Notes under the pieces: model-generated
Told to the model about the DNA's origin: nothing
The model's database searches: none
What the model saw: only the letters and a program-made list of their open reading frames with translations
In this document: piece after piece, positions 1 through 64,000 of the stretch
Numbering within the stretch: the first letter of the stretch is position 1
Layout of the letters: every line of letters starts with the position of its first letter
Position numbers and translations under genes: made by a program
NCBI RefSeq assembly: GCF_041146795.1
Contig: NC_135173.1
Coordinates: 54,686,365-54,750,364, forward strand
Length of the DNA: 64,000 bases
Origin: Maylandia zebra
Taxonomy: Eukaryota; Chordata; Actinopteri; Cichliformes; Cichlidae
Direction: 5' to 3'

Positions 1-149
1 ACTCACATTTTTATGCAATCTTTTTGTCCAACCCACTGAATTAAAGCTGAAAGTCTGCACTTAAACTGCACCTGAGTTGTTTCATTTAAAATTCATTGTG
101 GTAATGTACAGAAAAACGTTGTCTGTCCAAATGTTTATGGATCTAACTG
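1..149. mobile_element. Terminal end of a diverged Tc1-like transposon
   Basis: The first 149 bases match, with scattered substitutions, the right terminal repeat of the complete-ended Tc1-like element at 42420-44046. Shared blocks include TTCATTGTGG-type and TTTATGGAT-type stretches and a final CTG followed by TA at 150-151. The rest of the element lies to the left of the window. It is clearly older than the 42420 copy. Family assignment rests on this comparison within the window. Confidence 0.7.
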
Positions 150-151
150 TA

Positions 152-1057
152 CATACACAAATGAACCCATGTATAGGTAATAGTAAACAGTAATATACAT
201 ACAGTAAAAAAATCTGTTTTGAATTGTGTTTGTTCCTGTTCCGATACATTCTCTGTTTAGATACAGATGGCATCAGTTCAAAGAGTTGTTATACTGAGTT
301 GGATGAGTCTGTTGAGGCAGTGGGGGCTGTAGATGTCTCAAGAGGGGAAGTGGGCAGTTGAAACATTTTTGACAGTGTAAATGACCCTCTGAAAACTCTC
401 CTGTTTCTCCTGAGGTGCAGCTGGTTAACTATGCAGAGATGCAACCTTCAGAATGCTCTCAAAGGAACGTCAGCAGAAGAAAACCAGTGGGGGTTTTTTT
501 TTGTTTATTGGGTCTTTCAAAGAATTCTCAGAGGACAGAGTTGCTGCTGAGCATTCCTGACTACCATGATGGCATTGTTGATCCACTGAATGGTAACAAA
601 CACTGGTGATATTGCCCTCCTATAGTCTGTGAGGAGTTCTTTGGGCTTAGAGGTGTCAGATCTGGATTATTCTTTAAGCACCAACTAGCCAGCCTCGCAA
701 ATTCTGTCTCACCTTTCTTTGAGAAGAGCCCCATCATCATCAACGTACCATCTATGACCGTGATGATAGCGCTTTTAGAGGTGCAGTCAGATCTATAGAG
801 TTTGCAAAGTAGGAGGCTCAAAAGGCAGCTCGAGTGGAGCTCAGGATGAGCACACAACATGAATATTCTTGAATTAAGAATCAGTTGATCAGCAAAAACC
901 CTAAAACTGCTAATGTAGTAAACATTCTCCCTGAAGCCTACAAAGCGCACTTCACATAGCGCCCCTGGCATTCAAGATGGCACACTGCAATGTGAATGGC
1001 TGTGATGGTGTCCTATGAAGATCTGTTATCTCAAACTGATATTAATCAAAATGGGTA
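152..1057. other. Intergenic stretch without recognisable gene
   Basis: No exon-like segment or known protein signature was seen. The open frames here, including a 136-aa minus-strand one at 561-971, resemble no family I know and are not supported by splice or codon context. The stretch may be old repeat sequence. Confidence 0.4.
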
Positions 1058-1710
1058 CAGGGTATAGGGTGCATTGCATATGGAAAATATCCACAGCAAA
1101 TCACTTGTTCTACATTTTGTCATTTTACAGCCTTATTCCAGAATGACTTTAATTCAATTTTCACCTCAATTCTACACACAAAACCATTGAGTCTTCACCA
1201 AATCTTCTCCCACTTACAAATGATGGAGGCCATTGTGCTCACTGGGATCTTCAATTAAGGTCCCAGTGAGCACAGTGGGAAAGGCTACTGAAATGTTCCT
1301 GTACCCTTTTCCAGATCTGTGCCTTGATACAACCCTGTCTCAGAGGTCTACACACAAATTCTTGTACTTCATGACTTGGGTTGTGCTCTGACATGCACTG
1401 TCAACTATGGGACCTGATATAGAAAGGTGCACCTTTCCAATTTATGTCCAATCAACTGAATTTGCCACAGGTGGACTCCAATCAAGTTGTAGAAACATCT
1501 GAACAGTTGAAACAGGATGCGCCTGAACTCTATTTTTTTTTTTTTTTTTACTTTTAATAAATCTGCAAAAACCTTTTCACTTTCTCATTATGGGGTACTG
1601 TGTTTAGAATTTTGAAGTAAACATTTTTTTCATGCATTCTGGAATAATATTGTAACCTGACAAAATGTAGAACAAGTGAAGCATTGTGAATACTTTCCAA
1701 ATGCACAGTG
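1058..1710. mobile_element. Non-autonomous Tc1-like element with inverted ends
   Basis: The right end (about 1555-1710, read on the minus strand) and the left end (1058-about 1190) are similar inverted copies. Both contain the CACTTGTTCTACATTTTGTC block, and TA flanks lie at 1056-1057 and 1711-1712. The roughly 350-bp core has Tc1-like non-coding sequence but no transposase reading frame. It is read as an internally deleted derivative. The exact left boundary is uncertain because the left terminus has changed. Confidence 0.7.
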
Positions 1711-2330
1711 TATTGCTGGACCAGCTTCTCAAAACATTGTATAATAGCTGGTATTAGCACAATCCACCAGTGCCAGTCCCAAATCTAGAATAGGTCCCAC
1801 ATATTTCTACCAAAAATAGATGGTCCATGCATGAAAACAGTGACGTCAGTGGCTGTGGGAGGGGTAATGCAAGAAATTCACTAATGAATGGCGGCTGTAG
1901 CCCACAGGCTTCTTCCACCATGTTTTAACAGCAGTTTCACTTAGAAAATAGCTCAACCTTAACCAAATTCAAATGTACAGAAAAACACATAAAAAAATAT
2001 CAGTTTTATGCCTCAATTTATACCAGCAAGATCTTCAAGTTGTTCCTGCTCAATCTTAGGCCAACATATTTTTACTTTACACATTATTTGTTTAGAATCT
2101 GACCAATTCCTGCACCACTGCTACCTGTGACATGCATGTAGACTATAGGTGTAGCATTAAGTTGAAATGAATGACTGAATAAATAAATAAATAAATACTA
2201 TATTAATTGGCTCTTTCTGGCATTTTTTAAAATTATTTAAAAGTTTGTGTTGTTGTTGTTTTTTTTCAAAGAAAACAAAAAAATCCACAAATTTGATATA
2301 AATACACGCACGCATACATACATACTGTAC
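1711..2330. other. AT-rich intergenic spacer
   Basis: No gene was recognised. It contains a short AAAT repeat near 2180-2195 and leads into the putative dab2 first exon. Confidence 0.4.
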
Positions 2331-2389
2331 ATCACGCACTTCATTTTTATGACCCACTTACTAAAGCCGATGGCGATATTTTGTTGGCC

Positions 2390-2650
2390 TGCATGTAAAG
2401 AGCCCGCCCCCCTACCAATTGAAATCTGCAGCGAGTTAGCCCTGTCAGTCAGTCAAGGGTTAAACGAGGAGTTTGCAGCAGTCTCTCCGTTCTGTCCAAG
2501 GCAGTCGGCGGAAAACATCACACTCTCGCTCATTTTTGCCAAGCTGTGTTTGATTCAACTCATTTCGCAGCCGAATCGCGAGGCATCACGGCAGAGGAAA
2601 AACCCGCTCTCTTTCCCAGAAGGCGTATTACTGCGCGTTTCCAAACACAG
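2390..2650 (+). other. dab2: Putative dab2 5' untranslated first exon
   Basis: This block is richer in C and G than its surroundings and ends in a strong donor (CAG, then GTAGGTAAGT) at 2651. It lies upstream of the dab2 start codon with no other gene between. No TATA box or clear start site was identified, so the 5' border is approximate. Assignment as the first exon is inference from position, composition and donor. Confidence 0.45.
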
Positions 2651-3348
2651 GTAGGTAAGTGTGGTGTTTAACTTTGTTTTCACATCCCTGCATGAATTAG
2701 GATTCCGCAGGAGGACTATCCTACAGGTAGTCGTTTAAAAAGCTGCGGGTATTTACAGGAATGTTAGCCTGAAATGTTTTATAAGCTTAATAAAAGCTAA
2801 AGGCAGGCAAGCCAAGGTTCAGTTTTAGTCAAAGGCTGAACTGTCTTACTTTAAATGTTCCAAATTTTGGAAGAAAACTTCGTCATAATGATTTTTTTCT
2901 CCCCTCTGCTGCCTACTTTGAGATTCTCTTTTGGGAGTCCAACACTCTCCCTAGGTTTCTTTGTGAACTCAATTTCTTTCAGCTTTAACCCTGACTTGGA
3001 AAATTGTATTTGAATCTTGAGAGATTTCACATAATTTTTATTAAGCATTCACAATTCTGTACCTTCTATCACTCCTGTGTTTGAGTGCAGAACCCTTTAG
3101 TATGAAAGTGCTCTGTGTTCAGTGCCGTGTGTTCACAGTGGGCCTGTGGTATTTCACCATCTCATACACTTGCAGACTGAGTCATTCCCTGATTTCCTCC
3201 AGATGTGCAGCAGTTTACGTTTCCTGACGGGGCCAGGATTGTGACATTTCTGCCTTTTGCAGTGCTGTGATTCTGCTGACAAACATAAATTTATGCTTGC
3301 TGTCTGAGGCTGAGTGTTTGTGTTGTGACACGACTGGATGCTACACAT

Positions 3349-3364
3349 CCCCCCCCCCCCCCCC
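3349..3364. repeat. Poly-C tract
   Basis: A run of 16 consecutive C, flanked by ordinary sequence. The tract is prone to length change. Confidence 0.95.
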
Positions 3365-3807
3365 GCACTTATCTGCCAGTTTTTGTGGCTGTTAAAGAGC
3401 TGTTAAAATGTAATCCTTTAACTTAAATCTTCAATCAACTGCTGACATTTTACCCTTTTTATAAGACTAACTGCCAGGTACTGGGACTATGACACCACTC
3501 TTATTAGAGTACAAGTGCAATCATGTGTCATGCTCGTGAAGGCTTAATGTGTTGTGCAGCAAGTGTTAAGGGTTTGCTCGTTCTATGCTTCCAAGCAGTG
3601 CAGGCCAAACAGCATGTCTGTCAGTGTGATTTGTGGTAACTTGCATGACAGCATGGTGAACCAAGCAAACAAGGGCTTACGGCGCTTGTTTCTCTGCCTC
3701 AAAAACTGGTACAGGCAGATGAAGTTTTGTTCTGGTTTTTATTGTTTGTGCAGTAGCACCTGTGGGACATCTCTCATGGTATCAAAATTAACTTGTTTGT
3801 TTGTGTT

Positions 3808-3814
<7 letters not shown>

Positions 3815-3848
<34 letters not shown>
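3815..3848. repeat. CA dinucleotide microsatellite
   Basis: About 17 uninterrupted CA units within putative dab2 intron 1. Such tracts are common in fish introns and usually polymorphic. Confidence 0.95.
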
Positions 3849-3853
<5 letters not shown>

Positions 3854-5363
3854 GAGGGGAAATAAAATGATAATTTACAGAATTTTTATTTTTTGTCTCT
3901 CTGTTGTGGTCAGGTGTTAGGCAAAAAAAAAAATAGTAAAAGCTGCCACAAAGCTAGATAAAGTTCTCTTATCTTATCCTGAATATCTCTCACTTCCTTT
4001 ATGGCTTTTGGACAGTTGTCTGGTTAACTGGTTTGAGCCTAGGCAGTTATTTTTAGAGTAGATATTGTTCTTTACGTTTTTGCGTGATCTCACGGTGCAG
4101 CTCTGTTTTCGCTTGTCTTGCAGATGGTTTATTCCTTGTTATTCTGGAGTATCAGAAGGTCAAGTGCAACTTTTCCTTGAAAGTCAGAACTGTGTAGGTA
4201 AACTCTTGTTAAAGGCTCCAATTTCCGTTTGTTCTTGCTTAGCTCAACATCACGAGATCTTTTGCTTTTCTAGCGTAAGATTAACTTCAGGTAATTGCTC
4301 AACCTTTGCTCGTTTTCAACCTTTGGACTGTCCTACGGTACTCACAGGCTTTTTACCCTGATATTCTAGCCAGTGTAGCCTCTGGAGCTGGACCTAAAGG
4401 TATGTACGTTCTACACGTATAGAGCAGGAATCATTTGGGGTTTTTTGAGGGAGAAAGCTCTTTTCTGTGTGGTTGTTTTTGTTTTGTTTTTTTTGTCAGA
4501 ACACACATGTGTCTAAGTGATAATGGATGTGTTCCAAGTAACAGCAGTTTGGTACATCTAACATGATAAGAGTAAGGTGATGCTGTGGCTTCATCTATAA
4601 TCCTTTGTGATGTTGTTTGTGCCTCATGTAGGAAATGCACACACTTGTGACAATGCCATGTAAAGGATTTCATGTAGCATGGAAGGAAAAACTTTATTAT
4701 TTTATTTTTTTTAAAAAGACATGTTTTCTATATGTTAATATTCTCTAAAGCAGTTTACCAGCATGATACTGCTAACTCAGAGTTGACTGGTATTATGATA
4801 GATATGCCAAGATGTCTCTTTAAGCAGGAGGTTCTTAAGCTTTAGGACAGTTTACTTCTTTATAGAGCCAATCAACTGACACAGCATGCTTTTAAAGCAG
4901 TGTTAAAGTGTCTCATGCCTTCTTATGAGCTGCCTATTTTATTGGTCATATGTCTTATGCTTCCCCTATGTGTCCCTCTCGTTCTAAATGTTTACTGTGT
5001 TGTTAAATACAATAATTGCTTATGATGTGGAAAAAATTGTTTCAGTGGCAGACTGTAGAACGGTGCAAGTCTCCCCCCACCCACTTGTTGTTTTTTTTTT
5101 TTTTTGTTTTGTTTTGTTTTTTTTCCCCCTAAACAAACGGGTTTACCAGAAAAGACTGTAGTGTGCTTTATTTAACTTATCATCATCTTTCTTTCCCTTT
5201 CTCAACACACACTTGGTGTCCAACTTCACTTTTTCTGCCTCAGAGCAACGCCAAGAGAAGCATGTGTGGGTGTTAAGTCATATGCTTGGACGACCTCATT
5301 GCCCCTGAATACGGAGCTGCTTTACCTCTGATTGCCCACTTGTCCACAGACTGACACCACACC

Positions 5364-7384
5364 ATGTCTGCAGAGGTAGACAGAGCGCACGCATCTTCTG
5401 CCGATCCCAGCCTCACCTCTACAGTCTCAACCTCCAACACCCCTCCCAACTCTCCTATAACACAGGCATCCAAAGTCCCATTCAGGAAAGAGAAAAAGAA
5501 AGGTGAGTGGAGGAGAAAATGGTGCCGATACTCCTTTCATCAGCTATTAAGATGTGGCAGAGATTATAATTTTACTACTTTCTTTGTCTTTTTAATCCAG
5601 TAACAGAGAAGACGGATGAATACCTGCTGGGCAGGTTTCAAGGGGATGGTGTCAGGTACAAGGCCAAACTGATCGGCATTGATGATGTTCCAGAGGCTCG
5701 TGGAGACAAGATGTGCCAAGATTCCATGATGAAACTTAAGGTACAACTTGGGATCAGAAGCTCTTTTCTTCTATCGCTGATTTTCATGAAGAAAATATCA
5801 AAACTGTTTCTTAAAGCTGTTAAGTTGAGCTTTGGTGTATATACATCTGTTTGCCTTCAATAGAGTAGTGTTTTTGTTTTTTCTCTCCAGGGTATGGCAG
5901 CAGCTGCTCGGTCGCAAGGCAAGCACAAGCAGAGGATCTGGGTCAACATTTCCATGTCAGGCATCAAGATCATTGATGAGAAATCGGGCGTGAGTTCTGA
6001 TTACTATTGCAATAAAATCTGGACTTCACAGAATTTATTTGCAGTGCTTTTAAAAAAAAAAAAAAAAAAAAGCAAACAAAACCGAAAATCCTTGTCCACA
6101 TTTCTCAGGTGATCGAACATGAGCATGTGGTGAATAAGATCTCCTTCATTGCCAGAGATGTAACGGATAACAGGGCTTTTGGATATGTGTGTGGAGCTGA
6201 AGGACAGCATCAGTTCTTTGCCATAAAGACTGCACAACAGGTAACACACAGAACTGCCATAGACAAAGTGTGTCAATCTGGTCCATTGGACAGGTTGGAA
6301 AATGTGAAGTAGAGCATAGACTTTGTTTTTCATAAGTTTTACTTTTCTTTTTTTTTTTCTCCTTACAGATAATGACCACACACACATCCATTCATACCAA
6401 GCCAAAGTAATTGGGTACTAGATAAACAATTAAATGACGGGAAAGTTCCTGTTTTTCTAATTCTAACTAAAGAATTGTTTTTGCTTTTTAAAGCGGATCA
6501 ACCATAGAGGAAAAAATAGTACATTTTCTGCAAATTAACACACACTGTTTTTTTTTTTGTTTTTTTTTTTGTTTTTTTTTTTTATGATTGTAGGACAGTC
6601 AAGGCAATGAGCTACCAGAACACTTTCTGTAATTTTACACATTAATTTGTTACAATTTGGGCCCAAAGAATCATCCTGATGGATTTCTATCATTTACTAC
6701 AGTAGCATTTCCTTATCGCGTCAAACACCATAAATTTGTTATAATTGCACTTCATTTTTTCTTACACTAAGATATGAGGGATTAAATGTGTAGTTAAACT
6801 TCTGTACACTGACAGAAAGGGGAATTTCACTGGTCCGTATCACTTAAAATTAAAGGTTGCTGTTATGTGGCTCATGATATAAAATGCCATCCCTGCCATA
6901 GACTCTCCATTTTAATAAGAAGCCTAGGCACTATAGTGCCACCTACTGGCTTGTGAACTTTGTCTGTCAAACCTGAGTTTTAACATTATAGACAGAAGCG
7001 GCCATGTTTGTATGAATGAGTGCTTATTCATCCAAATATATTTGTTTGCTAGCTAATGCTAGCAAACAAATAAAATAGAATTTTACTTGCGTAAACTAAA
7101 GCAGAAATTTTGGTCAGTATACACGTCATGTTGTTTTAGACAACCTTAAAGCATGGTTGAGAGGTCAAGTTGATGACTCAAATTTGCTCAGGGGAAAGCT
7201 TAACAGCTCGCTACCTAGTTGGGATGTAACTGTCAACCAGCCATGTGTCTAATGTATAACTTGATGTCATAAAACGGCAGTTCACCCCTTTATGGTTGTC
7301 ATGAAGGTAAAAGGTTTACTTAAGTAACTTTTTTTTCTTTTTGTATGTGGTTGTTAAAAAAAAAAAAAAAATATATATATATAT

Positions 7385-7423
<39 letters not shown>

Positions 7424-10400
7424 TATGAGAAGCTGGAGATTTTAACATTTGAGCCTACCTTCTTTTGATAACTGCTAGAAGTGGTACTGCCACAGGCACC
7501 AAAGACAAACTGACTCCAATTTCCTAAGATTTTTGGTCTTTGTTTCCATACAGGCAGAGCCACTGGTAATCGATTTGAAGGATCTATTCCAAGTCATCTT
7601 CAACCTGAGGAAGAAAGAGGCCGAGGGCACACAGAAGGTAATGGAAGCAGAAGCATTTAACTTCCGACTGGAAAAAATTTTCTCCAAGTGAATGGCAGCA
7701 TTTTCTTTGTGAAAGAAAAACACTTTCATGTGGTCCTCTGGGAGTGCTGACAGGGTACACACTGTATGTACCGCTTGAAAGTCAACACTGCCTCTCTGTG
7801 TTCTTTCAGTGAATCACATCCTCAGCCATTTTTCATTTTAGTGATGAATGCGTCATTTCAATGGAAAGTCTGTTCGTTAACAGTATGCCTCTGTTTACAG
7901 GTTGAAAATGGCAGTGATGTAGTGGAGGTAAGCAATTAAGTTTTTGTTTTTTTTTTCCTTAAAGCAGTTACTGACTTTTTTAAAATTTATTTTTGTACAT
8001 TTTTACTTTCTGTCTCTAGAATGGAAATGCCTTGCTATCTATGGGCAATGACGTAAAATCAGCTCAAGTAAGAGTTATTGTAATGTGTCCATCTTAACAG
8101 TGAATGAAATGTTGGAGTGCTTTATTTTCTTAAATGGCATGTTTCTGTTTCATTTTCACATCCAGCCAGTAGAGCAACATGACCTCTTTGGAGATATGTC
8201 AACCCCTCCAGACATTCAGGCTCCAAATGTAAGTATCACACCATGATGGTAAATATTTCTTTTAATATGGGGATTGTAATTGGTGAAGTGTATTATTACT
8301 GTATTTACACAATTGTGTACCTGCTAATTATTATCACTCTTATGTAATGAACGTATTTGTAAGAAATGACTCTATAGTAAAATCTCAACGCCCTCTGCGA
8401 ACTCCATTCTGAAAAGACTTGTGAAGTCATCAGATTCTGTTCATTTTAAGAATCTATGAAGAGTCTTTTAGGAATTGAGTTTATGCTTTGTGTTTTACTA
8501 GTCTCGTTGTTGTTGTTAACTTTAAAACTGCTACAAGTAGAATCTGTTAGACTTAGAGTTGTGGCAAATCTTTTACGCCGGTGCTGCTGAAATGTCTCAT
8601 TAACCTGAATTTATGGGTAAGTACCAAGCGCCGGCTTTGACTTGTAGTCCAACTTGTTGTTCAGAGCAAGTAGGATTACAGTAAGTGAGTTAGAAGTGGA
8701 CCCTAGACCTTAAAGTTGTCAGCATTAAATTGACAGCGACTCTTCATAATCTGCAAGTAGCAGTTTTAAAAAGGCATTTCTTTTTCACACCATGTGATTC
8801 ATTGTTCATCTTGTTAACACATCATTACCTCCCTTCTGCAGAAATGATTTATCCTTCTCTTTTTCTCACTGTCCCCTCTCGTGTTAACCAGGACTCTAAT
8901 GACATTCTCTTACTGGACTTTTCTGCTGAAGTTGACAGCAATCAAAATTGCATAAAGGGAAATTCCTTTGTAACTTCCTGTGCCCCTGACTATAGGGCAT
9001 ATCCCCAGACAGAGAATCCATTTTCCTCAACTTTTGGCTATTTCCCAACCCCAGACAGTGACCCTTTCAGAGATGACCCCCTTTCTAAATCACCCACTCT
9101 ATTGGCAGCTGATAATGCACAGATTCCCGTCAACACCACCACCAATCACCTAAACGGCACTGTTGGCAGCACTAGTAAGACAATTATTAATGGTGGTGTA
9201 AATGGAGACTCTGAACATCTCAGTCAGCAAATAAATGGGTTATCCAGGGAAACCATGATCCTCGCGCTCAGTAACGGACAGTGGCCGCTGGGGGGGAAAA
9301 TAACTCAGGGAAACACGACTACCATGATGGATGGAAATGAATCTGGACAAGTTCTCTCAAACAAAAATCCATTTTTTGACTCTTTGAAAACTTCCCCTGT
9401 CTCTAATGAAATGACCCATCGCCCAGAGCTGCCAGTGACTCATAGCAAGGATTCAGTTCTCATAAGCCCGCCTCCGCACAACTCTAAGTCTGGACGAGGT
9501 CGAAGGAGCGCAAAGGTGAAATAACACGGCTATGCCAATGGTAGTAGGCTTGCATGTGTTATGCGTTTTAATAAAAAAGGTTTACAACACATTTGGAGCT
9601 AACATCTCCCTTGAGCTTTTGGGTTATGCATTGGTGTTCGACAGGATAAGGCACTGAGAATGCACTGGGTTAGGGACTTTAATTTTGGAACTCTGGTCAT
9701 GGTCTTGTTGTTTGGATAACTTTTCTTTATGCATGCACTGGTGTTCGCATGCTTCTCGAACTGGCTTGAATGACTTTAACAATCAGCTGCTCATAATCTA
9801 TTTTCCTAATGTTCACGCTTCAGTGAAAAGAGCAGGGGTAAGTGGCAAAGCATGCAATCGTATGCTTAACTATAGTTAATTATTAGTTTCTCTTAAGCAT
9901 TTGTTAAATCTTAACTGCTACATAGTTGTGACTTGCTAACAAAATGTGTTGCATTATTCATTTTATTATTTATTTGTTTTGTGACTAGTCTACATCAAGT
10001 GATCTGTTTGGAGCAGAACTGTTCGCTGCTTCCAGTCAGTCTGAGGGGTCATCTGCTCCAGACCTCTTCAACAGTACACCGGCAAACTCTGCTCCCTCTG
10101 CCATAGCTGCTCTGGGTAATACACAGGAGGGGGAATTTGTATTTCACACATCTCTTTGTTTTTGTTTTTTTGTTTTTTTTAAAAACCTGTTTTGTGTCTG
10201 TAAACCTTTTTCTTCTTTTTGATATATTTAGGGAATCTCCAGTTGGGTCCACCAGCTACCACAAGTGTCCCTGCTGTAACCATGTGGGGAGCCTCCAGTG
10301 CTGCACCCAACATGTTCCCCATGCCAGGAGGGACAGTTCCAGGGCCCAGGCCCGCCTTCCCACAGCCATCTGCCTTTGGTCTACCCATACCACCAACAGG

Positions 10401-11307
10401 TTGGGGTCAGCAGATGCCACCACAGTTTGCTGCCGCTCCTCTCTCTCCACCCCACCTTTCTTGGGGTCAGCCTGCCTCTACCAATCCTTTCCAGCCTAAT
10501 GCATTCCCAGGTATGGGTGATCCACAGGGTCCGTCACGCCCCCCTCCAAGAGCACCTGCTAAACAGGTCCCTCCGAAAGTAGAGAACAGTGCCTTCACAG
10601 CTTTGGATCCCCTCGGAGAGAAAGAGAAGAAGACTGGGAAAGACATGTTCAAGGACTTCCAGCTCGCCAAGCCTCCTGCCATCCCAGCCAGGAAAGTAGA
10701 GCTTGCAGCAGGGTCAGATCCAGCTTCCAGTGGCAAACAACCGGGGGCATTTGATCAATACTTCTCCACTAAAGTGGGCCTCGTGCAGGATGCTGCAGAT
10801 CACGATGACTTTGAAATCAATAAGATGCCGTCAATTGGTAATGCTAAACTAGCTGAAATGGCTTATGTCATAATCTGATGACTGTGACCTGTTGGTAACT
10901 GTGTCCTGTGTTTGTAATGTGCAAATTTAGATGCCTCTAAACCAGCTGCTGCTCCAGTTCCAGGGCTCTTGGATGTTGCCTTCTCCTCTGCTCCCATCCA
11001 AAACAGTTCAGCACCACCCCAGGGATCAGAACTTGGTCAGGACATGTTTGACAAAGCATTTGGAGCCCCTGACTCCAGTCCATTTGGAGTGCCACCTGTA
11101 GCTATGGTACAGAGTTTTATTTGTGACCACCTTTTACTTTATCATCCTAATCCCAATGATCCTTTTGATAACAAGGATATTGTTATACTTGAGTTTTTGT
11201 TTTTTTCCCTCAATTTTTTTTTTTTTTTTTAACAGAATACATCTGTCGGTCAGAGCTCTGGTTCAACAGCTGCCTTTGAGGATCCTTTTGGAAATCCTTT
11301 TGCTTGA
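5364..11307 (+). CDS. dab2: Disabled homolog 2, endocytic clathrin adaptor (13 coding exons)
   Basis: Coding exons: 5364-5502, 5601-5740, 5891-5989, 6109-6240, 7554-7637, 7901-7927, 8020-8067, 8166-8228, 8892-9515, 9989-10115, 10232-10837, 10931-11106, 11236-11307. All junctions are GT-AG and in phase, summing to 778 aa plus stop, close to mammalian DAB2. Residues of about 45-195 form the PTB domain ([20 protein letters not shown] through the [11 protein letters not shown] region), which in this family binds NPXY tails of LDL-receptor-type cargo and phosphoinositides. Downstream are [11 protein letters not shown], a clathrin-box-like ILLLDF, AP-2-type DPF and EH-domain-type NPF motifs, a proline-rich stretch, the [20 protein letters not shown] block and a C-terminal DPFGNPFA, as in DAB2. 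The 624-bp exon 8892-9515 corresponds to the large exon skipped in the short mammalian isoform. The start was chosen as the first ATG ahead of the lysine-rich run preceding the PTB domain. Confidence 0.95.
7356..7426. repeat. Poly-A / TA / poly-T palindromic tract in dab2 intron 5
   Basis: Sixteen A (7356-7371), then alternating TA (7372-7386), then 34 T (7387-7420) and more TA. It can fold back on itself as a long A-T hairpin and is a likely site of length variation or assembly error. Confidence 0.9.
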
Positions 11308-11736
11308 CCACAACTTTGTCCATAAGTAAGTTCATGTTTTTATGATGCTCCTCTGATTTCATTTAGAGTGAAGACATTTGTCACAGTTTTTCTCATTTGT
11401 CCTCATAGTTGGAGTAAATGGAACAAATGAAGATTTCCACTACCGTCATGATGTTTGGGAGAAGCTGCTCAGTGCACGACAATCCGGAAATGAACTATTA
11501 TCCCAGACCCACCCTTCTATTAGATCTCACCTCTGATGGTGTTTTGTTTTCTGGGGGGGGGGGGTCCTCCCTTTTCCAATCAGTAGTTCCCTCATTTTTG
11601 AAGACCACTGATCTACAAAGTAAATGTTATGTCAAAATCTGCTGAAGAAAGAGATGTGCTGTGTGAGAGAGGATGTCCAAAGTGGTTCATTGCTGATGCT
11701 GTCTTTGTTAAGGAAATAAAATGAATTATTCATCAA
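11308..11736 (+). other. dab2: dab2 3' untranslated region with an intron
   Basis: After the stop TGA (11305-11307) there is a donor-like GTAAGT at 11326 and an acceptor CTCATAG ending at 11408. This suggests a spliced 3' UTR (11308-11325 and 11409 onward). A canonical AATAAA lies at 11715-11720. The splice in the UTR is inferred from site quality only. Confidence 0.55.
11715..11720 (+). terminator. Polyadenylation signal of dab2
   Basis: AATAAA about 410 bases after the dab2 stop codon and the first canonical hexamer downstream of it. Confidence 0.6.
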
Positions 11737-12540
11737 GTTGCAAGGTATTTGACTAATGTATTAATTTTTTTCCTTTGGTTCTGATAATGGTTTTTAAAAC
11801 ATCCTTTTTAACAAACTGAAATTATATCTATAGGTAACTTTGATACATTTCTGCTACTTGCTGGTATTTCCTGTTTTGCAAGGCATATTTCCTGTATAGG
11901 GGAACATCTACATTCATCAGGCAGAGCTGTGCAGTTGTTTTGCATTTTAGATCCAGAATCCACTGATCCTATCGCCAGTCAAAGGTCTGCTTAAGGTGCA
12001 TTCAGTTAAAATTTTACTGCAGTCATAGAAATCCTAAATGAGGATGAAAGTTGCACTGCTCACTATCATCTGGTGACTATAGCAAAATAAAGTATGTATT
12101 TTCTTTTCTTCTTTTTTTATTTTTTTATTTTTTTTAAAGGATAGATTTCCTAAGTGGGGCAGATGTAATACCAGTCGCAGGGTGATCTATTAACAGCGTG
12201 AACCACTGAATATTAACCAGAATTCTGTCAAGAGCAGCACAAATTGGTATCTCAAAAACCAGCAAACCCAATGAGGGACAGAATGATGTTGGTCATCTAA
12301 CCAAAATAACAGTGCAAGCTCTGGTTTTTGCTTCTCTCCCAGCCACAAGGGGGCCACAAGCCAGTGTACTCTTAGTGCCAGTGTCCCAGTCCCAAGCCCA
12401 GATAATTGGTGAGGGCTGCATCAGTTAGGGAATCGAGCATGAAGTCATTGCCAAAGCAAACATCAGGAAGGAGATCTTCATACTAGATCAGTAATGGCCT
12501 GGGTTAACAGTGACTCAATCTGGTACTGTTAGCCAGCTGT
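11737..12540. other. Intergenic spacer downstream of dab2
   Basis: No gene was seen. It has T-rich tracts near 12110-12138 and grades into the decayed LINE. Confidence 0.4.
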
Positions 12541-13995
12541 GTGTTAGTGGAAACTGTGCTACTGTTGGCTGGAAGATGAGAGGGTGTGTTAGGAAACACC
12601 AAGATGGAAGGCAAAGCCAGGAGTATTAGAGGTGGATTCAAACTGTGTTTGATGTATTCTCTGGAAAGAGAACAAGAAAACTTAGTGGTGGAGTGGGGAA
12701 GTACAGGAAAGTATTCAAAAGAAGAGGTTGACAAAGAAAAAGGGAGTCAGGTAGATGAAGAAAGTAGACAAGGGTATTCGGACTAGGTACTCCTGTACTA
12801 GGTGTACAGCAAAGAAAGGAGTAGAAATATTCATAATGACTTGTATGTAAGGTTGGACACTTACAAAGGAGTGAAAGGACTTGAATTGACTGGCTAGGCA
12901 GAGGTTGAGCTGGAGAGGATTTGCAGCGGGTTAGGGGGATTAGGGTAGCAATGGAAATGTACTAACCAGTAACGAGAGAAGATTTAGAAGAGTACTTTGA
13001 GGCACAGATAAAGAAAATGGGAGGAAGACAGGAAGTACAGAAGATTAGTGGGGAGTACGTGAGGGCAGCTATGAAGTGGATGAAGATTTGAAAGGCAGGT
13101 GGCCCAGATGACCTACCTGTGGAAGTATAGAGATGCCAATTTGAGAGAACTGTGGACTCATTGAATAAATTGTTTTACACAATCCTGAAGAGTGAGAGGA
13201 AGTGTACTGGTACAAGTTTTAACTTTTGAAAAAGTGTGATGTGCAGAGCTGTAGCATCTACAGAAGGTAATGTTAATAGGTCATAAAATAAAGCTTTGGA
13301 AAAGAATTGTTAAAAAGAGAGTTGACAATCAGCAAGCAGTGGTATGCCATCATGCCGAGAAAGAGAGTTACAGCTTTCAGAGTGTTGATAGTGAAGGTCA
13401 GAAGATGTTGCACTGTGTCCTTGTAGGTCTAGAGAAAGCACTGTGGTGTTTCACTTCTACATAAGGAAGTGAAGGGAAGTTGGTGCAGGAGATGTATGAG
13501 GACAGAGGTGAGGTGTGCAGCTGGAGTGACAGATGCATTCAAAGTTGGGGGGATTAAATTAGGGATCCACTCTGAGCCCCTTTTTGTTTGCAGTGGTGAT
13601 GGACAGGCTGACAGATGAGTTCAGGCAGGAGTTTGTGGATTATAATGTTTGCAGACGACATTGTGCTCTATATTGAGAGCAGGTGGAAGGGAGAGATGGA
13701 GGCAGGGCTGGACTGGGACAAAAAAAAATGGCCCTGACATTTTTGGTCCATGTGGCTAAAGCTAAAGCTACACTTTAGCTATTAGCACTAAGCAATGACT
13801 CATGGTCAAAGTAGCCATGCTTTACCTGAATTTCTGAAGCTCTCCCCTCCTAATTATGTCACTCCTTCTATTTTCTTTCCACTTTAATTTAACCTTCCTG
13901 GGTGGAGGTATAGAATGAAAGTCAGAAGGTGAAGCTCCAAGGAGGGGAGGTAGTGAAGGTAGATGAGTTTAAATACTTAGGGTCAAGCATGCAAA

Positions 13996-15235
13996 GCAAA
14001 AAATAAATAAAAATTGCTTGTACTCATGCTGCCCCGACGTCATGCCAGCACATATTGTGAATGGCATAGGCACCGATCGGTTTTCTATCGCCCATTTGCT
14101 GGGAGTAAGGGCGCCCTCCGTTTGCGAGGTGCGCCTGCTGCTTGCGGCACAAGGAGGAGAGGGCGGGGCGGCGGGGGATTCTCTCGCTGGCTGGAGCAGC
14201 GTCTAACCCACCCCCAAAATAAAATAGAATAAAAACAAACCAACAAACACGAAAACACCAGACATCATTATACAGACTTATAATTTGCACCGATGTTTTT
14301 TCGAAATTCTATACGCGAAAAGTGAGCGCGAGAGCCCTCGGTGCGCCTGCTCGCTGCTGATGTCAAAGTAAACTTTATTGTAATCTCCGCTACATACAGT
14401 CCAGTATACAGAGAGACGAGACGACGAGGCTCCAGTTACAGCAGTGCAAGTAAACAAACAATATATGTAAGAAAATAAATATACACTTTAGGACCAGGGG
14501 TAAAGGGATCAATAACGATTTAAAGTCTCACACACAACACATCGAGAGGGGGCTGCTTCCAAATAGAGCACATTTCATTCATAATGCTGTAAATCCAAGC
14601 CCATTATGTATTCATGATTTGAATACTGGGTTGTGTGAAATCCCAGAAATAAACTCTAGACAAAGTGAATCTGTGAACTAAGGTGTAGGTCTATTAGGTT
14701 ATGTTGTGGTGATCCTCGAGTTGGGGGATGGGTGTTCATACTGGAATGCAAAATTAAAACCAAGATGGACAAGAACAGTTCAAAGCCATCAGGTGCTCAG
14801 TTTACAAAAAAAGAGAAAAGAAGAAGAGGAGAAACGAAAGATACAGGACATTGGATAATGGCAGGTCATCCTGAAACAATCCGAATCAGAATACTTTATT
14901 ATTCCCTAAGGAAATTATGTGGGTTACAGTTGCTCCAAGAAGAATTGGTAAAAATAGTAACAGTAACAGACTACTCCAAACTCCAAACAATACATTATGT
15001 TACAGATTTTAATATTAATTAGTCATTGTCAATTGTTGATTTGTCCTATTCTCATTGTATGACGAATTATGATGGCTGTTTATTAGCCATTTTCATACTA
15101 TGCATACTCTCTCTCTCTTCATATGTGTGTGTGTATGGGGGGGGGGGGGGGGGAGTGTTCGCCCAGGGCGCCAAACAGGCCACTACCGCCACTGGATGTA
15201 TGGTTTGGACACAGTGGTACTAAAAAAAAAAAAGG
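13996..15235. mobile_element. Cluster of unresolved repeats inserted in the LINE
   Basis: This block interrupts the old LINE. It contains a GC-rich portion (14030-14210), two stretches resembling fish repeat tails (ACTTTATTGTAATC near 14370 and ATCAGAATACTTTATTATTC near 14885) and a run of 17 G (15137-15153). No intact coding frame matches a known family. Boundaries are approximate and more than one insertion is likely. Confidence 0.4.
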
Positions 15236-15287
15236 CGACAGAGCTGAAGATCTAAAGATTTTCACTGGGAGTGACATGAGTGGACAC

Positions 15288-16316
15288 TAGGGCACCAGCT
15301 ACAAACGATTATTTTGATAGTCGACTAGTCACCAATTATTTTTGCGATTAGTCGACTAATCAGAACATGCATCCATTGAATGTAAAACGTACAGCTTATT
15401 GCACCAGCATGCATCTGCTCTTATATAACTATCATTAGCTTATAGCTTTAAGTGTTTAAGGTATGTGCTAACTAAAAATAAAGACAAGATGATAGTTTAT
15501 TAAATTTTAATGAAGTTTGCAGATTGTTTTGGTGGAGTTTAATAAACTCAGCCGTCTGGTCCTTGCTATCTAAAATATAACAGGACACTGGAGTATATTC
15601 TCGAGCATCTCACACTTCTGATAATCAGTTGTCTGCTTAACGTTTATTCAGCTGTGTAAAAACTATAACTTTAATCTCAGCCAAACTGATTTACTCAGGA
15701 ACAAATAAAATACTGAAAAAAGCCAAACAATAACATTTTTAAGTTATCTAAGTGACTTATATATCATGTTTAACCTAAGTAGCGAACGACAGCGGTGGGT
15801 TTGAAAACGATTTGCCGGGAGTCCGGTGTTCTCACCGGCTCTAGTGAGCCTGTAACCCCGGCTAGCTAACGAGCTAGTGGGTAACAGACCTCTCCGAAAA
15901 CGTCGGAGCGCTTTTGAAAATATGTGGTGTCTTGATAAACTGAGCAGATATTTGAGGTTTACACAGCTACATTCTCGTCTGAAAATATGTTAAACGTTTA
16001 TTTTGTGACCCAGAAAGAATAATAAGAGTAATATTAAAACTAACTAGGTGCCGCCATTGTTGGAAACTGAGCAGGGCGCTATGAATTCTGGGACAGTTTC
16101 TTCTTCTTCGGCGTTTAACAGCAGCTGGCATCCTTGTACATGCAGTGCTGCCATCTTCTGTTTCAGTCCGTTATTACACTCTTAAATCCTACTACTTAGT
16201 CCTGCGTCTTTTGGGATCTTACAAAGCTTCAAACGACGTGTCGACTATTAAATTAGTCGTCGACGATTTTGACAGTCGACGTAATCGTGACTAGTTGACT
16301 AATCGTGGCAGCCCTA
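15288..16316. mobile_element. hAT-type non-autonomous transposon with 8-bp target duplication
   Basis: The ends are short inverted repeats (TAGGGCACCAGC and GTGGCAGCCCTA). The element is flanked by a perfect 8-bp direct repeat GTGGACAC at 15280-15287 and 16317-16324, the duplication size typical of hAT elements. Both subterminal regions are dense in GTCGACTA-type motifs, as expected of transposase-binding arrays. The 1,029-bp body has no transposase frame. It sits inside the decayed LINE and is therefore younger than it. Confidence 0.85.
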
Positions 16317-16600
16317 GTGGACACCATTAGAAAGGAGAACATCAGAGGGACAGCTTAGGTTGAGCTGTTTAAGAGACAAGATTGAAGTGGTTTGGACATG
16401 TGTAGAGGAGGAATAACAAGAGATGTTGAATATGGAGCTAGCAGTCAGGAGGAAAAGAGGAAGAACAAAGAGAAGATTGATGAATGCAGTGAAGGGGGAC
16501 ACGCAGAAGGTTAGTGTGGCAGAAGAGGATGCTAGGGAAAGGTGGAGGTGGATAATCTGTCATAATCGGAGTCACCAAAAGAAGATCTTTCTGAAAACAG

Positions 16601-17160
16601 TGAGCTAAATCAGATTAATTAGAGGAAACTGAATGAGAATCAATATATTTTTGATATAAGGATTAATTCTTTTGATAGAAATTGCTGGGCACGGTGTATG
16701 AGGTCCTGTTTACCTAAACCAAACAGATAAATCCTACACAGATTTAGAGTCAGTCATGGGGCTGACCAGTTATTATTCTATCGGTTTAATCAGTTTATAG
16801 TAATGGGTAGCGCTAAACCAGTTAATAGTTATAGTTATATAATAGTTAGTACTCTGGAATCTTGGTTTCTTTTTTTAAAGACTACATTTACATGTAAACA
16901 TAACCTGATAAACCACCATAAAAAATCAAATATTTCCGTGCTACTTAAATATGTATATTAGTTTGTTTCTCAAAGAAATTAAAAGAAATGGGTTATTTTC
17001 AGGAGATAAAACATGGTGGAGGGAAGGCAGGCACAATTTAAAATCACATATTTTCTTATACTTACATTTCATACAGACATATTTTATACTTTACACTAAA
17101 GCTTTTTTACTTTTTCTTTGTTGTTGTTGTTATTACTATTATTAGTAAAGCGCAGACAGG
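16601..17160. other. Intergenic spacer upstream of bdp1
   Basis: AT-rich sequence with no gene or clear repeat recognised. A GTT/ATT-rich run ends near 17145. Confidence 0.4.
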
Positions 17161-17356
17161 ATTGCTTACAGAGATCGCGGTCTTACCTCATCCAACTCTT
17201 TGAACCCAACTACATTTCCCATAACCCCCTTCACTCAGGAAAATATTACGTCACTAAAACATGGCGGATTAACGTGTGCTTTGGGTCCGCTACTTACCAC
17301 TTCTCGTCGGTAAATGAAGGCTTATTTCTTCCACAAAACGACATATTCTTAGTCAG
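17160..17356 (+). promoter_or_regulatory. bdp1: Putative bdp1 promoter and 5' untranslated exon
   Basis: The composition shifts to CpG-containing sequence here. ACTACATTTCCC at 17209-17220 resembles the ACTACA-nn-TCCC element bound by ZNF143/THAP11 in housekeeping promoters, and ATGGCGG at 17261 is also typical of such promoters. A donor (CAG, then GTACGT) at 17357 could end an untranslated exon that splices to the acceptor ending at 18115. Start-site position is inferred. Confidence 0.5.
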
Positions 17357-18121
17357 GTACGTTAATACAAGTAAAGTAAAAGATGTGGACGCGATAAAAA
17401 TATCAGTGAAGCGGTCTTAGCTTCAAAACGTCATGAAACGGGCGACCCAACGCATGCAGAGCGTCACGCTTAAAACTGTTTTTACCCGAGTTTGAGTCCA
17501 GCTTGTGCACTTTCCCAGTCTTTCTCCACCATTAAGATTGCATTTTGCGTAATTTTCACTGGTTTAAATTGTGTTTGTTGGCTTATTCCACGTCTGGCGG
17601 TGTTTCCGAGTGATTTTAAAGCGTTTGCCATCAAACTTAACGGCCTCTCGACTGTCGACGTCACCAGCCCTGTAAACAAAGTAGCTGAGTTTTGCATTTT
17701 TAAGTAAAAGAAGAGATCATTTAAATACTTTTTGTGCAGGCGAAGTTTATTGTTTTGTAGGCGAAATATGCCTAAGCTGCAGTAGAGTAAGCTGCTTTTT
17801 GTCAACACTGAGACGAAGCAAATGCATATTAGTGTCGAACTCCATCCATGGAGAGATATTTATGTGTTCATTTCTATTTAGCAAATAATTTCTTGAAAAG
17901 CTATATGTAAAGACGAGATTTGGTGCAGAAAAAGATCCCCACCTGTGACTGCTGTTCTGTAAGGGCATCTTTTCTTGGTTGATTTCCAGAGCACCTTTAC
18001 AATACCTGAATACATTTTGATGGCGTATTAGGGCGTTAGATGGAGTTTAGCAGTATTTCATTTGCAGATTGATGTCATGGCTATTTGTTCAGTACTGATG
18101 CAGCTTTGCTTTCAGGTCAAA

Positions 18122-21100
18122 ATGTTCCGTCGGTCAAGATTTAGTGTGCGTCCCAATGTAAGTACAGCAGGGCGATCAGCACCTCCGGAAGCAACTCCAG
18201 CAAATCAGGAGGCCAGTGAGGCCCAGAGGGAGGTTGGGGACAGCAACAATGCTAGTGCTCTGACGGATAAGTCCGACATTACCCTGTCAGAAAAAGCTGC
18301 AGCTTCAGTGTGAGTTTAAAGTAAAGTGTCTTTGAATTATTTTAGAAGCCTTAAGACTATTTGTTATGTTTGACAACAATAACTTTTCTTACTACCGTTT
18401 AGGGATGGCAGTGAGCAAAATGTGGATGGTACCAGCTCTTCAGTGGCTGTCCAAAGAAGGAAACGATTTTCTGTTAAGCCTAAAGTGGCCCCTGGCCGCC
18501 CCTCTGCTCTCTCTCGGACACCAAAGTCTCCCATCAAAGCAGTCTCTCAAACATCTGTTGATTGCTCTGGTGCGGGCCTTGACAAGGCAAAAGCATCCAG
18601 TCAAACGGGAACAACAGCAACTCCGAAGGGACTCCAGTCTCCAAGGCGACGCAGGCCTTCAGAAGACGGCAAGCTGCCTAAAATTCAACCTAAACCCACC
18701 TCCATTTCTTTGGACGCTTCAGAATCTTCAGCTGTTTCCTCAGCTGTACAGTCAGTAGAACAAACCCATCTTCCAGCAGACAGTAGCAAACAATCAGAGA
18801 ACATTTCAGACAGACAAGTTAAGGAAGCTCCTCCCAGACCACCAGATAGACCCTCCATACCAGACAAAGAATCTACTGAACTATCGGAGAAAGCCAAAAC
18901 ACTTGCATCATCAAAGACTGTGCCTTCACTGACACCATCGGCACTCTCCCTGAGTAGACTTCTAAATGACCCATCAGACGTACAAAGGCTTGTGAAGGCT
19001 CAGAAGCTCAGAGATTTGCTCAGAGAGGAGAGACGCAAAGAAAAAGTGAGTCCTTGTCATTAACTAAGCATTTTAGCCATCTTGTCACAGGTGTCTGAGT
19101 TAAATAATGTATTCATCAGATATAAACTGTTAGCTTTATCATGATTTGTTAACTGAAAGGTGTGATGTCATTTGATTCTGCAGAAACTTAAGAAAGCTAA
19201 GGCTGTTTCGAAGGTATTTAATTTAGATCCTGCCAAAATGACCATGCGGGACCTTATCCATTATCTTCCAACGTCTAACCCAATGACGTGAGTATCTTGC
19301 AAAGTTGTGAAATTCATGTAATTATGTGATGTTAAAGTATGGGGGAGGCCATTGTTCAGGAGGCAGGCAGGAGGCACGTTGTCTACTATTCAGAAGGTTG
19401 GTGGTTTGATGCTCGACTGCTCCGTTGTGCACGCTAAAGTATCCTTGACAAGCAGCTACAAGTTGCTTCCGATGTGTTCATCGGTGTTAATGTTAGGTAG
19501 AAAGCACTTAGATGCAAAAATGTGCTTTTATGAATGTGTGTGTAAATGGGTGAATGAGATATGTTGCATAAAGTACGCTCCTGTAGAACAGTCCAGTCCA
19601 TGTACCATATATTTCACTTATGATGTTTTATATTGACGAACACTGATTTTACTTGAGAAAACTGAATTTTGAAATTCTTCCAGATCTGGTGTAGAAGAAT
19701 TGACCCAAGAGAATGAGACTGTGCTCCCACCTTCACCAGGAAGAGAAGCGTATGTTTGTCCTGTTCTTTAAATCATGTTTTTTTTAAATGGTTTGTCTAT
19801 GTTAAGCCTGTAATTCAAATGGAAATTACTTCAATGTTTGACATGCTTTTTTTGTCACATTTTCTTATAATATTTAAGTTTAAAAAGTTATGTTTTTTTT
19901 AATGCTGCAGAAGGACACACATGAACCATGTTCTCACTGTGTGCAATTGCTGATCATCTGTTGTTCCTCAAAGAAAGAGTCATAAACACAGTTTTTCATC
20001 ACAAAAAGTATTATGAAAAAAAATATGAATGAAACAAAACAAAGTTGAACACTAGAATTGAGTTTGTCCCAGCCAAACATTATTCGTTTAACGTGTTAAT
20101 TCAGTCTGTTTGAATCACTGAAAAGTGACTGCACATCTGATACAACAGAGAACTTGGTTTAAGTGTTTTAACTTTTTGGCGTACTTAAATGTGGAGGCAG
20201 CAGTGCATTTTAAACAGTTTGTCTTTCAAAAGCTGTGGCTTGCTGCACGTTTCAGAATGTGTAGAAAGTTTGTATACCAGTTGCTTATAATAAATTGATT
20301 TTTCTTTATTTTCTTTCTTCTTCTTTTTTAATGTTTGAAGGTCTCCAGAGCAGGCACAGGAACCTGAAATCCCCCCTAATACCATGGGCAACACAGAAGA
20401 AGAAGCAGAGGAGGCAGAGGAAGAGCAGGAAGAAGCACTTATGGTTCCTCAAGTCAAAGTTGCAGAAGATGGCTCACTGATTATTGACGAAGAGAGGTTA
20501 GTAGAGATTTGTAGACCATTTGATCTGTATCCCCAGGCAGGGATAGCTCATTAGGTAAAGTGGTCGCGCCATGATTGGAAGGTCGGTGGTTCGAATCCAC
20601 TGAACTGTTACTCTGAGGTACCCCTGAGCAAAGTACCGTTGTGATGGATTGGTGGCTGCTCACTGCTTCACTGAGTCAATGGGTTAAATGCAGAGAGTAA
20701 TCGGCCTACAGGGGATTAATAAAGTATGCATTATTATTATTATTATTATTTTATTATTATTTTGCCCCATCCATATAAAATAATTGCTTTCCTATTGTGA
20801 TATTGTAGAACGTTCAAACCATTTATAGGCTTTTTAAAACCCTTTCATCTTATCTCTCAGCTTAACTGTGGAAGTCCAGCGAGCCAAAGGGCCAAACCCA
20901 GCAGAGAATCGAGACCCCATCTTTGAACGAGGCTCCACTACAACTTACTCAAGTTTCAGGAAACTTAACCATGCAAAACGCTGGACCAGCGAAGGTGAGA
21001 CAGCCACAATATTAAAGGAACCTTATGCAAAGCAGCACTGGCTTTGCAGAGCAAAAGCACGAGACATTGGAAACAAATACGTGAGTTGTGTGTAGAGCTG

Positions 21101-24100
21101 GGCGATAGAACGATAACGATATGTATCGCGATATAACTTTTTCTCGATAGAAAAATTCAACTATCGTGATAGACCTCGCCGCTCTCGTCCTCTTTAAAAA
21201 AAAAAAAAAGGTCAGCCAATCCAAATTAAGTAGCGCAGAGCCGAACCAATCACAGCTGCAGCGTCACGTCACGTGACTTGTTACGTACAGCACAAGTGCC
21301 AAGCCGCACATGTGTATTTGTTTGGGAAGCAGCCAGCCACCGTACCGCCCGGGTAATGGAGGAAATGAGTGTGCCGACTAGAAAAATCAACCGAGCGTGA
21401 CCGAAGGTTACCGAAGAGAAAACAGATGATGGTTCCAATGCCGGAGAGATTGTCGAACGGAAGAGCCATAGAAGTTCCGTAGTGTGAAGGTATTTCGGCT
21501 ATTTCAAGTCTGACAAAAAACAGAGTAGTGTGCACTGTAAATTGTGCCGAAAGCAACTCTGGAAATACAATAAACTGGTGCATGCGCTACGTCCACACGT
21601 ACCCGGGTATTTTTGAAAACGCAGATTTTTCTATGCGTTTGCACCTTTCATCCACACGTAAACAGCGTTTTTGGTCACTGAAAACGAAGATTTTTAAAAA
21701 CTCGTAAACTTGCATTTACGTGTGGACTAGAAAAACGGAGAAAACGCAGCGTCAAAGGTGTGCGCATTTTTTGACGTCACACTGTGCGCCACGTTATTGT
21801 TTCGGTGAAATGAATTTCTACAATACTGTTAATTCTACTCTCTGCAGTGTTTAAATGCTTACATATACACACAGTTACTGTCCCTCCACACATACGACTC
21901 GGTTCTGCTTCTATGCCCCAGCTTTGTTTACTTTTTCCCACCGAGGCTTCTAGACTTCTGATTGGCCAACATTTCTGCACGGTTAGGAATCTAGTGCCAC
22001 CTGCTGCTTTGGCATGTTCATAGCAGCGTTTTCCTTCATTTCTCCCTTTATGTGTGGACGGGATTATTTTTTAAAACGAAAACGGAAAATCTCCGTTTTC
22101 AAAAATACCCGTGTACGTGTGGACGTAGCCTCAGTCTCTGACTGGAAGCGCTAATTCGTCATTCGGCTTTTGTCAGACTAAAGTAACTGTTAAAACTGTT
22201 TGAAAAGCTAAGCTATACAACAAGGAGAGATTGAGAATTTCCTTTTAGTTCTCAGTTTATTTGATACTGACAAAAGTTAGTCAGTTTTGTCTGTTCTTCT
22301 GTAAAACAAACTAAGATTTATTTTTAGAATTAATATTTTGTTTCTAAGTGGAATCGACAATTTAGTAGTCTGTTTCGTTTGTTCTATTTTGAAACTTAAA
22401 CGCTTTAGCGGCTGCCTTTTGTGTAGTTTGCAATATTTGCCTTTATTTATCTGAAAAAGTCTCATGTTCCTTAAGTACATCTACCCTGTTGAACTTATTA
22501 TGGGAAATAAATATTTAAATAAAAACAAGCTGCTGATTATTTCACATTTTACTTGTGAGCAACAGCACATTTAAATCTTACAAATATAGTTATTTGGCTT
22601 ATATCGTGATAGATATCGTTATCGCCTGAAATGAAAAAAACATATCGTGATATGAAAAAATCTTATATCGCCCAGCTCTAGTTGTGTGATGGGTCTTGTT
22701 TCCCCGTCCCACGGATACTTTATCAGATTGGGATCTGAGGAGTTCTTAGGTTGGATCAATTCCTTGTGTTCTTTTTTATTTTCCTTGAGTCCTGCTTGAG
22801 CAGTTTTTGTTGTGTTGCAGGCAGCATTGTTCTTCTGAGGAGGCTATTGCTGTCAGGGACTGTTGCAACATAGATACTGTATATAATTTGGTGATTAGCA
22901 AAGTCCTTTTTTGAAGCCTTTACCTATTGCAGGTAAAGGCTTGTCTGCACTGACTCGTCTTTTCAGGTCCTGAAGCCATCTTTTATATACAGTCCGCAGT
23001 AATAGTTAAGAGTGTGGCATGTGTCTAATTGAATGCAGAAAATTATAACCACACAGTCGATGCTGTGCACTTCACATGTGAATGGTTATAATACAGTGGC
23101 TTATCAGGTAAGATAAGCCACATATATGGTAACATATTAAGTGTTTTTATTATTTTGTTTTGATGCCTTTTTTGTGACTTTTCTTCTTAAATTTGTTTTC
23201 ATCAGAGACAGACATGTTCTTCCTGGCAGTTAGCATGGTGGGGACAGATTTTTCTATGATTTGCCAACTGTTTCCACACAGAGCTCGATCAGAGATAAAG
23301 GTCAGCGATAAATACAAGTATGCATGGTAAGAAAAAAGAGTTTAAAGTTGAACTAAATACACAGAACTGCAATTTTGAATTTGATCTTTCAGAACAAATT
23401 CAAGAAAGAAGAACGAGAGAATGTTTGGAGGATTGACAAAGCTATCAGTAAGTATTTAGTAATAATCTTCAAATGTAATTATTCACGTATGTCATTTAAA
23501 GGTTATATTTAATTGAAAATGGTAAAAAGACAATATATCAAATTTCAAAAAAAGAACGAATATAATATTAATTAGTAACATAACTAGAGAGAGAGGAGAT
23601 TATGCAGCATAGTGGGAAATACACACGCGCACAAAGTTCTGTGTTTTTGTTTAGTTAATTATAGAATCCCAAGTGTTCACAGTATTGTATGTTTTTCCCT
23701 TTTTTCCCTTCACATTTTACACAGTTGCCAAACGTTTTGGAATCAAAATAACCGAATGATTAACGTTCTGTGTGTACATTCTTAAATTTAATTTAAGTTG
23801 GCTGATGATTGTTTTGTAGGAGAGAGGCGCAAACTGGACATAGAGTACTTCTCTAAGCTGTTAGAAAAGATTTTGGAATATCAGAGAAGTAAGAAGAAAC
23901 TGAGATCAGTGGCTGAGAAGAAATCGTCCCAAAAGGGCAAGAGAAAGACAAAAGGTAAGATACAGTGGGGCAAAAAAGTATTTAGTCAGCCACCGATTGT
24001 GCAAGTTCCCCCACCTAAAATGATGACAGAGGTCAGTAATTTGCACCAGAGGTACACTTCAACTGTGAGAGACAGAATGTGAAAAAAAAATCCATGAATC

Positions 24101-27100
24101 CACATGGTAGGATTTGTAAAGAATTTATTCGTAAATCAGGGTGGAAAATAAGTATTTGGTCAATAACAAAAATACAACTCAATACTTTGTAACATAACCT
24201 TTGTTGGCAATAACAGAGGTCAAACGTTTACTATAGGTCTTTACCAGGTTTGCACACACAGTAGCTGGTATTTTGGCCCATTCCTCCATGCAGATCTTCT
24301 CGAGAGCAGTGATGTTTTGGGGCTGTCGCCGAGCAACACGGACTTTCAACTCCCGCCACAGATTTTCTATGGGGTTGAGGTCTGGAGACTGGCTAGGCCA
24401 CTCCAGGACTTTCAAATGCTTCTTACGGAGCCACTCCTTTGTTGCCCGGGCGGTGTGTTTTGGATCATTGTCATGTTGGAAGACCCAGCCTCGTTTCATC
24501 TTCAAAGTTCTCACTGATGGAAGGAGGTTTTGGCTCAAAATCTCACGATACATGGCCCCATTCATTCTGTCCTTAACACGGATCAGTCGTCCTGTCCCCT
24601 TGGCAGAAAAACAGCCCCATAGCATGATGTTTCCACCCCCATGCTTCACAGTAGGTATGGTGTTCTTGGGATGCAACTCAGTATTCTTCTTCCTCCAAAC
24701 ACGACGAGTTGAGTTTATACCAAAAAGTTCTACTTTGGTTTCATCTGACCACATGACATTCTCCCAATCCTCTGCTGTATCATCCATGTGCTCTCTGGCA
24801 AACTTCAGACGGGCCTGGACATGCACTGGCTTCAGCAGCGGAACACGTCTGGCACTGCGGGATTTGATTCCCTGCCGTTGTAGTGTGTTACTGATGGTGA
24901 CCTTTGTTACTTTGGTCCCAGCTCTCTGCAGGTCATTCACCAGGTCCCCCCGTGTGGTTCTGGGATCTTTGCTCACCGTTCTCATGATCATTTTGACCCC
25001 ACGGGATGAGATCTTGCGTGGAGCCCCAGATCGAGGGAGATTATCAGTGGTCTTGTATGTCTTCCATTTTCTGATGATTGCTCCCACAGTTGATTTTTTC
25101 ACACCAAGCTGCTTGCCTATTGTAGATTCACTCTTCCCAGTCTGGTGCAGGTCTACAATACTTTTCCTGGTGTCCTTCGAAAGCTCTTTGGTCTTGGCCA
25201 TGGCGGAGTTTGGAGTCTGACTGTTTGAGGCTGTGGACAGGTGTCTTTTATACAGATGATGAGTTCAAATAGGTGCCATTCATACAGGTAACGAGTGGGG
25301 GACAGAAAAGCTTCTTACAGAAGACGTTACAGGTCTGTGAGAGCCAGAGATTTTCCTTGTTTGAGGTGACCAAATACTTATTTTCCACCCTAATTTACGA
25401 ATAAATTCTTTACAAATCCTACCATGTGGATTCATGGATTTTTTTTTCACATTCTGTCTCTCACAGTTGAAGTGTACCTCTGGTGCAAATTACTGACCTC
25501 TGTCATCATTTTAAGTGGGGGAACTTGCACAATCGGTGGCTGACTAAATACTTTTTTGCCCCACTGTACGTCAACGTGATTTCTTTTCTCGTGTGATCAT
25601 TGTAGGCTGTATGTGAATATTTGGGAATTCTCCTTTAGCTTTTCCCAATTCAAAAGTCTATGTGCTCTTATTCCTTCTACAGCCAAAAAATCGGGAAGGA
25701 AACTGAGTGATGTGGAGGAGGAAGATGAGGAGGATGAGGATGGGAAAGAGATCCTGGGGTTGGAAGAGGAGGAAGAGGAAGGGGAGAAAGAGAATGAGGA
25801 TCTCTGTAATGATGGAGAAATTCCTGTTTCTGACGCTAAGACAAAAAGAGGCAAAAGAAAGAACAGACAAGTTGCTCTGGATGAGGAACCAAATGACAAG
25901 AGAACCAAACGAGTGAGCACTGAGCAAGGTACAGGGACTGTGAGCGGTTTTGTTGTTACAAAACATGTAGGTATGTGGTGATTTCGTGGTAGCTACCTTT
26001 TGTCTAACTGTTTGTTTGTTTTTTTAAATATTTCCTGAAAATTAAGGGTAATAACTTTTCCCCCCCCAAATCAGTACTCGTTTCCCCATGTTTTCTTGGC
26101 TTTTGTTAAAGTGCCACGCCATTTTTATTTTGCTTTTAAATTCTCAGATGAGGACGGCGTATGCGAAGATCCTGAGGCAGAGCTTCCTGACAACCACAAA
26201 GACTCAGACACGTAATGACACTAAAATCATATTGCTGTGAATATTATTTTTTTTGTACATATCTCTGCGATTAAAATCAGTTTCTTTCAAATGTTTAGGT
26301 CAGAGAAAACTCAAAATGCAAATACAGCTAAGGACACTGCAATCAAGCCAGCTAAACTCTCACGAGGCAGAGCATCAAAACCACTACTGCCTTTAGGCCG
26401 CAAATGGAGTAAAAAGCCTTCACCTTGTACAACAGCTAAAAGTACTTCATTGGATGAAGAAGATGAGAGTGTAAGTGGTTGAACTTGTAATAAGGTTATT
26501 TCACTTTCTGTTTATAAGCCTTGAAACCTTTTTATGAATACTGGCTTTGCTTTACTGAAACTTACTGTAGGTAAATAAAGATGCATCATCTTTAAGCCAA
26601 GCCAGCAGGGAGCCAGTCGGTGATGATATTTCCTCAGAAGGGGAGGAGGAGGATGCCATAGTTAAACCTCCAAGACCTACCAGGTACATGAATGTAATTT
26701 ACTGAAAAACTCCCATTCTGACCGTGTATCCACTGTATCCAGCGCTTAACAAATTTGTTAGACCACCTTTCATAAAAATAAGAAAACACAAATATTTTAG
26801 AAATCTCTCATAAACTTTTTTAAAACTAAAAATTAAATATTTGTTCAGCATATTTGTCCAGGAGTGAAGGATTTCAAACTGAATTCATGTTTGTATTCCC
26901 AGATTTCAGCCGGCACACTAGACTTTTTTTGAGAAATTAGCAATTAATCAAAACAGTTAATCAATTAATTCAATCAAACAAATGTTTCTGTTCACAAAGC
27001 AAGCAAATAGCTGTAATTTGACATCTTAATAAAAAAATAATAATGTGCTTTACTATTTTTTTCAGCATTTTTGTAAAAATGGTAAATTTGAAAATTGATG

Positions 27101-30100
27101 AATTACAATAAAAATTATTCCTTGGCATTTAAAAAATGACTTTGATTAAAGAGTTTAGACATACTGATGGATTCACCATTACAGAAACATATGAAAATGT
27201 TTTTTGTAATTATCAATACTGTTAATACAGGGTTTCTTGTCATCTAACATTGTCTGGTGGGCTGATAGATTTAAGAACAATATTCCTATTGATCATGAAT
27301 AAAGTGTTTTTATTAGTGTTTCATTTTGTTTTGTAGATGTGGTAGAGTGCCTAAACCCATCAAGCCCTTGACTTATCCAGCCAAAGATGAAGTACACTCC
27401 TCTGCATCTGAAACTACACCAGCCTCAGCAGCTGGGTCCACTGCATCTGCTGCTAAACCAAAATCCCAACAGGCAGCCAAGAAGAGAATCCTACCACAGC
27501 ATGATTTGGCCCCAAAATCCAAAAAGTGTAAACTTGTCACTCTCACAGCTTCTCAGACAGAATTTAGTGACGAGGACAGTCATCAATGGCAGGATGAAGA
27601 AGTGGAGGAGGTGGAACTCGCAGGTAGCCCCAGTAAAGACAGCAGTGCACCTGCGTTTGTGCCTGCCGGCCTGCACACTCCTCGTCCTGAGATTAAAGAA
27701 GTGGATGAGACAATTGCTGAGGTATGATAAACATTTTCTCCATCACATGCCTCACTAAAACACCAATCATTCTTTTTATTTTGAAATAATTCCCATGACA
27801 AACATTTTTATGTTTTGCTTTACTTTTTATTTGCGCATGGTTTTACATTCCAATCTTCCTCTGACTCCTCCTATGCCACCTGTAGCTTGATATCTTGGCC
27901 ACTATGCCTGATGTTTTGGGCATTTCCCAAGATGCACTTTGCCCCGATTCTGCTTGTGAGCAGGCACAACATGAGACAGGGTCAGCTGAACCATGTGAAC
28001 ATCAGTTGGACCTGTTGATTGTAAGTGACCTATGCTTAAGAAGTAGTACCAAGTTAATTAAATCATTAACCCCAATAACAGATCTGGGGTTAATGATTAT
28101 CATTCCAGAGCACTAATCTTGAAAACACAATTTTATCTATTATTAAAGGCTCAAAACTGAGTAAGTTCAACCTTTTATTTTTTTCTGCAGTGTCTTTCCA
28201 TTTTTGTTTTGAATACATGTATTCAGTATGTGGTTGAATTACTTACACAGCAATCAGGCAAAACATTATGGCCACAGACAGGTGAAATAAATAACATTCA
28301 TTATCTCATCATTGCACCTGTTACTGGGTGGGTTAGTGAACATTTTGTCCTCAAAGTTAAAAAAAAATTGAGGGCAAAATGTAAAAGGATTTGAGTTTGA
28401 CAAGACTCTTTTGGGACTTTCTCGGTCTGCAGTATTAGTCAATGAAGGAAGAATGGTGAACCAGCGATAGGGTCCTGATAGGCTCACTGCTGCATGTGGG
28501 GAACGTGCATCAGTGAGCCTTGGCCACCAATGACCAAGGCTGGCTTGTGTGGTCCGATCCAACAGATGAGCTAGAGTATCTCATATCAACAAGTTAATGC
28601 TGGTTCTAATTGAAAGGTGTCAGAACAAACAGTGCATCACAGTGTATGGAGGTGCATACCACAGACAAGCCAGGGTTCACATACTGACCCCTGTCCTTCA
28701 CCGAAAGTGCCACTTGAGCATCAGAACTAGACCATTGATAGAAGAAGGTGGCCTGGTCCAAATAATCACATTTTTTTTAATGTCACGTGGTTGGGTGCAT
28801 TTGCGCCTCTTACTTAGGGAACACCAGGATGTGCTATGGGGGGAAGGCAAGCCGCCAGTGGCAGTGTGATGTTTTGAGCAATACTCTGCTGGGAAACCTT
28901 GCGTCCTGCCAACCATATGGATGTCACTTTGTCATGCACCACCTCCCTAAGCACTGTTTCAGACCACCTTCATTTGGCCTCATTTGGAATGATAATGCGC
29001 CCCGCCACAAAACTAAAATGGTTCAGGAATGGTTCAAGGAGCACAACAAGGAGTTTGAGGTGTTGACTGACTCCCAGATTCCCCAGACTGCAGTCCAATT
29101 AAGCAGCTGTGGAATGTACTGGACAAACAGGTCTGATCCATGGACAGCCCAAATTTGCAACTTATAGGACTTAAAAGTTGCTAATATCTTGGTGCCAGAT
29201 ACCACAGTACAGCTAGAGACGTTCTATTGGAGTCCAAGCCTCGACAGACCAGGGCTGTTTTAGCAGCAAAAGCAGGATTAACACAATATTAGGCCTGTGG
29301 TTATAATGTTATGCCTGATCGATGAAAATTATAACATGCATAAATAACAATGTGGTTTGTAGTAAACCAGTTCAGTGATCAATAAGATTAGAAAGGTGCC
29401 TAAAATGTCATCTTTATTTGCTATACAGTCAACTGTAGATGTACATATCTGTACAGATGTGTACAGATGTAGAAAAGATATTGTAAATGAAGCAGTGTAC
29501 TGTACTTCATGTTTTTGTAAAACAGCTTTTGTGAATAGAAAGGAGAGCTTTTGGTGTTATTTATGATATGTGTGTTTGCTTTGCAGGATGTTATAGAATT
29601 TATTTCTTCAGAACATGCAGAAGGTATGTTGAAGATGTTTTATGATTATTTGCTTATGAATTTTATATATAGTTTTAGATTTAAAGTTCATATTTTTTGT
29701 TTGTCTTTTTATTTCAATATCTGAAGATCAGAGCTACAACGAGGCTGCTCAAACCCTGCTGACCATCGGAAACCTGAGTCACGTCTCTCAGTCGGAACAG
29801 AATCAAGTAGACATACGAGATCATGTAACAGGTTAGAAAGACAGAAAAGAGTCCTTATAATGGACAGTTTCATTTGTTGTTAGACTGAGCAACAGTCAAT
29901 GTAAAATGTGCCATTATATTTAACTGCAGGGACGGCATCAGCTGATGTGAATGAAACCACCCACCTAGAAAAAGGGCTTGTTTCCGATGCTGCTGTACAG
30001 GAAGAAAGTGCCACTCCTTCCGTGTCTGCATTTGATCATGATGTCACACAGACATCGGCGACTGTGGCCACTGTGGAACAACAAGTTAGCAAAACAGTCA

Positions 30101-33100
30101 GTGATGAAATGGCAGTTAAAACCAGTGATGAGCCACATCCAGAGAGTTCAAACAAAAATACTCTACAAACTAAGAGAGGTCACTTTTCCAAAATAAAACC
30201 TAAACCTAACCTTAGCCGAGTCTCCAGGACTGTACAATCCAAATCCCAACCAGATATATCTGCAGCAAGGACAGCTGAAGAAAGCCACAGAGAATCTGCT
30301 AACATTAAAGACTGTTCTCTAGCATTGCTAAAAGCTGACATTTCCTCTACTGAAGTTAAACTAACAGCAAAGCCATCTGAGAGTCAACCAGATATTGTTG
30401 GGGTTGAATCAGTTGCAGAAATCCAGTTCCAGAGTCACAGCTTTTCTGAATCTACATTTGAACCACATAGGGATCAGGCCACGAGAGAGACAAAGTCATT
30501 ATCTGAGCCCACAGATGAAAAACTTGCTTCCCATGTTGAACCTTTTGAGACTGGTTTTAAGGATCCGCCAAACTCTGACTCACTCATCACAGAGGTTGAA
30601 GAGGAGTTATGTTCAATTGTGTCCCCAGCCAAGGAGAGCAGTGATAAACCTACGGGTGAAACACACGCAGGAGAATTATCTGTCACTGAAAAAGGAGAAA
30701 GTGAAGTCTCAAATACTTGCCAATCTAGAAGGAGTCGATTACCAAAATTCAAACCCAAGCCAAATCTGCTACAGACATCAAGAACTGCAAGATCTAAATC
30801 CCAAACCACAAAGCAGCCTGAAGAGAGAGACCCCATCCCAACGCAAGACCCCAAATCTCGCAAACAATCAAGATGCTTAACCACAGAGGATGAACAACCA
30901 CGATCATCATGCTCTGCTTCTCCTGAAAAACATGTAGAAAGTGTAGATACTCTTTTACCAACAACCACAGATGGTAGACCGGACTTAGGTGCAGTAATAA
31001 CGGATTGCGGTCCCTCACAATGCCAGAACTTGGAATCTGAGTTTGATCTCAAAGGGAATCAAGTCACTAATGACACAAAGTCGTCATCTGAGCCCACAGA
31101 GGAAAAAGTTCAGTCCTGTGTTGAAACAGCCAAGAGTGTTTTCAATAATTCAGCAACATCAGACTTGGCGATCTCAAAAGTTGAACAGGAGCCATGCATA
31201 GAATCAGAACCAGGTCAAGAGAGCGCCGAGAAACCACCTTCATGTGTTTCACATCCAGAAGATTTACCTGTCAGGCAAAAAGAAGTGAACAAAGACACAA
31301 CTCCTTCACCATCTAGAAGGAGTCGAATGCAAAAGGTCAAACCTAAACCAAATTTAGCACAGTCCTCAAGAATTTCAAGGTTTAAACCTCAAACTGTAAA
31401 ATCGGTTTTAGAGAAGGACTTAAGCCCAACTTCAAACATGAGATCACCTGAAAAAACAACAGCAAAGGTGGAACCACAACTAGTATGCACCCTGTCCTCC
31501 GAAAAACTGAGTGAAAACGCTGACCCTGCTTCAGTTTTAAAACCATCAATAAATATAGTTTCTACACCTACACTCTCGGAGGAGCTATCAACAAATGAGG
31601 AGTCTAGTTTAACAAATGTTAGACTAGACTTGGGTGCAGCAACTTCAGATCAGAGTGCCTCAGAAAACGTGAACCTCTCTGCATCACAATTTGAACCCAG
31701 CAGGGATCAGGTCAGCAGCGAGACAAAGTCAGCATCTGATCCAGAAAAAAATATGCCTTGTATTACCACATCTGTGAGTAGTTGTAAAAATGTGGTAGCA
31801 CCTGACTCAGCAGTCACAGTCTCACAAGCTGGGGAAGCAGGTGATGCAGAATCAGCCTCACCCCAAGAGAGCAGCGTCCACCAGGCTGTTCTTGTTGCAC
31901 CTGTTCAAGAGTCACCGCTTAATCAAGAAAAGAGTGAAGCTGCTTCTCAGTTGAGGAGTCGTCGATTGCAAAAAATCAAACCCAAACCAAACCTGCCACA
32001 AACACCAAGAACTATGCAGTCAAACTTAAAATCCACAAAAGACCCTGTTATACACACGCAGGTTGTGGAAAAACCCTGTAGCCAGACTTGTGTGTCTGAA
32101 TCAAGTGACTACAGAATGAAAGATGCAGAAGCCCAGCCATCTTGCAGTCCTACCTCTCCAGAAAAATCAAATGAATTTAAAAGTCCTGATGCTTATTCAG
32201 TTTCTGAACCATCACTGGAATCTGGCTCTTCTAATAAATGCCGAGAGGAAATATCTTCATCAGAGAGGGAAAAGACAGATGCTGTATGTGGCCCAATGTC
32301 AAGCGCAGTGAGCTTGGAACAAAATATCCCACAAAGATTGCGGCGGTTTCCCAAGGTCAAACCGAAACCCAATTTGGGATCATCCTCTAGAATTACACAG
32401 ACAAAACTACAGCCAGCTGATATCAGTAAATCTGCAGAACATGTTGATACAATCTCAAATATAGCACCAGCACAAGACCCTGGGGACAATAATGATGCAC
32501 AGAAATCTGTGAAATTGCCAGAGAAAAACCTAACATCAGGACATTGTTCAATAAATGTAGAAGTCTGTTCAGTAACATCTCAACCTGTAGACTCGGAGAA
32601 AGCACTGGGCACCTTAGACAGTAAGGATCCCCATCCAAATGATCCCAGCTCTCCTCTTGGATGTTTGGCACAAGTTAATGAACAACAAAGTGAACATGAC
32701 CATCATTCAAGTAATTCTGAAGTCCCTCTGGTTCCTGTGAACCAAGTGTCTTCTACCCAGGTAAGCTCAATAATGACTCTGTTTTGTCTGGTCTTTAATC
32801 CTTTTACAAGCTTTGCAATCAAATCTGTTAATGTTGTGTCAAGACTTGCTAATTAATACAAGTTAATATTATATATCCAATTCTAACAGGGGTAGTTAGA
32901 GGTATTCTCCGGTAGTCAGTAGTTTTAAAGTGAAAAAGTCTCTCTTGAGTTTCCTTAAATGTTTCTCTAATTCTCCTAATCCTAGAATACATCAACATTA
33001 AGTACAAACGACATCCAAAGTTTTCCAATATTTCAAGAGAGTAAGTCAATCATATATTATGTTCCAGTCATATCACTTAAGTTTTGTGTAAACTTTATAT

Positions 33101-34803
33101 AATGTTCTTCTTGATTTGATTATTTATTTATTGATTTTTTTCTTTTTTTAAATTTCAGTGCTGCCAGAGAAGGTGCCTTCAGATCCCGACGAACCATTTT
33201 TCATCCTCTCTCTGACTGAGATCCCGCTGTCCTCATCAGGGGAGGTGGTGAACAGTGCAACTGAGAACCCCTCTTGTCTTTCTGTAGCAGAGTCATCAAT
33301 ACCTCAACCAAGGTTTGTCTGCTTTTAATCAATTAGCTGTGTGAGCAAGCATGTAGTCTGTTTAGTTTGGTGTCTAATTCTGTGCCTTTCTTCATCCTTT
33401 AGTGGTGTTTCTGGAGAGAGTGTGGCAGCGGCAGGAGAGGGGTCTCTGTCTAATGTCCCCATGCCCATGTTCAAAGAGATAAAGAGTGTGACAGGCCTCA
33501 TCAGTGTGGAAGAGACTGTGCTGAACCCATCTACACTGATTGTAAGTAAAGCTCTAAAGAAGAACTGTTGGCGGTCAGAATGTGATTTTTTTATTTTTTT
33601 AAATCTTTTTCACATGCTGTGTTTTTCCATCCATCAGGATCATAACATTCAGAAAACAGTGGATCCACAGGGTAGAGTGACTGCATTATTCTGTCACTTT
33701 CAAGCTACTGATTGTCATGCTGATTCATGCTGTGTAACTTTAATTTTGTGCTTTAATTGAGCAGAACATACTACAGACAATCCACCAAAGTTTCCAGATG
33801 CCGTGGACAATAATGAGCCTGAAGCAGCACTTAACAAGCAGAGACAAACAAGTATTGGAAGAAGAGGTATGCAGAGGATAAATACATACTCACCAAATGC
33901 ACTTTAAAAAATGTGTGAACATTTTTCTAATGTGAACATTAAATGTTGCTTTTTCACCCTGTATGAATCTTTCAACCAGCCAAACTGCAAGTTAAACCTA
34001 ATGCAGCGAGGAGAAAACAAACCAGCAAGACCAAGTCAATGAAAGCAGCGGAGTCAGCGCCTACCCAAACAAACACCACCCAGGAGCCAAAAGCCAGTGA
34101 TGCTGTCATGGAAGCACAAAGGGGAAGCTGCAGCCGTGATGAGGAGATTGTGACAGATGGAAAAGGCACTACCAGCAGCTTAGAAGCTCAAACTTCACAG
34201 AGGCGTGTGAGGTGGGTGAAGAACGGTTTCATTTTGAAAAAATTCACATTGGCTTCTATCAATTATTGAGAAACGTTTAATTTTTCCTAATATCTAACAG
34301 AAAACCCAAAGGCTCTCTTTCCTCGCTTTCTGTAACAAAGAAAACCAGCCTTCCACAAAATCTTCCACCTAGCAAACCAGTTTCCAAGCGATCTAAGCTT
34401 AAAACGCCACTGACTGAAGGACAACAGTCTTTGCTAGAGCCTGTAGCCTCCACATCACATGATGTCCCTTCCACACAAAGCTTGACACAGACACTAAAAG
34501 AAACCCGTCCAGCATCGATTACACTGCTAACACAAACAGCAGTGAACATCAGAGAGACCTGTGATCAAAGTCCCAGGAGCCCAGATCCTAGCACTTCACA
34601 GTGCACAGAGGTAAGAAAGCTACAGGTGGATTGAAGCTGTTTTTCCATTCAGTGTAATTCATACACGCTCACATGGAGATGTGCTCTGTTTTGTTCCTTC
34701 TTAGCAGGATGACTGTGTGGACAGCTGTGCTCTTGAAGAGGAGCCCACCAGTGTGTCTCAGTACTTCTTAACCAACATTTTCACAGAAGTGGATGAGGGG
34801 TAA
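18122..34803 (+). CDS. bdp1: TFIIIB subunit B double prime 1 (26 coding exons)
   Basis: Coding exons: 18122-18309, 18403-19045, 19184-19287, 19684-19749, 20341-20496, 20861-20994, 23206-23300, 23393-23447, 23820-23954, 25683-25928, 26148-26211, 26299-26470, 26571-26683, 27337-27721, 27886-28020, 29587-29623, 29727-29831, 29930-32760, 32986-33040, 33159-33312, 33403-33541, 33638-33671, 33765-33866, 33980-34211, 34301-34610, 34708-34803. All phases agree, giving 2261 aa against roughly 2600 in human. BDP1 works with TBP and BRF1/BRF2 to place and open RNA polymerase III promoters. The family core is visible: [15 protein letters not shown], then [14 protein letters not shown], then a SANT domain at about residues 425-480 ([34 protein letters not shown]). 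The N-terminus [13 protein letters not shown] and the C-terminus [12 protein letters not shown] also match. Introns carry a SINE, nested hAT elements and two Tc1-like elements. Confidence 0.95.
19340..19640 (+). mobile_element. Degenerate tRNA-derived SINE-like repeat in bdp1 intron 3
   Basis: A stretch with a B-box-like core (GGTTGGTGGTTTGATGC) is followed by a tail resembling teleost SINEs (a TGTGTGTAAATGGGTGAATG block and a GTAGAA step). It is substantially diverged. The start and end are approximate. Confidence 0.45.
20530..20768 (+). mobile_element. tRNA-derived SINE with ATT-repeat tail in bdp1 intron 5
   Basis: The 5' part has RNA polymerase III box-like sequences: a TAGCTCATTAGG A-box-like segment near 20544 and GGTTCGAATCC at 20588-20598. 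A non-tRNA body and a TTA microsatellite tail (20731-20762) follow. It cannot be a working tRNA gene because the acceptor stem and 3' half are absent. The orientation is the same as bdp1. Confidence 0.7.
21093..22680. mobile_element. hAT-type transposon derivative with 8-bp target duplication in bdp1 intron 6
   Basis: The inverted ends are TAGAGCTGGGCGATA and its complement TATCGCCCAGCTCTA. A perfect 8-bp duplication GTTGTGTG flanks them at 21085-21092 and 22681-22688. Subterminal sequence is rich in ATATCG/CGATAT steps. A remnant of a BED-type zinc finger is readable on the plus strand near 21490-21585 ([14 protein letters not shown]), which fits a deleted autonomous hAT. The finger is cut off where a second element begins at about 21586. 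There is no complete transposase. Confidence 0.85.
21586..22129. mobile_element. Nested inverted-repeat element inside the hAT derivative
   Basis: The termini are inverted copies (GCTACGTCCACACGTACCCG on the left, with its near complement CGTGTACGTGTGGACGTAGC on the right). The repeat continues inward through a TATTTTTGAAAACG-type block. The 544-bp body has no coding frame. Target duplication and superfamily were not resolved. It interrupts the BED-finger remnant of its host element, so it inserted later. Confidence 0.75.
22914..23121. repeat. Group of three short inverted repeats in bdp1 intron 6
   Basis: Perfect hairpin arms occur at 22914-22925/22931-22942 (AAGCCTTTACCT), 23042-23050/23084-23092 (ATTATAACC) and 23096-23105/23112-23121 (GTGGCTTATC). 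They lie about 85-290 bases upstream of exon 7. No recognised element accounts for them. Confidence 0.7.
23963..25566 (-). mobile_element. Structurally complete Tc1-like transposon in bdp1 intron 9
   Basis: Inverted terminal repeats of 200 bp at 23963-24162 and 25367-25566 differ at only two positions. TA duplications flank the element (23961-23962 and 25567-25568). It is 1,604 bp long and begins CAGTGGGGCAAAAAAGTATT. The single gene is on the minus strand, opposite to bdp1, and fills the space between the repeats. The near-identity of the repeats and the open transposase point to a recent insertion. Confidence 0.95.
24179..25201 (-). CDS. Tc1-like transposase, uninterrupted
   Basis: This is a 340-aa protein, the usual length of Tc1-family transposases. 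Residues 1-115 form the paired-like helix-turn-helix DNA-binding region, with a GRPR-like basic hook at about 58-66 (SGAPRKISS). The catalytic domain has the DDE triad: D153 ([11 protein letters not shown]), D244 (HDNDPKHTA) and E279 ([11 protein letters not shown]), a D34E spacing. The residue numbers equal those I recall for Sleeping Beauty, which is related but not the same family. No internal stop or frameshift is present. The enzyme would cut and paste the element by recognising its terminal repeats. Activity cannot be judged from sequence alone. Confidence 0.93.
28246..29324 (+). mobile_element. Degenerate Tc1-like transposon in bdp1 intron 15
   Basis: The ends are inverted (CAGGCAAAACATTATGGCCAC near 28256, and TTATAATGTTATGCCTGATC near 29301-29320). 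A TA precedes the left end. Transposase remnants occur on the plus strand in different frames: a block containing [10 protein letters not shown] near 28690, and [19 protein letters not shown] near 28990-29045 corresponding to the second catalytic aspartate region. Deletions, stops and frame changes make it inactive. It belongs to a different Tc1-like family from the element at 23963. Confidence 0.8.
29930..32760 (+). other. bdp1: bdp1 exon 18 with five KPKPN-type repeats
   Basis: This 2,831-bp exon encodes about 943 residues that are Ser/Glu/Pro/Lys-rich and probably disordered. A basic motif of the form R-x-R-(6-7 residues)-KPKPNL followed by an SR or PR step recurs five times, at about 30177-30225, 30727-30790, 31312-31380, 31951-32010 and 32332-32395. 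Acidic and serine-rich spacers separate the copies. Human BDP1 has comparable RxRFxxPKPN repeats but with different spacer sequence. Their biochemical role is not known to me. Confidence 0.85.
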
Positions 34804-35400
34804 AAGCCACCTACGTAGTTGGATTAAGAAGTGGAATTTGTTGGCTTTTCAAATTTTTATTTCTGTAAATAATAATTTATAACTGAAAAGTTGTTGTTGT
34901 TGTTTTTGCTTTTAGTTTTAATTCTTTCTTCACCATACTGATGAATGCAGTTTCACATTTGCAAACATTTACTAGAGTATCAGTTTGTTGAAACAACATT
35001 TTAAACCTCCGTTAGTTTAAATATTAAAGCACTGTACAAATGGATAACAACATTTGTGACTCATAGTTTGACTGAAGTGGTGGCAGCTTTTGCTGAATTT
35101 TTCATAAAAAATACTTCAAACCTCAGATGTCTTACCTATTTTTTTTTCTTCCTTTTGATACAACTGTGAATTTGTAAATACTGTACATGGTAGCAACTTC
35201 TTTTTTTATATATATATATATATATATTTTTTGTCCGTTCTTGATTAATTTTCAGATGACTTTGACCTCAGGAAGAAAAACACAGTTCGGTAGATTAAGA
35301 CCATGTACAGTTGTACATTTCAGTGTAAAGCCTTTTTTAATGTCTCTTCTGTGTACTTTAGAAATGTAACATATGTGGAAAATAAAGACAGAAATTCTGT
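34804..35400 (+). other. bdp1: bdp1 3' untranslated region
   Basis: Follows the stop TAA (34801-34803). It is AT-rich and includes a TA repeat (35209-35226). AATAAA at 35381-35386 is followed by an A-rich run near 35402. A second hexamer at 35622-35627 could be an alternative end. Confidence 0.65.
35381..35386 (+). terminator. Polyadenylation signal of bdp1
   Basis: AATAAA about 580 bases after the stop codon. Another candidate lies at 35622-35627. Confidence 0.6.
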
Positions 35401-35629
35401 TTTAAAAAAAAAAAAAGGAACCCATTCAAAACAGAATAATCAAACTATCAAAGAGTTTCTGCTGTATGTTAATATGTTTATATATAGTGTTGAAATAGTG
35501 ACTGTACCACACAGTTATGCACCGTTTGACTTCTTGTTTCATAAAAACACATAGGGTAGAAAATTACCCTAAGGGTTACATTGGCTCACTGAAAGTGAAA
35601 GATGTAATTCTGTAAGATCTGAATAAAAA

Positions 35630-36450
35630 GTATTACACCTAGATTTGTCTTGTCTTAATGTACATGCATGCTAGTTTGCTGTTGAAAATGGGTTTACAGC
35701 CTGCTGATGAAACAAAAAAGCAAATGATAACAAAGATGCTTAAGAATGAGTTGGGACCTAACTGTAAGCTAACATGTTGAGCATCACTTCCCTTACAACT
35801 GCTGATCCAGGCACCTTGTACTAACTAGATAATGACAAGTTGCTAAACCCAAGTAATCATAATTTGTGGCATTAAAACTGCTAATCATGTATTATATGTT
35901 ACCCCAACATGTGCTGCTGATTAGTTCTCATTACTCAAGTACCACTTCACCATTACTTACCAGTTCTTTGTAAATTTTAACAAGAGTGAAGCCCTGCACA
36001 CTACTTCAGGATCACCTCATTGCTATGCAGTAATTCTCCCTAGTTTGCCACAAAGGTAGCCGAAAATGTGTTTAATTGACAAGCCCTGGTTTATTTTGAG
36101 TGTCGCCATTAATTTCATGATAATCTATAACAGGTTGGCAAATATGTCATGTAGTTTTGGATACTGGATGCATATTTACAATGTTCCCTTGTTTATTGTT
36201 GTTCCCCAACGGTATCATTGTTCTGAACAAAAATAGTTCTCTTATATTTTATGGTTTGCCCGTGTTTGAATTGCTCTATATTTAGGTGTTTGTGGTACTT
36301 ATGCTGGAGCTGATGGCTAAAAGACTAAAACGTTTGAGACTTTAATCCCTCATGCTGCAACCTCTTGTAGGGAGGCTTAAGACTGTTTTGATCTCTCTGT
36401 TGAGCAACTGACTGCTCCGTCTGCAGGTCCACTCTTAACGCCGTTTCACT
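35630..36450. other. Spacer between bdp1 and rtkn
   Basis: No gene was recognised. It presumably contains the rtkn promoter, but no TATA box or CpG-rich block stands out. A short upstream ATG frame (36455-36529 region) precedes the rtkn start. Confidence 0.35.
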
Positions 36451-36535
36451 CAGCTATGAGATTATCAGTTCGCTCAGTGTACTTCCTGACTCAGCGGTGG
36501 TGGAACAGTCCTCTTACGTCCTGCACACAAGGAAG

Positions 36536-39500
36536 ATGAATAATAATACGCAGGTTAGTAAAACCATATTATTTTTATATTGACTGACTTTTAGATTAAT
36601 GTAAATAGTGATTTGATACATTACTTTTGATGATATCTAAAAATCTAGGTGTAAAATGTAACCTTAATTGTTAACTTCATAGATCTATAAATATCTGAAC
36701 AAGGAATGATGTCCATGCATAACAGACAGCCTATCAAAAAAACCAAAACAATTTTAAATGGTATTTTTAGCACCTTGTTGCAAAAACTCATCAGAATGCC
36801 AAAACTATTTAGCTAGCATGGTGTGAAGTGTGACCTCAAAGAAATTGAGGAAACTGGACCAGCTGAGCATAAAAGAAGATGTTGCAGGCCTAAAAACTAT
36901 CTACAGCAGAAAACAGCATTCATTAAGAAAGGGGGAATAAAATAAAGCAAAGACTTGACACAGGACCTGAGACATGCAGGTGGCCCTTCAGATGATCCAT
37001 CTACTGCTCACTGAAACTTAATCAGAAATAAAGAGTAAGAATCACCAATTCTTAAGGAAGAGAATACAGGAAGAAAAGCCGTAGCTATGCCAAACAATGC
37101 AAAAACTGGCCTGTGACATTGACATTTTTAGTTAGTTTAGTTTACAAAAACAAATAATGATATGCTGTCAGTCATGGATTGGCCTCCTCTGAACCCAGAC
37201 TTCAAGATCCTTGAAGCAGTGTGGGATCATCTTGATACAGAACAAAAAGCAGCCCACATCCAAAGAAAAGCTTTGATTGTTCTTCAAGAAGCCCGGAGAG
37301 CTATTCCTGAAGACAAAGACGTTACAAGAACGCTTGTCTAAGAGAACCGAGGCTGTGATCAAGGATAAAAGTGGTCATACCGAATACTGGCTTTCAAGCT
37401 CAATAAAATAACACAAACTATGATTTTGCCTTTATAATATATTTCAATTAATGTTTGCAAGTTTCAATTAATTGCTTAACCTATTTCCCATTTTCCATGC
37501 ACACATTTGCCACTGTACTATATGTGAAAGAAAAATTAAATTACTAAAACATATTTATAGATCTGGGAGAAAAACAACTCTAAAACTAGAGTTTGTTTAA
37601 TTATTTGAGCTCTGTTCATAGTGAATTACACATACCAACAAGGCTTAGACTCAGAAAACATGACTGAATTATGCAACAGTCCTCTGATCATTAAAGCTGT
37701 ACTTCACCTCAAATGATGACTTGTTAATCACTTCAGAGGAGTGTGAATAAGAGTTCTTTGTCAAACAGGTCTGATAGTTAACAGCAGTAAGTACATAATG
37801 ATAGGAAATTTACTATTGATAGTCATGCTTCCTGATGTGTGTCTACTCACGTGCACTTTAGATCTTTATGTTGTAATGCCCACATTGTGGAGTAATAAAC
37901 CAGTACTCTCAAACAGAGAAAAGCTCATTAGGAAATGTGCTTCTAAGTGGATGGTGCATAAAGAATTCCTTGAAGGAATTCAATCTGCTGCACATGCACT
38001 TTGTGCTTGAAACACACTACTATATTTATACTTCTCAAAAACATCCTTGTTAACACAAACCTTTAACAAGAACCTTGGCACTGCTTATATATCCAAGGAT
38101 TAAAGTGATGCACCAACATCTTCTGAGCTCTTATGTAACAGCTGGTAATTAAAGTCAATAGCACAAAATCTTCGACAATGTACATAAGATCATAGTTCTA
38201 AAATGATGTAAGATGTAGCCCTTTGAATTCTGATATCATTGTCTTTTCTTTTACACAAATCTGTGGCAGGATACTGCAGTGCTTCAGCACATTGAGAGGG
38301 AGGTACGCATGCGTGAAGGAGCTTGCAAGCTACTGGCAGCATGTTCCCAAAGAGAGCAGGCCCTGGAGGCCTCCAAGAGCCTCCTAACCTGCAATACCCG
38401 CATTCTGGCCTTGCTCAGCCAACTACAGAGGATGAGGAAAGTACAAATCCTACAAAGTGTGGGATGCAGGTCAGATAATTGAACTATATACTGAGGATGA
38501 TGTAAATATACACTTGTATCATAGAATAGAAACAAATCATGTTTCTGCAAAAATCCATGCCTCTAGCTAGCAATTAGAGTTCAGCTAAGCTGACTGTTTA
38601 AATGGACCCCAACCCCAAACCTAACCTTATTCTGTGTGGTTGATTGACATACTACGTGATTTACTGCAGGCCATCTGACGATCTGGTGCCATGTACAGGA
38701 AAAGTAGCACTTTCAGGTGTGTTTTAAAAGATTTCTAAAAGTACTTCAACTAGCCTTTTACATTTCTAACACCATGATGTGCACTCTCTAGACCTGCGAA
38801 TCCCCCTCATGTGGAAAGACTCAGAGTACTTCAAAAACAAAGGAGGTAAGTCAAAATGAAAAAGAGCATGTGATAGCATCTGGTGCATTTTTTGGTTTAC
38901 ACTATGTGCACTAAATCCCTATGTACTGGCTAAACACACAAAATATTCTTCATTCCCAATATATAACAAGTGTTTACCTAAAGTTCTTACTTTCAGAACT
39001 ACATCGCTGTGCCGTATTCTGCCTGATCCAGTGTGGCACAGAGATCCATGACACTGACCTGGTGATGGTAGACAGGACACTAACTGACATCTGTTTTGAA
39101 GACACTATAATATTGTGAGTCAAGTGTTTTTTATTTCAGTTTGAAAGCTAAGTTTCTGCTTTCTCATCCTCCTTAAAAACACATTCGCAAGCTTTTGTTG
39201 AAAAAAAAAAAGTAAATGCATTTTCTCTGTGTGAGCAGCAACGAGGTAAGTCCAGGGTTTCAGCTTCGCGTTGAGCTGTACAGCAGTTGCGTGGTCGATG
39301 AATTCTCCCCTGGGGCCATAGGATCCTGGAGAGTGAGCCGTCTGGGGGGCTCTTTGGGATGCTCCTCTGGGAAAAAGATCCGTGCTGCATTCGAGTCTGC
39401 AGCTGTTTGCGGATCCATTTCCAGTGGAGATGTAAGATCCGGAAGCGTGCCACCAACATTATCACCTGACCTGTTGGCACTGTGAGTATGACACTATAAG

Positions 39501-42500
39501 GAAACATTTTATGGTGTCGCTTGGAAAAAAAAAGCAACAACAAAAAAAAAGAATGATTGTGCAAAGTTCTTTCTTTCTCAAGGGGACCTAAGTACAACCT
39601 TTTGGCTCACACAACCCTGAGAATTGAGCATGTCCGGGAAGGTTTCAAAACGCACGATTTATCACTTTCAGCGACAGGTGAGTCTCCTGTCCTGTCATTT
39701 CCTCTCCTCTCTCCTCCTTAAAATCTAAATATACATAAATAATGAATCTTTTTAAAATTCCTAATCCTTTTAAATGTTTTGCCAGAGGATAATCCATTCT
39801 GGTTGCCTTTGTACGGAAGTATGTGTTGTTGCTTAGTTGCTCAGCCTCTGTGCATGATTCAGCCAGTGATAAGTGGCCAAATCAAAATCAAGGTGACAGA
39901 ATTTTTTTTTTTAATTGTTCAATATTGTTATTCATTTATCATTATTATTCACATTATGACTTTTCTCACTGCTCTTGCTCAGCTCAGCTCAGAAGAGGAC
40001 TGTAATTATTCTGAAACTGTCTATGGTGTCCTCAAGAGGCAAGCCCTTCTCTGTTATCAAAGTCAAGAAGGCCTGGAGTCTGAGGACAATCCCTTGCTTG
40101 AGATTCCAATCACAAAGGTTGGTTCTAAACAAGCAAAGTCTGATGAATAAAGGCAGTGATTCATTTAGCATTTTGCCAGTGTTGATTATAATTACACACC
40201 AAGGCCACTAGAGTGCACTGACGAATTATTTAGTGGAGAGGAAAAGTGTTGTAAGGGTGAGGAGACTGAAATATTTTGCACAGTTCAAAACAGCTTTTTT
40301 AAAATTATATAGATAGCTCTAATTAAAATCAGTCATGTATGTTCAAAGCTAGAGATAAAAAAAAAAAGATAGCATCTCCTTGAATCCCCTCTTATTTCTA
40401 CCCTTTTAAAACCAAAAATAATTTTCTGTTTCGGCAGGGAACAACACTGAGATTACGAGCTCTTTTTAAAAAGATGTTGGTGTATCAGAATCACCACTGT
40501 TGCAAGGATAGACTCACCACAAGACAGACTAGGTTCAACTGAAGAAAATCTGAACTGCAAACACTTGAGTATAGATTTTCTCTTTACGTGTGAGATTTTC
40601 AGGGAGCCTTGTTTTTGAGAAGCTCAATTTTAACATGTGATACAATTAAATGGTGACTTTGTGTTGTGGGTATGCTCAGAGCAGCATACCCACAACACGA
40701 AGCTTGGCAGCTTTTGCAGGTGAGCATCATGGAAACATACCATGGAATTTCTCTCTATTAGCTAACAATGACCATTCAGCCTTTTTAATGCAGTATGGAA
40801 TGCAGTGATGAGCAGTTTATTGCCTGTGATGAAGCCATTTAGGTAATACAAAAGGTATTTCAGTAGATCAGCTGTAGCGTTGAGGCTACCTGCAGTGTCT
40901 CAGCTTATTCTTTGTTTTTCCTCCCAGGATACCGTTGTCTGTATGTCTGACAGAGATCCTGCCAATTGCCAGAAAATATACATCAATACACAACGTCAAG
41001 GGGAGGACATAACTTATGTGCTTACCACATACACACTTGAAGACACACAGCACTGGAGGAAGGCCCTCTGTCAGCACATCTATAGCATGAGTGAGGCCTG
41101 AATGAACTCTTTGTTTCTTTTGCTTGTTTTTTTGTTTTTTTAAGTTCTTTGGGCTTTACAAGCACGGACAGTCAAATCCCTGGCATGACCTACCAGCAGA
41201 ACTTCTTACACAATCTTTACACAGAGTGACGCTGGATTTGCAAGGGAGACGTTACAGGGATGTTTGGTCTGTCCTGTTTTTACTTCAACGAAATTATGAG
41301 TACGTTTATACAAGAACAGGGTGTGCACCAAACTAAACCAACAAGTGTGAACACTCTTTGAACAAAGAAAGTTCACACTTCTGCCAAGCTTGCATAATCC
41401 CCCAAAATACGATATCAAACTTGCAGGATGATTGTAATGAAATGTTTTGGAGGTGTGCATGCACCAAAAAGCACATGTGCAGCACAGTTCACAAGCCCAT
41501 AGACATCTGAAACTGATCACACGATTTGTTGTTCTGTTGCAACTTTGGATTTTTTATGATGCTTTTTTGAAACATAAGGAGTTTAAAAACAAAAAAGACA
41601 GCATTTATATCTTCATTAAACAAAGAAGGTGCAACCGGTAGGTGAAATAACCTCATATCACAGTCTGTTTATTAGTATTCACGTGTATCTCGGCTGTAAG
41701 AACTTCTGGTTTCAATTGGATGTACGGAAAAAGTGACGATATGATTTCATTAACTTTTATCGTCTTTGGGCGGAGCCACGGTAGTTGTTTTCCCCACTTT
41801 TTTTTTCAGTCTGCATACATAAGATAGTTGATAGTTGCTTGCAGTATCGTGTTGAGGCCTGATTACTGAGAATGTTGTAGGTTTTCATGCCTAGTGCTAA
41901 GTTATAGCAGGGCTTTGCCAAAACGTAAAAGTATTATTCTAAGATGCACAATCTTGTTTTTGATAAGGTTCCAGGTGCACAAAAAGAAAATCAAATCAGA
42001 AAGTAGCAGCGTGGAAATCAAGTAACTCATAATTAGCTTCATTCTAACTTCATTCTTATTTTTGGGCGATGCTTTTTAGCTTTTATTTTGATAGGACAAT
42101 GGTGAGAAGGCAGGAAAGCTGGGAGAAAGACTAAATGGCTGCTTCAAGGCAAAGCCAGGCCTCTGCATTTAAGCTGGTGGTTAACTAACACATTACAAGG
42201 TTTGCTGTATCAGTGGGTGCAGATTCATACAGTAAATATGCAACACATACAGTATGCCACCTCCTCATATTTCTTTGCATGACTGAAAAAGAAAATACAG
42301 ATTAACATAGTTGCAGTCACACCTGTGTTTTAATACAATAGAGCTAGACAAACAAAGTGAAATTGAATCAAACTCAGTCTCCATTCTTATGAATGGGTGG
42401 AGGCTACATATCAGGTTTACAGTCAGGTCAATAAATATTGGGACATCGACACAATTCTAACATTTTGGGCTCTATACACCACCACAATGGATTTCAAATG

Positions 42501-45500
42501 AAACGAACAAGATGTGCTTTAACTGCGGATTGTCAGCTTTTATTTGAGGGTATTTACATCCAAATAAGGTGTAGGAATTACAACAGTTTGCATATGTGCC
42601 TCCCACTTGTTAAGGGACCAACAGTAATGGGACAATTGGCTTCTCAGCTGTTCCTTGGCCAGGTGTGTGTTATTCCCTCATTATCCCAATTACAATGAGC
42701 AGATAAAAGGTCCAGAGTTCATTTCAAGTGAGCTATTTGCTTTTGGAATCTGTTGCTGTCAACTGTCAAGATGAGATCCAAAGAGCTGTCACTATTAGTG
42801 AAGCAAGCCATGATTATGCTGAAAAAACAAAACAAACCCATCAGAAAGATAGCATAAACATTAGGAATGGCCAAAACAACTGTTTGGAACATTCTCAAAA
42901 AGAAGGAACGCACTGGTGAGCTCAGCAACACCAAAAGACCAGGAAACAACTGCAGTGGATGACCGAAGAATCCTTTCCCTGGTGAAGAAAACACCCTTCA
43001 CAACAGTTGGCCAGATCAAGAGCATTCTCCAGGAGGTAGGTGCAAGTGTGTCAACGTCAACGTCAACAATCAAGAGAAGACTCCACCATTGTGAATACGG
43101 AGGGTTCACCACACGATGTAAACCTTTGGTGAGCCCCAAAAACAGGAAGGCTAGATTAGAGTTTGCCAAACGACATCTAAAAAAGTCTTCGCAGTTCTGG
43201 AACAACATCCTATGGACAGATGAGACCAAGATCAACTTGTACCAGAGTGATGGGAAGACAAGAGTATGGAGAACGAAAGGAACTGCTCACGATCCTAAGC
43301 ATACCACCTCATCAGTGAAGCATGGTGGTGTAAGTGTCATGGCATGGGCGTGTATGGCTGCCAGTAGAACTGGTTCTTTTGTATTTATAGATGATGTGAC
43401 TGTTGACAAAAGCAGCACGATGAATTCTGAAGTGTTTCAGGCAATAAAATCTGCTCATATTCAGCCAAATGCTTCAGAACTCATTGTACGGCGCTTCACA
43501 GTGCAGATGGACAATGACTTAAAGCATACTGCAAAAGCAACCAACGTTTTTGAAGAAAAAGAAGTGGACTGTTTTGTAATGGCCAAGTCAATTGCCTGAC
43601 CTGAATCCGATTGAGCATCCATTTCACTTGCTGAAGACAAAACTGAAGGGAAAATGCCTCAAGAACAAGCAGGAACAGAAGACGGTTGCAGTAGAGACCT
43701 GGCAGAGATCACCAGGGATGAAACGCAGTGTCTGGTGATGCCTATGTGTTCCAGACTTCAGGCTTTAATTGACTGCAAAGGATTTGCAACCAAGTATTAA
43801 AAAGTGAAAGTTTGATTTATGGTTCATATTTTGTCCCATTACTTTTGGTCCCTTAACAAGTGGGAGGCACATATGCAAACTGTTGTAATTCCTACACCTT
43901 ATTTGGATGTAAATACCCTCAAATAAAAGCTGACAGTCTGCAGTTAAAGCACATCTTGTTCGTTTCATTTGAAATCCATTGTGGTGGTGTATAGAGCCAA
44001 AAATGTTAGAATTGTGTCGATGTCCCAATATTTATGGACCCGACTGTACATAGCATTATTCTATATAACATGCTGATATCTGCTACCTACCTGCATTTAT
44101 TAATGCTGTTCATAGAATCAGATATATTTGCGTGACATTTTTTGTACTTTGTGTTATGGAGAAAAAATCTCTCTTATGTTGAACTGAAATCTGATAAGGT
44201 GTTTCAGTTTGTTTCTTATCTGGAAAAAAAGGGAAAAAATGCAATAACATATTTATCTATACATGGGGACGAGTGTAAGGGTTATCTACTGCATCAACAT
44301 ATCGTTCCACCTGTATCCACAATGCTGCAAGTGACATTATAGAAAGTCAAGAGACCAGCTGACGTGTATTTGTAATATTGTACATCGTGAGATGTTTAAC
44401 GCTTTACGCTGGTATTTCCCAAACGGGTGCCCACGGTGAATCGGGATAGATTTTACACCAAATGCCCTTCTTGACATAACCCTCTGATTTATCTTGTCTC
44501 TCTTCCTGGTGTCAAACTGAAAGGGTTTTGTTCACGTGCAAAGTGAGTGCGCTATCTGAGTTTATAGACACCGTTTGGTATGTGACTCTTCACACATCAG
44601 TAGACAGAGGAAGCATCAAACAGTTCACATACTTTGTTGTATTATTTCATTTTAGACTGCCATCAGTGTACACTCAATAACCTATATTTAAACTTAAAAG
44701 ACAACTAAATTCTTCTGCATATAATTAGAAGCCAAAACAGAGATGCAACATTGAACTCCACACGCGATCAGGTGATTTTCCATGAGATGTGTCTAGGGCT
44801 TAATTGGATTAAATGACGAGGCCTGGAGTCACCCGGGTTCTTTCTAGAGGTGTCCATGTGGCCTTGTTCACAGATTAACCAAGCAGGGAGGGTCATCAGC
44901 ACATTTATTTGACTAATCCCACATACACAGGGAGAGTCCTGTCTGTCTTTCTTTGGAAAGGTCATTCATGTAGAAATCATGATCATTAAAAAAGGTGTGT
45001 TTCTAAATAAAAATACATTCTGCATACCTCAGGGCTATTACTGTTAATCTTCATTGTAATCTTCTTTTAATAAGGCAACTGCAGAACATGTTGCTGCAAT
45101 GATATTGTGAGTAGGAGAATGTGACATTACGTCACTTGTTGATGTGAACAAGGGAGTTCTTGTTTGTCAGTGATCTGTCAGTGTGGATTTATTTATAAAT
45201 TTTATCGAGTTTTGAAAGAAAGTATTCAGAGAACCATCATGTGGGCTGCAACGTGCAAAAAAAAGATGCAATGACAGAGCACCTTGTACATCTAATATGT
45301 AATTGTGATTAAATTACATATTATTATGTTAAACAATCATGAACATAATAAATAATGTTAAATAGGGAAAATAAGCATAAGCTTATTTAATTCGAATTGC
45401 ACACAGACAGTGTGCACACAAGCCAAATCTGAGTGCAACACCGTCATGAAAAAAAGGCCTCTTTGTCTAGATAAGCTTGATTGATGATGCCTTGCAGTTT

Positions 45501-48500
45501 TAAGAGTTTTTGTTTTTTTAGTGGCTTCAGTCTGCGCTGCCTCTTGTCCAGCAGGTAAATCAAGACCGTGTCATCAGATGAGAATGTCTTTCAATGCTCA
45601 AGAATACTGAAATTACTGTACAATGTAAATCTGGTTTAATATTGGTCAATACTGAAATATTGCTTTTTAGCCAATGCAAACAATTATACTACTGATATGC
45701 TTTTAAACACCCATTCAGGGCAATAACAAACATGCTTGCCAGCTAATTTCAAAATAATTTGACAAGATAATTGCTGATGTCAATTTTGGATTGAATTCTT
45801 TTCTATTCATCTGCTACATAATTGTATAATATTTGTATTATTATTTTTGCAGGCCATTGGAAACAGTGCTGTGACAACCTCATGAAGATACAAATGCCGA
45901 GCTCCAGGAAATCAGTAATGACGAAGCAGGGATCTCTATACCATGAAATAGGTAGAGTAACATGCGCAATGACTGAGTGATGCCAGCTTATGCCACAGCC
46001 CCAGAGATGGTGTTCAACTAAAATCTTAAACTATCTTACCAGTCATTTGGTTTGCCTGACTTGGCCAAGGACAGTCTCATTCTCAAGTGTTTCACTTCCT
46101 GGTTAAACAACAACAACAAAAAAGTAACTGATTTTAATTTCTACATCTGACAGCTTTAATTTTTTATCATTGGATGTTTATTTTAAATTGACTTTAAAAC
46201 AACCCGAAGAGGAGACATGGGCGCATCCTCCCGCAGGCCCACCACCCGCAGGAGGCGCCATAGGGGTCGGGTGCATTGTGTGCCGGGTGGCGGCCAGGAG
46301 CGGAGGCCCTGGCGGACTGACCCCCGGCTGCCAAGACTGGCAATAGGGACATCGAATGTCACCTCTCTGGTGGGGAAGGAGCCTGAGTTAGTGCGTGAGG
46401 TTGAGAGGTACCGGCTAGATATAGTCGGGCTCACCTCTACGCATGGCTTGGGCTCTGGAATCAGTCTCCTGGAGAGGGGCTGGACTCTGTTTCAGTCTGG
46501 AGTTGCCCCTGGTGAGAGGCGGCGGGCTGGGGTGGGTATTCTAATATCCCCTCGGCTTGCTGCCGGTACGTTGGGGTTTTTCTCGGTGGATGAGAGGGTT
46601 TGTTCCCTGCGCCTTAGGGTCGGGGAACGGGTCCCGACAGTCATCTGCGCTTATGCGCTGAGTGGCAGTTCGGAGTACCCAGCCTTCTTAGAGTCCCGGG
46701 GGGGGGGCGGGGGGGGGGGGGTGCTGGAAGGTGCTCCACCTGGAGACTCTGTTGTCCTGCTGGGAGACTTCAATGCTCACGTGGGTAACGACAGCGAGAC
46801 CTGGAGGGGCGTGATTGGGAGGAACGGCCTCCCTGATCTGAACCTGAGCGGTGCTTTGTTATTGGACTTCTGTGCTAATCACAGTTTGGCCATAACGAAC
46901 ACCCTGTTCGAACATAAGCGTGTCCATAAGTGCACGTGGCACCAGGACGCTCTAGGCCGTAGGTCGATGAACGATTTTGTAATCGTATCACCAGACCTGC
47001 GACCATATGTTCTGGACACTCGGGTAAAGAGAGGGGTTGAGCTGTCAACTGATCACCACCTGGTGGTGAGTTGGATCAGGTGGCGGGGGAGGACGCTGGA
47101 CAGACCTGGTGCACCTAAACACGTAGTGAGGGTGTGCTGGGAACGTCTAGCAGACGCCCCAGTCCGCGACAACTTCGGCAGAGCTTCAACAGCATTCCGA
47201 GGGAGACTGGGGACATTGAGTCCGAATGGACCATGTTCAGCATCTCCATTGCCGAAGTTGCTGCATTGAGCTGCGGCCGCAAGGTGGTTGGTGCCTGCCG
47301 TGGTGGTAATCCCCGAACCAAATGGTGGACACCAGAGGTGAAGGGAGCCACCAGGATGAAGAAGGAGCCCTATCGGGCTTGGTTAGCCTGTGGGACTCCG
47401 GAGGCAGCCGACAGGTATCGACAGGCCAAGCGGAATGCGGCTTGGGCAGTGGCTGAAGCAAAAACTCGGGTGTGGGAGGAGTTCGGAGAGGCCATGGAAA
47501 AAGACTTTCGGACTGCCTCGAAGAGATTCTGGCAAACCGTCAGGCGTCTCAGGAGGGGAAAGCGGTGCTCTACCTGCACTGTGTATAGTGCTGGCGGAGC
47601 GCTGCTGACGTCGACTGAGAAAATTGTCAGGCGGTGGAAGGAATACTTCGAGGACCTCCTTAATCCCACTGACACGTCTTCTGAGGAGGAAGCAGAGTCT
47701 GGGGATGAGGGGAATGACCTGCCAATTTCTGGGGGTGAGGTCACTGAGGCAGTTAAACAACTCCTTGGTGGCAGAGCCCCTGGTGTTGATGAGGTCCGCC
47801 TGAGTTCCTGAAGGCTCTGGACGTTGTAGGGCTGTCCTGGTTGACATGCCTCTGCAATGTTGCGTGGAGATCAAGGGCAGTACCTGTGGACTGGCAGACC
47901 GGGGTGGTGGTCCCCATCTTTAAGAAGGGGGACCGGAGGGTGTGTTCCAACTACAGGGGGATCACACTCTTCAGCCTCCCTGGGAAAGTCTATGCCAGGG
48001 TTCTGGAAAGGAGAGTTCGTCCGCTAGACGAACCTCGGATACAGGAGGAACAATGCGGTTTTCGTCCTGGTCGCGGAACACTGGACCAGCTCTTTATCCT
48101 CTCGAGGATACTTGAGGGTGCATGGGAGTTTGCCTAACCAGTCTACATGTGTTTTGTGGACTTGGAGAAGGCATTCGACCGTGTCCCTCGGGTTGTCCTG
48201 TGGGAGGTGTTGCGGGAGTATGGGGTGTCTGGCCCATTGCTACGGGCCATTCGATCGCTATACAACCATTGCAAGAGCTTGGTTCGCATTGCCAGCAATA
48301 CAGCAATAGGTCGGACTTGTTCCCGGTGGGTGATGGTCTCCGCCAGGGCTGCCCTTTCTCTCCAGTTCTGTTCATAATTTTTATGGACAGGATTTCTAGG
48401 CGCAGCCAAGTGGCGGAGGGCTTTCGCTTTGGTGGCCTCAGAATCTCATCTCTGATTTTTGCGGATGATGTGGTTCTGTTGGCTTCATCGGGTGAGGGCC

Positions 48501-51500
48501 TCCAGCTCGGACTGGAACGGTTCGCAGCCGAGTGTGAAGCAGCGGGAATGAGGATCAGCACCTCCAAATCTGAGGCCATGGTTCTCAGCCGGAAAAGGGT
48601 GGAGTGCCCACTCCGGGTCGGGGATGAGTTCCTGCCCCAAGTGGAGGAGTTCAAGTATCTCTGGGTCTTGTTCGCGAGTGATGGGAGAAGGGAGCCGGAG
48701 ATCGACAGACGGATTGGGGCTGCAGCTGCAGTATTGCGGACGCTGCACCGGTCCGTTGTGGAGAAGAGGGAGCTGAGTGTAAAAGCGAAGCTCTCAACTT
48801 ACCGGTCGATCTACGTCCCTACCCTCACCTATGGCCACGAGCTGTGGGTAGTGACCGAAAGAACGAGATCGCAGATACAAGCGGCAGAAATGAGCTTCCT
48901 CCAAAGGGTGGCTGGCCTCTCCCTTAGAGATAGGGTGAGAAGTTCGGCCATCCGGGAGGGGCTCAGAGTAGAGCCGCTGCTGCTCCACATCGAAAGGAGC
49001 CAGCTGAGGTGGTTCGGGAATCTGACAAGGATGCCCCCTGGGCGCCTCCTGGGTGAGGTGTTCCAGGCATGTCCCACCGGGAGGAGGCCCCGGGGCAGAC
49101 CCAGGACACGTTGGAGAGATTATATCTCTTGACTGGCCTGGGAACGCCTGGGTGTTCCCCCGGATAAGCTGGAGGAGGTGGCTGGGGAGAGGGAGGTCTG
49201 GGCCTCTTTGCTTAGGCTGCTGCCCCCGCAACCCAGGCTCGGATAAAGCGGATGAAGATGGATGGATGGATGGATGGATGGATGGATGGACTTTAAAACA
49301 GACTTTTTCACTTTGACTTAATATCAAAAACAGATTGAAGCTACATTTACTGAATCTGTTTGACCACATGGCATAAGAGGAATTTAGCAGTAGCCTGATC
49401 TGGTATTACCTGGTTGCACATCCTCAGATGCTGAACTCCATAAGCATTTAGACTTATATTTCTACACCCTGATGTATGAATTAAGTATGCACTGTTCCTT
49501 ACCAGTGTTTGGTTTGTTGCCAACTTACAGGTGAAATATTTGTCTCTAATATCGCTAGCGTTGATATTTTTGTTGCGACTGGCTAGAGTTGAGGATCCAC
49601 TCCAATCTGATCTATTTCTGACTTTGGTTCGCTACTATTTGTGAAGAGCATATTCAGAGGGTTGTTTGAGGTTAAAAAACAATGATGTTGCATAAGAGTG
49701 ATGCAAAACAAATAAGCTTAGTAGCTCAGCCCAAGCCAAATGCCACTGGCATATAACACCTACACTATATTGTCAAAAGTATTCACTTGTCTGTCATTAC
49801 ACGCATATGAATATGATTCTTAATCCATAGGGTTTATTATAATATCAGTCCACCCTTTTCCAGCTATAACCTTTCTTTGTGCACTGGTGCGCAGTCATGT
49901 TGGAACAAGAAGGAGCCATCCCCAAACTGCTCCCATAAAGTTGGGAGCATGAAGTTTTCCAAATGTCTTGGTATGGTGAAGCATTAAAAGTTCCTTTCTC
50001 TAACTGATGTAATGGTGGCAAAGAGAGAAAGTGACGTAAGATTTGCGCATGCGTGGTACCCTATTGGTACCACGCAATCTATGGAGTCCCTTGTGGGGCT
50101 CCATAGATTTGTGGTAATTTTAAAAAGTTTACATTTCTTAGGCTTTCTTGTCTGAAGTCATTTAAAAAACCAGCGGCCAACAGCGCTGTACACAACAGTA
50201 GACTGGTGGGTAATAAGCAGTGTTGGGCAAGTTACTTTGAAAAAGTAATTTATTATAGTTACTAGTTACTTCTTCAAAAAAAGTAACTGAGTTAGTAACT
50301 GAGTTACTAGATTCTAAAAGTAATTAATTACTAGAAAAGTAACTATTGCGTTACTTAAAAAAAAAGTTTAACCCTCTGGGGTCCAGGGTATAATTGTCCA
50401 TTTTTGATTACTTTTGATTTTCCCGCTACATTTCACCTTTAAGTGCGCCCCAGGGCAGCTGTGGCTACAATGTAGCTTGCCATCATCAGTGTGTGAATGG
50501 GTGAATGACTGAATATAGTGTAAAGCGCTTTGGGGTCCTCCGGGTACCCCTGCCCCCAGAGGGGCAAACCGTACCCGGATCCAGGAGATGCAACCCTTCT
50601 CTCTGGGGTGGAGGAAAGCAGACCACCTCCTTATCTGCAGTAGCAGGGAGGCCCCGCCCACTCATATGTAGTGTTGCTGCGTGTTGTTGTAAAGTGCATT
50701 TAAAACAAAGGGAGGGCATGGTGCTTCTTGCCAGAGAGCAGCACGGCTCTTCCCGAAAACCCTGACACACACAACAAAACTATTGACTATACTACACACT
50801 AACTACACAAGATTTGCACTAAACGTTGCAAATCTCTCACTTCTCAAAACACCGCTGTCACTCCTAAAACTTCCCCTCTTCTTAAACAACTAAATGCTGT
50901 GAGCTGTCGGCTTTCAGACCCGACGGCGTGTGTCCGCGTCCATTTCACTTGAAGGCACATAGGGTGAGAAAGCTGACATCTCACTGATTCTGATGCGTCG
51001 GCGGGTCCGCGCTTTGTGTCTACCTCTTTTTGCAGAATCCATTTACCTGTTCTGTTTTGCTGTTTTAGCTGTTTGATGGTGTTTGAAATAGTTTTCTGAG
51101 CTTTAACCTGAGATTCTTCTGTTTATGGCAAAATACATGTATATTTAAAAATCGATGCAGGATTTTAATGAATCAATATCGCTTTATTAAAGCTAAAATC
51201 AATTTTAATCAATAAATAGATTATTGAAACCCACTCCTAGTAGCAATGTCTCTGTGAATGGTACTCATGGCCATTGATCAATGGTCTTTGATCAATGGAC
51301 TTCGATCAGTAGTTGTTAATCAATGGTCATAGGAATTTGCATCAAGGAACTGACCTCCCAGCACATTGTTCATTCGGTGGTGCTAGTTTCAGTCATTGTG
51401 CAATGTACTCTTTATAAGGTTGGTCACTTGGATGAGTGACAATACGTTTCTCCCACTGAAAACACTTTCTCCAGATGAACTAATCAACCTTTTGGGATTT

Positions 51501-52532
51501 ACAAAATGATCATACTATATTGAATAAGACTGTGACTATAAAAGGTGTTAATGGATTTAAATCAAGTAAGAAGAGAATCATTTACACATAGAAATCTATT
51601 CATTCATCTCTTTTTTGCAACCAGAGAAGTCGCCCTGTGCTGGTAATTAGAAAGCATGCACGTTTAAGAGACTTTGACTTCATTTTACAGACTGTGAGAT
51701 TACTTCTATCTTTTATATACAGACACATAATTAGGTGGATCACATGGCTGCCTAAAATAGAAGAAGTGTGATCGATTTAAAAGGGTATAAGGACCGATGA
51801 GACTACGCAACCTGTGTAAACCCAGTGATTTTTTTAAGTGATTTACAGATCATGTCGAATTACCAGGGAAACACTATTTTCCTCAATCAGAAGGGAGATG
51901 TGCTGTAGAGTACGCACTAGGGAACAGGTTTTTTTTGTCTGTCTCTCCATAACAGGAATTCAGACAGTCTTCATCTGTAAAAAGCTGGAGAAACACCTTG
52001 ACAAACGAGTTTGAGTAAATAGCAGGATGTAAAAGACAAATAATACTACGGAACAATGACACAAAAGAACAAACCAGATACTGTTGACGTGAATAGCTGC
52101 ATTATCTCAGACACCTGCTGACAAACATGTCAGTCAGACCAAATGACAACATGTTATAAATGAAGCACCTTAAATACGGGTGTGTTTAAATAACAAAATA
52201 TTCTCTTCGAAACTACGTCCCTATCACTAAAACAAGTCACACAGAAAGAAAATGTCTCTAAAAGGAAAAAGAAAATGCTGTTCAGTCTTTTAATTCCTTC
52301 TAGTTGACTACTTATCAGTTTGAAACATCTCCAGTAAGAAATTGAGTTAAGATAATCAGCCAAGAGTTTTACAACTGAAAAATTTCAAATGATTGTTTCC
52401 TTTGTTCCTTCTATTTTTTTTCTTTCTTCAATATTTTCAGCGACACCCTCCTCGCCCAGAAAGCAAACTGAGGTTCCAGATTTATCTACTGATATCAGCT
52501 CTTTGCTCTCTACATACTACAAGGAAAGGTAG
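36536..52532 (+). CDS. rtkn: Rhotekin, Rho GTPase effector (12 coding exons seen; C-terminal end uncertain)
   Basis: Exons: 36536-36553, 38270-38469, 38670-38717, 38792-38845, 38997-39114, 39239-39481, 39583-39677, 39786-39892, 39983-40117, 40928-41090, 45853-45951, 52441-52528. About 456 aa are assembled, against about 560 in human RTKN. Family features in order are an HR1 Rho-GTP-binding segment ([20 protein letters not shown]), an anillin-like region ([17 protein letters not shown], then YNLLAHTTL and [11 protein letters not shown]) and a PH domain (about 39983-41090), followed by WKQCC and KQGSLYHEI. The sequence is closer to RTKN than to RTKN2. The short first exon (MNNNTQ) resembles alternative first exons of the family. 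Exon 3 carries an apparent extra A (38700-38704) that shifts frame unless a weak donor at 38705 is used. The proline-rich tail was not found; read-through of the last exon meets TAG at 52530-52532. Confidence 0.88.
36820..37410 (+). mobile_element. Decayed Tc1-like transposase remnant in rtkn intron 1
   Basis: Plus-strand translation gives a [15 protein letters not shown]-like piece near 36860 and a C-terminal transposase piece near 37175-37340 ([19 protein letters not shown]). The latter matches the third catalytic-residue region of Tc1-like enzymes. Stops and frame changes are frequent. Terminal repeats were not delimited. Confidence 0.7.
40661..40698. repeat. Perfect 16-bp inverted repeat in rtkn intron 9
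   Basis: The arms GTGTTGTGGGTATGCT (40661-40676) and the exact complement at 40683-40698 are separated by six bases. The structure would form a strong hairpin. The stem is short for a microRNA precursor. It matches no element recognised here. Confidence 0.85.
41091..42417 (+). other. Part of rtkn intron 10 without recognised elements
   Basis: No exon or repeat family was recognised before the Tc1-like element. A 70-aa open frame at 41124-41336 has no family resemblance. Confidence 0.35.
42420..44046 (+). mobile_element. Tc1-like transposon with long terminal repeats and a broken transposase, in rtkn intron 10
   Basis: Inverted repeats of 216 bp lie at 42420-42635 and 43831-44046, differ at only a handful of positions and start CAGTC(A/G)GGTC. 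TA dinucleotides flank the element (42418-42419 and 44047-44048). It is 1,627 bp. The plus-strand transposase gene is disrupted. A much older relative's end forms the first 149 bases of this window. Confidence 0.92.
42771..43800 (+). pseudogene. Tc1-like transposase pseudogene
   Basis: The gene starts at ATG 42771 ([13 protein letters not shown]). An in-frame stop lies near 42855 and a frame change near 42940. The longest intact part (about 42950-43599) includes the helix-turn-helix end and catalytic blocks [12 protein letters not shown] and MDNDLKHTA. In the latter, the usual proline of the DNDPKHT block is replaced by leucine. A further frame change near 43575 precedes the PDLNPIEHP third-residue block, and another stop occurs near 43738. 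Several independent lesions make it non-functional. Confidence 0.85.
44049..45852 (+). other. Rest of rtkn intron 10, no recognised gene
   Basis: AT-rich intron sequence. No exon, RNA gene or clear repeat family was identified. Confidence 0.35.
46202..49288 (+). mobile_element. Near full-length Rex3-type (RTE clade) LINE in rtkn intron 11
   Basis: This 3.1-kb insertion is flanked by a perfect 12-bp duplication GACTTTAAAACA (46190-46201 and 49289-49300). It ends in a GGAT tandem tail (about 49257-49288), a known trait of fish Rex3. It is much richer in G and C than the surrounding intron and contains a G-rich run (46698-46721). It is in the same orientation as rtkn. Clean duplications suggest a fairly recent insertion, although the coding region is broken. 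Confidence 0.92.
46217..49240 (+). pseudogene. Rex3-type endonuclease/reverse transcriptase, disrupted
   Basis: The endonuclease part (46217-about 47150) shows NVTSL, a [13 protein letters not shown] block and [10 protein letters not shown], as in apurinic-type nucleases of RTE LINEs. The reading frame changes near 47150. A one-base loss near 47801 (VDEVR block) changes it again. An in-frame TAA lies at 48135-48137 within the GAWEF block. A further frame change near 48300 precedes the [10 protein letters not shown] active-site block (about 48466). An early TGA at 49130-49132 follows RWRDYIS. The remaining sequence reaches the normal C-terminal region. The protein cannot be made as one chain. 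Confidence 0.88.
49257..49290 (+). repeat. GGAT tandem tail of the Rex3-type LINE
   Basis: About eight GGAT units at the 3' end of the LINE, immediately before the target duplication. Confidence 0.9.
49301..49762 (+). other. rtkn intron 11 segment, no recognised element
   Basis: No gene or repeat was recognised in this stretch. Confidence 0.3.
49763..50020. mobile_element. Truncated Tc1-like element end in rtkn intron 11
   Basis: It begins after TA with CACTATATTGTCAAAAGTAT, a terminal-repeat type common in fish Tc1-like elements. It continues with non-coding blocks resembling the same family (GTGCACTGGTGCGCAGTCATG). The matching right end is missing. Confidence 0.7.
50051..50109. repeat. 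Two adjacent perfect hairpins
   Basis: Hairpin 1 has arms GCGTGGTACC (50051-50060) and its complement (50066-50075). Hairpin 2 starts at the next base: AATCTATGGAG (50076-50086) pairs with 50099-50109, and four further pairs, one a T-G wobble, extend it inward. No known element was matched. Confidence 0.85.
50218..50770. mobile_element. hAT-like element end followed by SINE-like sequence
   Basis: CAGTGTTGGGCAAGTTACTT at 50218 and the repeated AAGTAACT blocks to about 50370 match a non-autonomous hAT family common in fish. From about 50446 the sequence CCCCAGGGCAGCTGTGGCTA runs to AAAGCGCTTTGGGGTCC near 50535. This segment is shared with the SINE-like copy at 55560-55680. The part from 50540 to 50770 is unclassified. 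Boundaries are approximate. Confidence 0.6.
51236..52440 (+). other. rtkn intron 11, end portion
   Basis: No exon was recognised before the acceptor ending at 52440. Near 51270-51325 the sequence repeats TTGATCAATGG-like words several times. The rest is AT-rich. Confidence 0.35.
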
Positions 52533-54546
52533 GTTTTCTACACCTCTGTGCGTGCAGTCTTTTTAAAGCCTGCCAAATACACCTGTATGTATTTGCCAGC
52601 AGGATTTGCTTTCTCTTCAGTCATATTAAATAGTAAATCCACTCCTAATGCTCACCACCACACGCATAATCACTTGTTGTATTATGACATTCCAGCACAG
52701 CTTACCTCGTAACTACAAGCAATGAAACATTACACTTTGCAATTAATATTTGTTATGACCGTGGTAAGTTTTCCGTAGGCAAGGCCCAGGACTTAGGTAT
52801 ATTTTGTGGGGCAGATGTGGCTACAATATAGCTAACAATATACCTAACTGTAAGTGGAAACTTACAGTCACAAGTTGCACATTAAACCTATTTGAGTGTC
52901 AAGTTTATTCTCTGTCATATAAAAAGCATGCACAAAGTTGTGTATAGCAGGCCACAATTGTGTCTTTCTCTGTCATCTTTCTAAAGGACATTGTTCCAGC
53001 TGTACTGCGCTTTGGTTAAATGCAATGCACGAGAAGAAAGTTTCCAAACAAGTCTTTGTCTCACTTTACTGTCATTAACGTAAACATTTAACATGCTAAC
53101 TGAGGCCTGTAGAGCCTGAGATGTAGCTCTTGTGTTCTGAGCATTGCACAGTCTGACCTTGCGGTGAATTTGCTGGGATGTCTGCTCCTGGGAAGATTGG
53201 CAACTGTCTTGGATTTCTTGAACTCTTCGAGTTGGGAATAATATATTACTGTAAGAATAATTAAAATGAAAGGTGTGATTTTCATACTGTACTGAAGCTT
53301 ACAGCAAACATGCACATAGACAAAGCATGCAAAAATTCAGTGGCATACAGGTCACAATTGGGTCTTTCGTGCGCTCGTCGACGTCAGCAGGGACAGGAAT
53401 TAACACAGAAATGCAGGTCAGGCTTAAGCAAGATGATTACCTCTTAAAGTTATACAAGCATTGTCTTTTGTAATCTGGACTGTTTTTCAAACACTAGCTG
53501 ATAATTTAACTTCTTAGCAAACAAAACTTACAAGTTCAAGTGTGCACATAATAGACCTTGTCAAAAGGAACATACTGTGTTCAGGAGTGTGGTGATTTGT
53601 GTACAGAGCTAAGGCCAGAGATCAGTCAAAAGATGTCTCAGAGAACAGGTTTTACAGTTTGATAGTTGATATATGCGAGGTAACAACCGGAGAAGACAAC
53701 TAGACAGGCTTTCACAGTGCTGGCTTTGTTTAGTTTTCAGATACTTTGTGTTTGTGGTTCAACTGTGTTTCTTTTAACAGAATTGCATAGTGAGTCAGAC
53801 TGTTACACTGCATGCATAGCTGTGGGATAGAGAATATAAAACTACCTGACAGATTTCCAACTTTGCATTAAGAGAAAGATGCTTGGCAGAGAGGTTATGA
53901 AATAAACTCACATCTCAAAAAATAATACAATTTTGGACTCGAGGTCTTTAAATGGCCAAAGACAAATTCTGCAATTCTGAAATATTCTGCACCTAATGAG
54001 GTTGCATAACAATTTAATCAGTTAGGTAATAGACGTATAAGGTAGATGTATCTTTTTTAAATAACAAAACACAAAAAAGAATGGTATTTTCTATATATTA
54101 ATTTATTCTTCTTTGTTCTTTCAAAGATACTTTATACAAAGTATAAACATGTGCAAAGTGCAGGCATTTTTTATTTGCACCACTGAAACCCATTTTAATA
54201 TACTTGAGCAGAATTATTATTTCTTTAACTTATTTTGTGGCGTATCGTAAATATGTAACATTCATGTCATTGTTTAAAAGAATTAATTTGGATTTTTGTA
54301 ATACATATTAAATGAGAAACATTTGAACATAAGTTTATTTTTGTTTTCCCGAAAAATAGATATTCAGGAACACTGCATATGCCCTCAAATTGCTACGTTT
54401 TTAAGTGGTTATAACCTGTTACTGCAATGTACATAAAAATTAAAAAATTTTCAACTATACTCAAAAAGTACCCCATGGCAACATGTTCTTTTTAATATGA
54501 AAAGTTATTGTCATTTTTCATCAAAATGTACAACTTTAGAGACCTG
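52533..54546. other. Stretch after the last recognised rtkn exon, with a Tc1 fragment
   Basis: No C-terminal rhotekin exon was found. A short Tc1-like transposase fragment on the minus strand lies at 53095-53260. The remainder is AT-rich with no recognised feature. Confidence 0.4.
53095..53260 (-). mobile_element. Small fragment of a Tc1-like transposase
   Basis: The minus-strand translation contains FKKSKTVANLPRSRHPSKF followed by a TARSDCAMLR step. This is the region between the two DNA-binding subdomains of Tc1-like transposases. Neither end of the element is present. It is too short and altered to be functional. Confidence 0.7.
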
Positions 54547-55009
54547 GGGCCTGTGCTTCGTACCGCGCTAAGTGAGTTAGCTGGATTAGATTGTTGACGA
54601 TTTCGCGTGATCCTGGATCGTTCGGTTCCCCGAAGCCCATCCGGGACTTGCTGTCATAGCAACAGAGCCGTAAGCGTAAACCTGCTGGGGAGCAGGTTTA
54701 CTTTATGTAAACAGGATTAGATCGTGGCCACGCAGGTATGTCCGCGTCATTCATACGAAAGCAACAGCGATATTCCACCACTGTTTCACCATAAATAAAT
54801 AACATCAATGTAACTAAAGATAATGCAGCACTTGATCCTTTTATTGATTTCACACAGATACATACAGGTCATTCCCTAAAAAAGGGAAATGTACTATTTA
54901 CATTCTATTACATGTATGTGATTATTACAGATGTAATTCATATTTCAGAGTAGTAATTGTAAATTACTTCGTGTAATCAAGATGAGAGACCACGGCTATA
55001 AAAGCGAAG

Positions 55010-55240
55010 GTGGATTTGGGAAGTCTGTCGCAGTCATATCCTGTCCGTTTACGCGAGCAACCCATTGCGGAAGGTGCAAGATTGATAAGGAGAGTCCTCA
55101 GAATTCAGCGTATATTGCGGGATAGACAGGATCCTTTAGCTCAGCGCGACAGTGTGCTCATAGAGAGATATCGATTTTCCCGTGAGGGTATTATTCACTT
55201 AACCAACTTGTTGACGAGGGGGTGCAGGACCACCACCTGT
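55010..55240 (+). pseudogene. N-terminal remnant of a Harbinger-type transposase
   Basis: About 76 residues resemble the start of HARBI1-like transposases, with an arginine-rich lead, RDRQDPL and a YRFSREGI step. The DDE nuclease core is absent, so it is non-functional. Confidence 0.7.
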
Positions 55241-55504
55241 CTTTTTTTTTGCTCTGCCCTTTTCTTGGTTGCTGTTATGAACAAACAAACAGAGTATTCC
55301 AGGGTCTCTTTCCAAGAGACGACAAGCAATATAAGTGATAAATATTACCATTCTGTAGAATATTCTTATATTTCACTTTTACTTGTTCCCATGTTCTAGT
55401 GGGTCCTGTTGTGGCTCTAATGTGAAAGGGGGATATAATATAACATATTATAATATAATATAATGTAATAATATTGGATAATATGGTGTGATATGATAGA
55501 TCTA

Positions 55505-55720
55505 CCCTACCGCCTACTGGTGTTGGCCAGAGGGGCCGATGGCGCAATATGGCAGCCTGGCTTCTGTCAGTCTGCCCCAGGGCAGCTGTGGCTACAACCG
55601 TAGCTGCCTCCACCAGTGTGTGAATGTGAGAGTGAATGAATAGTGGCATTGTAAAGCGCTTTGGGTGCCTTGAAAAGCGCTATATAAATCCACTCCATTA
55701 TTATTGTTATTATTGGATTA
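55505..55720 (+). mobile_element. SINE-like repeat nested in the Harbinger derivative
   Basis: It contains GCCCCAGGGCAGCTGTGGCT, a GTGTGTGAATG block, GTAAAGCGCTTTGGGTGCC and AAAAGCGCTATATAAATCC, and ends in an ATT-rich tail. The middle part is shared with the segment at about 50446-50535. This tail type is widespread in teleost SINEs. Confidence 0.65.
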
Positions 55721-56112
55721 TTTACGAGTTTGATTTGTCAGCAACTTTCTGCCAGCCCTCTCTCCTTGCTTTTGCAGCCTTTGCAGTGTTCCCTTGCGTT
55801 TTAATTAAACTCTGAAACTCCTGAAATCCCTCACTCAAGAGTTCTTGCTCTGCTGCCGAAAAATACCGAGCGCGCTCCTTCGCCATTTTCGCCAACCAAT
55901 CAGCGGGTTGCCGATCACTGTTTCTGCTATCGATGCGTATCCCCTTTTACGGCACCCAGTGATCGCACATTACTTCATCCAGCTGTACTAATCGTCAACA
56001 GCAGGTGTGTTCGGGGAACCGGATTAGCGAGCTCACGGTTAGCGCGATGATTTGATCTTGGATGTTTCATTTGATCTTGGATGTAGTAAGCGACGTACGA
56101 AGCACAGGGCCC

Positions 56113-59100
56113 TGTACTGCATTACGATCACAATAATACAAATATACAACTTTAGTGATTTGTGTGCAAATTTGTGCATTGCGTTGAAAATACACAACAA
56201 GTTAACCTAAAAGAACTCGGTGGATGTAGTAGAAATTTTAATGGCTTGTTAACCGGACCCCACGCTGCACCCCTTTAAAGTTTGATCAGTTTGATCAGAA
56301 TTCGTTCAAATCTTTTTGAGCTGTCGTTCTTACAAACAGAATGACATGCACACAAACTATACCAAAAATGTAACAGACAAACACACACACACAAAAAACC
56401 CCCAAAAAAAAACCCACTTGGACTTACTTGGAAAACAAGACAAACTGACATCCTTGTGACAGTAATCTAGCAAATAACCTGCGCTTATTCTTGTAAGTGA
56501 AGCAACCATATCCTCATACCAGCAGATCATCTGATAAGAAACTTGCAGTTGGAGTTGTGGTTTCAAGACCCATTTGTTGAAATCACTTCAGCTGCCAAGA
56601 GGGTGTGATGCTTTGGTACATAATGGAAATATTAATGGGTGAGGGAGAGGGAGGATGATTTTTCATGTCAATTTATCATCCAGACACCTATATTACCCAA
56701 CAGAGATAAGGTGCATTAGATGGCAACTGTTTTATTTTCTTTGATTGATTCTTTTTTTTGTGTTGTCCCATTTTTTACAGTTATTGATCACCCTGCCAAG
56801 TACACTGGGAAAGAGCGAAACACACTTCTCAGCAGCCCAATTCTGGTTACCTTGCCCAGTCAAGGAGTTGGAGAAGGACATGATAATTGGTGGTCTTTCA
56901 TGATTTGGAAGGTCACCAGAATTACTCAACTGTGCTTACTTTTTCATGCTACTCCTGAATGAATCCAAACTGTTTATCCAACAACAATAGCTAGCAATTT
57001 TTGGAGTCAAGGTGATATAATGAGATTCCACTCTAATTTTGATTCCATTTACCTTGGCCCCTTATCTTTAGTTACTGTGATAAACATGAAAATATCCATT
57101 TATTAGGCACCCACTGGGATAAAATCATGTCTCACTAATTTGAGTATCATGTGCAGCAACATGTGCATTTATATTTTCACCTGGTTTTATTGTTACACAG
57201 GAAGACATGCGTTAAATTTTAGTTGTACTAATGTGGATTAACAATAGCATTCTGCTATTATAGAAAATAGCAGAAGTAGTCTGGCATATTTCTACTGAGT
57301 CATAAGGCAAATACTCTAGGAGGAAAATCTTTTTACTGTAAATCAAGAGCACACCTTGCATTGTCTACAAATATTTTTCACTGATGTTATGCTTGTTTTG
57401 GCCACACCTCTTGGAAGCATATAAAACTCTACACTTCCAGTCAACATCCTGTGGAACGAGAAAAAGGTAATTAGTATTCGTGGAGAAAGCAGGTAGGAAT
57501 CAGAGAAGGGTTTCTCAGAAGTTTGTCACTGGGTGTGCCTTAATGCTAAAGAGGACGTGTGAGAATGCAATAAGCGATTAGCGCTAATCTAATCTGTTAT
57601 CTGGAGATGCCAAGGATGCACAGAATCCTTCGAGGCCTCACATCATGATCAGGAATTGCTAAAATCTTATCTTATGTTAAGTATTGTGTTTTAGTATTTT
57701 GTTTTCGTCTTGCTTTGTGAAAAAAGAAACTTGAAAATTCATGGATGACAAAAACAATTACATTTCATTATTAAAAAATATAATTTTGATTACAGAGCTT
57801 GAGCATACTGGTAAATAACAATTAGAGATAAGACATTATTTTGGTAATGTTTATTTATGGCAATTGTGACATGAACCTTACACTGGATGGTGGTCTAATA
57901 AATTTGTTGAGCTCTGTACGTTATCATAAAGGACTTTTAAACAATTTGTAAATGTAAAGCTAAAAATACACTGTGTGCTTTATTTGAATTAATACAAATT
58001 TCCTTATAAATTATGAATCTGAAAGTGAACTTTTGAGATAACTTAGTTTGTTCTTGATGCCAGTGCACACGTTTGAGGATGTGAAGCACAGTGCGTTCCA
58101 CTCTTTAAATAGAATATGTGTAACACGGAAGCACTAAATTACATTTGGCTCGAGGGTTTCCTGGGCTAGTACTCCTGTCAACAGCTTTTACATAAGAAAA
58201 AAGCTATTTTTGATCAACCTGTCCAGGGTGTACTCTGCCTCTTGGCCTATGACAGCTGGGCTAGTCTCTGACCCTGGGTAATTGGAAGAAAATGGATAAA
58301 TGGATAGACAACACACGAGTATTATATGATTATTTTAACCCATACAAAGGCCCGGGTTAAGCAATACTGTGCTGTGTAGTGACAGTCAAATTCCTGTCTG
58401 AACATGTCACATGTCTCTCAGGCACCGTTGGGTTTTTTCTTTTTTCAAGCATTTTGAAATGTCAAAAATGCATTTAGGGGAAATAAAAAGAAAAAAACAA
58501 AACAAACCCAGGAAACATTAGGATCAACTTTGATCTACTCAGTATTGTTCCCACTGTTAAGCACTGTTCAAAAAAAATAATAAAATAAAATAAAATTTAA
58601 TCATAATAGATTTCGCAGCACTTTTGTGATGTTAATTAGCAATTTGCACGTAATAAATTAACGTCTAAGTTTACTGCAGTGGGAGTGTCGCTTCTTTCTC
58701 AATGTGGTTGTCAAACCTTAAAATTCCACGCTTTCAATCAAAGAGTAGTAATTACATAAATAAAAATTAAAAGAGATACTGAGCTGCCTATGTATCATTC
58801 AGGCATGACAAATAAAAACAATGCTCACTAAAGGACAACTGACGTATCTTCTTTTCACTAAAGTGAAAACACGTCTTTTATTCTACTGCAACTATGAAAA
58901 TGTTAAATAAAAGGAACAAGTAAATGTCACATTTGGATAGTGAAGTTCAGATATAGCATCATGCTTTAAAAACAAGTGAAAAAAGAGGATTAAGAGAAAT
59001 GATTCACAAAATGAAAGGATAAAATAGTGTTCACTACATGTAAATGTGTAGAGCGTTGCAGTTATAGCTTACACATCTTTCAAAAATAAAACTGTCTCCA

Positions 59101-59120
59101 GATGGGAAAGGTTTACAAAA
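56113..59120. other. Spacer between rtkn and the ARID gene
   Basis: No gene was recognised. At about 58215-58305 there is a short piece resembling the 3' tail of a fish LINE or SINE (TGTCCAGGGTGTACTCTGCC, with a GATAAATGGAT end). An acceptor-like TTTTTTACAG at 56779 is discussed under rejected items. Confidence 0.4.
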
Positions 59121-59124
59121 AGAA

Positions 59125-59130
59125 TTTATT
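59125..59130 (-). terminator. Candidate polyadenylation signal of the ARID gene
   Basis: TTTATT on the plus strand reads AATAAA on the minus strand, about 340 bases after the stop codon of the minus-strand ARID gene. Confidence 0.5.
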
Positions 59131-59469
59131 GTTTCAACAGATTAATTTCACAATATAACTGGTGTAAAACAAAGCCTCTATTAACAAATAGAAAAAATAA
59201 TCTACTTCATGTGCTTTAAACAAGATTGCACAACAATGAGACTGAAGTGTTAAATGCAATCAACATTTCAGTGCAGAACACAAAAATAGTGCAGATTATC
59301 TTTAAATCAAGCAGATTTGAATGGTTACTTGTATTCCTTTTTTGTGTTCAGCTGATACAAATTGATTGGAAATTAACCTGAAGTATATTCAAAATATAGA
59401 GCTATAATATGAGCATGAGCCAGCTTTAACATGGTGTTGGTGTGTTTGTGGTATTGTCTTAACTGGTCT

Positions 59470-62400
59470 CTACAATGAGTTTGAGATGATTTTTTTCAGC
59501 TTCATGACTTCTTCAGTGGTGAGCTGAAAGAGAGGAGCAGAGCTGGAATTGACCATGAGCATAGCTGAAGGCTCCGTCTCCGCCTGCTGCTTCCCTCCCT
59601 GGACACCTGCGTAGAATTTATAAGAAAAGTCTTGGTGAGTCCTGGGGGGACTAGGGTCGCTCTCCACTTCAATGGATGACTGGGTCTCTCTCTTATGGGC
59701 ACCCCAGAAATTGGGTGACTTGGAGTTGTATGACTTATTAATATCCTGCTGATCTTCTGACAAGACATCCTGGTTTACTGCATTTTTCAAAATGGCACCT
59801 GAAGGCAAAGGCTTGTAACTCATGAATTGGTTTTGGATTTTATTGTTGTGACTGAGGTTTGGCACATTTCTGAATGTTAGATCGTCAGCAGAACTCTGGC
59901 GTTGGGGATTTGTGTGAAATGTCAGTTTGGTAGGGAAAGTGTTTGCGTTAGGCCAATTCCTTTCTGCAGGGTGTCCTTCCTGAGTAGGCTGAGGAACCTT
60001 ACTTTCATGCATCATTGCTGAGGACTTGCACATCTTGAGCAATTTATGAAACACTGACAGGGGTAACTCAATTTCCATTTTGTCATCCTTCTCTTGAGGG
60101 AGACTGGACAGTATTTGGCTAAGATTGAGCCCCATCACTTCTGGAATCACTTTTGTCTCTTCTTTTGGCGTGACTGCAAGGTCTGTGTTTGGAGAACAGG
60201 GTTTTTGTGCCACTGCAGCAGCCTCTGTTCCCAGTGGCAGAGCAGAGTCATATATGGGTCTGCTTGAGGGTGCCGTAATATCGACATCAATAACTTGTTC
60301 CTCCTGTGCTTTCATGGTATAAGGAGAGGGTGCAACTCCATCACTTGACTCCCCATCTTGTGTCTCAGAGCCTTCATTTGTCAGAGCCCCAGTATGATGA
60401 TGGGCATATAGTGTGGATGGTTTGTTCAAAAACTTTGGGTTCTTGCTGGCTGAAGGTGGAGCAAATGATGAAACAGGGTTGTTGCTGATGTCCCGGCCTG
60501 ATGATTTAACGCTGAGGTTCAGGGGCTCAGCCAGTCCGGATGAGGTCTTGTACCGCTCAGCCAGGTAACGCAAGTGCTCTAATGGTTCCTTCACCCTCTC
60601 TGTTGAGTTTACACAAGGTTGACTGTAAGGGAATTGGGGCTTGGGAGCAGGTGGGTGTTGTGTGGCCAATATTGAGGGGGGCATAGGGATGTAGGGAGGC
60701 AGAACTGTGGGGCTTGACTGATAGTAGGGAGGGTAGTGGACAGACAGAGGGAAGAGATTTCCGTGTTGGTCTGTCTGGAGGTTATGAGGGTTCTGCTGGA
60801 GAAAAACACAACAGTTCATCAGGTGTTTGAAGAGTAGTTATGGAGCTACATAAGAAAGTAATTCCACTCTCATTCCTGCTTGATAAAAATTACACAGTGT
60901 TGCTGTTAGCCTGATAGTTGTTCATTATTTTCTTTATGCCTTCACTTTAACAAGGCTTTGGCACCTGTTACATATTTTCAGTACAATCCATGAGGTTCTT
61001 AACTTCCTATGTAACCCATTCTTCAAAAAAACAAAACAAAACCCCCATAAATTTCCTTCAATGTAATGATTTATTTATTGTGTTTTAAAGATAAAATATT
61101 TAACTAACAATGAAAGGTTTTCTAAATAGCAACAAGAGTAAATTGTTCAATATGGAATACTTTTTCATTTAATATAATAAATAATATTTCTATAATTTTA
61201 ATCAATGCAAAGCAATAAATCAATTTTGTTATAATTTTTTGTGTGTGTATGTCAGTAAAAACCAATACCAACCTGATACACTGGTATGGATACCAGCCTG
61301 CGTTTCGCTGGTCTCTGGACACCGTCGTCTTCTTCTTTACTGTAGCCGGCAACAAAGTGGAATGGCTTTAGCTGATGATGAGGCATCATGGACCTGATGG
61401 AAATGCCTTTCACGTGGCATTCATAGGGCAGCAGCAGCCTACACAAATAAAAAAAAAAAGGATCAGATAAAGACAATATAACACCCATTCACAGCCAGAT
61501 GGACGGACAGGCATAATTTGAACTTACTTCTCGTAGTGTCTGCGGGTGCAGGTGGCTGCGCTTGTACTTCGAGGGTTTCCACCAAGTGTATTGTAAACCT
61601 GTTTCCACAATTGCTGAGCAGTCACCTAGAGTAATACAAAAGTGTAACTGTGAGTTTTGACATCTTAGCAATATTATTTTTACTGCAAGCTTAATTGAAA
61701 ATACCTTTAATATAATACTACTATACTATAATACTAACTTACTATTACAATGACAATATTACTATTATTATGATTATTATTATTATTAATGATAATAATA
61801 ATAGCCATCATGATCATCAAAATTATTCTCATAATAACGAGATTATTCGATTATTACCTGGTGGTAGCCGCCCAAGTCATTGACAGTTTTGAACATCACA
61901 AATAAATCAACTGAAAAAAGGAGAGACATACATGTTAAAATAAAATTGACACAGTTGCAAATTTAGGAATATTAATTTCACTAGAAACCCTTTAAAAAAA
62001 AATTACTTTCACAAAACATTTAATAACTGAGAACTAAATATCACAGTTTCTCGGAGCTGAAGCTAATAGCAGTGGTTTGCTTTAGCACTTGTTTTAAAAC
62101 AGAATGAAGAAACTGTAGCAAGAAGAACATGTTCTTCATGGCATCTTCATAGCATTTAAAGAAAAGGCATTTATGATGGATGAATTTTAAAGAAACTGGA
62201 TTCGATAATTGTTATAATTCATCTTTGTTCAATGACCTGATGAATAATTTAACAAATATTTATATCTTGATTACTAGCTCAAAATTTAACCCAAAGTTAC
62301 ATCTACAAACATTAGGAAAGAGAAGCAAATTGCAAATCAAGCATAGTTTTACAGATGTTTCCTTTACTCTTGTCGCTACTACTGATTTATTGGTAGGTTC

Positions 62401-63190
62401 TCTATCAAAACATGTTGTACAGACACATTTCCTTTTTGAAATATTAAAAATATTTCTAATGAGAATATAACATACTTTCTAAAGTGTTTATACATTATTT
62501 TTTCTCACATTAAACAACAGTGAATTAACACATTCTTGAGCTGTGAATCCAAATGTGCTGTAATAGATAATATTTACTTTGTTTGAAGCCCAGATGTGGG
62601 ATCCTTTCTATTGGTGTTTCTCTCTTCTTCATAAAAAGGTAGAGATTTTTGAGAAAGTGTTCCTCTGTGATCTCCTCCACCAGTTCTTTGGTTTGTTCCT
62701 CTTTGAATTCATTGTGTGCCATGTTCACTTGTTCCTGGAAATGCAGTTAACAGGAGAAAATATTTTATGCTGTGAACTTTTTATATTTGTGTGTTATTTA
62801 TGTGAAATATGATAAACACCTCTATGTGAGGTTCCTGAGTGACAATGCCGAATCATCAGGACTAATGATCCCCAAATACATTCCAATTTCTGATTATATA
62901 TCAGAGGTTAATTATGTTTGCACTTAACTCAGTAAAATAAAACTCGTCCCCTCAGATTTGCTATTTTTGTCCCATTAATATGCGATCTAAAGGGTTGCCA
63001 GTGCTCTCCTACTATATCGTCGCATTGCTTGTTTTCTCTGACAAATACACAACGGCTCTACCACAAAGGTGACTAGAGACTGAAAAATACTAAATGATGA
63101 ATACTTTTTAAAACGATTTTTTAAATGCAGTTATAGGGTGACTATTTGTAGGATTCTATCAGAAATATTGTTACTCACCTGTGTTTCCAT
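59470..63190 (-). CDS. ARID-domain transcription factor, ARID5/ARID6-like (six coding exons)
   Basis: Minus-strand exons: 63190-63179, 62734-62578, 61910-61858, 61625-61528, 61438-61273, 60795-59470. All are GT-AG and in phase, giving 603 aa. The ARID domain covers about residues 28-118: HFLKNLYLFMKKRETPIERI, GFKQIDLFVMFKTVNDLGGY, LWKQVYNTLGGN and STSAATCTRRHYEKLLLPYE. In this family it is a helix-turn-helix that binds AT-rich DNA in the nucleus. The pattern with TPIERIPHLGFKQ and the RRHYEK end is that of ARID5. The long last exon is proline- and serine-rich and contains EPLNLSVK, close to a CtBP-binding PxDLS motif, and ends in LTTEEVMKLKKIISNSL. The sequence after the ARID domain does not match ARID5A or ARID5B as I know them, so a fish ARID6-type paralogue is possible. 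The start was chosen as the ATG of the short exon METQ. Confidence 0.85.
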
Positions 63191-63564
63191 TAAGAGAACA
63201 AGGATAGGTAAGATTATTTCATTGGCCAAATACACCAGAGAAAAAGCTGTCTGCTACTACTCGATTATAGTGGTTTGTACTCTCTCCAGATGATTTGAAA
63301 CAAACAAAGATCGCTGCTGCTAGTCTGTTGTCGTGTCAGTCATGAACTTATCTCCAGTGCCTGTGTGACAATGTGAGAAACTAGGAGTGAGGGTGTTTAC
63401 TCTAACGTCTTTGTGCTGAGATTTCTATCGTCAAACCAGTTCAACTTGCTCTTCAGCATGCGCCCGAAAACCGTGTACTCCTGTCAAATGCCTCACAGAT
63501 TGGTAGAATAATGAGGAAACCAGTGGAAATTATTGGAAATTATAAAAAGGTCCCTGAACAATAA

Positions 63565-64000
63565 CACACTGCTCAAAAAAATGTAAAGAAACTAAATTAA
63601 TAATTTAAAGTAAAAAACCAAAAAAAAAAAGGATGCAGCAGGCTAGTCTGTTTTGCAAAAATATCACTGCAGCAACTCAAAATAGTACTCAGTAGTTTTT
63701 CTAGCCCCCACGTGCCTTGTATGCATGTTTGATAGTGTTTGTGCATGCTCCTAATGAGACGATGATGGTGTCCCATGGGATCTCCTCCCAGGTCTGTCCA
63801 GGACATCACTGAGGTCCTGGACAATCTGAGGTGCAACATCAGATGGACCGAAACATAGTGTCCCAGATGTGTTGGATATAGGCCAGATGAGTGTGGGGGC
63901 TCATTAGTGGTGTAAATTTAAAGCACCCACTGCCCCAACGAAAAGACTGACAATGGCTTCAAGGATTTCAACTTGAAATCAGCTCTGTGCGTTATGCCCA
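63565..64000 (-). mobile_element. Tc1-like transposon, 3' part, running off the window
   Basis: It begins with the terminal-repeat-like CACACTGCTCAAAAAAATGT. The minus-strand translation of about 63700-63830 gives WEEIPW-type and RLIRSMHK blocks, the C-terminal end of a Tc1-like transposase (usually EEIPQ followed by RLIRSMP). Stops are present. The remainder lies beyond the window edge. Confidence 0.75.

Follow-up and report, generated by a model that had tools for sequence, protein, structure and literature searches.

A complete, possibly autonomous IR/DR DD34E/Tc1 transposon in an intron of BDP1 in Maylandia zebra

A Tc1-type transposon of 1604 bp occupies exactly positions 23963-25566 of the window (the whole stretch of 64,000 nucleotides from Maylandia zebra that was analysed here) and lies within an intron of BDP1. 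With a probability of about 0.9, it is in kind and in way of working a complete, possibly autonomous IR/DR DD34E/Tc1 transposon, with paired arms, direct repeats, a duplicated TA target site, an open transposase frame and a catalytic triad (Table 1). It is an ordinary new copy of a known kind.

Table 1. Coordinates of the transposon, its parts and the adjoining BDP1 exons in the window
Feature	Position	Strand	Basis and remarks
BDP1 exon directly upstream of the insertion	23820..23954	+	limits set by eye from splice signals; donor AAAG/GTAAGATA
TA target-site duplication, left	23961..23962	.	directly from sequence; BDP1 intron bases 7-8
Left terminal inverted repeat, 200 bp	23963..24162	+	starts CAGTGGGGC; 2 mismatches against right arm
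Outer direct repeat, left arm	23963..23988	+	recurs as the inner copy, offset 174; ungapped score 16
AATAAA, left arm, downstream of transposase stop	24124..24129	-	pattern match; candidate polyadenylation signal (putative function)
Inner direct repeat, left arm	24137..24162	+	matches outer repeat at offset 174; ungapped score 16
Transposase ORF of 340 codons and a stop, with D153/D244/E279	24179..25201	-	ORF, Pfam, SB100X 5cr4 at E 2.6e-87
TATAAA, about 45 nt upstream of transposase ATG	25247..25252	-	pattern match; candidate TATA box (putative function)
Right terminal inverted repeat, 200 bp; carries matching outer and inner direct repeats	25367..25566	-	sequence; repeat score 15
AATAAA, right arm, sense to host gene	25400..25405	+	pattern match; putative effect
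TA target-site duplication, right	25567..25568	.	directly from sequence
Next BDP1 exon, tested as far as 25912	25683..25912	+	in-frame join to upstream exon; acceptor CTTCTACAG

The two arms differ only at arm positions 53 and 175, and outside each of them stands a copy of the TA, so that terminal inverted repeats and target-site duplication are found in the combination that is typical of DD34E/Tc1 elements. Arms of this length are beyond chance, since inverted pairs of at least 60 nt number just three in the entire window (218, 202 and 71 nt). Within each arm, a repeat of 25-26 bases is present as an outer copy, which begins at the element tip, and as an inner copy, which begins at arm position 175, 174 bases further on. 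The ungapped score of the left-arm pair was reached by none of 500 shuffles of that arm (shuffle maximum 13), while the score of the right-arm pair was matched by 1 of 500 shuffles of the right arm. Arms of about 200 bp that each carry two direct repeats constitute the IR/DR layout, which is the arm layout of Sleeping Beauty (SB) (PMC8151067) and is also found in long-repeat salmonid Tc1 families (PMC2198921). Five end-sequence words of the element were sought literally in the literature and no occurrence was found.

The transposase reading frame is unbroken over its 340 codons, running on the minus strand from 25201 down to 24179 including the stop, and the Pfam families HTH_SB, HTH_Tnp_Tc3_2 and DDE_3 all exceed their curated cut-offs, with HTH_23 slightly below its own. 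Residues 114-340 align to the catalytic domain of SB100X (5cr4) without a gap, with 135 of 227 residues identical (59.5%) and with D153, D244 and E279 in register, and the N-terminal part matches SB DNA-binding subdomains of known structure (2m8e, 6urs and 5unk), its PAI part being identical to SB at 27 of 53 positions. A spacing of 34 residues separates the second D from the E, as in the DD34E group, and of the Tc1 motifs, WSDE and SPDLNPIE agree with the list in PMC5630946, whereas the second motif reads QHDND, as in SB100X, instead of the QDND of that list. Single-sequence AlphaFold2 prediction was poor (mean pLDDT 42.2) and confident only for about residues 1-50. A stop-free frame of 327 codons (24237-25220, plus strand) lies on the strand opposite the transposase frame, covering most of it, and, though long, is probably a by-product of codon use.

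These observations bear out what the preliminary description had claimed of the structure, namely a complete element with both TA duplications, 200-bp inverted repeats with two differences and a lesion-free 340-aa transposase that keeps D153, D244 and E279; the direct repeats were found in addition to all of these. If the element works as Sleeping Beauty does, the transposase would be transcribed from its own start region and its N-terminal domains would bind to both direct repeats, outer and inner, of each arm, after which the DDE domain would excise the element and join it into another TA, which would be duplicated in the process.

Among fish Tc1 families, the zebrafish transposon ZB, which is usable without reconstruction, measures 1597 bp, with arms of 201 bp and a transposase of 341 aa (PMC7913693). 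For the DDE region, PMC9777934 gives identities of 58-61% between SB and the ZB groups and of 68% between SB and SB-like elements, and it places intact fish SB-like copies at 1621-1753 bp. The identity of 59.5% to SB lies within the ZB-group range, which does not part ZB from ZB-like elements, and the sizes of 1604 bp, 200 bp and 340 aa are as compatible with SB as with ZB and ZB-like elements. They exclude SB-like elements only, for which both the identity (59.5% against about 68%) and the length (1604 bp against 1621-1753 bp) are at odds with the published values. Placement on the ZB/ZB-like side is most likely, judged by a single identity figure whose residue limits may differ from those used in PMC9777934. 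The element resembles ZB and ZB-like transposons in HTH/DDE layout, in TA duplication and in near-equal sizes, as compared by published description. It likewise shares with Sleeping Beauty (SB100X; 5cr4, 2m8e, 5unk) the length of 340 aa, the residue numbers of the triad, the IR/DR arms and the order of domains, but differs from it in the catalytic domain and the PAI part to the extent given above, and an SB-type Tc1-like end primer (PMC4683633) matches the element at 12 of 25 bases. Since an intact copy was found in 183 of the 316 genomes that carry ZB-like elements (PMC9777934), an intact copy is expected here and comes as no surprise, and the rarity that the preliminary description had implied is overstated, intact copies of this class being common.

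Searches outside the animals, which say nothing on fish, gave no relative: prokaryotic genome and viral contigs (one pattern match each) contained no relatives of the transposase in a single-protein query that reaches close relatives only, the element DNA had no match in phage and plasmid collections, and no ZB or ZB-like sequences were found in the prokaryotic, viral, phage and plasmid collections.

The element could instead belong to the Group 1 (DTSsa1) Tc1 transposons of lampreys and teleosts and have been acquired by horizontal transfer. It is alike in approximate length (1600), arm length (200) and CAGT ends (table 1 of PMC2198921), and also in its 340-aa frame (PMC2198921), all of which it shares with DTSsa1/Group 1 elements of salmonids and lampreys. 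The six published primer sites argue against membership, as they match the element at 94 of 126 bases, or at 82 of 106 when primer 1F, whose best match in the element is out of place, is left aside, whereas identity within Group 1 amounts to 92.5-100% (PMC3516227). This comparison covers the primer sites only, and the primers perhaps sit at group-specific sites, so that the match may understate overall identity. Judged by the primer sites, membership in Group 1 is very improbable, and the ZB/ZB-like side is kept as the preferred placement.

The host gene was recognized from four exons upstream of the insertion, delimited by eye, which together match the TFIIIB B'' homolog chain 5n9g at E 2.2e-50, and the Pfam family Myb_DNA-bind_7 is found in the BDP1 exons upstream of the insertion. 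BDP1 is needed for RNA polymerase III transcription. The exons that flank the element share one continuous reading frame, and the intron between them is 1728 nt long with the element and 122 nt long once the element and one TA copy are subtracted. The insertion lies at a TA 7-8 nt inside this short intron, in an orientation that sets the transposase antisense to BDP1. Because the first eight bases of the intron are intact, normal splicing is plausible, and the element is probably spliced out together with the intron. An assembly artefact is rejected, since the TA duplications are clean and lie inside a gene with exons that read on in one frame across the insertion. A literature search found no paper that combines BDP1, a transposon insertion, an intron and a teleost.

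The same position raises the alternative that the host has recruited the insertion, either as a domesticated transposase or as an intronic polyadenylation switch in BDP1 that would act through the sense AATAAA of the right arm. The presence of this hexamer and the location of the insertion directly after intron base 8 would suit a switch, but AATAAA alone is a weak sign, and it occurs in each arm because the arms are copies of one another. Complete arms and TA duplications favour a mobile unit, and domestication is rejected on account of the complete mobile structure; host recruitment as a whole is exceedingly improbable.

No other copy of the element's own family was detected within the window (blastn, E up to 1e-3). 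Other Tc1-type copies are present, and the preliminary description, which held that most fish Tc1 copies are broken, including seven others in this window, was generally right on breakage, but its count of seven was not reproduced: tblastn, phmmer, blastn and inverted-repeat searches yielded three clear remnants (42418-44048, about 28990-29290 and 1075-1705) and two weak protein matches (E 0.012 at 53.1 kb and E 0.099 at 37.2 kb). This count leaves out protein matches with E above 0.1 and draws on the longest 25 of 92 inverted pairs, and heavily decayed copies may escape such searches. The element at 42418-44048 has arms of 218 nt (TA counted) with 6 mismatches; its transposase is broken by frameshifts and stops and is 32% identical to that of the 23963-25566 copy over 298 aligned positions, and the two elements are distantly related. 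The other clear remnants are fragments. The one at about 28990-29290 consists of two pieces (E 0.001), and that at 1075-1705, which we take to be Tc1-type from its end sequence, is framed by a 71-nt inverted pair with 82% complementarity and resembles a Tc1 copy with an internal deletion.

The window also holds repeats and frames of other kinds. Directly repeated 8-bp sequences (GTTGTGTG, at 21085-21092 and 22681-22688) enclose the inverted ends TAGAGCTGGGCGATA of an element at 21085-22688, presumably hAT-like; nested within this element is an inverted pair of 44 nt (21586-21629/22086-22129). A non-LTR retrotransposon remnant lies at 46187-49132 (plus strand), with Exo_endo_phos and RVT_1 in separate open stretches. 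Two long frames at 8694-9524 (plus strand) and 59470-60837 (minus strand) resemble, as we assume, DAB2-like and ARID-family genes; Pfam gave no match for them at E 0.001, and Rfam gave none for the window at its gathering threshold.

The element had also been called young, which fits the 2 differences in 200 arm positions and the open frame, but inverted-repeat identity is no clean clock, because the two arms may already have differed at insertion. Had they been identical at that time, the differences would correspond to 1.2 My (95% Poisson interval 0.15-4.4 My) at a rate of 4.13e-9, which was taken from PMC7913693 and was not made for this host, and this age is not relied on. With an assumed indel rate, the frame would still be open with a probability of about 0.47 if divergence were 0.5%, of 0.22 if it were 1% and of 0.05 if it were 2%. 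Arm differences and open-frame odds together make youth a reasonable reading and mobility a possible one, and the insertion is probably recent.

Whether the copy still moves is a separate matter, as an intact-looking dead copy would have the same identity and would differ in activity only; its frame would be open by luck, missense changes or silencing would have put it out of action, and it might be fixed in the species. At 0.5-1% divergence, where under the same assumed indel rate the frame would be open with a probability of about 0.47-0.22, some 3.5-7 missense changes would be expected, and PMC3516227 regards most Group 1 Tc1 copies of lampreys and teleosts as inactive. Against a dead copy, every motif looked at is kept and the SB alignment is gapless across 227 residues. 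Taken together, the odds of a dead copy stand at about even, and those of present-day activity fall slightly short of that. It is unlikely that the element is, beyond this, a natively active autonomous ZB-like transposon that still segregates in the host species, is usable unreconstructed and has recently passed between distant fish.

The eight leading intron bases that were spared in BDP1 may illustrate how copies of this kind can be tolerated within a host gene. If active, the element would add one more native vertebrate transposon that is usable as it stands; otherwise it represents a routine case of recent Tc1 activity.
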